From Siphonodentalium dalli (lineage: Eukaryota > Mollusca > Scaphopoda > Gadilida > Siphonodentaliidae): DNA of 64,000 nt. A program made the position numbers and the translations under genes. The notes beneath the pieces are model-generated. The model had not been told where the DNA came from. It saw nothing but the letters and a program-made list of their open reading frames with translations, and did no database searches. Where the stretch lies: assembly GCA_032622095.1 (NCBI GenBank), contig CP136067.1, positions 94,044,707 through 94,108,706 on the forward strand, read 5' to 3'. The first letter of the stretch is position 1. Each line of letters begins with the position of its first letter. Below, piece after piece: positions 1 to 64,000 of the stretch.

Positions 1-307
1 TTGGGACAGACATTCTACCGATATGGTTTATGACTAAGCATTGTTTGTGTGCATTTTATTTTATTACAAATTTGGTATAGTTGGCCACCGAAATTCAGAA
101 TTTTTCGATACCAACTGCCATCATAGACGCCATCTTGGATTACAGAAAATGCTCAAAGCAGATTTTAGCGAATTTTGGATATGTTATAGGGGATATATTC
201 CTCTTCAAAATGGAATAGAAACCAACTTAGTCCAAATTTATTCTAGGTTGACCCTAAAATTTTAGTTTATCGACCACACTAATAATGAGACCTTCCATAA
301 TACTCAC
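1..307. other. Intron sequence with nothing recognisable
   Basis: This lies downstream of exon 4 on the minus strand and would be part of the next TUT1-like intron. No exon, repeat family or palindrome recognised elsewhere in the window is visible here. Confidence 0.4.
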
Positions 308-422
308 AATCGAAATAGGGAGACAATACTTTTATGAGGCCGACACAAATCATCTCCCTTTGTTGGTAGTCTGCTTCTGTTAGTTTGAGGGTGTCGTACA
401 GTAACTTCATCTGTGATATCAC
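308..422 (-). CDS. TUT1: TUT1-like coding exon 4 (entry to polymerase core)
   Basis: The acceptor TGTATACAG precedes 422 and the donor GTGAGT follows 308. The exon is 115 bp, phase 0 in and phase 1 out. It encodes VISQMKLLYDTLKL... to ...KVLSPYFD and aligns in pattern with the QMIKLVGLRELSEAE stretch of vertebrate TUT1, just before the GSSINSF-type catalytic loop, which must lie on the next exon beyond the left edge. It is recognised by homology and exact phase, and is too short to stand out as an ORF. Confidence 0.7.
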
Positions 423-3400
423 CTGTATACAGAATTACAAATGGTACGGTTAGTTAACCCTTTACCCAACAAACCGCCAAAACCGGCCAAATAAAGCTTC
501 AACAGCCTAAAATATCTTCGGTCTGTCTCAATAGAACCATACACATATGGATATCATTGGAACCGGCTCCTTGACCACATTGTGATCGTTACAGTTATGC
601 CCTGTGCCAATGCATTCTCTTATATATGCGAGTCGACCATAGGTCGCCTCGCATATATAAGAGAATGCATTGGCCTAAAAAAAATCTTTTTTTAACACTT
701 TTTACCATTTTTTCTTACATTCTTTAACAATTTTATAATTTTTAATGTGTTAAGCCAATGCATTCTCTTATATATGCGAGGCGACCTATGGTCGACTCGC
801 ATATATAAGAGAATGCATTGGCACAGGGCCCTTCTGTTGGGTAAAGGGTTAAACCGATAACTGGTTACTCGACTGTTAACGCTTTCTATACTAAATGGAT
901 TCCTTCATCAGTTATGAAAGTAATTGCTGAATATAGGGTTGAAACTTTTATTGGTCAAAGGTTTGGCCAAATATAATTTTATTTTCCCTTTTTCGAAAAA
1001 AATATTTTCAATGGCCACTGACAGCGTGAACCATTTAAAAGTCCTAGCAAATGAAGAAGAGAGTATAACATTCAAATGCTTAGCTTTCTGTAATAAATGG
1101 AATCTCCTAACCAGTTATAAATATATACATTGGAATGGTCTATAATTCATTTGGAGGTTGTTAAGGATATATGAGAAGACGACAGCTAGACGAAATGATA
1201 ATACAAGTGCAGAAGAATTCATATTCATTAGCGGGAAATGTTCAGATAATAAGTTGAACAAATGACCTATGGTTGAACTTATTATATGAACATTTCCTAT
1301 GGGAACTAATGTACTCGTCAATGAGTATTTGGTATAGAAAAGGTTAAAATGGAACTAAATTGGTTCAAGATAAGAAACTCACCGAGGACCCAGCAGATAT
1401 CTTCTTGAGTAGTTCCTTGTGTTTGGTGTCTTGATTTGATGTCCCATCACCATCCATGATCCCGGATGTTCCTGGTACGGCAGTTCCCTGGTTATCAGGC
1501 GGCTTCTGTCGTTTCTGAGAATCTGATTTCCGCTCTTTGACTTTCACCGTCAGTTTGTTTCCATCGAGCATGTGCTGCTTCTCGTTCAGACACTTTTCTG
1601 AGGATGAATCTGAGTCGAATTCGATAATTGCAAAGTAACCCTGCAAGCAAAAGGAACACACCATATGTGACCCGCCATATCAAATCCAGTCGGAAGTCGG
1701 GATTTTTTTACCCTGTGCCAATGCATTCTCTTATATATGCGAGTCGACCATAGGTCGCCTCGCATATATAAGAGAATGCATTGGCCTAACAATTTTTTAC
1801 AATTTTAATAATTTTTTCTTGTATTCTTTAACAATTTTATAATTTCACCCATACAGAGCCCCAGACAAACATGAGCAGACGACACTCTTCTATATGCTTC
1901 TATATATGTGTGGGGCTCCCTGCAGGGTAATGGATGTTTTTTTATTTTATGTCCTAAAAATTGTAAGAAACATTTATTTAAAAAACATGATAAAAAATTG
2001 TTAGGCCAATGCATTCTCTTAGATATGCGAGGCGACCTATGGTCGACTCGCATATATAAGAGAATGCATTGGCACAGGGTAAAAAATTCCCGACTTCCAA
2101 CTGGATTTGATATCGCGGGTCACATATATTCATTGAGTCAAATTTGATGATTGCATAGTAGCCCTGCAAGCAAAGGAAGTGCACCATGTAGTTGTCAGGT
2201 CAAATTTGATGATTGCATCATAATTATGCAAGCAAAAGGAACACACCACATAGTCATCTGAGTCAGATTCAATGATCACTTTAACACTTTCTTTACTGGA
2301 TGGATTCTTTCATTCAGTTAAAAGAGTATACATTGGAATGGTCTATTATTCATCTGGAGGGATTTTCAGGAAATATAAGCAGACAATAGTTATCGAAACA
2401 GATAATACAAGTGCAGAAAAATTCTTATTCATTGGTGAGAAATGTATATATAGGTTTACCATAGATTATTTTTCACATTTATTCTTCATCATAAGCAGAA
2501 CTAATAAAAAATTTCATTAGATTTTGTGTGTTGTTGTAACTGGAGATTTGGAAAAATGAATACATCTTTAATCCTTCCATGACTGTAGCTTCCTGAAATT
2601 TTGCAAAAACCCTGTGCCAGTGCATTCTCTTTTTCATTTTTAGTATAGTTTCTCTATATACCTAAATTGGCAAATGATACAATGCATAATCCCAGTGCCC
2701 AGTGGGTGCACATCACTATCTTTACTATCTGGGAACTTAACCCTTTACCCAACAGAAGGGCCCTGTGCCAATGCATTCTCTTATATATGCGAGTCGACCA
2801 TAGGTCGCCTCGCATATATAAGAGAATGCATTGGCTTAACACATTAAAAATTATAAAATTGTTAAAGAATGTAAGAAAAAATGGTAAAAAGTGTTAAAAA
2901 AAGATTTTTTTTAGGCCAATGCATTCTCTTATATATGCGAGGCGACCTATGGTCGACTCGCATATATAAGAGAATGCATTGGCACAGGGCATAACTGTAA
3001 CTAACACAATGTGGTCAAGGAGCCGGTTCCAATGATATCCATATTTGTATGGTTCTATTGAGACAGACCGAAGATATTTTAGGCTGTTGAAGCTTTATTT
3101 GGCCGGTTTTGGCCGGTTTGTTGGGTAAAGGGTTAAACCTGAGCCCAGAAATTTACCCTCTGGGGACCTCATTCTTCAAATGACCAGCACCATATTGGAG
3201 GCCTGATCACTATGCAACACTCCCTCATTGCTGCTGGATATATTCAGTCTTAATCAGGTCACCTCTCTGTTAGTTAACAGGTACATGGTGGTGAATCACA
3301 TGGTTTCGAGGTTGTTGAGTGGCACGCATTAAAAATGGCCGTGGCGAGCGCAATCGCACAAAAACATAATATATGAGGAACTGACACAACATACCCGGTA

Positions 3401-6072
3401 GCATTTTGACTGTTGCGATCATATGCTAGTTTATTTTTAAATTAAGTTGATAGCTTATCTGTTCTGAAATACTCTGTAGTTTTCTATAACATTCTGACCA
3501 AAGTTGCCAGTCAGAGGTTCGTGGAATACATACATCAAGGAAAATCCTTTAACTGACAACTTTGGTGAGAATGTTAGAGCAAACAACTGTGAGTTTGGGC
3601 ACAAATGAGATATCAGATTGTTTGAAAAATAGTATAGCACATGCTCGTAGCTGCCAAAATACTATGTAATGTGTCATATCCTAGTTTATTACCTTTTTCC
3701 TGGTTTCTGGTCATGTTTGTGATCGCCACAGCCATTTTGAATGTATGATACTCATCAAGTCAAAACAATGTGATTCCCCACCATGAGGTAATAAATTTGT
3801 ATACCACTCACCTTCAATAAGTAAGAATTGAGGAACATTTTCGAGCAATGACTAGGTTTACTCTCCCATATCTTATCTTAACTTCTCCCTATCTAGAACG
3901 ACTCTGTTTACTCCCCTGTATTTTATTTTAACTTTTCCCTATCGAGAACGACTCTATTTACTCTCCCATATCTTATCTTACCTTTTCCCTATTGAGTACG
4001 ACTGTTTACTCTCCCGTATCTTATCTTAACTTCTCCCTATCTAGAACGACTCTGTTTACTCCCCTGTATTTTATTTTAACTTTTCCCTATCGAGAACGAC
4101 TCTATTTACTCTCCCATATCTTATCTTACCTTTTCCCTATTGAGTACGACTGTTTACTCTCCCATATCTTATCTTACCTTTTCCCTATTGAGTACGACTG
4201 TTTACTCTCCCATATCTTATCTTACCTTTTCCCTATTGAGAACGACTCTGTTTACTCTCCCATATCATATCTTACCTTTTCCCTATCGAGAACGACTCTA
4301 TTTACTCTGCCGTATCTGATCTTACCTTTTCCCTATCGAGAACGACTCTATTTACTCTCCCATATCTTATCTTACCTTTTCCCTATCGAGAACGACTCTG
4401 TTTACTCTCCCATATCTTATCTTACCATTTCCCTATCGAGAACAACTGTTTACTCTGCCGTATCTTATCTTACCTTTTCCCTATCGAGAACGACTCTGTT
4501 TACTCTCCCATATCTTATCTTACCTTTTCCCTATCGAGTACGACTGTTTACTCTCCCATATCTTATCTTACCTTTTCCCTATCAAGTACGACTGTTTACT
4601 CTCCCATATCTTATCTTACCTTTTCCCTATCGAGTACGACTGTTTACTCTCCTATATCTTATCTTACCTTTTCCCTATCGAGAACAACTCTGTTTACTCT
4701 GCCGTATCTTTTGAAGTACTCCCTCAGATGACCATCGGTGGTATTCTTCGAGAATCCTTTGACATAGACACTCGAGTTCTGGTATTTCTTCTTCCTATCA
4801 TAATCAGCTTTTCTACTCAGATGTTTCTTCCCTTTAATGTGGTCATTCATAACCAAGTCTGTAAAATTTATGATATATTTCAATAATATATAAATACAGT
4901 AAAACCAAGCCTGAATTTAATGTGTCAGACATTTACAGAATGAGGTCCCCAGAGGGTGAATTTAGTGACGCTATCCCGCATATAGGGCTAGCATCACCAA
5001 ACTCACCCACTGGGAACATCATTCTGCTTAGGCCTCTTCTTCTGGGGAAGTATCTAGTTCTGTTTCTATATCCCCTAATTTTCAGAAGATAAAATGCATA
5101 ATCGATGGGTGAACATCACATCAACTTCAACTGAAGAATTTCAATCTGATCCTAGGTCTCTCAGCAGTTGAGGCCTAAGCAGAATGAGGTCCCCAGAATG
5201 TTAATTTGGTGATGCGAGCCCACTGTGAACCTAGGAAGTTTAGTGCCCATGGGATAAAGATCAATTCAGCAGTATTTCTATTTGTACTGGAGCAAAATGG
5301 TGTCAAATGGGCGATGGAGCATATTAAATTGGATAAGACCCTCAGGCGAACTGCTGGAAGTTTAAAATCAGAAAAATATCATGAACATTGTACATGTAAG
5401 AACATATCTCTGATTAATCAAGATTGTTCGTATTGGAAAAAAATTCTCAATATTTCCAATGACTTTGCATTCGTGTCATGTGAGAAATACAATGTATTAT
5501 AATTTACTGTCACATTGTTGGGAGGAATTGTATAAATCAGTGCAGCATGACAAAAACAGCGAGTTAGGCTAAAATTCATACAAAGGGTAATTTGAAAAAA
5601 TGTGAATCCCATGATTAAATCAAATCAAATTTAATCGGCAGCCAGATTCGCAAATCAAATCAAATATCAAAGCTTCATAGGGCCCTACTTGAAACCAATT
5701 TGTCCAATAAGCACTGATATCATATGAAGTAAAAAATATACTGAAGCATATGCAGAGAAGAACTACCGTACATCAAAAGTACAGTAATTTATAGTGTATC
5801 TTATAAACACTCAGATTCGGTAAGCACCTGTCCACTACCTCTTTTCTCTACAATATGAAATGCAGAAATAATAAACATGTATATAAGTAGGCCTAAACCT
5901 GTCGAGAGTAATGAATAATCACTGCATTTCGCATTTAATTCTCAGAATCATGGATGACGTTAAACATAATCTTAATTAACCATGGCATCAGGCACTAAAC
6001 AACCATTTATCTATGATATGAACACTCACCAGAAGATACAGATACATTACACACTTCACAAAAGAGAACCAT
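308..6072 (-). CDS. TUT1: TUT1-like terminal uridylyltransferase, 5' part (gene span, runs off left edge)
   Basis: Gene assembled on the minus strand from four coding exons: 6072-6030, 4858-4668, 1640-1383 and 422-308. All junctions are GT-AG and the phases match (1, 0, 0, then 1 into the next exon outside the window). The protein begins with a matrin/U1-type C2H2 finger (C-x2-C-x12-H-x5-H, residues about 5-27), followed by a basic linker and an RRM (RNP2-like VYVKGF, RNP1-like GYFAIIEF). After a low-complexity stretch comes a helical segment (VISQMKLLYDTLKL) that aligns with the entry to the nucleotidyltransferase core of TUT1. Finger-RRM-polymerase is the known architecture of the nuclear enzyme that adds uridines to U6 snRNA and polyadenylates some mRNAs. 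The catalytic domain itself is not in the window, so catalytic residues cannot be checked. Upstream of the ATG no promoter is evident, and a possible 3' splice site suggests a 5' UTR intron. Confidence 0.75.
454..852. mobile_element. piggyBac-type MITE, copy 1 (TTAA-flanked, double hairpin)
   Basis: TTAA target duplications lie at 454-457 and 849-852. Terminal inverted repeats start CCCTTTACCCAACA. Inside are two hairpins of about 75 bp (near 599-675 and 754-830), each almost a perfect palindrome of CCAATGCATTCTCTTATATA and its complement. They are arranged head to head around an AT-rich spacer. Other full copies are at 2737, 6846 and 35682; this one is inverted relative to those. There is no coding capacity. 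TTAA plus CCC termini is the signature of piggyBac elements. It lies in the intron between TUT1-like exons 3 and 4. Confidence 0.75.
868..1230. repeat. Intronic block duplicated at 2272-2470
   Basis: The stretch around 868-1230 (for example ATACATTGGAATGGTCTAT and GATAATACAAGTGCAGAA) recurs with divergence at 2272-2470. The two blocks bracket TUT1-like exon 3, its duplicated acceptors and an inverted-repeat element. This implies a tandem segmental duplication around exon 3, followed by decay of one copy. Confidence 0.5.
1383..1640 (-). CDS. TUT1: TUT1-like coding exon 3 (second half of RRM plus linker)
   Basis: The acceptor TTGCTTGCAG precedes 1640 and the donor GTGAGT follows 1383; 86 codons, phase 0. 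The exon begins GYFAIIEF, the RNP1-containing strand that continues the RRM of exon 2, and continues to KLTVKVKERK, the end of the RRM fold. A Ser/Gly/Asp-rich linker follows, then ELLKKISAGSS. The corresponding position in vertebrate TUT1 also has a low-complexity linker before the nucleotidyltransferase core. Partial copies of the acceptor and first codons lie upstream at 2135-2280. Confidence 0.8.
1663..2126. mobile_element. Inverted-repeat element with two hairpins, inserted beside exon 3
   Basis: Long inverted arms (1663-1712 and 2076-2126, sharing GTGACCCGC and CCGACTTCC) enclose two copies of the 75-bp hairpin also found in the piggyBac-type MITEs (near 1711-1786 and 2003-2080). No TTAA ends are seen. 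The central part is unrelated and AT-rich. It starts about 22 bp upstream of the exon 3 acceptor. Confidence 0.55.
2135..2280 (-). pseudogene. Three tandem partial copies of the exon 3 splice acceptor and first codons
   Basis: Copy a (2190-2135) keeps a TTTGCTTGCAG acceptor and an open start reading GYYAIIKFDS, against GYFAIIEFDS in the true exon. Copy b (about 2254-2198) has lost the acceptor, reading GCAT instead of GCAG. Copy c (about 2280-2255) keeps only codons resembling VIIESDSDD. None has a donor, so they are exon fragments, not exons. They lie immediately upstream of the true exon in the transcript. Confidence 0.65.
2570..2640. repeat. Truncated end of TTAA-type MITE family B
   Basis: CCTTCCATGACT, TTCCTGAAATTTTGC and CCCTGTGCCAGTGCATTCTC match the terminal part of the family whose full copies are at 35207 and 61894. 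The copy stops after the first half of the hairpin. Confidence 0.5.
2737..3136. mobile_element. piggyBac-type MITE, copy 2
   Basis: TTAA at 2737-2740 and 3133-3136, the same CCCTTTACCCAACA terminal repeats and two 75-bp hairpins as copy 1, in the opposite orientation. It lies in the large intron between TUT1-like exons 2 and 3. Confidence 0.75.
3848..4667 (-). repeat. Minisatellite built from the exon 2 splice donor (about 16 units of 48-50 bp)
   Basis: Each unit, read on the minus strand, consists of the last 41 bases of TUT1-like exon 2 and the first 9 of the intron: ...GATAGGGAAAAG then GTAAGATAA. Most units keep AAAAG/GTAAGA, a good 5' splice site; a few have GTTAAG-type changes. Unit length alternates between 50 and 48 bp. 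Units near 3880-4030 and 4031-4180 repeat as a three-unit block, showing higher-order growth. The true exon end is the last unit (4668-4710). On the plus strand the array makes a spurious repetitive open frame. Confidence 0.85.
4668..4858 (-). CDS. TUT1: TUT1-like coding exon 2 (second half of finger, first half of RRM)
   Basis: The acceptor TTTTACAG precedes 4858 and the donor GTAAGA follows 4668. The exon encodes H-x5-H of the finger (HIKGKKH), a Lys/Arg-rich linker, then the first beta strand of the RRM (SSVYVKGFSKNTTDGHLREY) and helix 1 through DREK. It ends in phase 0. The last 41 exonic bases plus 9 intronic bases form the unit of the adjacent minisatellite at 3848-4667. Reading past the donor would give V-R-stop, so intron retention or use of a repeat donor terminates translation. 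Confidence 0.8.
4906..5225. mobile_element. hAT-type MITE family C, truncated copy
   Basis: It starts CAAGCCTGAATTTAATGTG and carries the AGAATGAGGTCCCCAGAGGG hairpin and middle section of the family defined by full copies at 24172, 39085 and 56397. The right hairpin is degraded and the right end is missing. Confidence 0.6.
5226..6029. other. TUT1-like intron 1, no recognised content
   Basis: AT-rich intron between the two zinc-finger exons. Open frames here have no recognisable domain and no codon pattern suggesting a gene. Confidence 0.4.
6030..6072 (-). CDS. TUT1: TUT1-like coding exon 1 (first half of matrin-type zinc finger)
   Basis: ATG at 6072 reads M-V-L-F-C-E-V-C and supplies the C-x2-C half of the finger. 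The exon ends in phase 1 at a GTGAGT donor (6029-6024). The missing codon bases are completed exactly by the next exon to give Asp. A CATTTCAG acceptor-like site ends at 6103, which would make 6102-6073 the last piece of 5' UTR. The exon is too short to be found from ORF length. It is supported by the spacing of the finger ligands across the intron (12 residues from the second Cys to the first His). Confidence 0.72.
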
Positions 6073-6145
6073 CTTGTCTAATGTTCTCTAAGGTTCTACC
6101 TTCTGAAATGAAAAAGAATTTACATACAAAATTTGTCCTCTAAAC

Positions 6146-7369
6146 CGGCTAGACTTTGTGCAGGATGTATGTATTCGCGGATGTATCTTCGCGGATGTAA
6201 ATTTATTGCAGTATGTAACTTTTATGACCGCATTAATTGCTTTTGGTATTTAGGTGAGAACAATGGCTGGGCTGGTATCGGGGTGTACTTTATCCAATTA
6301 GTAGATTTTTCGCCCGCCTTTAAAAGTTTTCTGATGTTGAATGAGAAACCTTCAGTGATAAGCCGCAGTTGTAATAATAAGGATTAGTTGTTTTAACGGA
6401 ATTCTGAGGTGGTGCATTCATGAAACCTTGGAAGGAATTATGAATAATTAGTCACCATAATAGGAAGCCATGGATTCACTTAGCCATTTAGATGTTTTAA
6501 TAATTCGAGGTCTAATTTATTTTAACAGATTTTTGAGGTGGTGAATGAAACCTTGTCGGAAATTATTGATAATGAGTCTCAAAATTGTCTGAAAATCATT
6601 CAGTGTTCAGCCGTTGTAGATTGGCGTCTGTCAGTAAATTAGTTTTTGTTAATGATATGTTTTTTTAATGATATGTTCATCGGAAACCAGTATTTTTTAA
6701 AGTTTACCACAGAATGTCATGAATGAAGTTCACACACCACTAAGCAATTGATTTCATTTGATTCAGAGATCAGCTCACTGAAAAGAGAGGAGGCTCAGCC
6801 AGTCAGTGATCACGCAGTTAGGACGATGGATGGAACTAGAATTGTTTAACCCTTTACCCAACAGAAGGGCCCTGTGCCAATGAATTCTCTTATATATGCG
6901 AGTCGACCATAGGTCGCCTCGCATATATAAGAGAATGCATTGGCTTAACACATTAAAAATTATAAAATTGTTAAAGAATGTAAGAAAAAATGGTAAAAAG
7001 TGTTAAAAAAAGATTTTTTTTAGGCCAATGCATTCTCTTATATATGCGAGGCGACCTATGGTCGACTCGCATATATAAGAGAATGCATTGGCACTGGGCA
7101 TAACTGTAACTATCACAATGTGGTCAAGGAGCCGGTTCCAATGATATCCATATTTGTATGGTTCTATTGAGACAGACCGAAGATATTTTAGGCTGTTGAA
7201 GCTTTATTTGGCCGGTTTTGTCGGGTAAAGGGTTAACAGTCTTCAAATAGAGGGAAAAAATCGAAAGCAATAATTAACGCGGTCATAAAAGTTACATACT
7301 GCAACAAAGGTACATCTGCGAAGCATGTACATCCACGAATACATACATCCTGCAAAAAGTCTAACCCCT
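6146..7369. mobile_element. Element with about 100-bp terminal inverted repeats
   Basis: The left arm 6146-6243 (TAGACTTTGTGCAGGATGTA...) is repeated in reverse complement at 7255-7369 (...CATCCTGCAAAAAGTCTA). The interior has no transposase. It contains a piggyBac-type MITE (6846-7236) and a pair of about 128-bp direct repeats (starting near 6392 and 6521). No clear target duplication was found. It begins about 50 bp upstream of the TUT1-like first coding exon, so it lies in the promoter or 5' UTR intron of that gene. Confidence 0.5.
6846..7236. mobile_element. piggyBac-type MITE, copy 3 (nested)
   Basis: TTAA at 6846-6849 and 7233-7236, with terminal repeats and double hairpin as in copies 2 and 4. 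It is nested in the inverted-repeat element 6146-7369, so it is the younger insertion. Confidence 0.75.
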
Positions 7370-7687
7370 CTAGTGCTGAAATAGTTATCTGGTTGAAGAC
7401 AGGCTACCATTGGCAACCGGTTGATGTATGATTAACTGGTTAACCGATATGTATTACACACACGAGATGCCAATGATATCGGTGATAGACTGCCAACAGT
7501 AGCTATTAAACATGTGTACTTTATCAATTTTGCCACAAACATTATCACTCTGACAAAGGCGTATACAATCGAAATTAAACGTGTTCAAAGTCAAAATCTG
7601 ATGCCAGATCAAAAGTCTTCCATGAGTTGCAAGATATATATGTAACAGAACGAGAGAGAGAAGTGCGGGAGTCGCACCGAAAGTTGG

Positions 7688-7760
7688 CAGCACCCGGAAT
7701 CCCAAGCCGGTCACCCATCCAAGGACTAACCGGGCTCGACGTTGCTTAACTTCGGTGATC
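7688..7760 (-). promoter_or_regulatory. 5S rRNA-like internal promoter in the 3' LTR
   Basis: Same 5S-derived segment as in the other LTR, with very few differences (for example GTCGAGCCC against GTCAAGCCC). The control boxes are intact in both LTRs. Confidence 0.75.
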
Positions 7761-7999
7761 ACACAAAGCGTCTAACAACCGTGACCAAGAGATCTAGACC
7801 TCTCGAGCAGAGAAGTCATCGGCCTTCTATATTTACAACGCGACTACTACACTACTCCCCCGTTCTTTTTGAGATTCACCGAATCTCACCCGAGTCCTCC
7901 CCCTGAGCGGTTGCATCATGACAGACTCCGAGGAGCGGACGAGCCCCCAGTGTAACAGAACGAGAGAGAGAGAAGAGCGGGAGTCACACCGAAAGTTGG

Positions 8000-8072
8000 C
8001 AGCACCCGGAATCCCAAGCCGGTCACCCATCCAAGGACTAACCGGGCTTGACGTTGCTTAACTTCGGTGATC
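8000..8072 (-). promoter_or_regulatory. 5S rRNA-like internal promoter in the 5' LTR
   Basis: From 8072 downward it reads GATCACCGAAGTTAAGCAAC, then GCCCGGTTAGT, GGATGGGTGACCG and CCGGGTGCTG. These are the A box, intermediate element and C box of 5S genes, in correct order and spacing. The 5S part before GATCACC is degraded, so no functional ribosomal 5S RNA is expected. The retained part is what TFIIIA and Pol III recognise. Confidence 0.75.
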
Positions 8073-8718
8073 ACACAAAGCGTCTAATGACCGTGACCAA
8101 GAGATCTAGACCTCTCGAGCAGAGAAGTCATCGGCCTTCTATATTTACAACGCGACCGCTACATATACATAGTCTGGCTTTGGCGGCTTAACATAAAATA
8201 TGCATGAAGTCGCCGTTGATGTTCCGATGTCCGGGATAACACGTGCACTGAGTTGTCGTCAAAGATCAATGCAGTCGTTGTCGATGCAGTACGGCCTGGT
8301 CATTTGACATCTACTGTCCGACTCACTACTTTTAGACGGTATCATGGATACTCAAGAAATGTGTAAATCGAATGTCTGGTGTATTTCCTTCTGCTCGAAG
8401 AATAACAAAATTCACAGAATGCAAACTCTGTTGAAGCTGATTTACATGCACAGGGTCTATACTTCTAACATTACCGAGTTTGAGTAATCTCAGTGATTGA
8501 AGTTCCAATGAACTTGCATCGATGTGGTGTTTCCAGGCAGTCAGACCCGTTTGCAGACTAATGACTAATTCTCAGCAATTTATTGTGTTCGAAAAGAAAG
8601 CACTATTTGTAGCTGATTATATAATTTTCATTTGTTAACTACATAAAGTTCATGAAACTTCATAATTGTGTTTAACTGTCATCAGTCTTCCTTATAGATG
8701 GCGCAATCTATTATGGAT

Positions 8719-10827
8719 CCGGGCCAGCTCGTCCCAGTGCCAACTCGGTCTAGGCAGTTTTTGGGAGGAGCTGGACCGGCTTTAGTGGCCGAGTTGGATC
8801 GGGAATTAAAATTGTGGATATGAATTTCTAAAGTTAAGCAGGGTTTCCACTAGTCCAAGTCTTCTCGTACTAAAACCGGCTAAGATATTGGGATGGAGGT
8901 GCCGGTCTTTAGTCCGAGTTCCAGGCCCATGCATTCTTATGACACGACTTAAGCGTTAGTGACCCGCTCAAATAAAACCACAATTATATGAAATAAAATA
9001 TCACAATTGCGACAATAAACGGATATTTTCCGCAGAAGACATGCTATTTGATCTGAAACCCACATCAGTTGTGAATTGAAAGCGGTAATTTAATGCGAAA
9101 AGAGACATTTACCGCAATGTTTACAAATTTTTAAAAGTATGCGAACTCAGTTGACCTCGCGAACTGTGTTCGGCATTTTCCGTTGAAAATATTCCGTAGA
9201 TTTTCGACTGACAATGCAAATTACGATGAATTCTCCATTGTAATCGTAATTATGTGTGTCAATAAATAAAAAATAAATAGATTAATTAAACATTGAAGAT
9301 ATAAATGTAATACATTAAATAAATTACGGGGAATTACAACCCTCTCAAAGTTTAAAACAGTGTAAACACAACGACCATTAGAATAAATAATATGGTGCTA
9401 CATTTCCCACATTTGGTGGACTTCAGTGAAATTAAGATATATACTAAGCGAACAGAGCAATATACTGCTCTTGTTAAGCACACAAAAAATCAAACAAAAT
9501 TTGTATAAATTTTTAACCTTAAGTTTGAAAAGTCCCACTAAAACGGAAGAACTATATTTCGAAACTGTGTGATTCGGTTCTCCGATTATTTTATCAACAC
9601 AAAACTCAAAATGCACATGGATGAAAATCACACGCATGGCAAGTCAGACACAAGAGTTCTAATTTGCTCCAATTTTGACAAGTTGCTTGCGAAAATTGTC
9701 AACAAAACTACCTTTCTGATCCTCCATTATGTCATTAAGTTTTTAGTGCGGGAATTGTTCTCAAAGCACATTGGAAACTGGACTTTGCGGCGATCGGTTT
9801 TCGCTATTTTGTTCGGAAAACCCCGCGCTATATATAGAAATGGAAACTAGAATACTCAGAACAAACACCGGACAATGCCGAAGTTCTTCGGAACCTGAGT
9901 TCGGCTTTCAGTTAAGTAAACAAACAGAAAAAACAGCGATGTTGGTGACAATCAACCGGAATATTCTATGCGTAATTTAACATGAAAGTTAGATTATTAT
10001 ACACCATTATGACCATAAGATGTCTCTCTTTCCGATGTATATAGCATATGTATTGATTCATTAGGTAAATCGAGTAAAATACACCACAGATTCCCACCAC
10101 AGATCGTGGGCGTAACTCGTGTGATAGGATTGGTATAGAAGCGGGCTTGGACTAAAGACCGGCACCTCCATCCCAATATCTTAGCCGGTTTTAGTACGAG
10201 AAGACTTGGACTAGGTTTCCACTAGGGTAAAAATATTGGTTCCATTGAATACGAATGGCCGACGATGGTTCGGCTAGCCATAGGTGATTTGTTTTATTTT
10301 AGTGTCCAGAAAACCTCATTTCCTTGCACCTGGGGAGATCTAGATACATTTTCTAAGTAAAACATTCATTGAAATTTGAGACCAGGAATGAAATAATAGA
10401 TGCAAGTAATCACATACCGAACTAGTATTCTTTTACATATTTTCAGCACACATATGTACATTATTGTAATTGCAATTGGCCACTACAAACGCAAGCTTAT
10501 CATAGTTAATGAAAACCTATGGAAGTAAGACACGTTATATTGAGGTGCCCAATCAGGATATATAGAAAATAGATCACACCGACATCAATGGAATCTTGGC
10601 CGAGACGAGAACAAGACTTACAAAATGTAATGACTTCCTTGTTAGTATGTTACCAATGGCAAACTTAAGAAATAAAATGCTTGTCTTTACGTGTACATGT
10701 ATTTGCCCACACCGTTATATTAGAGAGAAAGAATCCCTTGGGCCGAGCTAACCTGGGGCGTGCTAGCCCAGGATGAGCTGGCCCAGGTAGATTGGGCCGA
10801 GTCGGCCCTGGGACAAGCTGGCCCATT
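8719..10827. mobile_element. Possible outer inverted-repeat element around 8851-10214
   Basis: GGGCCAGCTCGTCCCAG followed by ACTCGG (from 8719) is mirrored near the right end by CTGGGACAAGCTGGCCC (to about 10827), with further GC-rich GCTGGCCCAGG-like repeats at 10745-10800. If these are terminal repeats, the 1.36-kb element inside is nested. No target duplication was found. Confidence 0.3.
8851..10214. mobile_element. DNA transposon with about 68-bp perfect terminal inverted repeats, non-autonomous
   Basis: The left end TAGTCCAAGTCTTCTCGTAC... through about 8918 is mirrored exactly at 10147-10214. GTTTCCAC flanks both ends (8843-8850 and 10215-10222), an 8-bp target duplication. The 1.36-kb interior has no transposase-like frame. 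The 8-bp duplication fits hAT, Merlin or MULE types; the superfamily is not determined. Confidence 0.75.
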
Positions 10828-11696
10828 TCCTCATAATTCATCTCAAAGCACCGAAGAACGCCCGGTAGTTAGAATAGCAGTCACATGACCTAATATTTGC
10901 CAATATCCCAGTCCCGCAATCGCAATAATGACAATAAAAATAAATTTGATTTTCATGTACAAACATTTATATAGGTTACATAATATTATTCCCAAATGCG
11001 AATGATAACAAGTCAGGTAGCAGTCATGGCTACAATACAAACAGGTCAAGTATGACATGTCTATTTATAAACAATGAGAACTTTTTAGTTCACTGTACTG
11101 TCATCTGTCAAGTTGCCAACATGTGGCTTATTACCATTCGTGTAATACAAGTTTTGTCTGTGTAAACATTACGTGAGTTTACCATACAGTTAATACAGAA
11201 AATTATCATTATATCTTGTACATATTATGGTGTAAGCAATGACTATAAAGTCATAGGTTGAAAATAACAGTTATCCGGTTATGATCGAGTTACACGTTGG
11301 GGGTCATTGCAATTAACAGGCTACAGAAATAGGTTGACCGTTTCAGCAGTAAACACTTCCAAACAATGACCAATAAACTCCAAGAAAAGTTGTAATCAAC
11401 TAGTTTAATCAGTAGTTTTCATATTGAAACTCATCCAATACTATGCATTTATTAAGTCATAAATAAGTAGCAACATATTTGAAGTTGCGCAGATTGATGT
11501 CCAAACATGCACCGGAGGGTTTGTGTTTGTAACAATTTGCGGAGTTTCCTAATTCTGACGCAAACAAGCAATATATGGTTTTGCACTAGTCAAATGTATC
11601 TGTGGGAATTGCCAGACATCATTATGATGCTTTGATATTGTGGCATTTTTTAAGAAACTGCAGGCTCCGCTGAAAATTTATTTGACAGGTAATGCA

Positions 11697-11741
<45 letters not shown>

Positions 11742-13287
11742 AGTAAAAAATTTGCTGGAAGGTATGCCAGGGTGGATGGGTGGCCCGAGGGGCAAAAAAT
11801 GCGTTTTTTACACCCTCATGCAAATTTTTTACTAAAGACCTTTTGTGCCCTTATATGACATTTTTAACAGTTTAAAACAAATTATAACTAGAATGCACTC
11901 ACTGGAGCTGCCTATACTTGCGCCCATCACACATTTGGCATGTTGTGTGGTGTCTTGCCAACAACAGATTGAACCACGGGTGCTGGCCCCTCGTTTGAGA
12001 GATTGATAACAAAAATCTAGATATCAAATCTCTGTTCATCCATCGCTGAAATAGTTGTGTGTACGGACATAATATCTCTGTTATCTCAATTTGATCTACA
12101 CTAGTTACACTAATGATAGTCTTAGTAATACATACGAGTTGTTTGACATATTAATATAACAATATAGACATCGTTCATATGAAGGGTGTGAAGACGATTG
12201 GTTGCCGACGATGCTATATTATATGCCAATTGGGTTAACTTACTAGTTTGACTAGAATGATATAAAGTGTGTATGCCAGTGGCAAAAACCATCAAAATAA
12301 TTTACAAAATACCGACACAATTAAATAAAGGAAACGGGATCATTGGTTAGTCTTTGATTAACAATGTGTCAATGTGAACATGCCCTTAGCGACTGATCTA
12401 CAGACTTCGGGAACATATCAAAATGTCTATTGCGTTTGAGAATGAGAAAGCTTGTTTTCCCAGTTAATTAATAAGGCATTTTAATAATCCATGTTTCCAC
12501 ATTCACATTTTCAGTGCAATTGTTTTTTGACCGGACATGATTTATATGCACCAGGATCTTTCGAAAATGTTTTGAACTTTCCAGAAATATGTTCGCACCT
12601 CACAGTCACTGCGGAAAAAAAAAAACGATTCCGCACGCATCTTTTAGACTGATCTCAACTCATTTCCTCGAGTTTCAAGATATATAAAATAGGCTTCTAA
12701 TGGGTATGTACTGTTGCCGACGTTTGTTTTACATGTAGTATATATATTTATAATAATCAAACACGAAGTTGTTGGCAGATGGAATGGTTTAGCCTGTCCG
12801 TGTAATACGAGTCTTGCGCGCCCATGTAGCTTGTGACGTCCTGATGTGCGTCGTGACGTCATGGCGTCTTGATCGGTTTCCAGAAAGAAATAATTCAATA
12901 TTGTTCATTTATGAACGATTTATTACCAAAATAAAACCAGATAACAATGCAAATTAAGTAAATATGTGGATTTAAATTACAATTGATGCAACCATTTCAT
13001 ATTAGCGCGGGTTCATTTTTTACAATATGTACTTCCGGTATGACGTAACTTATTCACGGAAGGACAGACATCCGAGCCGAAAACATTACTTGCGTCCAGC
13101 ATGGACTGGCGCAAGTAATAATTTATAACTGCAAAAACACCATATTTATGTTACTGGAACCTCATATGGGCCTTAGGAGAGATGACATTAAGCTATATGG
13201 CATGTTGCATTTGGGGCGGTGGGGTGAAAAAATTCCTTCCCGACACCCTTCGGAAAAAAGCTTCGAGAAATGTAAAACTGAAATATA
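10828..13287. other. Intergenic, no gene recognised
   Basis: AT-rich sequence with short unconvincing open frames. Apart from the G tract at 11697-11740, I see no exon, RNA gene or delimited element. Confidence 0.4.
11697..11740. repeat. Run of 44 consecutive G
   Basis: An uninterrupted G tract within a dispersed repeat whose other copy (inverted, near 15690-15830) has only 13 C at the matching place (15788-15800), flanked by TTTTTTACTAC. It may form a G-quadruplex. Its exact length is vulnerable to sequencing and assembly error. Confidence 0.7.
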
Positions 13288-13500
13288 ATAACTTGTCTTG
13301 ATGTAACTAAAGCCAAGATCATTGTGTGCATGGAAAAAGAGCAACTGCCTCAAACATTAATGTGACTATCAATGGCTAGAATATAACTGTCATCACACTG
13401 TTCATCAGTGCATCAAGCCAATCAGTGAAATATTTGCATGTCTATCAACTCATATGATCTGTTACTCTCACAACACCTAAAATATCCAAGTCTGGCATAG
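13288..13500. repeat. Direct repeat, left copy (partner 15027-15237)
   Basis: About 210 bp, including AACATTAATGTGACTATCAA and CAATCAGTGAA, recurs at 15027-15237 with about 85% identity by eye. The left copy is interrupted at its right end by the insertion 13500-14860; the right copy is uninterrupted. Confidence 0.6.
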
Positions 13501-14862
13501 CAGTGCTGGCCTTATGAAAAATCTGCAGGGGCTAAAATTCGCCCTCGCCAAAATACTTTGCAGGGGCTAAAATATTTTGCAGGCCAGGGGCAATTTCTGT
13601 TTTATGGGGTATTTATGTTGCAACACATGAAATACAAGTAAACTGACATATATGTCATATTGCATATAACTTATTATGTGGTAAGTGATAATATTTAAAT
13701 TTAATTTATTTATAATCATATATTAATTGTGAAATTATCAATGAATGTTGTATAACTTATTAATGTTTAATAAAGTACTTTTATAAATGTTATACCATGT
13801 CTTGCATATATGGTATTGTTGTGTTTGTTCCTAAATGCCTGATCCAAGTGACCTAATGGTTAACCAGAATCAATCAATCATTATAATATATTTATATCAT
13901 ATATTACATACTGTTATAGTACTGTATAATACATGTATGAGGTGACATCATGGTAAAATATTATTGTAAGTTAACCAGAATACATGATCTGTCAATAATC
14001 TGGATGCATGCATAGGCCTACGTGCAGGCGTACTAAGATAAGAATAAGCATAGCTGCATACAGTAGATTTTCCAAAAGTCGCATAGTTGTATGTATAGGC
14101 CTACACAGACTTTGAGAACAAATGTATTCAAATTAATAATAGGTAGTCCGTATATAGGGCCTAATTTCATATATTATCTGAATCAATCGGAGCAATGACA
14201 CAAATTACTAGTAGTGGTACCATTTTGTTATCGAAATTGATTTTGAACTCAACTGTAGCCTGTAGTCTGAATGTTTAAAACAATGTATACACAGCATGCT
14301 TTGATGTGTGTAGCAAGCGATCCAATGAGTGTGTTACCTTGGTCACCGACATGGTCCGATTCACACTGGGGCATGCAGGTAGTTAGTAAGGCCTTATAAA
14401 TTGCAGGTGTGTTTCACACTCTGCGGTGTTTAGATAGGAACCTGGCTAGTCGTGTCTTTATGTGATGAACAATGCATGATTATGGCATGTGAGAGGAGTT
14501 TTCGCCAGTGGTCACAGCTAGTGTTGTTTTATTAGGATCGTACTGTGAACACAATACAAATTTCAAAGTTAGGTCATGTAATTGTCAGTCTGTCACTGGT
14601 GACAGGTGTGTAGCATGGTTTGGCCTAATTAGATATACCGGTGGTAGCCGACTGTTAACATAGCATGTGTCTCCTGCTTCAAAGATGCGATGTCGCGTTG
14701 CCTTATATGTTTTCAAACGGATAACTCATCAAAATTACGACTGCAAAAGTATGTTGGGCAGTGAATGTTGCGCGAGCGATATATCGCCCACGCCAAATTG
14801 AAATTGCGCGGGCGACGCGCGAGCGATAAAATCGCTCGCGCCATATTGCCAGGCCTGCATAG
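13500..14862. mobile_element. Insertion of about 1.36 kb revealed by a paralogous empty site
   Basis: The left copy of the direct repeat breaks at CTGGCATAG. The right part resumes after this segment with CATAGTGAGTGACTG, while the uninterrupted copy at 15220-15240 reads CTGGTATAGTGCTGTGACTG. The insert starts CAGTGCTGGCC and ends GCCAGGCCTG, a short imperfect inverted pair, with CATAG on both sides. GC-rich tracts lie near both ends. No coding frame is recognised. It may be a hAT-like non-autonomous element. Confidence 0.45.
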
Positions 14863-15026
14863 TGAGTGACTGTTTGTCATTTATTATAACAGAGGTTGCT
14901 CCGGTAGACTAACAAAAGTGTTAAGGCATAATGCTAGATAATGGGCTGGTTGACAGACTAATCGGAAATGGTTAGAAATTAATGAATTGTGTGTATCCTG
15001 TACAATGACCTAAGTTTGCATATATA

Positions 15027-15237
15027 AGTAAACTTGTCCTGATGCAACTAATGCCTAGATCATTGTACGCATGGAAAAAGAGCGAGCAACTGTCTCAAAC
15101 ATTAATGTGACTATCAATGGGTAGAAAATATCTGTCATCATGATCAGTGCATCAATCCAATCAGTGAATTATTTGCATGTCTTTCAACTCAGATGATCTC
15201 TCACAAGACCGAAAGTATCCAAGTCTGGTATAGTGCT
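15027..15237. repeat. Direct repeat, right copy (uninterrupted)
   Basis: Partner of 13288-13500. It preserves the pre-insertion sequence of the site occupied by the element 13500-14862. Confidence 0.6.
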
Positions 15238-15249
15238 GTGACTGCTTGT

Positions 15250-15400
15250 CATCTATATATATAAACGAGTAGGATCTGTCCGGAGTTTTCTCTCAGACCC
15301 CTGACCGAGTTCAACCAAATTTGGTGTGGTGATTCGGGGTACCCTGGCGGATGTTATAATGGTATTAGTTTTTCAAAATTTTTATTTAAAATAAATAAAA
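15250..15400. repeat. Dispersed repeat shared with 19640-19790
   Basis: CCAAATTTGGTGTGGTGATT and GGTACCCTGGCGGA also occur near 19720-19760. This is a degenerate dispersed family of the kind that ends in Tyr/Phe-rich non-coding frames; no protein is recognisable. Confidence 0.45.
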
Positions 15401-16346
15401 TAAAATTGGTTTTGATAAATTGAGCAAGGAATTCAATCTTAAAAAAAAGTTTATTAAAACAATATATATAAATCAAAATGTTTCAATGACCAAATGTGCT
15501 TGAAGCGCACAAAGGGGCCGCCGCTAACTGGCGCTAAGTGAAGGGTCTGTCTAAGATCAAAAAGTGTGCGAAGTCCAACAAAGGGGGCCATGCACAGGTA
15601 TCTTTGATGCTGAATATAGGCTCCCAAAGGATTATGCGATTTTAGACCAATTTTAGTGAAATTTGGGGGGTGGGTGTAACAAAATTGGGACTAAAAAATA
15701 AAAAAATTTGCAGGTTTGGGGTTGGTGGGTCCTCGAAAATGCCAGATGAAAAAAAAACGCCATATCTTCCTGCAATTTTTTTTACTACCCCCCCCCCCCC
15801 TGGCCTGCATGGGCCTCATGGGTAATGGCTAGTCCGCAAAACTGACTTTTATTATCAGAGCATAGCTCCATATTCGAGAGCGTCTAGCTCTGTTTGAATA
15901 GTTGGGTCCACCAACTAGGGTAAATTGGTAATCCGTAATGCCTAATGCCGTAATGGCATGAGATTGCATGCACATAATGATCTGATATATTTCCGAAGTG
16001 ATAATACAAATGGGTAGCTATATATCGTTCGATAGATTGCTAGTTATATCATTATATAATGTTATTATACTGTTATGAGGCAGTAGTATTTGTACCAAAT
16101 GTGAAATTGATAACAAAACTGTCTGAAACTGCAGTTGTGAAATGTGAAATAAACAAAAACCGGAAGTTTATATTTTACAGAGATTTCAACGAGCACGTCT
16201 TTTGAAATTCCGTAATAGTACCCTGTAAACTCAATTACTTAGTAACGTAGCTAATGATGCCGCATGTATAATTATATATACATTATGGCTTATTTTAACA
16301 ATATCACAAACAAAACATAAAAGTTGCTAAAACAAATACAATATAT

Positions 16347-16529
16347 AATATACATGTTATCTCTGCAGTGAATTGATCTGCGCGAAGTATCACGTCGAGT
16401 TGAAGAGGTCAGATCGCTGGATCAAACGAGCCACCGCAGGCGTCGAGTTTGATCCAGCGATCTGACCTCTTCAACTCGACGTGATCATTTCGCGCAGATC
16501 AATTCACTGCAGCGCTAACATGTATATTA
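16347..16529. repeat. Long near-perfect palindrome, GC-rich core
   Basis: Arms of about 80 bp: ATATACATGTTA, then CTGCAGTGAATTGATCTGCG... to ...GATCCAGCGATC..., mirrored on the right to TAACATGTATAT. A loop of about 19 bp lies near 16430-16447. It is much more GC-rich than its surroundings. It resembles a foldback MITE; TA or longer duplications are ambiguous in the AT-rich flanks. Confidence 0.65.
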
Positions 16530-18185
16530 TTTGACAATCTTTTTTATTTAAAAAGCACAATTTATGTCATTAATTATGAAATGAAACCACATGTAGGCCA
16601 ATAGCTAGTAACAAAAATAAAGAATGAACTGTTTTTGTATAATAAATCATAAATAATCCTGATTTTTACGGACACGCGCAGTAGGCCATATGCGAGATAG
16701 AGAAGGGTGGTATGGCATCGGATCAAACTGTAGCTGATCCGATGGTTGGGAAATGATCTCTATACTATAGCGGTGTTGGGGAAAGAATATAAAAACGATA
16801 GTCATATAATATATATACATATATATATCTTTCTTTTTTTAACCTCCTAGTCCAAGATTATTTAATATCATAATTATTCAACAGCACAGTTTTAAATATT
16901 TAACGCCCCTAAATTTCATCGTGTGTATTTTTATTCGTGTCGAAGTATTCGATTTTTTTTAATCTGTTATTTTCCACCACATTGCATATTTGGCGACCTT
17001 GCAAAAATTCCAATGACATTCTTCCAGAAATATATGGACATGCACAGACGCCATCGCAAGTGTTCTAAAGGTCATGCAATGTCGCAGTTTGCTATGACTT
17101 TGCATGGCTATCAGCTATATAGTGCTATCGCAAATTAACTTCGGAATATAGCTCCTCACAAAAGCCGAACATAACCGAATGAAGTTATTGTCACAAGGCT
17201 CCAGTCACATTCATATCCAGCTTGTCTAATTCCATGCTTTATATGGCGCGAAATCGCCATCGCGTTCGTGACTAAACTTTCGACGTCATGCTCCAAAATT
17301 AACTTCGTTTATCAACTTATAGTCACCTGGACTGGATATAGTGTTGCAAGCGGCAAATTGTGCCTTCTACTTCTCCAAATTTAATTGTTAATAGCTGACA
17401 CTGTCGGGTCAAGGAAATCAAAAAATTGACATTTTATAGATGACTGATTTACTTAAATTTCTAGTCTATTACTATTAGTACTAATACTATTGTATTAGTG
17501 ATTACATATCAGCAAATTTAGTTTTCAACGACTTCAGGCTCAGCCTCACCCTCACCCACTCACGGTGAGTGTGACTCGGGTCAAATGCAATTCTAGCCAT
17601 CTACAGACCAGTCGACACACAGATGAGAGAAACATATGAAGCCCAGTGAACTGGTAACTGACAAAGTGAGTCAATTAACTTGGTGAGTGAAGGAAAAGAA
17701 GAACATCTCAGATTTGGTCTCGGCACATTGCAGAGTATAGTGACCGGTGAGAGGATATGCTTCCAACTTTCCATCTATTAATTATGTTTCCTGTGATGGA
17801 CAGATTAAGTTAAATATAATAATTATAATGCACCGTTAATAACGCCATTAACGGTGATTTGTTTTAGCATTCTCACATATTAAATATTTCATTATTCTAA
17901 CACTGTGTTCTCAGTTTAAACCTTAAGCATTAAGCGGAAGCTCGGTCAGCATGGCTAGCATCTATAGCGGCTATTTCAGTATTTGTGGAAAAATTATTAA
18001 ATATAGCCCTGCATGCGTACTTGCTATTGTCGTCTTGACGCATTGGATTCATCTGTATGCTAAACATAATAATTCCAGACCAAGCTGGTCGAACTGTCAT
18101 TACCTAGATAGTTCTACATGACTCTTGAGGCAATCCCAAATGGTCATATAAATGTTTTATGAACTTTAATCTGGTAGCATTTTCT
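16530..18185. other. Intergenic, no gene recognised
   Basis: AT-rich sequence with a short TA-rich stretch near 16805-16830. No exon or delimited element seen. Confidence 0.4.
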
Positions 18186-18937
18186 TAGACCATGCTATGA
18201 AATCTCTATTCTAGCTAGTAGCTATGCCCGTCGAGAATTATGTATTCCATAACAAACTTTTTGCTGTTGCGATAGGGAAGTTTGTAACAATGATAAAACA
18301 GTACAGGTAATAAATTATAAAATACCTGTTCCTTAATAATGTGTCATAGAATGTGAAGTTCAACTTTGAAATTGCAAGATTTAAGTGACTTTGTGGTTGA
18401 TTTTGCTTTGCGTCACTTACAATACATGCACTCGTGTAATTCCTCCCGGGCAATAATTTAAATGTTTATATACTATCAGATGCCTAACAATAGTGTCAGC
18501 ATGTGCTGCATGATTAGTAAGTTTGGATAAAATTCTCAACGATCATTAAATGATTTGGCATAGAGACATATATAGTATTAAATTAAAATAGAATTAAATA
18601 GATGAAAATTTCCATCACTATTATTAATTTCAGCCTAAGTCTCCACTGACACTATTATTGACCATCACAATGATTTGACACCTGAGAGTACGATATCAGC
18701 TCACAAAATTCACAAACAAGCATGCAATCTCGAGCTGGGACCACTGTGAAGTAGATTATTGAGGAACAAGTATTAACAATAAAGTGAAATATATTCCCTG
18801 CTTGTTTATTCAATGTTAAAAAGTTCGCTGTCAGAACATAAAAAAGTTCCCAGGTTGTTGTACAGTGCAATTGGTGTAATATGGTCTATAGTAATCTCCA
18901 CGGTCATAGCTAGTGTAGAGATTCATGACATGATCTA
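18186..18937. mobile_element. Foldback MITE related to 37665-38196
   Basis: It starts TAGACCATGCTATGAAATCTC and ends with the complement of TAGATCATGTCATGAATCTC. The interior contains TGTTCCTTAATAATGT in both inverted halves, as in the copy at 37665. Flanking 9-mers match at 6 of 9 positions, so the duplication is decayed or the match is by chance. Confidence 0.55.
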
Positions 18938-20750
18938 TTATTTTGTTGTGGTTCGATAGTCTGTTATATATCGAAATATAGTATCGTTGCACGTGGTATT
19001 GTCTTTAATAGGCCATGGCCTGGCTTTTAATGTGAACTCCGTAAACGTACATATATATATGCGCGTCTGACTAATAAGTAGTAAATGTATAGGAAACGCC
19101 CGGAACATACCAATATTGCACAATGACATCAGTTTGTTTGATTTAAATTATTTATCCACTCCAGCCCCAAAACAATAGTCATTTGGCAAATTATGTCATT
19201 CCTTTTCGAAGTGCCTATCATCTACTGAAGGTGGATCCTACCATGCACAGGCCCGAAATTGTGTCTCATTGAGTCATTGTGCCCACCTCATGTAACTCGC
19301 TGAAAGTCAAGCATACATAAATATCTATACATAAATCAGATGAGGCTATAGATGTGAAATATGCACGAATTAAATTAATTAATGTTGTCTTGAAAATTGG
19401 TCGCTGGGCTAGATTCAACCTTCACCAGATGATAGCCATTTTTACCAGATATAGTAAACATGTGGATATTGGTCTGGAAATTAGAAAAAAATGTTAGAGG
19501 CAATGTTTCACCCTGCCCCGGCCATGTCTAACTGTGCCCCAACTTCCCATACATCTGGTGCTGCAATATATGCTCGTGCAAATATGTTCATATTAGACAT
19601 AAATATTCACATAGGTTCATATTAGACTTATTTGATTATGAAAAAGGCCAAGAGAGAGTAGGATATGTCTGTCCTTCCATCTGTCTGTCCGTATTTTCTC
19701 CCCGACTGCTGGTCCGATTTCAACCGAATTTGGTGTGTTGATTTTGGGTACCCTGGCGGAGGATATAACGTCGTTAGTTTTTTTTTTTTTTTTATTTAAA
19801 TAAAAACAATGAAAAGTAACACTGGAAAGTTAGTATTCAGGCACCATGTCATCTGTGGGGGGTGTAACATTCTACTAACATAACCGAAAATCAGAAGCAA
19901 ATAGACCGCTTCATCCCAAAGAAAAAGACGTCTGAACTAAGCTCAAAAGTAAATATTTACTTCCAAATTCGGGACGCAACTATCGGCGATAAACTTACGA
20001 AAATTATTTCGCCATCGAGAGTCACTGCATTTCATTAATATATAAGAAAGGCGGTGTGTTATCAATTTGGATATAATATTTGTAAAATATAACTACTTTG
20101 ATGAAGATTATTGAATATTCACCATTTCAATTTGATCACCCTACTGGAGTGTTTAAAATCACTTTACATAAACTCACTATGGGCCCATTTCAGAATCAAA
20201 TAAGTCCAATATGAACCAAGTTGCATGAGGATATGTAAATTATGTTGCAGCAAATATGTGCGCTCTTTATATAATTATGTGTTTTCACTGTGGCCCGAGC
20301 CATCCAACGGAATAACGGGTATAAGTCCACTATGGGCTAAATTGGGCTTATTCCAGAATAAAATAAGTCCAATATGAACAGATCTATGCCAATCCCCCGA
20401 CGCCGAATAAAGGCTCCCTTCGGGAGCCCGTGAAGGGAGGGGAGATCAATGTTACATGTACATCAGTATGGACACAGCAGGGGAATATATTTTTTATAAA
20501 CATTTTTGTTTTGTATATATATATATACGGACAAATCCTTGATATGATGACTATAATTATGTTGTCCAAAGTTGTATATACATGTACATGTAGACCGACA
20601 TCTCCGTGCTATGAGAAATGTAATTATTTTGCAAAGTTGCCAAAGCACCGCCAGAGCGGGGTGGGGGGGGGGGGGGGGGGGGGCGAGCACTAAGATTAAC
20701 AAAGACGTGTTCATCTCAATTTTATTCCAGTACCTGAGCTCTCATTCAAC
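18938..20750. other. Intergenic upstream of HAT1
   Basis: It contains the dispersed repeat at 19640-19790 and a G tract near 20661-20683. Segments near 20160-20220 and 20320-20385 share AATAAGTCCAATATGAAC. No gene was recognised. The HAT1 promoter should lie at its right end but no defined core element can be assigned. Confidence 0.35.
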
Positions 20751-20771
20751 ATACAGTGAAAAACGGAAGTC

Positions 20772-20812
20772 AGCAACAACAACAATAGCAACAACAACAA
20801 CAACAACAACAA
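20772..20812. repeat. CAA microsatellite
   Basis: Mostly uninterrupted CAA/ACA triplets with one TAG variant, about 160 bp upstream of the HAT1 start codon, so probably in the promoter or 5' UTR. Confidence 0.8.
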
Positions 20813-20966
20813 TTCCATTCTTATTTGTATATATACAGGATATTGGCACTCTCATGAATGAAACGCACCGACACCTGAATAATTATGTATCTATTACACC
20901 TTGGGATATAACGGAATCTGAATGACGACTTTGGTTGTTCCGTATTTTTAGAAAACTGATTTTGAA

Positions 20967-20973
20967 ATGGCGG
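20967..20973 (+). CDS. HAT1: HAT1 coding exon 1 (7-nt coding part)
   Basis: ATGGCGG followed by the donor GTAAGT. The single leftover G joins AT of exon 2 to give Asp, so the protein starts M-A-D-I-T-I-A-K. Start context GAAATGG is favourable. Chosen because no in-frame ATG lies in exon 2 upstream of the conserved region and because phase and donor fit. The real exon extends upstream as 5' UTR; its beginning is not visible. Confidence 0.7.
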
Positions 20974-23900
20974 GTAAGTATCAAAAACTGCATATGACAG
21001 TTCAATATTGTTATTTGTGAGCAAAGGACGATACAGATAACCGGCAATGAGTAGTAAGATTACTAGGAAATCTGTTTATTCTGACTATTCCTGTCATTGG
21101 TTTTAAATTTATCATTAAAATGACTTAAAAAATGGAAACAATTTATTCCGCAGTTTTCTTTTTCTCAAAATTTCTGTCAACAGTATTTGTCTCACTGACT
21201 CAACAGGTCTAGGTGAACCACCGATCGATCTATAATAGCCCGATCGGACTAAAATAGACCGATGGGGACTTTAACAGCCAGCATGCATCTGCGATAAGTG
21301 GAGCACTTTAAAATTGTTCTATGTCGACTATGAAAGTATGATGATGATTGTTCAACCAATACTGACCAATACTTTGAACCAGGCAATACCAGTACTTTGA
21401 AAACAAATTAATTCTTATTTCTTAATCTTATGAAACTTGAAAGACAGAATAATTATTTATTGAGAATATTCAATATAAACATATGTACAAAACTTAAAAA
21501 AAAACAATTTCAATATTAAAGAAATTTAGAGTTACCTCTCTTACAACAACGAGCACTGTGTTGGGAACACCAATCAACCTATTTTTATTTTTTAGCAAGA
21601 TCGGGCTATTATAGATCGATCGGTAGTTCACCCTGACCTGCTCAAGTGTCTCTTACCCAGTGCATGTCTGTGCAGAGTGGAGATAGCATGTGTTCAGGAG
21701 ATGAAAATGAGATAGGGGAGGCAGGTTTAACCAGGTCGGGCACACATCCAAAACGGTGGGCGTTTTTATCGCAATTCGTCAGGGGAACTCTGTGTGCATA
21801 ACAGGGATGGATCCAGGGATTTTTTGGGGACACCTGTTTTGGGACCGGGATATGCCTTGGACCGTAGGCCCGAGATGGGGTGGGTACGGGAGGGGGTCAC
21901 CCACCTCCCTTATGTGCAGCATTAAAGATCCCACATAAGAAAATGGACTGGCTTACAAGGTCAAGATAAAGGCCAATGTATTATCTTATATATGCGAGGC
22001 TCCTTAGATGGGAGACTCATTTATATAAGAGAATGCATTGGCACAGGATTTTTGCCAAATTTCAAGAAGCCCCAGTCATGAAAGGGTTAAAATATTTCTC
22101 ACTGGACACTTGATTAAGCAAATAAAGGCTCTATATCAACTGTATATTGATGATTTGCATTGCATGTTGTTGAATTATAATAGATTTCCTTCAAAATATA
22201 GAAAATTCAGCTTTAATAAAACTATCCACTTGCAATTTGGGGACATTTAGGCCACCAGAGTTTGGGCGCCCAAACCTGTAACAGGTATCAAAAGAGCCCT
22301 GGATCCTTCCCTGGTGCATAACATAACTATCAATAGTATAACGGCATTAATGTTCTCTGCCAGTCTCTGGGGACAAGCTTTGGCCAATTTTATGCATAAG
22401 AAATGCTAAACATAACATCTTCGACTTGTTTTATTTAATGAAAAGGAATAAATAATAAATGGGGTGATATATATACATTATACAGGGGTTGATTTAATTT
22501 AAAAAAAAAATTATACCTTACCGTACTCGTATTTAAATTCGCGCAGTATTTTTTTTCACTCAGTTTTGAATTCGCGCACTTTAAATTCGCGCACCTATCT
22601 ACGCGAATTCAAAACTGACAATTTTTGTTCGTGAAAGTCTTGGATCTGATGACAGTTTCAGTTCTCTGTCTGAAGATACATTTGTATATTGAACACGATC
22701 ACAGTGGATTTACATCGTATAAAACATGACTACATCATCAATATGTTGAGATGATGGATGCTCCAAATAATTGTTCTGATTTGAAATAGTTATGTTTATA
22801 TGGACTGGACATCAATGCAATGAACTCGAAAACAGAAAACCACAACCGCGAAGGCAACTAACTTCAGAAAAATCAACCTCGGCCATGAGTTGTGAAGATA
22901 TAACTTACTCAGGGTGTATATATGCGATGTCACTCCAGAGTAGGAGCGTCGTGCTTTCATGTACATGACTCCTAGAATATGTGTATTTCTTACAAGAATT
23001 TCAACATCGTCGTTACCTTGATTTGTACGTTGCTTGGCATTGAGTAATGGCTTTATTTATTTTTTTATTTGCTCGATAGAATGTAAACCTAAATTTGCTG
23101 TCTATTATGACATTCCAGAATCAACTTATCAGCAGTGTGAAAGTCGCACATTGACTTTCGCACATTATGACATCTATCTGGATTGTAATGCACGTTTCCC
23201 TAGATTTTGAGTTTTGTGTACACTTGGGTCTTCAAAAAGATATGACATGTTAATTACATGTGAATACAAATTGGAACTTTATACTTTTTCTAACAAAATC
23301 TGATATTTTAACAAAACATGCTACCAGACGTCAGTAAGCCTTAATTGCGCTAAGTCGTTGAGTTTATTGGTTCTTTGTAGTAAGGCTGCAAAGATACGGT
23401 TTTCCACGATACATATGATACATCATGATCTTATTTGGCAAACAAGAATAAGGGCTATAACTCTGGTAAAAAGGATTGGAAAAATCTGGTTTTCGAACTC
23501 ATCGAAAATGTTGTACAAGATCCAAGAATGAAATTGTTGACGTTTGTTCTAATGTTATAATGCCAACAATTATAAAATTTCCTAAAATTCAGCTGTAAAA
23601 TTGCCAAAAAATATAGATGAAGTAAGGTCTGTAACTCAGGTAAAAGAAATCGGACAAAACTAATTTTTGAAACATGATCGAGATATTGTTGTGAAAGATC
23701 CATATACTAGTACCAAATATTAATGAAATTGGTTGACATTTGTTCAAGTTATCGCACTAATGGACATCAAATAGGCATAACTCTGGTTAGATAGTCGGGT
23801 CAGACATGACAGTTAACTGACATACCAATAATTGTCCGAATCCATTAGTAAATGGCTATGTCATACAGGTTTGTCGCCCAACGCCAACCTTCCCTCACCA

Positions 23901-26900
23901 TATCAACAGTCAAGTTTTGATAAAAACTTGACTAAAATCAATCAACTCAGGCTTGTTTGTTTTCTACTTGCAGATATAACCATTGCCAAGAATGAGCTGG
24001 ATGATTTCAAATCATCGGCAAATGATGTCATTCATTTTAAGTTAGGTAAGTTCAATCATAGGTGCTTCATTTGAGTGACTAAAATCCATGCTGTTCAAAA
24101 CGACTTGTAGAGAAATACCATTATAAGAGCAATTTGTAAATATATTAAATCTATCTCAGATGTATTATTTACAAGCCTTGAAATAGTGTGTCTGTCATTT
24201 GCAGAATGAGGTCCCCAGAGGGTGAATTTAGTGATGCTATCCCGCATAGCGGGCTAGCATCACCAAATTCACCCTCTGGGAACCTCATTCTGCTGAGGTA
24301 TAAGCAGAATGAGGTTCCCAGAAGGTGAATTTGGTGATGCTAGCCCGCTATGCGGGATAGCATCATTAAATTCACCCTATGGGGACCCCATTCTGCAAAT
24401 GACAGACACACTATTTCAAGGCTTGATTATTTAAATATTTAATTTAAACTTCTGGATATTATTGACGTTTGGTCTTTATCTTCCAAAATGTAATAGCTCT
24501 TCCACGACTTGAGCTTCCTGAATGTTTGGGAAAGCCCTTCGCCAATACATTCCCTTATATATAGGGAGCCTCACATATATAAGAGAATGCATTGGCTTAA
24601 CAGTATTTACCTTGACCTTGTAAGCCAGTGCATTTTCTTAAATATGCGTGGCTCCCTATGGGAGACTCACATCTATAAGAGAATGCACAGTCACATGGTC
24701 TTTAATGCTGCACCAGCACAGCTGCCATCATACCAGCGCAGCTTCCATCATGAAAGGGTTAACAATAATTTGTTGATAATTTATTGTCATTTGTTATATT
24801 ACTGATATATTTCCACAATTGCATGTACGCTATTGTTGGCAGACATCATTGTTGAATAATTTGCTTTAATAAATCTTATCTTAGGCCAAACAAAAAAGAT
24901 TGTATGTTTCCGATAACAGAGCGAAAAAATTAGGGTAGGTAGGTAGGGATTTTTTTTTTTTTTTATTTATTTTGATATTTTCTATCCAGCTTCAGAAATA
25001 TTGAACTACCACGACCGAAATGACATAAAATGCCAACTCGGGTTGAGGGGAAAGTATTACTTGATCAACACTGTGGAAATATACATTAAGACTGATAAAA
25101 GATCAAACTTACTTCATGCTTATAAAGTATGTTTTTTATTATTCACATACCATATTTTCATAAATTTGGCTATAAACCCAACCTAGCATGCCTGTTTTTG
25201 GAAACAGTAGCTAAACATGTACACCTAACATTTGGTGATAACCTCTATATATGTACATGTATATATACAGATAAACACCCATGTTTGTTGATAGTGTTCC
25301 TATGTTCCATAAGACCCAAACAAGGCATAAAGCAGGCATGAGATCCACTCTCAGGAAATTAAAATTGAAAAATGCATGCCCATCAGTCAACAACCAATCA
25401 CACACCTGGGGGTGTTTGAGACAGCAGTCACTTCATGGTTACTTTTCAGGGATATGTTAGAAACCATGTGTTTTGAACACTAATGACCATCAATATATAT
25501 GTGCATTAGTGGTAAAAACAGTAAAAAAAAATTTTTTTTTTTTTTTAATAGAAAAGTTTTACTTTTTCTCAAAATATCAATACAAAAATTAGGGTCGGTG
25601 GGTTATTATTAGGGTCGGTCGATGTACGGAAACATAGCATCTTTTTTTTTTGGCCTTATCCAAGATCCAAGGTTGTTAGGCTTAGTGTTGAAACGATTAA
25701 TCGACTAATCGAAATCGACGCGATTATTAAATTAGTCGATTCCGAAATCGGCTAGTCGACTAGTCGGAACACACCCACCACCATTATGCCATCGCGAAAG
25801 CAGTGCCGTTGCCGAATTACTGGTCAATTTAAACAATCAGGCTATCGAAATACACAATCACAATTAGCTTGCTAAAGCCTTCTTTGTTGTCCCTTTGATG
25901 CGATAACTGCTTTCAGTATTTGGTGGTCATGCACGAGCGCGAAACCCAATGACCTCAACTCAATGTATTTGTCGGCGCCGCGCCGGCTTATTCTTTGAAG
26001 TTGAGACGACCGGCTTTGATAATCAATTTCAAAGAATCAGCGCCTATCGCAACCGTGTCTATTTCGGCGTGACGGAATTGATCTGAGTGATATCTGGTCA
26101 ACGTGCTTGCAGGTGTGCAGGACTCAACTTCAATCAAGTTAGTTGCGAGGTGACATTATTAAGTTTTAAGTTTAATAACAAATCCAATATATTATAGTTT
26201 ATTGAAGCACTATGTCAGTATACCTTTAAAGTTTATTTGTAAAATTGTGTGATATTTTTTACAACCACCACATGCATCAACTGACGCATGGGTGAGCGTA
26301 TACGATCGCACGTTCTAGATATATTGTATTATAGATATAAATATAAAGCCAACCCGCGGTCGGCCATGCTATGCATCGAATAGCGTCGCGTATTTCGAAC
26401 TAAACTGGCGAGTCACTTCGACTTTATATGGGCTGTGTTTGTGAAAACTTACAATGTATTTTAGCACCTCAAACTTAAATCCTTCGTGGAATTGGGCGGT
26501 GACAAAGCTGTTCACAGAAACGTAATCTGGATGACGCAAATTCCTGGAATCGGGCTAAATATAGAACTTACGACATCGCATTGAAATGTACTATTAACAT
26601 CGCCGGTCTGCGCAGTTTTATTTCTGAAACTGACACGATCGATTGTGTATCGGGGACTCGCGAGTAAAATTGTATATATATTTACAATGTACCATGCACG
26701 AGAGACAATTATGTACGCGATCAAATCAAACAGTGAAAACACGTGCGTTTTGGCGGGAAAATGACTGTCCGTGATTAAACTATGTCATATCGTGACCTTG
26801 CAATGAATACAAGGAACAACATTATGTACGCAATGCATGGCCCATTTTTTAATATATGCGGACTATATATTTACAGGGAACTTTACCACATTCCGTGTCC

Positions 26901-29900
26901 GATATATGTACATGACATCTGCGAGCATAAAAGGCTTGTACGCACTACAGCTATTATAACATTTATTAGCTCAACTTTACTTTGTAAAGTTTGAGCTATT
27001 GCCATGGCTTTGTCGTCCGTCGTCCGTGTGTACGTGTGTGCGTGTGTACGTGTGTACGTAAGGCGTCAACAATGCAGGCTACAGGTCGTACCTTTCGTCG
27101 GATCATTATGAAATTTGTCATAGCTGTTGACATAAACATTTAGACCAGAATAATTAATTTTGGGGTCATTCGGAAAAAAAACATGGCCGCCAGTGTACTG
27201 TTTGTCTGATCTTCATGAAATTTGTCATGGATGTTAATATTGACATGTAGATGGGAACGAGTAATTTTGGGGTCATTCGGCCAAAAAACATGGCCGCCAG
27301 CAGCCATCTTGTATTTTACTCTTTGTATGACTAAATCCTTTAGCACGGGCTACAGGTCGTACCTTTAGTCTGATCATCATAAAATTTGTCATGGCTGTTG
27401 AAATTGGAATGTAGATGGGAACGAGTCATTTTGGGGTCATTCGGACAAAACACATGGCCGCCAGCAGCCATCTTGGATTTCAAAATTTAATCCATTAGCA
27501 CGGGCCACAGGTCGTACTGTTCGTCTGATCACCATGAAATTTGTCATGGATGATAATATTGACATGTAGATGGGAACGAGTAATTTTGGGGTCATTCGGC
27601 CAATAAACATGGCCGCCAGCAGCCATCTTCGATTTTACTCTTTGTATGACTAAATTCTTTAGCACGGGCTGCAGGTCGTACCTTTAGTCTGATCATCATA
27701 AAATTTGTCATGGATATTAACAATGACATGTAGATGGGAACGAGTAATTTTGGGGTCATTCGGCTAAAAAACATGGTCGCCAGCAGCCATCTTGGATTTT
27801 ACTCTTTGTATGACTAAATCCTTTAGCACGGGCTACAGGTTGTACCTTTAGTCTGATCATCATGAAATGTGTCATGAATGTTAATAATGACATGTAGATG
27901 GGAACGAGTCATTTTGAGGTCATTCGGCCAAAAAACATGGCCGCCAGCAGCCATCTTGGATTTTACTCTTTGTATGACTAAATCCTTTAGCATGGGCTAC
28001 AGGTCGTACCTTTAGTCTGATCATCCTAAAATTTGTCATGGTTGTTGAAATTGGAATGTAGATGGGAACGAGTTATTTTGGGGTCATTCGGACAAAAAAC
28101 ATGGCCGCCAGTGGCCATCTTGGATTTAAAAATTTAATCCATTAGCACGGGCCACAGGTCGTACTGTTTGTCTGATGATCATGAAATTTGTCATGGATGA
28201 TAATATTGACATGTAGATGGGAACGAGTAATTTTGGGGTCATTCGGCCAAAAAACATGGCCGCCAGCAGCCATCTTGGATTTTACTCTTTGTATGACTAA
28301 ATTCTTTAGCACGGGCTGCAGGTCGTACCTTTAGTCTGATCATCATAAAATGTGTCATGGATGTTAACAATGACATGTAGATGGGAACGAGTAATTTTGG
28401 GGTCATTCGGCCAAAAAAACCTGGTCGCCAGCAGCCATCTTGGATTTTACTCTTTGTATGACTAAATCCTTTAGCACGGGCTACAGGTTGTACCTTTAGT
28501 CTGATCATCATGAAATTTGTCATGAATGTTAATAATGACATGTTGATGGGAACGAGTCATTTTGAGGTCATTCGGCCGAAAAACATGGCCGCCAGCAGCC
28601 ATCTTGGATTTTACTCATTGTATGACTAAATCCTTTAGCATGGGCTACAGGTCGTACCTTTAGTCTGATCATCATAAAATTTGTCATGGTTGTTGAAATT
28701 GGAATGTAGATGGGAACGAGTCATTTTGGGGTCATTCAGACAAAAAACATGGCCGCCAGCGGCCATATTGGGTTTAAAAATTTAATCCATTAGCACGGGC
28801 CACAGGTCGTACTGTTCTTCTGATCATCATGAAATTTGTCATGGATGATAATATTGACATGTAGATGGGAACAAGTAATTTTGGGGTCATTCGGCCAAAA
28901 AACATGGCCGCCAGCAGCCATCTTGGATTTTACTCTTTGTATGACTAAATTCTTTAACACGGGCTACATGTCATACCTTTAGTCTGATCATCATAAAATT
29001 TGTCATGAATGTTAATAATGACATGTTGATGGGAACAAGTCATTTTGGGATCATTCGGCCAAAAAACATGGCCGCCAGCAGCCATCTTGGATTTTACTCT
29101 TTGTATGACTAAATTCTTTAGCATGGGCTACAGGTCGTACCTTTAGTCTGATCGTCATAAAATTTGTCATGGATGTTAACGATGACATGTAGATGGGAAC
29201 GACTCATTTTTGGGTCATTCGGCCGAAAACAAGGCCGCCAACAGCCATCTTGGATTTTACTTTTCTCTTCATGTCTATAAACATGTATTAGATATTCAAC
29301 TTTCCACATTCCTAATGGCTCCATTGACTGTAATACATTAAATTATTCCCTTTCCAAGTTGAGCTACAGTGTCATTGACACTTTCATATTGTAACTTTTG
29401 TTTGACTCTGTTGGAGATGAAGTTCGTTTCTCAAAATATCTTGCATTTCTTCATGTACACCCGTGTGTGAAGTCAATCGGTGACAAGCACACTGGGCAAG
29501 TTCGAAAACAACGATGTTCGATTGTATGTAAGAACCGGTACGGCCCGGTATACCATACCAATGATACCATATCAATTTTAAAGGAACATTTTTACACAAA
29601 ACATATAGAATAATGCACCGGTTTCTGATTGTTGCACGCGCTTCCACTCCGTAATCCGTAGCGTTTCCGCGATCGATCAGATGTTGTCACCACCGTTTAG
29701 ATACATACATCAACTGGATGGTAATTTGATTGTCATAAAACATCATATACCTGGGACAAATTAATTACCTATTAACCTTCAGTGATATTAAGCCAAATAA
29801 TCACGGCAAATAGTGTTTAATCACGTCTTGCTTTGCGTTCGAAAATGCAAAGTTAGTTACTGGTACTCAAAACAAACGGCAAATTATATACGTATATGAG

Positions 29901-32900
29901 CACAAAACGGTAAGTAAGAAGGGGTCCGACTAGTCGACTAGTAGTCGATTCCCTCTGGCGACTAGTCGATTCCTCAAAACCACTAATCGTTTCAACACTA
30001 GTTAGGCTAGAAGAAATAATGTTGAACATTTTTATAATTAAATTGGCATTCAAGTGTGTTGTCATATATTCCAACCTGGCTAATTAAACCTGGCTAATTA
30101 GGTAGCAATTAGTCCAGGCCTGAAAATATGCCAGACATTTGCAGAATGAGGTCCCCAGAGGGTGAATTTAGTGACTATACATCGCTAGCATCACCAAATT
30201 CATCCTCTGGGGGACCTCATGATACATGGACTCATCTGCTATGGGAGACCTAGACTCAGATTTAAGTTCCCAGATGGTGCAGCTGGTGATGGTGAATTGG
30301 AGTCCGATGAATCAACTTTCATACCTGACGTGACACATCACTTTAACTAATTGGTTGATCTTTTCAGTGAGAAATGAATCTGAATTGGAGTCCGATGAAT
30401 CAACGTTCATACCTGACATGACGCACCAAGTCTTCGGTGAAAAGTAAGCATTTATCTTGTATTATCAGGCCTGGATATAGTGTGTGTGTCATTTGCAGAA
30501 TGAGGTCCCCAGAGGGTGAATTTAGTAAAGCTTACCAGGTCAAGTTAAATATAGTTAGGCCAATGTATTCTCTTATATATGTGAGGCTCCCTATGAGAGA
30601 CTCACATATATAAGAAAATGCCTTGACACAGGGTTTTCGGAAAATTCCAGGAAGCTTAAGTCATGGAAGGGTTAACAGATAGGAGCAGGTAGCTCAGCTG
30701 GTTAGTGAGCCGACCTCTGAGCTACGCCTTTGATATGGTTGAGAGTTCAAATCCGACATGGTATCGGTCGGACTTTGTGTCGCCATCTGCATTCCCAGTA
30801 CCATGTACAGTAATGCTATAATTAATCGACCTCTTAACCACAGCAGAATTATGGGTATAAACTTTTCAGGATTTAGTCGGAAATATGGCTTGTTGCCATT
30901 CATTGGAAACTCTCCCCGGGAGCTTTCCGATGAATGGCAACAAGCCATATTTCCGACTAAATCCTGAAAAGTTACCCATAATTCTGCTGTGGTTAAGAGG
31001 TCGATTAATTAGAGCATTACTGTAACCATGGGCAACACGAATCAACCATCATTGACATGATCAGTGCTCTGAGAATGATTCCATAAACAAATAGAATATC
31101 AGACAAATTTGAAAAATACCTACATTGAGAATTTCGTACCTCTGCTCCTCTTGTAATGTAACAGCCAGGGGTGACACAACTCTAGGCACACCGTCAGATT
31201 GGGAGCCGACGTTAATGGCTGTCCCTTGTGCAACAATGTGCGCATGTTAAAGATCCCTACCGTGGTGAAGAAGTCACATATTCAGAAAAATTTCCCGGAC
31301 AAAATGGGTGGATCAATCTACTCAATCCCAGGTTATATTAGTAAGTATAATGACTGCAAGCCATGCCAACAAAGAAGATGCATATTCACTGTATTCAGTT
31401 CTGGATTGCTTTCGTTGGTATAGTCAAAGGTATAGGTTGCATAATCCGATTAAGCGCCCCTCAATTACTATTTATTTGGATTCGGGGTAAAAGATATTTT
31501 ATTCGAATCGAGGAACCCATCTATCAAAGCTCAGAGTTATTATATATCGATTATTGAAATCTATTATTTTTCACCATCCAGACTTATTAGTGGCCCAGTA
31601 AAAAGTCGACGAGCCGACGGTCCCTGACCAAATTGCGGATGAAAATGAATAACTAAAATCAAGAGGCTTTGTGTTGATAATAATGCCAAATTTCATCGAA
31701 CAAGATGTTGATAAATAACAAGTTTCAGACAATTTTATTCTATAGTTTACTGTGGTTAGCATTATTTTTGGGCAATTAATCAATTCTGATAAATGAAGCG
31801 GCATTTCTAAAAATATTGTTGTTGTTGGAATCTGATTATATGGGGACCATTGAATCGGATTGAGTACCTTTAAACATTTGTCAATCATGTTTTGCCTCTC
31901 ATTTATATTTTCATTCTTCTTTTCTAATGCACACTAATGTTTTATCTTCAGAGAGACGATATTTGGTTACAAGGATCTGAAGATTGATTTGTTCTACACA
32001 GCATCTCGACTGATAACGTACCTCAACATGTCCTACTCTGAAAAAGTTAACTCACAGAAACATGGTGTGTCAGTAAGTGTATCTGCTTACCAATTTTAGC
32101 CAACATTGTTCTTTGTTTTCATAATGCTATCCTCAAAGTAATTGAAAAACGGGATGATACCCTGTAATGACGGTAGTATACGGTATCCACAGCGGTAACG
32201 AGAAGGTCTCTGTGGTGAAGTTACAGTACTGTGCGGTTATTAGCGGGGCATCACACCAAAAGTTGAAAAAATAATACAACAGGATCTCGTTAAGTTAAAC
32301 AGATATAAGGAGAATCCATGAACTTAATGTTCATGTCTGCATGTGTAAAACCAATAAATGCGGCCTGACACCAGGCAATGGATGGGTTTATAAAACTATA
32401 AGGCATTAATAGAGGTATTTCATGTATGTGTGAATTTATTTTGATCCCAGGTACGGACAGAAACATGTTTGCAAATAGTGTGTCTGTCATTTGCAGAATG
32501 AAGTTCTCAGAAGGTGAATTTAGTGATGCTATCCAGCATAGAGGGTTAGCATCTCCAAATTTACCCTCCGGGGACCTCATTTTGCTTGGGCCTCATCTTC
32601 CGGGAAGTATCTAGTCTCAATTAACATTGTTTTTAGTTACTTTTTCCCCTTCTGTGAAGTTTCAATATCCCCTAATTTGCAGAAGATTAAATTCATAATC
32701 GGGGTGACTAATGGGTGAACTTCACCAACATCAACTGAGAAACTTCAATCTGATTCTAGGTTTCCCATAGCAGTTGAGGCCTAGGCAGGATGTGGTTCCC
32801 AGAGGGTGAATTTGGTGACACTAGCCCCCTGTGCGGATAGCATCACTAAAATCACCCTCTGGGGACCTCATTCTGCAAATATCAGACACACTATATCCAG

Positions 32901-35900
32901 ACTTGATATTAACCAATCACCGCTATTGGTAACAAAATTATGTAACATATTCTCACACTTTTGACAGGCGGATGAGGTGTTACCTGTTCTGGCTGGAGAT
33001 ATCCCGTTTGGATACAAAAGCAATTTGTCAGATTTCATCTCGGAGTTGTCAAGCGAGCACAAGTTTAAACCATTTGGCACATTACTACACTCATACAAGA
33101 GGATTACAAGTGGTAGGTGGCTTTATTAGTCGAGTTTTTTTCCAAAACTCGACTTATAGTTTGATGAGGGGCGGCGGACAGGCGGGCGGGCGGCGTGTTT
33201 TGCTTATAACTCAACCGTTTATTGACAGATTAAACAAAAAATTGGTGTGTGAGTACATATCCATGCACGTAAGCTGCAGACAAAAAAATCGGGTTCGTCC
33301 GCACATTTATTACAGAGTTATGGCCCTTTGAATTTTCAGCTCGTTAGCGCGATAACTTCAACAAACGTTATCCGATTTGATTGAAATTTGGTATATAGGT
33401 GTCTCCCAAGAATATCTCGGATGAGTTCGAAAACCGGCCTGGTCCGATAAAATTTGATAGAGTTATGGCCCTTAATTAGTCATTTTTCACGAATTTTCAG
33501 CTCGTTAGCGCGATAACTTCAACAAACGTTATCCGATTTGATTGAAATTTGGTATATAGGTGTCTCCCAAGAATATCTCGGATGAGTTCGAAAACCGGCC
33601 TGGTCCGATAAAATTTGATAGAGTTATGGCCCTTAATTAGTCATTTTTCACGAATTTTCAGCTCGTTAGCGCGATAACTTCAACAAACGTTATCCGATTT
33701 GATTGAAATTTGGTATATAGGTGTCTCCCAAGAATATCTCGGATGAGTTCGAAAACCGGCCTGGTCCGATAAAATTTGATAGAGTTATGGCCCTTAATTA
33801 GTCATTTTTCACGAATTTTCAGCTCGTTAGCGCGATAACTTCAACAAACGTTATCCGATTTGATTGAAATTTGGTTTATAGGTGTCTCCTAAGAATATCT
33901 CGGTCGAGTTCGAAAATCGGCCAGGTCCGATAAAATTTGATAGAGTTATGGCCCTTAATTAGTCATTTTTTCACAAATTTTCAGCTCGTTAGCGCGATAA
34001 TTTAACAAACATCATCCTATTTGATTGAAATTTTGATATATAGGTGTCTCCCAAGAATACCTCGGACGAGTTAGAAAACTGGCCCGGTCCGATAAAATTT
34101 GATGGAGTTATGGCCCTTAAGTAGTCATTTTTCGATTTAACCTATTAATTAGTCTACTGATACTGATGCACACCAATTGGCAGTAGCCACCGGCGGTAAG
34201 CCACCGAAAACGAGACACAGCATCTCTGATGCCACCTCTTGTTTTAATATGATATGATACTCGAAGTATATAGAATGACCCTGCCATTTGGGATTAAAGA
34301 ATCTTCCAAATTGTCAGACAAATACTCTTAAGCTTACTGGATGCATGTTAACAACTTGAAACGCAGATATAGCCCTGTGTTAATCTGTAGACCGTTTGGT
34401 GCTAATAGTGAGTCACAACAGAGATAATAATATTTCATGATATGAATCGTCCAATATCCTGTACAAAACCTCAGACCTCTGGCACGAAAAATAGAACCGC
34501 AACACCTTATAAATGTTCACGAAATGTATTTGTCCATGGTTCAAAATGTCCAGTACCCCACAAGTTATTTATTCTGTTCTGAAAAAAGTGTACCCTCTTG
34601 GAATTTCAATAACATGGTATTCTAAATTATCTGTGATGGCACAAGTAAGTGAATTAGCTGCGTTAGGCCATAAGTTTGGTTCTCGGGCAATTATTTTTCA
34701 AATAAATGAGGGAGGTTGGGGTTTTTTCTTTTTTTCCAGCTGTTGTAATATGTGTAGAAATTGTGCATATTTACCTGTTTCTCCCATGTGAGTTCATACT
34801 TAGCATAGTTGTTGGAAGTTCTGACCAAAAAATATTGTTCTCACTTAATATACCCCTACTTGTGTGCAAACTTATATATATTTTTTAGTCTGAACTTCCA
34901 ACAAATGTGATGAATGAACCATATATCTGTTTCAATTACCTTAATATGATGTAAATATGAAGTATAAAATGATATTTTCTAAGAGTTTTGTTGTTCTGCT
35001 ACTATTTCAACTAACACAAGCATGATTTACCACATTGATAAACAGTATGAAGCATGTGGGGAATTCCCCATTTTTCAATTGTCATAAAAGTTTTCTTAAA
35101 CTGGGAAGTGGAACATTAATTTCTAAACAGAAACAAACAACAGTAATTTTTGTTAAATTTAGCAGACTATCAACACTGTATTGTCATCTTGGTATAAGAA
35201 TTTATATTAACCCTTTCTTGATTGGAGCTGTGCTGGTGCAGCATTAAATATCCTGTGCCAGTGCATTATCTTATATATGCGAGTCTCCCATAGGGAGCCT
35301 CACATTTATAAGAGAATGCACTGGCTTACACGGTCAAGGTAATTGTTAGGCCAATGTATTCTCTTATATATGCAAGGCTCCCTATGGGAGACTCGCATAT
35401 ATAAGAGAATGCATTGTCACAGGGTTTTCGCCATATTTCAGGAAGCTCTGGACAGTCATAGAAAGGTTAATAAAAGTAGCAAAGCTAGAAACTTTTCCAG
35501 TCAAGAAATGATCTGGAATAATCATTCCGACTTTCTTACTTACCATAAAATTGTAAAATTTTAAATTGAAAGTCGAAACAAACATATGATTGCAAACCAT
35601 CAGGAATGTTTGTTGTCACTACAGCTCACTTTTGGTCCTAACTAAGGAAGGATGGTGGTTTTATCTCTTTATTGATAAAGTTTAACCCTTTACCCAACAG
35701 AATGGCCCTGTGCCAATGCATTCTCTTATATATGCGAGTCGACCATAGGTCGCCTCGCATATATAAGAGAATGCATTGGCTTAGGCTTAACACATTAAAA
35801 ATTAAAAAATTGTTAAAGAATGTAAGAAAAAATGGTAAAAAAGATTTTTTTTTAGGCCAATGCATTCTCTTATATATGCGAGGCGACCTATGGTCGACTC

Positions 35901-38900
35901 GCATATGTAAGAGAATGCATTGGCACAGGGCATAACTGTAACTATCACAATGTGGTCAAGGAGCCGGTTCCAATGATATCCATATTTGTATGGTTCTATT
36001 GAGACAGACCGAAGATATTTTAGGCTGTTGAAGCTTTATTTGGCCTGTTTTGGCCGGTTTGTTGGGTAAAGGGTTAAGGAGAGTTTGACAGCAGAGTACA
36101 TTTATGTTCTCTAATTTCACTATACAATATCATAATTTGCCACTTGGGGAGGTGAATAAAAATGATTTACGCGGCTATTATTTTTTATTATGCGAAAGCT
36201 ATAACCATTTTTTTCTTTGGCCTTTAATACCTATACACAACCCACATTCGTTCTCAGAATTTCTCTAATAAATCCTATCATTTGCCACATCACATTGAGT
36301 AGATGTCATAGATTAAGTTGTTTGGCACAGCTTCTGTTGTTCATCTGACTATGGTACCATCTATATGTGTGACATGTTCAATCCACGTTTCCCAACACTA
36401 AATTTAGACATTGATAGTGGCAATAATGAACTACCCAATCCATTATGATCGATTGATTATAGTTGACTTGATAATTCTAGTCAACTTTGGAATTTTCAGG
36501 GGGACTGCCACTTCACCTGATGGCAAATTAGGGTATAGTTGGAATCATATCGCCCTTGTCCTTGGTCACATGGAAACTAAGGAATGTTTTCATTCACAAT
36601 TTCCATCTCATGTTTGTTTACAGATAATCAGGAGCGTCATTTTGAGATCTATAAAACAGACATAGATTACCCTGGTTTTAGAGATTTCCACGAGCGGCTA
36701 CAAACCTTTCTCCTGTTCTTCGTTGATGCTGCATCATATATTGATGTTGATGATGAAAGGTGGAATTTCTATCTTTTGTAAGTAACCCATTTCTGGTCTT
36801 AAAAATATTTCAGAAATGGATGTTGATTTTCTTGCGTTCCATAGAGTATGGATGCAAGTTGGTCTGACATTTTGTGTGGAACACTTTCGCATTACACACA
36901 TGACAATGTCAGACCAACTTGCATCCATCCATACTCGATGAACACAACAAAATCAACATCCATTACTTATATTTACACTCAACCGACTCAACTGGCAGAT
37001 TAAAAGAGCATTAAGCACCCATTTTCAATGTTATTCTTGTGACTTGATACACAAAAATGGATGCAAGTTGGGGTCAGCACGCGATGTCATGTGACTTAAT
37101 TTCGACCAACCAATGTCCTGCATTCATGTTCCTCAATGCGAATGCATGTGTGAATGTAAATATAAAACAATATTCCAGTATAATTTAATCATAAGTGGTC
37201 AATGCATGGAATATCATAAAACAATTGGCTGTCACATACTTTGCTATTTATGTTATTCTCGATAACATAACCACGTCATGCATATAGACAGTCTAATTTA
37301 TGAGAAAATACCACGGGGAGCCGCTGTCGGGGTATCCTACCATAATTGGGAAAGGAGCCCGGGCCCCTGCTATTGGGGGAAAAATAAATGCAATGGGGTT
37401 CAAATTGGGAATTCAAAAACCTACTGAAAAAAAAAAGCTGTCAGTTGAAAACCAATTTGTTGAGTTATGTGTACTATACTAAGTTAAACACATTGTCTAA
37501 TCACTTGCCACTGTCAAAATTAAAAGTAGGATTTATATTTATATTTTGAGGATTCTCATATTAAAATCAATCAACTTTGTAAATTGGGAAATTTCTGAGT
37601 CAAAATTGGGAATAAAGGCATTTGGCATTTAGAAAGGTGTCTGCATTTGGGTCCTAGTGCTACCTAGATCATGCCATGAATCTCTACTCTGGCTAACGCC
37701 CATAGAGATCATATTCCACCAGTACAAAAACTTTGAACTGTTTGAAGTTTTGACAGGGAATCTTATAAAGTCGAAATAATAATGAAGGGAATATATTTCT
37801 TAGTTACTATCTGTTCCTTAATAATGTACTGCATTGTAGGTGAAGGTCCCAACTCAAAATTGCACGCCTTTCTGTGACTTTTGTGAGGTGATATCGCAAT
37901 AAACATTGAATTAATTACCCAGGAGAAATGCCATAATTTTAAGCGACGCGAAGAAAAATCGCTCACAAATTCACTTATATCATGAAATTTCGAGTTGGGT
38001 CCTTTACCTACAGTGAAGTTCATTATTAAGGAACAGACAATAATTAAGAAATATATTCCTCGCATTATCTTTTCGACTTTATAAGGTTCTCTGTCAAAAC
38101 GTCAAAAAGTTCCAAGGTTTTAACAACTGGTAGAATATGATCTCTATGGGCATTAGCCAGAGTATTAGCCTGAGTAGAGATTCATGGCATGATCCAAGTG
38201 CTACCAAAGATAATCCCTGAATACCTGACATTTCAAAACATTGTCAACATATCTTATGTTTTCTATGCTATTGGGGATGCGTTTAATGTACATCCACAAA
38301 TTGATCATGATGGTTTTTCCTGTAATATTTACAGGTTTGAGAAGTATAAATCAGATGGAAACACGAATTATGCTATCGTTGGTTATATGACAATCTACAA
38401 CTACTATGCATATCCAGCCAGCTATCGACCGAGGGTCAGGTAACTACAGTAAATTGTAACTCAAGTTGAATATCTGTTGTTGAAGCACACTTTCTGATTA
38501 GTTGAGTTGCCAACTTCAGAATTTGATTCACCAACATCGCCCGCTGCTGAGTGAATAAATTTGCAACCACAAGTTCTTACTATAGATACAGGCACGATCA
38601 ATTAACAGGAAGTTTTTTGGATGCTACAGTAATGCCCTAAATAATCGACTCCTTAACCACAGCAGAATTATGGGTAATTTTTCAGGATTTATTCGGAAAT
38701 ATGGCTTGTTGCCATTCATCGGAAAGCTGAGAGCTTTCCAATGAATGGCAACAAACCATATTTCCGACTAAATCCTGAAAAATTACCCATAATTCAGCTG
38801 TGGTTAAGGAGTCGATTATTTAGGGCATTAATGTATTCTGAGTATCAATGGAATGTACCCAAGGATTTGATACCCCAGAAAAGGGGATCTCACTCCATGG

Positions 38901-41900
38901 GCTTGTAATGAATCTAATGCTGATGAAAATTGCTTTTCGTCCAGTTTATTTTTAATATTTTGGAGAACTCAAATACCATGGATATAAACATACCCTGTTT
39001 CGTTGGATATATTCGGGAATTCAAAATGGGTGTGTTTATCTTGTAAATGGATCAGAGTCTGCCACTGCTATTTTGGATCTGGCACTAGCCTGAGTTTAGT
39101 TTGCCTGTCATTTGCAGAATGAGGTCCCCAGAGGGTGATGCTACCATGCATAGGGGGCTAGCATCACTAAGTTCACCCTCTGGGGACCTCATTCTGCTTA
39201 GGCATCATCTTCTCTGGAAAGTTTCTTTATTATCAAACTTCTTCACATAGATTCTATTTCTTTTTTAGTTTTGTTTCTTTATATCCACAAATTAGACGAC
39301 ACATTGCATAATCAAGGTTCCCAATGGGTGTACATCACAATATTCACCATTTGGGAACTTCAATCTTGAGTCCATGTCTCCCATAGCAGATGAGGCCATG
39401 CAGAGTGAGGTATCCAGAGGGTGAATTTGGTGATGCTAGTCCACTATGGAGGGTAGGGTCACTAAATTCACCTTCTGGGGACCTCATTCTGCAAATGATG
39501 GGCACACTAAACTCAGGCTTGATCTGGCAGTAAGGTATATTGGTCATTTTCTTGCTGTGAAACTTACATCTTCAAGATTTAGTCAACGACATGGTGTCAC
39601 AGTTCTATCATTTGATACCATTTTACTCTTTTTCCAGCCAAGTCCTTGTGTTGCCACCTTTCCAAAAACAAGGTCATGGGACGCAGCTGTTACAAACTTT
39701 TTACAATGATTGCAATACAAGATCGGATGTCCGAGATATCACAAGTAAGTCCGGCACAGTATATATCGCAACTAATCTTACAAGGCTTTATGTCTTTATA
39801 CAAACATGCATGGACATGAGATCAAAGAGATTCGTTATCTGGTTCAGATTTCCGATTCATTAATGTATAAAACAGTATTTGGTAACTATGTTCAAATGCG
39901 TTTAAAATGGCTGTTGCAATCGGAGTAAAAAATATGTCAGTGTTACTTTATTGGGTTATTTTGGACAAAATAAATCACACAGAATCTATTATCAAACTTT
40001 GCACGGAAAATATTAGCCACCGGCAAATGAGAGCTAGCCAATGCGGACAGCCCGAAGAATAAATATTTGCAGAATCAGGGATAGCATCAAAAAAGTTCAC
40101 CATCTGGGGACCTCATTCTCCTTATATTATAAGCCTCATCTTCTCTAGAAAGTATTTTTATTATCAAATTAAGGCCACACAAAAAAATACTGTGTTTCTC
40201 AAGTATTTAAAAAAAAAAACCCAGCAGGCAGGCAGATTTTTATTTTTATTTTTTTGGGTTGAATTTTACTGGCAGGCAGGTTTTTTATGCCGGATTTTTA
40301 TGTATAAAATGGCGGGCATGTATGCTTTTTAGCTCACCTGAGACGAAGTCTCCGGTGGAGCTATAGTCATCACTCCTCGTCCGTCGTCCGTCCGTCCATC
40401 GAGCCGTCCGTCCGTGTTTACTAATGACTACTTATGTGGCTAAGATTGTGTAAAATGGATATTTATGTGCATAACTTCCGTTGCATGGCTAGCCACGTAA
40501 CAGCTTTCAGATGGACGTTCAAAAATGATCTATTTGGCCTAATCAGCTTATTTAATTTTGTAGTCACTCAAAATTTGGAAACAAAAAGTCCATCGATTTA
40601 GACATCCATGACCTGTCAATAGGAGATATCGGACACTGACAGACATTTATGTGGCTAGCCACCCAATCACGGACCTGTCAGTTTCTCCTATTCCACTGTC
40701 CCAGTTGCTGTGTGCAAGTTTTTGAGTTTTAATCAGCTGCTTCTGCTATAATTCCAACATGTAATGAATCCATAATCTGGAGTTTTATCACTATCTACTA
40801 CTTGATAGCCACATCAAATTTGATGGCTACTTGAGAAGCCACATAAAAACTAAAGCCACATTACCATTTCTAGCCACATAGGTCGGAGCCACATATCTAC
40901 CCATTTGTTCGTCTGTCCGTCCATCCGTCCGTCTGTCAACAATTCTTTGAACATCTTCTCCTCTGAAACCAATATGCCGAATTGGTTCATATTTGGTGTG
41001 GATGTTCCCTAGGTGACTCTCATTCAGATTTGTTCAAATGAGGACAGTGGGTCAAATAGTTGCGAAGCCAGGGCCATAACTCTGTAATTCTTACAACGAC
41101 TTCTTCTCAAATTTCATTTGGCCATATGGGTTCATAGTTGGTACAAAGGGTCCTTGGGGGACTGTTATTCAGATTTGTTCAAATGAGGTCACTGGCTCGA
41201 ATGTGGGCGGAGCCAGTGACATAACTAAAAAAAAAAAAAAAAATTGTCAAATTCAGATTTTTGGAATTTTCACCATACTCAAATTAACAAACAAAAAATT
41301 AATTTTTTAATCATTTTATAAAATTTGAAAAAAGTTACACCATTATAAAATCTGAAGAGTTATGAAACTTTAATCTTTAATCTTCTGAAATTACAGAAAT
41401 ATTCCATTACCCATCCCCCCTCCCACATGGCCCAGACCCACCCCACCCTGCAGTGGCCTGCACCCAACCAACATCCCTTCTAACGTATATCATTTCCAGC
41501 TTCCAACATTAATACCTGTTCTATTAAAGTTGCAGATATCTCTTTGTGGATAAACAGAGAGAAACACATGTCATTAATCAAGATTAGAATAATATGTCAC
41601 TGACAGCTTCTATAAACATACTGCTAGCAATTTTAAACAAACTGCCTGAATTTAGTGTGTCTGACATTTGCAGAATGAGGTTCCCAGAGGGTGAATTTAG
41701 TGATGCTATCCCACACAGTGGGCTAGCATCACCAAATCCACCCTCTGGAGACCTCATTTTGCTTAGGCCTCATCTTCTGGGAAGTATCTATAGTATCAAA
41801 TTAACATTGTTTTTAGTTACATTTCCCTTCTAGGAAGTTTCTATATCCCCTAATTTGCAGAAGATAAAATTCATAATTGAGGTGCCCAATGGGTGAACAT

Positions 41901-44900
41901 AAACTTCCAACTGGGGAACTTCAATCTTATCCTAGGTCTGCCATAGCAGTTGAGGGCCTTAGCAGAATAAGGTCCCCAGAGGGTGAATTTAGTGATGCTA
42001 GCCCACTCCAAACGAAGGACAGTTTCCCTCTTAATAGGCTTCCTTCACAAGGACCATCAGGCTGTTTATTTTATATATAGAGGATCTGCAATGAGTCCCC
42101 AGTTTAAAGCGGAATTTACAAAACATAAATTCTGCTATAAACTGAGGACGAGTTGTAGATTCTATTTATTACATGATCCAAAACATACTTAAATCAACAA
42201 ATGGTACTCAAAACTAACATCGTCTTCTATATGCGGTATGCGATGACGTTTCACGTAACTATATATATGCGTTGTTTGACGGCCCACGTAAAGAAATAGT
42301 CCCAGATAAATAAAGACTATGGCATATTTAATGGCATATGTTTAATGACACAACCTTTCAAACTCTTCACTCGTTATAGTTTGTTGGAAAAATTTTGGAT
42401 GCCATAGTATTTTAGACGTAGCGTATGAAATATAAACAGACGACAGACCAGAAGTCAAAGGTCACCCGGCACTATTTTCTGTTATTAAACGAACGGTTAA
42501 TATCACAATTTATACAAAGGGTTTATCTACAACGAGCCTTTGGTGAGGTCCAGACCTAATTTACTGGACGAGTTTCGTAAATTCCGCTATAAACTGGGAA
42601 CGAGTTTTAGATTCTATTTATTTCATGATCCAAAACCTCGACTAAACATACTTAAATCAACACATGGGAAGCGAAACTAACATCAGCTTCTATAAGGCAT
42701 GCGATGACATTTCACGTAGCTATGCGTTGTTTGTCTGCGTAAAGAAATAGTCCCAGATAAATAGAGACTCTTTGGCGTATTTAATGGCATAACTTTTAAA
42801 ACTCTTCATTCTTGATAGTTTGTTGGAAAAATATTGCAAGCCATAGTATTGTTGAGACGTAGCATATGGAAAATAAACAGACGACAAACCGGAAGTCAAA
42901 GGTCACCTGGTACTATTTAATATCATAATTTATTGAATGGGATTATTGAATGGAATAAGGGTAGGATCATGTAATATATAATTTTATTAAATGTCTTGCA
43001 CGTTATTAGACCACATGACCCAAACCCCTTTCTGAACATGGAATTGACTGTTGAAAATGGCCAGTCCTATCTGGGGACCTAATATACATATTGAGGTAAT
43101 TTGCTTGTTTTAGTTTTGGTAGTACATGTACCAAAGCATGTTGCACATAAGTTGCATAAAATTCCTGCCTATATTGTCAACGGTATGTGGGGAAAATCCA
43201 AGTTGTTTTTATCTTCAAGGAAATTGATGAATTTTTGTATCATTTCGTCCTTGCTGTTGTTGTTTTGTTTTGTTTTGAAATTGGGTAAAAGAGTTTTATT
43301 GTTTGAGTCCATGAGAACATAAAATGCAGTTTTATATAGCGGCTGAAAATATCTGCAATTTGGACCGAATTTAGATTCTGTCAAACGAACTGAAAGTCCT
43401 GTGAATCCTGCGACTTTCCAACAGAAATCCCACTAATACACGCATAACAATCAGCAATAGTCTCATGGTGGTTCTCTATGTACCCCATTGCGACGTCAAA
43501 ATATTGTCAGATGAATTAACTTCCGTAATTGTCCAGGGACAAACAATTTTAAGTCCCCTTCTGACACTGGTTTTGTTTACCGCATGTTCGCTGGAATGTT
43601 ACAGGTGAATTCGATTGGCAATTCGGAGCATGCAAGGAACGCTTTCATTGCTGGCGGAGATGACTTGATCTTATCGTGTTGTATTGTTCGCGCGTATCGA
43701 CATCGCAAATATTTTGGGCGACGGCCTCTTTTTATATTTTTATTTGTTGTAAGCTATAAAAAGTAGCCAGCGGAGGAATTTTGCGGATGCAACAATACTT
43801 GAGAAACATGTTGTTATTTTTTTTGTTTGGACTGACAAGTTTTTAATTTCTTTTTCTTTTTTAGTTTAGTTTCTCTATATCCCCAAATTGACAGACGACA
43901 CATTGCATAATTGAGGTGCCCAATGGGTGCACATCACAATATTCCCCATCTGGGAACTTAAATCTGAGTCTAGGTCTCCCATAGCTGATGAGACAATGCA
44001 GAATGAGGTCCCCAGAGGATGAATTTGGTGATGCTAGCCTGCTGTGCAGGGTAGCATCACTAAATTCGCCCTCTGGTGACCTCATTCTGCAAATGTCCAA
44101 CACATTATTCTCAGGCCTGGATGCGGAGTTGGAATCTTTTTGTTGATGGATGCCCCAGAAATAACAACTATCCGTTATTATTATTCTATACTATAAAATT
44201 TCCTGATGTCTGTTACGATGATTTTCGATGTTTCAGTGGAAGATCCATCTGATAATTTCCAGCGACTTCGGGATTATCTTGATGCCAAGAACTGTTCCAA
44301 ACTAAAATCATATCAAACTGAGGAGTTACATAAAGGTTTCTCTGATGACATGTCGTCCGAGTCTCACAGAAAACTCAAGATAAACGATGTGAGTATTGAT
44401 GCATACAATGCCTTCTCTCGAAAGTACCGAAAAGCGATGGCACGTTGCTTAAATGCTCTATCACCGGGTTACAGAACTGACGACACCAGTGAAATTTTAT
44501 ATAATTTACTACAGACCTACATCTTAGTTCTTTATAGAACTCTACACCTGCTTACTCATGTACATGACGTGTTCTCACTTGTCCGGCAGGTATTGTATCG
44601 GAGGTAGGTGTGATAATCCTCAACATGAAAGAGTTGCCGCTTATAGTCTGTATCTGCAGTTACTTAGGTTTTTAACTGTTTTACAGTTTTTTTATTTAAG
44701 CAACATTTGGGCTGATTTACCGGTATTCCATTTGGGGACCATTTGAACAACAGTTGCACTTAACGATTTATTATATTATATTATTTATATATTTAATACA
44801 TTTATATAATATAATACATTTATATAATATAATACATTTATACAACATAATAATCATCACATACAATACAATATAACACATCAAAAGCCAGAAAAAATTC

Positions 44901-47900
44901 CAATTGAATCTAAATAATCTAACACCCCCAACTGCCCTTCTATATATAGACTCTCTTGTAATGACGAAGGCTGTTGTTGACGCTCCTGTATTTTCTCTGC
45001 TGTGGTCTGACGCGACCACCATTGCTCACTTGTAGTATTGTCGACTCATGATACGCCTGTTCTTTTTTAATGAAATCAATGAAGTTGAACAGGTTCGGCT
45101 TGCCCCCCGGCAGATAATTTTGCAGTTTCTTATGCCAGCCTTCGACATGGTTTGTTGTTCTTGGACCGTCATTGTCGAAGTGATTCCATGTCTGTCTACC
45201 GTGGTCGCCTTCCACCCAGTACGATGTGACATAGTCCGTGCATACTTATATATTGCCTGGCTGTAGTGGAAATAGCATCCTCGCATTATCACACCAGGAA
45301 ATACTGTTCTGATGGCATTCTGTGCTCCGATTTCGAAGTCCGTATAGCAGTAATTTGGTGTTAGTGGTGTTGAAAATTCTGCTGCTTTCAGGCTGAGCAG
45401 TCGAAAAAAATTCTCATAGGTCGATTGCTTCTTGTCGGGTAGTAGGCCGTAGACGAGGGGGTGCATCTGGCCGTCGATAAACGCATGTATGGAATATAGC
45501 TGTTGGAATGTCTTCGGGCATTTGTCGAATGTTCCATCGCAGAAGAACATCTGGGCGTTCGACAAGTGCTGCAGATTCTCGTCGGTGCTGAAGATGAGTA
45601 GTCTGTCAGTCGTACCATCGTCGATGAGTAGAAATTCTCTGTCCATTGTCGTCTTTGTATACCGTGCGTTCTCGTGGGAGTTTTGGGTGGAGTTTCGCCT
45701 GGGATCTGTAGAGTGACGCTTTCACTGAATAGAACGTCAGAACCTTTGCGATGATGTCAGAATGTGTCTCGTCTGTCCGCAAATCTGCAAAAAGGGAAAT
45801 AATCATATAATATATCGATATATAATAAAAAGCGCTATCAATTATGATATATAAGAATTGTTTTGGTTTTTAATGTATTCCTTGTTTTATGATTGTTGAA
45901 ATATAATAAAGAGCGTTATCAATTATAATATGATAGATAAGAATAAAATTAGACTAGACTATAGTGTATTGTTAACACTAGACTATATTGTATTTTTAAT
46001 ACTAGACTATATTGTTATCATTTCCAAAGATATACATACTAGATATTTTTTCCTGGTAGATAGCAGTGACTGGTCTGGATGTCTGTCGAACTAAGTTTTT
46101 GACCTCAGCGATGATGGTTTCAGCAGCAACTTGGGCATGGTCTGATTCGTGGTTATGCTGGCTTTTGTATGATGTCACGATGTCGTTCTTGGTATTTACA
46201 GTAGCACTGCATGTCTTCGAACAGCATCGCCAATGTACACTGTCGTTTCTTCGAGACTTAACACAGAACTTATAATTGTTAAAGATGAGATATTTACCAC
46301 CGCGAGCATTAGGAATGAAATAGATGTGTACTTGAGCATTTGCCATTTTGATATGATCTGTCTTTGTTAACCTATATGTTAGCGTGAGAACATGATGATC
46401 TCTGGAAATCACTCACTTGAGTTGTTTTCAGTGACAAGAGTTCATATCGTGATATACAGTCATTGCCGGTAAGTTTGGGCTACACTTTGCTTAAACAAAC
46501 ACTGCTTGCCGCGATGCGATCACTAGTCACGCATTGTAAAAACAGACTATAACCTGCCGGCTCAGATGCATTCACACATCCCTGCCGGATAAGTGAGAAT
46601 AAGCCATGTACATAACCCTCAATTTGAAAATTAACCCTTTGATACCTCGTGGCTTATACATACCTTCTGAATCTCAAAATTGTTAAAATTTAACTATGTA
46701 CCACGGTCCCATCTTTATCGTAAACTACCAGTACCTTGGAAGGTATAATAAACCATGCTTACTATGGGCAGAAAAAGTAAAAAATAAAAATAAAACCCTC
46801 ACTCCCTCATTGATTTAAAAAAAAAATTGCCTGAGAATCAAATATTTGTTTAGTCTAAGGTGTGTAGTATAACATGTTTCTAATCAGACACCACTAATGT
46901 CAAAAGAAAACTGTATTAAGACACATAATACTCCATTACAATAAACACATAAGCTATGTTTTGTTGTCACATCGCCAGTGAGAAAGTGACCCATTATAGT
47001 CAGACTTGTTTACTTTGAAAATCAGAAATAGGGAGATTCACCTTCATAAATAGGGAGATTTGGATAAAAATAGGGAGATTTTATCTTCGATAGTAAATTA
47101 CTAAAACATCACGTATAGAAAGGAATTTATGGGCTACTATAAATAAAGAATAAGTTATTATGATTAGACCAAAACAAAAAGGTGTTTAGATTCTCGGGCA
47201 ATTTTTTTTGAGAATCGATGAGGCAGCGAGGGTTTTATTTTATTTTTTATTAGGGGGATAATGCCCATAGTTAGCATTGCCATGGGTTATTATACCTTCC
47301 CAGGTTAAGAAAATCTAGGGAGACCATTGCTTTGATATAAACTAATGTATTCCACTATAAAGGATGACCAATTATCACATTATACTACCCGTACATCAAA
47401 TCTTAAATAAAGAATGACATAAATATATGAAATTGTACTATCCCTACATCATATAGGGATATATCAGAATGATATATATATACACTAGTACAATGTATAT
47501 TTCAATTTCTGAACCATTGTTGATATATTTGATATATGTATATACCTTTTTATAGTATATATCTATTTATATCAGACCTGTTTACTTTCATAATTGGAAA
47601 TAGGGAGATTTGTCCTCAGAAATAGGAAAATTTAGTTAAAAATAGGGAGATTTTTTTCAATGTCAGTAACATGGAAAACACTTTATATTTTGTATTTAAC
47701 TGTCATAGACTGTTTGTTGCATTTGGTTTGCATCTGCCACACCTCAGTTACCTATTTCTTGATTTTCTGCATGCAAAGGCACACCCTTTCAGTAGTTTCA
47801 GTTTAGTACAGCTATGATCTATGCACAATTAACGGCCTTGACACCGACCGATTACCGAGTGTCTCTAATTTCTAAAATCACTGAATCATTGGGAATAAAA

Positions 47901-50900
47901 TTACGATTTTTCGGTTGGATCACGCTTTATTTCCATCAAGCCAAAATACACGATTTAAAATATATTTGCACACTATAAAATGTTGCTCTCGGATAATTGT
48001 GTCGCCAAATATATTCAGTAACATCGGTGAATTTAAAGAGAATACGCATGGACAGAATTGATTGAGGTCTGTTCGATTTGCGGTCTCACGGTTACGGCGT
48101 TTATAAAACACGGAATACCACAAAGACGGAAACGGAACTAAAACAAACAAAGTTTAAATCAGGATTATAAATTTTATATCTATCTATATACTTTAATATT
48201 TATCCATCTATACTATAGTAACTATACATGCTAGCCATAAAAACTTCAAATACTATATTAAACCAGCATACACATCGCCAATATGCACCATATTTCTTTC
48301 CGGTTTGCGTTCCCGAAATTGGAAATCTCATAATTGTTTTCCGCACGGTAACACATTTGACTTAATAAACTTGGGTGTTGGGCAGCTTGTGGTGACAATA
48401 TACCTGGTAGTTATTGTTGCCTAGTCTGTTTTTGAATACCAACACATACACCATTGTATGTCTATCATATTCGATGTTTGAAACATAACTAATTTCTCTT
48501 TTCTAGTTTCCTATTTTCGTGTAATCAAATTGAAAATCGTAATAAAATAGTTCCCGCGTTGAACCATTTTATTACGCCTTTTTTCCAGACGCGGCTATGC
48601 CCGAGAATCAAAACCTTTTTTTTTTTGGCCTTATATATGATTTTATTTTATATATAAACTTAAAAATCTATGGAAGCGTATTGGTGCCATTTTGAAAAGA
48701 AGAAAAAATTGGCCCAGTAAGTGCTAATTAGCACATACGTATCAGCTAATTAGCTGATAATAACAGCTAATTATCACATAGTAAGTGCTAATTAGCACAT
48801 ACATATCAGCTAATTAGCTGATAATAACAGCTAATTAGCTGATACTATCAGCTAATTAGCGCATACGTATCAACTAATTAGCACATGCATATCAGCTAAT
48901 TAGCACATACGTATCAGCTAATTAGCTGATAACAACAGCTAATTAGCTGACAACAACAGCTAATTAACTGATAACAACAGCTAATTAGCACATAGTAAGT
49001 GCTAATTAGCCCATACTCATCAGCTAATTCGCTGATAATAACAGCTAATTAGCTGATACTATCAGCTAATTAGCGCATACAGACGCTATGGTTCAATCGT
49101 ATAAAGATACAGGTCAAGTTCGAAAATGGGCGCAGTCCGATGATTTTTGTTAAAGTTACGTTCTGATTTTGACTTAGAATTTCCCAAATTTATGGTTTCC
49201 GATCGATAACTTGAGTCATGATTACTTTATCACAACCAAACTTGGTATATGACAAAATAATATCAAAATGCCGGTCAAGTTCGAATTTGGGCCCAGACAG
49301 ATGATTTTTTATTAGCTCACCTGAGACGAAGTCTCCGGTGGAGCTATAGTCATCACTCCTCGTCCGTCGTCCGTCCGTCCATCCGTCAACAATTCTTTGA
49401 ACATCTTCTCCTCTGAAACCGGAAGACCAAATTGGTTCATATTTGGTGTGGATGTTCCCTATGTGACTCTCATTCAGATTTGTTCAAATGAGGTCACTGG
49501 GTCAAATAGTTGCGAAGCCAGGGCCATAACTCTATTCCTCCATAGTAATTCTTACAACGACTTCTTGTTCAGAACCATTGGGCCGATTTAGCTAATATTT
49601 GGTATGGAGGGTCCTTGGGTGACTGGTGTTCAGATTTGTTCAAATGAGGTCACCTGGTCAATTTGTTGAGAAACCAGGGCCATAACTCATAGTAATTCTT
49701 ACAATGACTTCTTCTAAAAAAATATTTGGCCGATTTAGCTTATATTTGGTACAGAGAGACCTTGGGTGACTGGGGTTCAGATTTGTTCAAATGGGGTCAC
49801 TGGGTCAAATAGGGGCAGAGCTAGGGACATAACTTTAAAAACAAAAAATTAAATTTTTGCATTTTGACCTTTAAGTTTTGTTTAGGACACATCACAGCCT
49901 CATATTTCTTACCTAGATTTTTCTTAGCATGTTCTTCATCTGTATGGATTTTGGTATTGTTTATTTAACCCCTTCCACTCTTGTTTTGATATAGAATTCA
50001 TCCAAGACAGGATTACTCAAACATTTTTCATCTGATCAACACCAAATTTGGTATATGAATTTTTGACACTTATATACAGATCAAGTTAAAATATGGGTTT
50101 GATCCGATATATTTTAACAGAGTTATGGCCCTTTATAATTCACACCTCTTTGCTATGCACTATTAAATTTTAAGAGAACACTGAAGCCTGTATTATTGAA
50201 AAAGCCAATTTATCATAGTGTGGTTACCTGATACTCTTGCTGAAGACTGCTTGCTTCAGACCAGTTTACCATCTGTCATTACAAGACATGACATTAGCTA
50301 AACAACTATACTACCAGAGTCTACAAGAATAAATAGGAATAGTCCATTGTTCATTTCTCCAAGCCTGGACATAGTGTGTCTGCCATTTGCAGAATGAAGT
50401 CCCCAGATGGTGAATTTAGTGTTGCTACCCCATACAGCAGGCTAGCATCACCAAATACACCATCAATTACCTTATTCTGCTTAGGCCTCATCTTCTGGGA
50501 CAATTTTTTTTTTAAACATGTTTTAAAATTTGAAAAAAGTGACACCATTATAACATCTGCAGAGTTATGAAACTTTACTCTTTAATGAAATTATGGAAAC
50601 ATTCCACCCTCCCCCACCCACCCCTCCCACATGGCCCAGAACCAACCCTGCCATCAACCAACATCCCTTCCAAGCCATATCACCTCTCAATTTAATACAT
50701 CTTCTCACCACAGAGGCATCTGTAAAGGCACAGGTCATTAATTATATAAACTAGCCAGATGACATGTATTATTCTAATCTAAACATATCTGTAGCAATTT
50801 AACAACAAACTGGTGCTCCCTGGTTAGGTGATGACTGACATTCAATGATACTGTGAATGGCTTTGATTTCTTCAAGTCTGGAAATAGTGTGTCTGACATT

Positions 50901-53900
50901 TACATAGTGAGGTCCCCAGATGGTGAATTTAGTGTTGCTACCCCATACAGCATGCTAGCATCACCAAATACACCCGCCAGGGACCTAATTCTGGTTAGTC
51001 CTCATCTTCTGGGAAGTATCCTAAGTATCAAATTGACAGTTTGATTTAGTCACTTTTTCCACCTGTTCAGTTTCAATGTCCCCCTAATTTGCAGAAGATA
51101 AAATGCATAATTGAGGTGCCCAATGGGTGTGTATCACGAACTTCAACTGTAGGACTTCATTGATTTAGTCACTTTTTTCCACCTGTTCAGTTTCAATGTC
51201 TCCCTAATTTGCAGAAGATAAAATGCATAATTGAGGTGCTCAATGGGTGTGTATCACCAACTTCAACTGTAGGACTTCAATCTGTTCCTTGGTTTTATTG
51301 GCCATTGAGGCCTAATAAGATTGAGGATGAATTTGGTGATGCTAGCCTGCCTTACAGAATATTGTCATTAAATCCACATTTTTGGGACCTAATTCTGCAA
51401 ATGTCAGACATACTAAATTCAAGTTTGGCCATTTCATATGATTTTTTTAATCACCACTTATCCAGATGAAATCATACGACTAATATTCAAAGAAAAATGG
51501 GGGGGGGTATATATTGGATTAAATTTGTCTTCTATCTGTCAGGCTTCCACCCGTCTGCCTGTTGAGATGTCTATCCATCCATCTATCAACAATTGATTTC
51601 TTCTCCATATTAAAGACGGAATGTGTTTATATAGTTCAGTGTGCATGTTCCCTAGGTGTCTCACAATCAGATTTGTTCAATAAAGTTCATCACTTCAAAT
51701 ACATGTAGGTCGCCAAGCCAAGGCCATAACTCTTTCCCTCCATAGTAAGTCTTAAAACAGTTTTTCTCAAGAACTATTAGGCCTATATAGCTTATATTTG
51801 GTATGGAGGGGCCTTGGGTGACTGGGGTTCAGATTTGTTCATGGGGTCATTTTTAGGAAATGAGGTCCCCAGAGGGTGAATTCGGTGATGTTAGTCCACC
51901 TTGCTGAATATTGTCATTAAATTCACCTGCAAAGGTCAGACACTAAATACAGACTCGGCTGTTCCAATATTAGTTTCTTAACCAGCACTTATCCAGGTGA
52001 AATCATACCCTGATTTTTCAAAGAAAATTGGGGGGTATATTGATATTACTAGATGAATGGATCTCATAGATGAGGATTCACATTTGTTCTAATAGGGGCT
52101 GAGATAAGAGATTTAACTCTCCTCTATGCTGTTTGGTACTGGTATAATAATATTGATTTCTAGACAGCCTGGGTGGGGGCAATGGGGAGGGAGTGTAGAG
52201 GGGTGGAGATTTGACCCCCTATTTTGATCAAAAGTTTAAAATTTCATGCCCGATACTAAATTAGTTGTAGATTAGATGTTCACACCAAAAATAAGTTAGA
52301 ACTGTTCTCGTAGTTTGGTTTGATTTTCTAACATGTATGTTTTTAAACCATCAGTCCATATGTTTCTACTTCAGGTTAAACTGTTAGACCGAATTGGCCA
52401 CAAATTTGAACTTTATGGGGGTGTCAGGTTGGTAATTATCAAACGTTTGAAAGCTTGAAGTACAGCTGGTACCAGTCGTAAAATTCAACCTAAGAGGAAT
52501 GTACAAAGTGATTTTTGTGAACTTAGTACTGTGGTATGGTTGTCCTCTTTAAAAGGTAAGAGGTTGGCAATTTGTCAGTGATGTGCAATTAGAAATTTCA
52601 AGGCGAAGGGCCCTGCTCATTTAAGAACATCCAGCTATGTCCATGTTTAGAACTTAAGTGATTCTGTCAAGTACTGACTCTTGTAGTCTTCAGAGTCCCT
52701 GTCTTCTCAGTCCTTACAGTCTGGTGAGCGACCCACAGTCATTGACTGTCTTGTTAAAGTTGCATCCTTATTTTGTCACTTTTTATGCGCAAACACGGGC
52801 GTATTAAGCCGACGCCCCAGCGTAGCCCTTGTTATAATTTTTCATGAATGAAATCTGAACATACAAAGACAGTGTCCCATAGATATCCTCTGCAGATCAC
52901 TGGTATCTCTCAGTCTTATATATTAATTTCGGGGGCTTCTTCAGAGGCCATCTTAGTTTGTTGTGAATCATGTGTTGATAGTTCATGCAGCCTGTTATAG
53001 TTTGAGTCTTTGTGACACTTTCTTTATATACCACAATGTTGGAATATTTTGGCTGATCCATGTATTTTGTCATGTGTGTGCTGGATTGTTGTTTAATCCA
53101 TGACTAAATTGGGGTGGGCTAATAAGGTCTGACGTAGATCATATAATTCATTTTACAATCATACAGACGTCACGATTGGATAACTTGTCAGGCCTATATA
53201 ACAGTATTAAATTATCAGCTAATTAGCTGATAGTATCAGCTAATTAGCTGATATGTATGTGCTAATTAGCACTTACTATGTGCTAATTAGCTGTTATTAT
53301 CAGCTAATTAGCTGATACGTATGTGCTAATTAGCTGATATTATCAGCTAATTAGCTGTTATTATCAGCTAATTAGCTGATATGTATGTGCTAATTAGCAC
53401 TTATTATGTGCTAATTAGCTGTTATTATCAACTAATTAGCTTATACGTATGTGCTAATTAGCTGATATTATCAGCTAATTAGCTGTTATTATCAGCTAAT
53501 TAGCTGATATGTATGTGCTAATTAGCACTTACTATGTGCTAATTAGCTGTTATTATCAGTTAATTAGCTGATACGTATGTGCTAATTAGCACTTACTGGG
53601 CCAATTTTTTTCTTCTTCAAATTGGCACCAATACGCTTCCATAAAAATCAATAATAATATATTACAACATTAACAAAATAAATTAACAATGTTCATCACA
53701 TTCACAGCTTACTTCTCACATTCTGAAGAATTCTCTTTCACATAAGATTTGAGGGCTGATTTTGAAAGTTTTAGCACATCCTGCGATGGCTGGTAATTAA
53801 AGCAATCACCATTGTTGTTTATCTTACAGGCTAGCAGAGCACACAATGTATCGTTGTTTAACTCTGATCTAAAGCTTGTCTGTATCTTTTTACAAATTGA

Positions 53901-56900
53901 GAAAACACGTTCGCTGTCAGCATTACTGTTTGGAATAGATAACACTGTTTTAACAACTAGTCCTAGGTGTGGAAATCTCAACTGTCCTGTGCTAGTAAAT
54001 TTGGTCAATATATTCATCCAATACTCGTCGCATCGTTGATCTTCATGGTTGAACTTTGGAAGATTTACTGCAGTTTTGTAGTTGATTAATTCGTCTGCGA
54101 GATCGTCGAATTGCTCATCTGTCTGAATTAGCCCAAAGCGTTTTGACAAACTTATCAACGATGATTCCGTAACATTGTCCCTGGCTTCTTCCTTTGGATT
54201 AAGAATGGTCAAATCATCAAATATATATGTATTCCTCAAAGGGAAATTTCTGAATCATTTTGTCAACAATGGACTGATAGAACGTACGCGCACTGTCATA
54301 AAATGTTTTCACTTCTCTGGGGCTTATTTGCCCTTTGATCTCCTCGATGTATGCGCGCGCGGTCATGCCAACTGCGAGACTAGTATCCGGAAGTTGATTT
54401 TCTGTTAACTCATATCGTACCGAGGTGATAGTGTCACTGCCTTTTATCACGATGCTTTTCATGAACTTTCCTAAGAATTTCCTTAACAACCTTTCCATCT
54501 CAGTCTGCATGAATCCCAGCATGGTTTCGTCTGATTGAAATAGCGTATTAAATTCGTTCATTGGGTGAAGAATGTAGTTTAAGAAGAGGAATGTTAGCTT
54601 CATTTGGTGGTCGTGCAAATGTTCGTTGATTCTTTGTACTTTGCCCCCGCTCTCAACATCGCTGTGATTCTCTAAATAACTAATGAGGGCTGGCCATTGT
54701 TGGATAATTCTGCCGTTACATTTTTCCAAACTTAACGACCGTGTTTTTGCATGTTTCAAGATTTTTGCTGTATCGATATCGGCGAATTCAACAAACTTTT
54801 TGTACTCCTCTTTCCGCTTTGAACTTTTATTAAAATGGGAATAGATGTCACATAGTAAATCCTCCACTGGAACGGTGAGAGATTTCACTGCCTTCACGAT
54901 ACACAAGTTAGCAAGGTGACATATGCATCCCATATTAATAATATTCGGCTGAACCTCTTTTATTCTTGACATCACAGAGTTGTGTTTTCCCATCATCACG
55001 CTACAGTTGTCACTTGTAAACGAAACAACAGAATTCCAACTTATATTACGGGTCTTCAATGCAAGGTCTAATGCTTTAAATATTGAACTAGCATTGCCGA
55101 TATTGCATATTGGCATGTCCAGGAAACGAGTCACAGAACCATAATCATTTGATTCGTCGATCAGAAGAGAAAACTTCTCATTTCGACAATGTTCGACAAC
55201 ACCCTGGTTCAACGTTGGAGTGAGTGCCCGCTTTGTAATCATAGTTGATTTAAGTCTTCCACATGCGTATTTGTCGGCAATTTTACTATCAGGAAACATC
55301 TTTTTACAAAGTTTTGTGAAGTGATCGGCAACAGAGAATTGTAGGTTATGTTCAGCAATGAAATTAGTGAACATCACTTCCGCACATATTGTTTGTTGGT
55401 TGATATCTTCTCTGGCAGATGTGAAAAAACCTTTGACGGTCTGGTTGGTTTTGTTGACTTTTAACTGACTTTCGTGTTGTGTTGTCTTACTATGCTTGAG
55501 TAGATCGTTTCTTTGAATCATATTTGCGTTTTTTACTTGGCGTATCGGACAAATCTAACTTGCGCTTTTTGGTCGGAGTTTCAGACATTGTGAACAGAGA
55601 GATTTAGACGTAAATGGTAGTAAATAAGTGATTTGTTATGACGAAAGAAAAATGTGTTTCGTTATATAGTCACACATAAGCTTGTAAGGAAATCCGCCGT
55701 TTATGATATTGACAAATACAGCTCAGTTTCCACTTACTCTTTCGTCACTTTCACAAAAGAATCAAAGCCGACATGAATACCAGTGTCGCTGGTAGGATTA
55801 GTCTAAATTGATTTATTGCACCCGCATGGCTTCATTGCGTGTGGTCAGCCGATAGCTAATTGATTTTTGCGCTTGTTTTAGTCGCCACAGGGACAGCCTA
55901 TTAATCACTGTAAATTATTTTTTTATTCTGGTATAGACATTTGAAATCGGGAGATTCTGTTTCCGGATCGGGAGCACGGGAAAAGACGATTAAAATTGGG
56001 AGTCTCCCGCGAAAATCGGGAGGGTAAACAAGTCTGATTATAGTACATCAGATTCCGCATCTATGTGTGGCCCATCTTCTCTTACAAGTTATTTTTGTCA
56101 ATAAGTATAAAAACATTGCTACATATATAATGATGCACCTTTCTTATCTTATAGAAACAAGCGAGACGAGTGTATGAGATCCTCAGGTTGCGGGAGACGG
56201 ATAGAAGTGATGATGAACAGTTCAGAAAATACCGACTCGATATCAAGAAACGCCTCAACTACCCATTCCAGGTATCACGATTATACTGAAACATTTCCAG
56301 CGCTCGCGCTGCCATTTACCAAATTTGCCTAATGCAAAAATAATAACAAATGGCAAAACTTGTTTTCATTTGGCGAATATTCTGGTATGTGAGTTCCAAG
56401 CCTACAAATAGTGTGTCTGTCATTTGCAGAATGAGGTCCCCAGAGGGTGAATTTAGTGACGCTATCCCGCAACAGGCTAGCATCACTAAATTCACCCTCT
56501 GGGAACCTCATTCTGCTTAGGCCCTCAACTGCTATGGTAGACCTTGGATCAGATTGAAGTTCCCCAGTTGATGTTCACCCATTGGCCACCTCGATTATGC
56601 ATTTTATCTGCTGCAAATTAGGGGATATAGAAACTTCCCAGAAGGGAAAACTAAAAACAATGTTAATTTGATACTGTAGATACTTCCCAGAAGATGAGGC
56701 CTAAGCAGAATGTGGTCTCCAGAGGGTGAATTTGATGATGCTAGCCTGCTGTGTGGGATATCATCACTAAATTCACCCTCTGGGGACCTCATTCTGCAAA
56801 TGACAGGCACACTATTTGCAGGCTTGGTGAGTTCTCAATTCCACAAGAAAGTAGAAAATATTTACATATGTCATCAACCAAGACTAATGTCACCAAATTC

Positions 56901-58665
56901 ACTCTACGGGAACCTCATTCTGCTATGGGAGACCTAGGATCAGATTGAAGTTCCCCAGTTAAAGTTGGAGATGTTCACCCATTTGTCACCTCCATTATAC
57001 AAATGAAAATTATCTTCCGCAAGTTAGGGGATATAGAAACTTCATAGATGGAGAAATTAACTAAAAATAATGTTACTTTGAGACTATAGATACTTCCCAG
57101 AAGATGAGACCTAAGCAGAATGCATTCTTGTCTGAAGAATGTTATAATTTAAATAATTAGCATTTCTTTATTGTTGGAATGCCTTGAATTCAGCAAGGTG
57201 ACATTGAAGGCCTGGAAAACTTTGAAATTACATGCCTAGGCCTTGTATAGCCTTGAATTCCGCACTTTTTTTTCTTGGTTTACAGTAACACTCCCTGACT
57301 GATCGTTCAACATGCATCTGGCCTTATAATTGTTCCCTTCCATGACTAGAAATTCCTGAAATTTTGCGAAAAACCCTGTGCCAATGTATTCTTGTATACA
57401 TGCAAGTCTTTCACAGGGAGCCTCACATATAAACGAGAATAAATTGGCCCAACAATATTTACCTTGACAGCCAGGGCATTCTCTAATTTCTCTTATATAT
57501 TTCAAGCGCCCTATGGGAGACTCGCATATATAAGAGATTAATGCACTCACACATGATCTTTAATGCTGCACCAGTGCAGCTCCTGTCATGAAAGCATTAA
57601 GCATTGCCAGGTTATGCTGTTTGCTCCGCCAATCTGAAAAATCTATTCATAGCTGCTGTTTGCAGACGTTCACATGGCTATTTTGCAATTACAGAATGTG
57701 GAAATCATCTTTATAAATGCATTTTTTATTCCAATCGTAATTACGTTGGAAGAATAATAACATATAATAACTTTAGGGATATGTACATTTCAAGAATCAT
57801 GGCTTCATATCGACAAATACCAAGATTGGCTCCTTCAGGTTAAAGCAGACATGTGTTATTTTTTCTAAATAATAAACATATTGTCTTATATCACAATTGC
57901 TGTACAAAAAAGCCTTGAATTTGATTTATAAGAGGCCTTGACAAACTTTTGAAATTGCCCCCCAAAACTGCCTTGAATATTCTTCAATTTAACCCACCCT
58001 TGAGAGCAGAAACCCTGACAAGGAACTAGATTGTTGGCTTTGAGCATATGATAACCTCCAGGGACTTTCTTAGCCAAGTAGCTAAAGTTATCAATCAGAA
58101 ACCAAATAATCGGCAAAACCTAAATCGACAAGGGCCACAACTATTAGTAATCTGATTGTTTTCTAATTGTGTATGTGGATTACCCACATGAAAATTGAGA
58201 TCAAGTTCGAATTTAGGTTCAGTCCGCCAATTTTTCCATTTTTATGGTCCTTGCTGATTATTTTTATTTTTGTGTGATAACTTTAGTTTTAGTTGTCTGA
58301 TTGGAGACAGTTAGAAGCAAAGTTTGATGAAATGGTTGTTCTCAGAATCAAATTTTTCATTTCTAAAAAAGCCACCAGTCTAATAAAGCCACCTTATTCA
58401 TTGGACATGTGGCCTAGCAGCCTTTCTCAAAACCGGTAGAAAAATCCCTATAGGTTCTTCACTTGAACCTGACACTTTAATTTTTTTATAGAAATATAAC
58501 AGAGATATGTCGAAATTACAAAAAGTGCTAAAACCCGAAGAGTTGACTCAGACGCTGAATGGCATGACCTTGGAACAGCGACACGACTTTCTACAGAAAG
58601 GATTCGAGGAACATGTCAATACATACAGCCAAGTTATCGAACGATTAGCTGCCAGTGTTGATTGA
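20967..58665 (+). CDS. HAT1: HAT1, histone acetyltransferase type B catalytic subunit (gene span)
   Basis: Eleven coding exons with GT-AG junctions and fully matching phases: 20967-20973, 23974-24045, 30368-30443, 31952-32072, 32968-33112, 36624-36777, 38335-38439, 39638-39744, 44237-44388, 56155-56271, 58492-58665. They sum to 1230 nt, 409 residues plus stop, against 419 in human. The enzyme acetylates new histone H4 at Lys5 and Lys12 together with RbAp46/48 before nuclear import. The N-terminal domain is residues 1-130. The GNAT core has acetyl-CoA motif A as QKQGHG (236-241) and the conserved Glu-Asp of MEDPS (264-265). The C-terminal helical domain ends in QVIERLA. The residue aligned with human Glu187 appears to be Asp (FVDAAS), a conservative change if the alignment is right. 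The gene is stretched over 37.7 kb by transposons, mainly in introns 2 and 9. Confidence 0.93.
21204..21640. mobile_element. MITE with 5-bp target duplication in HAT1 intron 1
   Basis: Terminal repeats CAGGTC...GGTGAAC...CCGATCGATC then TATAATAGCCCGATC at both ends in inverted orientation. CTCAA flanks both sides (21199-21203, 21641-21645). 437 bp, non-coding. Termini beginning CA with a 5-bp duplication recall Transib-type elements, but the superfamily is not established. Confidence 0.65.
21975..22092. repeat. TTAA-type MITE family B, partial copy
   Basis: Hairpin arms GGCCAATGTATTATCTTATA and GAGAATGCATTGGCACAGG, followed by CAGTCATGAAAGGGTTAA. The right end is intact; the left terminal repeat is missing. 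Confidence 0.5.
22093..23973. other. HAT1 intron 1, remainder
   Basis: No exon or delimited element recognised. Near 23455-23830 there are degenerate dispersed repeats (ATAACTCTGGT, AAGATCCA...AATGAAATTG). Confidence 0.35.
23974..24045 (+). CDS. HAT1: HAT1 coding exon 2
   Basis: Acceptor CTTGCAG, donor GTAAGT. Encodes DITIAKNELDDFKSS...DVIHFKL, matching the start of the HAT1 N-terminal domain (human ...CNTNTAIELKLVRF). Ends in phase 1, completed by TG of exon 3 to Val. Confidence 0.85.
24172..24425. mobile_element. hAT-type MITE family C, complete short form
   Basis: 254 bp, almost entirely palindromic. Ends CAAGCCTTGAAATAGTGTG and its complement; flanked by ATTATTTA on both sides (24164-24171, 24426-24433), an 8-bp duplication. 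It carries the AATGAGGTCCCCAGAGGGTG hairpin twice. The 8-bp duplication supports hAT-mediated movement. It lies in HAT1 intron 2, 127 bp after exon 2. Confidence 0.8.
24490..24762. mobile_element. TTAA-type MITE family B, nearly complete copy
   Basis: Two hairpins with GGGAGCCTCACATATATAAG and GGCTCCCTATGGGAGACTCA, then GCTGCACCAGCACAGCTGCC and ATCATGAAAGGGTTAA at the right end. The left end is degraded. Confidence 0.55.
24881..25660. mobile_element. Element with AGGCCAAA-type inverted ends
   Basis: The left arm AGGCCAAACAAAAAAGATTG then TATGTTTCCG is mirrored on the right (CGGAAACATAGCATC... GGCCTTA, to about 25660). TTAGGGT(A/C)GGT lies inside each arm. TTATC is found on both outer sides, an uncertain duplication. 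Non-coding. Similar ends occur at 40176, 43830, 46857, 47164 and 48641. Confidence 0.45.
25683..30000. mobile_element. Non-autonomous hAT element carrying a satellite array
   Basis: Ends TAGTGTTGAAACGATTA and its complement, with further GACTAGTCG/AATCGACTA subterminal repeats, and an 8-bp duplication GTTAGGCT (25675-25682 and 30001-30008). These ends are typical of a widespread animal hAT group. No transposase frame is present in 4.3 kb. About half of the interior is the satellite array 27060-29270. It lies in HAT1 intron 2. Confidence 0.8.
27060..29270. repeat. Satellite array, about 14 units of about 160 bp, higher-order structure
   Basis: Units contain CATGGCCGCCAGCAGCCATC, ACTCTTTGTATGACTAAAT, GGTCGTACCTTTAGTCTGAT, ATGAAATTTGTCATGGATG and GGTCATTCGG. 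Spacings between successive GGTCATTCGG are mostly 152-168 bp. A variant unit with GGGCCACAGGTCGTACTGTT recurs about every 650 bp (near 27494, 28148, 28798), giving a four-unit higher-order repeat. The left border carries a CGTCCGT / GTGTGTACGT stretch. Palindromic AGCTCAA...TTGAGCT near 26970 and TTGAGCTACAGT near 29357 bracket it. Confidence 0.8.
30112..30292. repeat. hAT-type MITE family C, truncated fragments
   Basis: CAGGCCTG, AGACATTTGCAGAATGAGGT and CCCAGAGGGTGAATTTAGTG, then ATCCTCTGGGGGACCTCAT and an internal piece (GGGAGACCTAGACTCAG). It abuts the HAT1 exon 3 partial duplicate. Confidence 0.5.
30293..30340 (+). pseudogene. Partial duplicate of HAT1 exon 3
   Basis: 48 bp reading ELESDESTFIPDVTH, nearly identical to the middle of exon 3, whose copy starts at 30381 (offset 88 bp). 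It has no acceptor of its own and no donor. The unit boundary falls inside the exon, so it arose by tandem duplication of exon middle plus intron end. Should not be spliced in. Confidence 0.8.
30368..30443 (+). CDS. HAT1: HAT1 coding exon 3
   Basis: Acceptor TTTTCAG, donor GTAAGC. Encodes VRNESELESDESTFIPDMTH then QVFGEK, matching the VRFPEDLEND...FFPEYTHQLFG region of vertebrate HAT1. Ends in phase 2. A partial copy lies 88 bp upstream. Confidence 0.92.
30478..30675. repeat. Truncated family C and family B MITEs side by side
   Basis: 30478-30535 is a left end of family C (TAGTGTGTGTGTCATTTGCA). 30541-30675 is a truncated family B copy with its hairpin and intact right end ATGGAAGGGTTAA. Confidence 0.5.
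30682..30756 (+). repeat. tRNA-derived SINE head
   Basis: TAGCTCAGCTGG (30690-30701) fits a Pol III A box and GAGAGTTCAAATCC (30741-30754) a B box, spaced about 40 nt. The ends do not pair as an acceptor stem, so it is not a tRNA gene. Sequence after the MITE at 30808-31022 (to about 31330, with GCATGTTAAAGATCCC) may be the SINE body. Confidence 0.6.
30808..31022. mobile_element. Mariner-type foldback MITE, copy 1
   Basis: 215 bp, essentially one hairpin: CAGTAATGC... GGATTTAGTCGGAAATATGG ... mirrored, loop near 30912. TA lies on both sides (30806-30807, 31023-31024). Second copy at 38627. A TA duplication indicates Tc1/mariner-type movement. Confidence 0.75.
31025..31951. other. HAT1 intron 3, remainder
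   Basis: Possible SINE body to about 31330; beyond that no recognised content before the exon 4 acceptor. Confidence 0.35.
31952..32072 (+). CDS. HAT1: HAT1 coding exon 4
   Basis: Acceptor ATCTTCAG, donor GTAAGT. Encodes ETIFGYKDLKIDLFYTASRL and following residues, matching the FGYKGLKILLYYIAGSL segment of vertebrate HAT1. Ends in phase 0. Confidence 0.93.
32465..32909. mobile_element. hAT-type MITE family C, full-length but diverged
   Basis: Both hairpins (near 32485-32600 and 32775-32880) and the middle section with ATCCCCTAATTTGCAGAAGA are present. The terminal CAAGCCTG is degraded on the left; the right end reads CCAGACTTG. In HAT1 intron 4. Confidence 0.65.
32968..33112 (+). CDS. HAT1: HAT1 coding exon 5
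   Basis: Acceptor TTGACAG, donor GTAGGT. Encodes ADEVLPVLAGDIPFGY...KFKPFGTLLHSYKR, matching DFKPFGTLLHTY of vertebrate HAT1. Ends in phase 1. A satellite array starts a few bases into the next intron. Confidence 0.94.
33120..34140. repeat. Tandem array of 161-bp units (five plus a diverged first unit)
   Basis: CAGCTCGTTAGCGCGATAAC recurs at 33337, 33498, 33659, 33820 and 33982 (spacing 161, 161, 161, 162). Units 1-3 are almost identical, the last is clearly diverged, indicating recent local amplification. Each contains GAGTTATGGCCCTTAATTAG. The array starts 8 bp inside HAT1 intron 5. Confidence 0.85.
34141..35206. other. HAT1 intron 5, no recognised content
   Basis: AT-rich intron sequence; open frames show no domain. 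Confidence 0.35.
35207..35470. mobile_element. TTAA-type MITE family B, complete copy
   Basis: TTAA at 35207-35210 and 35467-35470. Ends TTAACCCTTTC and GAAAGGTTAA. Two imperfect hairpins (CCAGTGCATTATCTTATATA... and GGCCAATGTATTCTCTTATA...). Related to the piggyBac-type family A by the hairpin sequence but with different outer parts (GGAGCTGTGCTGGTGCAGCA). Confidence 0.7.
35682..36077. mobile_element. piggyBac-type MITE, copy 4
   Basis: TTAA at 35682-35685 and 36074-36077, CCCTTTACCCAACA terminal repeats and two 75-bp hairpins. Close in sequence to copies 2 and 3. In HAT1 intron 5. Confidence 0.75.
36624..36777 (+). CDS. HAT1: HAT1 coding exon 6
   Basis: Acceptor GTTTACAG, donor GTAAGT. 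Encodes FEIYKTDIDYPGFRDFHERL then QTFLLFFVDAASYIDVDDER, the most conserved block of the family. Ends in phase 2. Confidence 0.95.
36817..36963. repeat. Hairpin element in HAT1 intron 6
   Basis: Arms of about 65 bp: ATGGATGTTGATTTT ... GAGTATGGATGCAAGTTGGT, mirrored to AATCAACATCCAT. A related fragment (ATGGATGCAAGTTGGGGTCA) lies near 37057. No target duplication recognised. Confidence 0.6.
37665..38196. mobile_element. Foldback MITE with 9-bp target duplication
   Basis: Ends TAGATCATGCCATGAATCTC and (complement) TGGATCATGCCATGAATCTC; AGTGCTACC flanks both sides (37656-37664, 38197-38205). Long inverted halves including TGTTCCTTAATAATG. A 9-bp duplication fits MULE-type movement. In HAT1 intron 6. 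Confidence 0.75.
38335..38439 (+). CDS. HAT1: HAT1 coding exon 7
   Basis: Acceptor ATTTACAG, donor GTAACT. Encodes FEKYKSDGNTNYAIVGYMTI then YNYYAYPASYRPRVR, the first strands of the GNAT core. Ends in phase 2. Confidence 0.95.
38627..38832. mobile_element. Mariner-type foldback MITE, copy 2
   Basis: 206-bp hairpin, same family as 30808-31022. TA on both sides (38625-38626, 38833-38834). In HAT1 intron 7. Confidence 0.75.
39085..39521. mobile_element. hAT-type MITE family C, complete long form
   Basis: 437 bp, flanked by ATCTGGCA on both sides (39077-39084, 39522-39529). The left terminus has mutated to CTAGCCTG from CAAGCCTG. Carries both hairpins and the middle section. In HAT1 intron 7, 116 bp before exon 8. 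Confidence 0.8.
39638..39744 (+). CDS. HAT1: HAT1 coding exon 8 (acetyl-CoA motif A)
   Basis: Acceptor TTTTCCAG, donor GTAAGT. Encodes SQVLVLPPFQKQGHGTQLLQ then TFYNDCNTRSDVRDIT. QKQGHG is the Q-x-x-G-x-G pyrophosphate-binding loop. Ends in phase 1. Confidence 0.95.
40330..41240. repeat. Dispersed repeat, AGCTCACCTGAG family
   Basis: AGCTCACCTGAGACGAAGTC, TCCGGTGGAGCTATAG, CGTCCGTCC runs and repeated CAGATTTGTTCAAATGAGGT / GGCCATAACTC units. A similar copy starts at 49316. Non-coding; this style is common in bivalve genomes as I recall them. Confidence 0.55.
41645..42005. mobile_element. hAT-type MITE family C, truncated right side
   Basis: Left hairpin, middle section (TATCCCCTAATTTGCAGAAG) and start of the right hairpin, then broken by unrelated sequence at about 42005. 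Confidence 0.6.
42095..42930. repeat. Two tandem diverged copies of a 370-bp segment
   Basis: The segment from ACGAGTT(G/T)TAGATTCTATT through AAACAGACGACA and GGAAGTCAAAGGTCACC occurs at about 42110-42480 and 42590-42915, separated by about 110 bp. No coding potential recognised. In HAT1 intron 8. Confidence 0.6.
43860..44122. mobile_element. hAT-type MITE family C, right half
   Basis: Middle section, right hairpin and right terminus (CATTATTCTCAGGCCTGG). The left part is absent. It ends 115 bp before HAT1 exon 9. Confidence 0.55.
44237..44388 (+). CDS. HAT1: HAT1 coding exon 9
   Basis: Acceptor TGTTTCAG, donor GTGAGT. Encodes MEDPSDNFQRLRDYLDAKNC and onward to HRKLKIND. The Glu-Asp of MEDPS aligns with the catalytic-base region of HAT1. 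Ends in phase 0. The following intron (about 11.8 kb) holds the MULE and the nested hAT. Confidence 0.93.
44765..44870. repeat. AT-rich tandem repeat inside the MULE
   Basis: About four copies of ATTTATATAATATAATAC just after the transposase stop codon. Confidence 0.6.
44940..45784 (-). pseudogene. MULE transposase, catalytic exon with frame breaks
   Basis: The first segment (45784-about 45660) reads LRTDETHSDIIAKVLTFYSV. The middle segment (about 45660-45210) holds the DDE core: MFFCDGTFDKCPKTFQQLYS, then YTDFEIGAQNAI and GCYFHYSQAIYK. The last segment (about 45210-44940) has GPRTTNHVEGWHKKL, the conserved C-terminal MULE motif. The three segments are in different frames, with breaks near 45660 and 45210, so the copy as given is not translatable through. 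First Asp (CDG) and second Asp (TDFE) are present. Inactive or mis-sequenced. Confidence 0.75.
46040..46346 (-). CDS. MULE transposase, N-terminal exon (FLYWCH zinc finger)
   Basis: Starts MANAQVHIYFIPNARGGKYL. The finger follows with the pattern F..YKFCVKSRRN...W-R-C...C...H-N-H, the FLYWCH type found fused to MULE transposases in animals. It ends at a GTATGT donor after EKISS. The acceptor of the second exon is at 45785 (TTTTTGCAG) and the phases match. The intron is AT-rich and about 255 bp. Confidence 0.7.
46725..47310. repeat. Inverted pair of the same repeat end around the hAT left border
   Basis: 46725-46860 and 47164-47310 are inverted copies (GGAAGGTATAATAA, CCCTCACTCCCTCAT, TTGCCTGAGAATC and complements). 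The first lies outside the hAT and the second inside, so they are independent insertions of one family with AGACCAAAAC / AGGCCAAAA ends. Confidence 0.45.
47164..48641. mobile_element. Nested element with AGRCCAAAA inverted ends
   Basis: Left AGACCAAAACAAAAAGGTG then GATTCTCGGGCA; right TGCCCGAGAATCAAAACC then TTTTTTGGCCT. About 35 bp of inverted similarity. A flank of the form TATGATT is seen on both sides, not a firm duplication. No transposase. Inside the hAT. Confidence 0.45.
48715..49085. repeat. Left palindromic array of the foldback element
   Basis: About 20 tandem copies of TCAGCTAATTAGCTGATA-like units with interspersed GTGCTAATTAGCACATA variants. Each unit is itself a palindrome centred on TTAA-like AATT. 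Confidence 0.8.
49313..49960. repeat. Dispersed repeat, AGCTCACCTGAG family, second copy
   Basis: Same family as 40330-41240 with three internal units of about 160 bp containing CAGATTTGTTCAAATGAGGT and GGCCATAACTC. Lies in the middle of the foldback element. Confidence 0.55.
50363..50500. repeat. hAT-type MITE family C, left end fragment
   Basis: AGCCTGGACATAGTGTGTCTG with the left hairpin, truncated after TTCTGCTTAGGCCTCATCTT. Confidence 0.55.
50875..51425. mobile_element. hAT-type MITE family C, with an internal tandem duplication
   Basis: Both ends are present (AAGTCTGGAAATAGTGTGTC; ACATACTAAATTCAAG). About 115 bp of the middle (TTTCCACCTGTTCAGTTTCA... GTAGGACTTCA) occurs twice in tandem at about 51045-51160 and 51165-51280. 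Confidence 0.6.
53210..53600. repeat. Right palindromic array of the foldback element
   Basis: Inverse counterpart of 48715-49085, about 20 units, again mixing TATCAGCTAATTAGCTGATA and TGCTAATTAGCACTTA types. Confidence 0.8.
53709..55588 (-). pseudogene. hAT transposase with internal frame breaks
   Basis: Starts MSETPTKKRKLDLSD with two KKRK nuclear-localisation-like clusters. It then breaks near 55520-55540: the next frame begins RNDLLKHSKTTQH, the second half of a BED finger, and the Cys pair is missing, implying an internal deletion. 55521-54241 is open for about 430 residues with LLIDESND, FTSDNCSVMMGK and CICHLANLC, the RNase H-like DDE core and conserved C-x2-C/H region. A one-base break near 54240 (CCCTTT run) precedes the C-terminal dimerisation domain with SIPNSNADSERVFS (53709-54235). 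So at least two lesions. It belongs to the ZBED/SCAN-related hAT transposases. Confidence 0.85.
56155..56271 (+). CDS. HAT1: HAT1 coding exon 10
   Basis: Acceptor CTTATAG, donor GTATCA. Encodes KQARRVYEILRLRETDRSDD and EQFRKYRLDIKKRLNYPFQ, matching HARRVYEILRL...YRLDIKRRL of vertebrate HAT1. Phase 0 at both ends. It lies 110 bp beyond the right edge of the hAT insertion. Confidence 0.94.
56397..56826. mobile_element. hAT-type MITE family C, complete long form
   Basis: 430 bp flanked by GTGAGTTC on both sides (56389-56396, 56827-56834). Ends CAAGCCTACAAATAGTGTG and GCAGGCTTG. Both hairpins and middle are present, in reverse orientation relative to the copy at 39085. In HAT1 intron 10. Confidence 0.82.
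56880..57125. repeat. hAT-type MITE family C, internal fragment
   Basis: CACCAAATTCACTCTACGGG... CCTAGGATCAGATTGAAGTT... CTTCCCAGAAGATGAGACCT: the middle section and part of one hairpin, no ends. Confidence 0.5.
57328..57600. repeat. TTAA-type MITE family B, degraded copy
   Basis: CCCTTCCATGACTAGAAATT at the left and CTGTCATGAAAGCATTAA at the right, with two decayed hairpins between. Confidence 0.5.
58492..58665 (+). CDS. HAT1: HAT1 coding exon 11 and stop
   Basis: Acceptor TTTTATAG. Encodes KYNRDMSKLQKVLKPEELTQ... and ends FEEHVNTYSQVIERLAASVD before TGA (58663-58665), matching the C-terminal YRRVIERLAQE of vertebrate HAT1. No AATAAA is visible in the first 1.4 kb of 3' sequence; an ATTAAA occurs near 59398. 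Confidence 0.93.
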   Translation, partial: KYNRDMSKLQKVLKPEELTQTLNGMTLEQRHDFLQKGFEEHVNTYSQVIERLAASVD

Positions 58666-58743
58666 TGTACGACTGATGAGACAATGATTAAGCTGCCAGC
58701 ATGGATTTACCCACGACTTCCTGCCTCACGTCATATTCCAGGA

Positions 58744-58890
58744 GTTCATAAACACTCAATGGGTTAATGTTACTCATGGATATAGCTACCACTGTTCATA
58801 AACACTCAATGGGTTAATGTTACCCATGGATATAGCTACCACTTCATAAACACTCAATGGGTTAATGTTACTCATGGATATAGCTACCAC
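58744..58890 (+). repeat. Three tandem copies of about 50 bp in the HAT1 3' UTR
   Basis: TTCATAAACACTCAATGGGT then TAATGTTACTCATGGATATA and GCTACCACT repeat three times, starting about 80 bp after the stop codon. Unit length varies by 2-3 bp. Confidence 0.8.
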
Positions 58891-59224
58891 TGTTCAGGAC
58901 CAAAATGTGCTGAGTCATGATAAAGTGGCTGGGGATCTAAAGTGCTAATGTTTATATCGCCTCAATTGCTCATTTCTGATGCCATAATTTATAATACTGA
59001 AGATCCTCAATCTGTGTTTTCTTCATTTCCTCCAATTTCCTTGTTTAAAGGCTGGTGCACAATATTGAGCCCGATTGCTGAGCACTTATTGACCTTATTG
59101 CCATTAACTGTGAGCACGTGACTTACTATCGACAGGTGTTCGCTCACGTGAAAACAGATTGTTTACTCGTTTACAAAATAGCATGGGTGTCGTAATTTTG
59201 TTTGGTCAGACTCGCAGAAATTTT

Positions 59225-59390
59225 GTGAAAACTCTGCCAATGCATTCTCTTTATATGCGAGTCTCCCATAGGAAGCCTCGCATATGTAAGAAATTACATT
59301 GGTCTAACAATATTTACCTTGACCTTATAAGACCGTGCATTCTCTTATATATGCGAGGTTCCTAGTTGAGTCCCAACCCACATATACATC
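59225..59390. repeat. TTAA-type MITE family B, partial copy
   Basis: GCCAATGCATTCTCTTTATA, GGAAGCCTCGCATATGTAAG and TTACCTTGACCTTATAAG. Ends missing. Confidence 0.5.
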
Positions 59391-60121
59391 TATATCATAT
59401 TAAAAATGCTCCGCACTCAGTGCCTAGTATGTTAATTATTGCATCTTTTAAAATTATAAACACGTAGCCGAGATGAAATCAATAACAGTATGATGTCAGT
59501 ATCACATGGGATTATTATTGTATACGCGTTGAAAACGCTCAAGCCATGCAGCTGATGCAACATCGGATTGGTCAAAAATGTATCATGGGATCGCTTTGTT
59601 TATAAAGTTGGCAGTCATGCCCACAATGAATTCCCAACAGTCAAGCAGAATGTGGAAATTCCAGCCATGTTTACAAACAGACAGAAGTGTGCGATAAATT
59701 GTAAAAATTGCTTTTCTGTGAGAATGAATAATCCATTCACGGACAAATTTCAGTTCATTGTATAACATTGTGTCAACATTCCGCCTGTAGCTCTTGATCA
59801 CACATTGGCACAGGGCTGTGCGTGATAGTATCACTACATTCTCCCTCTGGGGACCTCAATTTGCAAATGTCAGTCACCCTATTTTTTGTTTAAATTCGTT
59901 TATTCATTAACTCTTGAATGAATTGGACCCAAAACTCAGGCACAGCCTATTTTATTGGGTCCAGACAGAAAAGAAAAACAACAAGCAGTCGCAGACGGTG
60001 GTATCCCCTGCCGAAATGTGCAGTTGGGGAAGTGCATTCTCAATAATGTTTGCGTTCTCAGTATGTGCTAAACAAGAGGTGGGATTTTGTCAAAAAGCTT
60101 GTCTTGCGAAATCATTTTAGG

Positions 60122-60780
60122 TACTGGTCATGGGAATGAATATACCAATAAACAAAGTCCAATAACTCTGCTGAAAATATCCGGACGGACCTGGTTTGCG
60201 AACTCATTCTAGATACTGGTCATGTGAATTCATATACCAAAAATCTTTGAAATCCATTGACATTTGTGGAAATGAGCCCTGTGACGTCGTCCATTTGCAC
60301 CAAACAAATAAACAAAGTCCAATAACTCTGCTGAAAATATTCGGCCAGACCTGGTTTGCGAACTCGTTCTAGATACTGGTCAAGTGAACTCATATACCAA
60401 ATATCTTGGAAATCCGTTGAGATTTGTGGAAATGAGCCCTGTGACGTCGTCTATCTGCTATTTGGTAAATTCGACAAAAATAATAAACAAAGTCCAATAA
60501 CTCCGGTAAAAATATCTGGCCTGACCTGGCTTGCGAACTCATTCTAGGTAATGGTCAGGTGAACTCATATACCACAAATCTTTGAAATCAGTTTATGTTT
60601 GTTCAAGTTATGACTCTTACAAATTCGGGACAGACGGACGGACGGAACCCATTACTATATCCCCCGCAAATTTTAAATATGACTCTTACAAATTCGGGAC
60701 AGACGGACGGACGGAACCCATTACTATATCCCCCGCAAATTTTAAATTTGCGGTGGATAAAACTAGATGAACAAGGACAC
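60122..60780. repeat. Tandem dispersed repeat with about 160-175-bp units, ending in a 70-bp direct duplication
   Basis: AACAAAGTCCAATAACTC recurs near 60151, 60311 and 60486. Units contain AACTCATATACCA and TGGAAATGAGCCCTGTGACG. At the right end, TGACTCTTACAAATTCGGGA through TATCCCCCGCAAATTTTAAA occurs twice (from about 60608 and 60679). ACGGACGGACGG is typical of such family ends. Confidence 0.65.
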
Positions 60781-61893
60781 ATGACAATTTAATGGATATA
60801 TCTTGTATCATGGAAATTACGAAGCATCAGTATATGCATTAAATAAGATTAAATAAAACACGGTTATCCTGAAAATACTGTTGATGGCAATGATTAAGAG
60901 TTTATAATGTTTCATTGTTCAAGTTATGATGTTATAAATGCCATATAGATTTGAATGATATAACATAGCCACATGTATCAATCTGCAAGTTAAACTGAAG
61001 TAGAAAGGATATACTGTAGATATGTTATTTTCATTCTAAAGTTAAAATTTATTTTTACAGCACAGCCATGTGTACTAACCTACTAAGTACTTGTATAATA
61101 AAAATCAGATAGCAGTTGATATGCAATCACCGTCTCTCAGTAGATTCAAAGTAAATATGAAGTGCATTAAATATTGCTGAATTTGTGGGAAATGTGCGAT
61201 GCTCCGCTAAGAAAATCTTTAATACAAATTTCACAATTTAGGTCTTTCAATGTTGATACTAATGATTCACGTTGTCTATAAAATAGTGGGCAAAAGTCAC
61301 CCTATTTCAAGGCTTGTCGAACATTGGTTTGAAGTGAGACACAGAACGGATCCACCATTATTGAGAACAGCTCAAAGCATTTCCTCCGTCAACATTGCAG
61401 AAAACTTCTAGGAACACTGCACAGCATCCAATATTTCGATTGAAATTAAAATAATATGTATATACACATCTTCGGTGTAAGTGGTTGTAATTTGCTACAT
61501 CAGGTGTTAGCTGGGTTTTAAGAACTGCAACTCCACCCACAAAAGACAGACCCAACTGGTGTTTGATGTTGATATTTTTTTTTTAGATATTGTTCATGGC
61601 ATCACTCATAGTAAATATCAATGGGATCAATTGATATTTATTATTTGACAGAGTTTGATGAAACTTGGTACATTCGTATGTGACCTTCATATGAGAAATT
61701 CCAGATTAAGTTCAAATTTGGATCCAGTCTGACCATTCTGGTGGGATTCTGGTTTCTATGTTAACAGCATCTATAGACAGATTGAAGCGAAGATGCAATG
61801 ATTGTTCCTAGTATCAAATGTTTCATTTCTAAAAGCCACCGACCAAATCAAGCCACCCTATTCTGGCAATGGCCAAGCGGCCTATTATTTGAG
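60781..61893. other. Downstream of HAT1, no gene recognised
   Basis: AT-rich sequence without recognisable exons or delimited elements. Confidence 0.35.
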
Positions 61894-62099
61894 TTAACCC
61901 TTTCAGTGATGGGAGCTGTGCTGATGCAGCATTAAAGATCCTGTGCCAGTGCTGTGCATTTGCAGTCAAGGTAAATATTGTTAAGCCAATGCATTCTCTT
62001 ATATATGCGAGACTCCCAATGGGAGACTCATATATAAGAGAATTCATTGGCACATGGTTTTCTAAAAATTTCAGGAAACTCCAGTCATGGAAAGGTTAA
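61894..62099. mobile_element. TTAA-type MITE family B, single-hairpin copy
   Basis: TTAA at 61894-61897 and 62096-62099. Ends TTAACCCTTTCAGTGATGGG and CAGTCATGGAAAGGTTAA. The first hairpin has been deleted, leaving one (CCAATGCATTCTCTTATATA...). Confidence 0.65.
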
Positions 62100-62319
62100 G
62101 AGGAATATAACCTTCAAGTCTGAAATGAAACCATGTTATTACTCTCTTGTGACAAGTGTTGGGTATCAAACAAGGTGAATACATACATGGAATTAAGTAC
62201 TTATATAATGTATGGTCTTTTATATACTTTAGAGATAATAATTACCCTTAGTGATAGACATTTATTAGCTGTTGTCAAATTTTCAAGGAGAAGTAAATTA
62301 AAAAACAGTAAACACTGTT

Positions 62320-63070
62320 TATTATGCCCCCGACTGAAGTCGGCGGGTATATAGTCGACGTCCGTCCGTCCGTACAAACATTTTGCATTATTGTTCAGCA
62401 ACCGCTGGGCAGATTTAGCTGATATTTGGTATGGTGATAGAGCAGCATGGGGGAACAGCTACATGCATAGCGCGGGTTTCGTCCACCCATTTTCACCAGA
62501 GTTATGGCCCTTTTTTTACTTAGAAAATTCAATTTTTCTCTTGTTTTTTTGGTTTCCAGATGATAGCGTGAGCTTTGGTGGTACGATTGCAAATCCCGTA
62601 TTTTTTTGGGTCATTTATATGAAAATACATGTCAAGTGCGAATTTGGGTATTATCTGATGATTTTTGCCAGAGTAATGGCCCTTTTTTCAACTTAGAAAA
62701 TTTGAATTTTGTCCGTCCGTACAAACATTTTGCATTATTGTTTAGCAACCGCTGGGCAGATTTAGCTGATATTTGGTATGGTGATAGAGCAGCATGGGGG
62801 AACAGCTACATGCATAGCGCGTGTTTTGTCCACCCATTTTCACCAGAGTTATCAGCTGGAGTTATGGCCATTTTTTTACTTAGAAAATTCAATTTTTCTC
62901 TTGTTTTTTGGGGTTTCCAGATGATGATAGCGTGAGCTTTGGTGGTACAATTGCAAATCCCATATTTTTGTGGATCAGTTATATAAAAATACATGTCAAG
63001 TGCGAATTTGGGTATGATCTGATGATTTTTGCCAGAGTTATGGCCCTTTTTTCAACTTAGAAAATTTGAA
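62320..63070. repeat. Dispersed repeat with two tandem units of about 350 bp
   Basis: GTCCGTCCGTACAAACATTT begins units near 62362 and 62710. Each contains GCAACCGCTGGGCAGATTTA, GGTATGGTGATAGAGCAGCA and GAGTTATGGCCCTTTT-like text. Left border CCCCCGACTGAAGTCGGCGG, a short palindrome. Confidence 0.6.
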
Positions 63071-64000
63071 TTTTCGCTTGTTTTTGGGTTTCCGGATCGC
63101 TTGTTTTGTGGTTTTTAGTCAACATTTCTGTACGAACTTCTTTTGGAATGGTCATATAGACCTCCTCGGATATCCGCAGTTTCGTCCATGCTTAATCCAA
63201 ATTGCTACGGTCGGGGGCAAATGCCATGTGACAGCGTACCTCTTGTTCTTACTGTGTGAGAGGAAAAAACAACAACAAGGAATATTCCTTATTGTTAAAG
63301 TTGTGCAGAAGAAGAAAAAAATGCAACCTGTCTGTTCTTTTTTTCTTCTTTTTTATGTTTACCCATACCATAGAATGGTAAACATAGTGTCGTTGTCCGG
63401 TTTGACCACTCGTCGTCTGTCCGTCCGTAGACACTTTACGTGTAATGCAATAACTAAAACATTTTCTATCCGATTGGAACCAAATTTTGTATATGGGTTT
63501 CTCAGGCCAAAATACAGATCGAGTTCGAATATGGGTTATGGCCCTTTTTCGACTTAGAATTCACGCATTCTGCCATAACTCAAACATCTGATTGGAACCA
63601 AATTTGGTATGTGAGTTTCACAGCCCAAAATACAGATAGAGGTCGAATATGGGTTTGATCCGATTCATTTTAAAGGAGTTATGACCCTTTTTAGAGAAAC
63701 AAAAATTGGATTTTTTTTAGATTGAACTCCTTGATCAATTTAACAAAACAAATTATAAAAAAAAAATTCAACTTTTATAATAATAAAAAAAAATGTTAAA
63801 AAAAAAAAATGTCATTGACACTTTCATTTGTTTTCCATTTAGATATTGATGATTATGATACAAGTTGATAAAAAGGTTCCCAATGTGTCTCTTTAAATAT
63901 TTAGTAATGAAACCATAAATTAATAGTGTTACTGTGTTGGGAGATCATGACACACGGTTGTAATTACATGTGACTGACAGATTGGCCAACATCTTCTGCT
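63071..64000. other. Degenerate dispersed repeats to window end
   Basis: Continues the same repeat style (GGAACCAAATTTGGTATGTG, TTATGACCCTTTTTAG) and ends in poly-A-rich stretches. No gene recognised. Confidence 0.4.

Follow-up and report, generated by a model that had tools for sequence, protein, structure and literature searches.

The 523-bp element found on the minus strand at positions 7641-8163 of the window, the whole 64-kb stretch of DNA analysed here, is a genuine TRIM with a 5S promoter in its LTRs. We consider it highly probable that it belongs, as a non-autonomous LTR retrotransposon, to the Pol III-promoter type known as 'TRIMp3'. This reading is based on the LTR pair, the PBS, the polypurine tract (PPT) and the TG...CA ends, together with an ungapped, sense-oriented 5S block that scores far above shuffled sequences. 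It is also based on the three promoter boxes being kept while 5S 1-49 has been lost, on a TATA near the position it has in Donax, and on the precedents of Cassandra, Ajax and Helenus. The lack of AATAAA and ATTAAA, of a tRNA box B and of any ORF of at least 90 aa proper to the element points in the same direction.

Anatomy of the element and its surroundings

The element, delimited with a repeat finder, blastn and the sequence itself, consists of a 5' LTR of 213 bp (7951-8163), a non-coding internal region of 99 bp (7852-7950) and a 3' LTR of 211 bp (7641-7851), all on the minus strand. Both LTRs run from TG to CA. Their alignment of 213 columns shows 95.8% identity, in agreement with the roughly 96% given for this 523-bp element in a preliminary description, and the differences amount to 7 substitutions (6 transitions and 1 transversion) and an indel of 2 bp within a CT run. 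Within 7401-8400, the repeat finder detected two direct families, both belonging to the LTR pair. No further copy of the element was found in the 64-kb window by blastn, where the other matches were only 11-21 nt long with E >1, and no autonomous partner element was recognised within the same 64 kb.

One base inside the 5' LTR, a pattern scan identified the 14-nt PBS TGGGGGCTCGTCCG (7949-7936, minus strand), with 0 mismatches over 14 nt to the complement of the 3' end of animal tRNA-Pro. It is the only match at <=3 mismatches in the window, so that there is no second tRNA-Pro PBS within the 64 kb, and shuffled sequences give an average of 0.71 matches. The chance of a random exact 14-nt PBS match beside an LTR end is ~7e-7, assuming ~45 isoacceptors and 4 offsets. 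At the opposite end of the internal region, the PPT GGGGGAGTAG (7861-7852, minus strand) adjoins the 3' LTR; it reads GGGGGAG and then TAG, and these final three bases break the pure purine run. Both primer sites had been proposed in the preliminary description and are confirmed here. Regarding the possible 4-bp duplication also proposed there, TATA does stand on both sides of the element (7637-7640 and 8164-8167) and the match extends over 4 bp, not 5 bp, with a probability of ~0.005 by chance from the local base composition. As evidence for a duplication this is weak, because the DNA is TA-rich and on the left side consists of repeated TA, and we keep it as a possibility.

The window contains 43 ORFs of >=90 aa, defined from stop to stop, and only one of them touches the element. 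It encodes 105 aa (7454-7771, minus strand) and extends from the 3' LTR into the flank, and the element has no ORF of >=90 aa of its own. A motif scan of the 523 bp revealed neither AATAAA nor ATTAAA, and the folding of the putative transcript is unremarkable (z -1.27, with 15 of 100 shuffles at least as stable). TRIMs have been described as elements of <1000 bp with two direct terminal repeats of ~100-250 bp (PMC6934838). The element agrees with this description, having 523 bp, LTRs of 213 and 211 bp, a PBS by the 5' LTR, a PPT by the 3' LTR and no coding capacity.

Elsewhere, the window contains a gene for histone acetyltransferase 1 (HAT1; 30367-58650, plus strand), recognised by nine tblastn hits with the human protein as query. 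Among the best 120 of 575 matches to the joined HAT1 protein, the highest-ranking ones with an organism name were from the bivalves Solemya, Potamilus, Mercenaria, Ruditapes and Mactra (62-63%), and a limpet came next with 60%. A HAT1 tree of 37 rows placed the window row and 32 spiralian rows apart from 4 non-spiralian ones (support 95/88), with Potamilus nearest by path and a highest identity of 66%; the place of the window row within the spiralian rows was not resolved. A hAT transposase lies at 53709-55554 (minus strand) in two overlapping ORFs. A match to the hAT dimerisation domain was obtained for the downstream ORF. The upstream ORF has no Pfam family and matches hAT proteins by search, the named bivalve ones with 45-52% identity. 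Among 119 matches to this transposase, 15 were organism-named, corresponding to 9 bivalves, 3 coelacanth and 1 each from pipefish, bryozoan and shrimp. Judged from these proteins, the host would be a spiralian, best read as a mollusc and probably as a bivalve with no close relative among the proteins listed, and less probably as a spiralian outside the molluscs; the hAT matches weigh less here than HAT1, since transposons of this type may pass from one species to another. A MULE transposase domain (45026-45718, minus strand; 47.6 bits) is situated between two HAT1 exons.

The window is also rich in other repeats. Among the matches listed, a ~400-bp repeat has four copies (453-854, 2737-3136, 6844-7237 and 35680-36077) that are 92-99% identical; with its palindromic arms and many shorter related copies in the window, it resembles a family of fold-back elements or MITEs. 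Members of a second dispersed family (~300-460 bp) were located, also among the matches listed, at 4904-5227, 32464-32907, 39087-39523, 41644-42025, 43839-44121, 50873-51428 and 56396-56827, some of them with inverted repeats and several within the HAT1 gene. Two arrays of 21/64-bp units with GCTAATTAGC (48716-49080 and 53211-53597), ~4 kb apart, are each other's best match in opposite orientation, and units of 164 bp and 161 bp are repeated in tandem at 27204-29261 and 33330-34133, respectively. An ORF at 1365-1679 (minus strand) looks by eye like an RRM-domain exon, and a run of 44 G is found at 11697-11740.

The 5S-derived block and its predicted transcription

Both LTRs contain, at the same place, a 5S-like block of 77 nt that corresponds without gaps to 5S +37 to +113 and runs in the sense direction of the element. 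According to Rfam and alignment, with positions computed by hand, it covers 8000-8076 in the 5' LTR and 7688-7764 in the 3' LTR (minus strand). Taking the limits of the promoter boxes as quoted in the available part of PMC6204057, box A, the intermediate element and box C are located at 8049-8063, 8041-8046 and 8016-8033 in the 5' LTR, and at 7737-7751, 7729-7734 and 7704-7721 in the 3' LTR (minus strand, also hand-computed, for the 5' LTR from LTR positions). The presence of 5S sequence in both LTRs, with the boxes in order and oriented with the element, had been noticed beforehand and is borne out, while the length of the block has to be corrected from about 73 nt to 77 nt.

In a search of 801 bases, Rfam 5S_rRNA matched the minus strand in the two LTRs with scores of 29.6 and 25.9 bits, at E-values of 6e-4 and 6e-3, respectively. 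Neither reaches the gathering score of 38, which is why a default Rfam scan of the whole window lists no 5S. Local alignments to the human 5S sequence gave scores of 79 and 84, and none of 2000 dinucleotide-shuffled versions of the element exceeded 32. Relative to human 5S, 11/15 positions of box A, 5/6 of the intermediate element and 15/18 of box C are kept, while 5S 1-49 is poorly kept (17/49). The block is presumably nearer to mollusc than to vertebrate 5S, and we found no mollusc-type 5S string printed in paper text. A motif scan for the promoter boxes gave no exact match in the element, where by eye 10/12 and 12/13 positions fit; box C was matched at one other site of the window. With a 21-base 5S probe and <=3 mismatches, no site was detected in the window beyond the element. 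The 5S block makes up 77 of the 213 bp and contains only 1 of the 7 substitutions between the LTRs, which are too few to show selection.

The 5' LTR has a single TATA (LTR 21-24; 8140-8143, minus strand), a possible TFIIIB site. It begins 31 bases upstream of LTR position 52, the start implied by the 5S register. This is similar to the situation in 5S genes of the bivalve Donax, where a TATA-like motif is reported at about -28 (PMC6204057), but such placement is suggestive only, because 880 of 20000 shuffles put TATA in that region. Regarding termination, the sense strand of the element contains TTT and no TTTT, and the first T run of the flank is found 27 bases beyond the 3' LTR. The missing TTTT is unremarkable in itself, given that 428 of 2000 shuffles also lack it.

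Judging from these sequence features, Pol III would begin near LTR position 52, perhaps aided by the TATA ~31 bases upstream, and would continue across the internal region as far as the 3' LTR and into it. Termination would probably occur at the T run of the flank or at a weak TTT; we propose a site outside the element because the sense strand has no TTTT. Such read-through need not block copying, since it is the PBS and the PPT that define where the LTRs of the copied DNA end. A tRNA-Pro bound at the PBS would prime minus-strand DNA, strand transfer would be possible through the repeated LTR sequence and the PPT would prime the plus strand. We infer a putative family that would be mobile through a helper, most likely a Gypsy-type element, which would supply reverse transcriptase and integrase in trans and whose integrase would insert the element with a 4-bp duplication.

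Alternative explanations

Several observations count against the TRIMp3 reading, namely the single copy in the window, the short duplication in TA-rich DNA, the Rfam scores below the gathering score, the lack of an internal TTTT and of an autonomous partner recognised in the window, and an RNA that is not unusually stable. One could argue that the element is a real TRIM in which the 5S block is a passenger, inserted in an ancestral LTR as a SINE3-like sequence or a 5S pseudogene, and that Pol II transcribes it from the TATA at LTR 21-24. The existence of this TATA and the lack of an internal Pol III terminator would suit such an explanation, and the use of Pol III is here deduced from sequence. 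Yet the spacing of the TATA also suits a 5S gene, the element has neither AATAAA nor ATTAAA, and the three 5S boxes remain ungapped, with order and spacing intact, though the 5' part of 5S has been lost, so we regard a passenger 5S as quite unlikely. We give hardly any credence to the idea that the two direct 5S-like blocks, ~312 bp apart, come from a tandem pair of degraded 5S rDNA repeats or from two adjacent SINE3 copies: 5S accounts for only 77 of the ~213 bp of each repeat, the repeats run TG...CA, a PBS and a PPT occupy the junctions, and the 21-base 5S probe (<=3 mismatches) has no other site in the window. An identity as tandem 5S rDNA was rejected on this structure.

A further alternative concerns the origin of the element and is compatible with the TRIMp3 mechanism. 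The preliminary description implied that there was no animal precedent, which does not hold, as Ajax and Helenus had already been published (PMC10886601), and their being in print reduces the surprise. In the available text of Kojima 2024, Ajax comprises TRIMs with a 5S promoter from two nemerteans, Ajax-1_NGe and Ajax-1_LiLo (PMC10886601). The element could be a direct relative of Ajax through descent or horizontal transfer, with no independent capture of 5S, and the common plan would speak for this kinship: in both cases, an animal TRIM with PBS and PPT carries in its LTRs a partial 5S with the promoter boxes only (PMC10886601). However, comparing at the level of its description, Ajax has a tRNA-Leu primer, 5-bp duplications, a size of 421-434 bp and nemertean hosts, whereas here we have a tRNA-Pro primer, a probable 4-bp duplication, 523 bp and a host that is probably a mollusc (PMC10886601). 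Neither the tRNA-Leu PBS nor the 5-bp duplication was found in the element, which has a tRNA-Pro PBS and flanks that match over 4 bp. We consider direct kinship unlikely, and the TRIM described here is plausibly a separate animal example that captured 5S independently in molluscs.

Comparison with known systems

Kojima 2024 groups Helenus, Ajax and Cassandra as TRIMp3 (PMC10886601), and a 2026 meeting report cites Helenus and Ajax again, with no new hosts in the available text (PMC12859917). As in this group, Pol III promoter sequence from a small-RNA gene is present in both LTRs of the element. Among the matches listed, in the titles and abstract beginnings of open-licence PMC papers, we found no mollusc LTR element reported to carry 5S sequence. 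A search for relatives in viral contigs (3 patterns) and prokaryote contigs (1 pattern), neither of which is expected to contain mollusc DNA, gave no match; as a positive control, each of the 3 scan patterns recovered the element in the window.

The preliminary description had called the element Cassandra-like, after the plant TRIMs that also have a 5S promoter in their LTRs (PMC10853983, PMC7215508). Cassandra, as described in the parts available, uses the methionine tRNA PBS TGGTATCAGAGC (PMC10853983, PMC7215508), in contrast to the tRNA-Pro PBS found here, and membership was rejected since TGGTATCAGAGC is absent from the element. Cassandra also has terminators in its LTR 5S and a plant host, compared to no TTTT and an animal host in our case (PMC7215508, PMC10886601). 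The biv-TRIM of bivalves has similar terminal repeats (202-218 bp), but its internal region is of 77-80 bp instead of 99 bp, and the available text does not mention 5S content (PMC6934838). The biv-TRIM internal segment TGATCCCAAAGGAC and usual PPT, GGGGAGA, each present in most but not all published biv-TRIMs (PMC6934838), are absent from the element; on these two quoted motifs, and by description, an identity as biv-TRIM is disfavoured. SINE3 is likewise a non-coding retroelement whose Pol III promoter derives from 5S, but has no LTRs, PBS or PPT and is mobilised by non-LTR retrotransposons (PMC10886601).

The remaining comparison is with Helenus, in which the LTRs of TRIMs carry a tRNA promoter, reported from six animal phyla and with 51 families in pteriomorph bivalves (PMC10886601). 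Animal Helenus have 4-bp duplications and an inferred Gypsy helper, tRNA-Pro is among the primers of the bivalve families, and the oyster Gypsy-13_CGi is also tRNA-Pro-primed (PMC10886601). The element resembles bivalve Helenus in its primer and possible duplication, and would do so in its helper and, if its probable host is indeed a bivalve, in its host, but differs in having a 5S-derived instead of a tRNA-derived LTR promoter (PMC10886601). The tRNA boxes GGTTC and TRGCY do not occur in the element, and ARAGORN detected no tRNA gene in the window. An identity as Helenus was rejected, as the element is without tRNA box A/B sequence.

We tentatively propose, with somewhat less than even confidence, that 5S was captured here independently for the third time by LTR retroelements, following Cassandra and Ajax, and, to our knowledge, for the first time in a mollusc. 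The body would be a bivalve one similar to Helenus, dependent on Gypsy, primed by tRNA-Pro and duplicating 4 bp, with 5S replacing the tRNA promoter. If so, a single kind of mini-retrotransposon would accept different Pol III promoters as exchangeable modules, and read-through past the 3' LTR to T runs of the host would substitute for an LTR terminator. If the family is real and its host a mollusc, 5S-promoter TRIMs would exist in two or more animal phyla as well as in plants, and the repeated gain of Pol III promoters by LTR elements and the swap of modules on a constant Gypsy-dependent body would become testable. Caution is also due with 5S-like sites in genomes of this kind, which may be something other than 5S rRNA genes. 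Taken together with the known systems, the element looks like a promoter of the Ajax kind on a body resembling that of bivalve Helenus.
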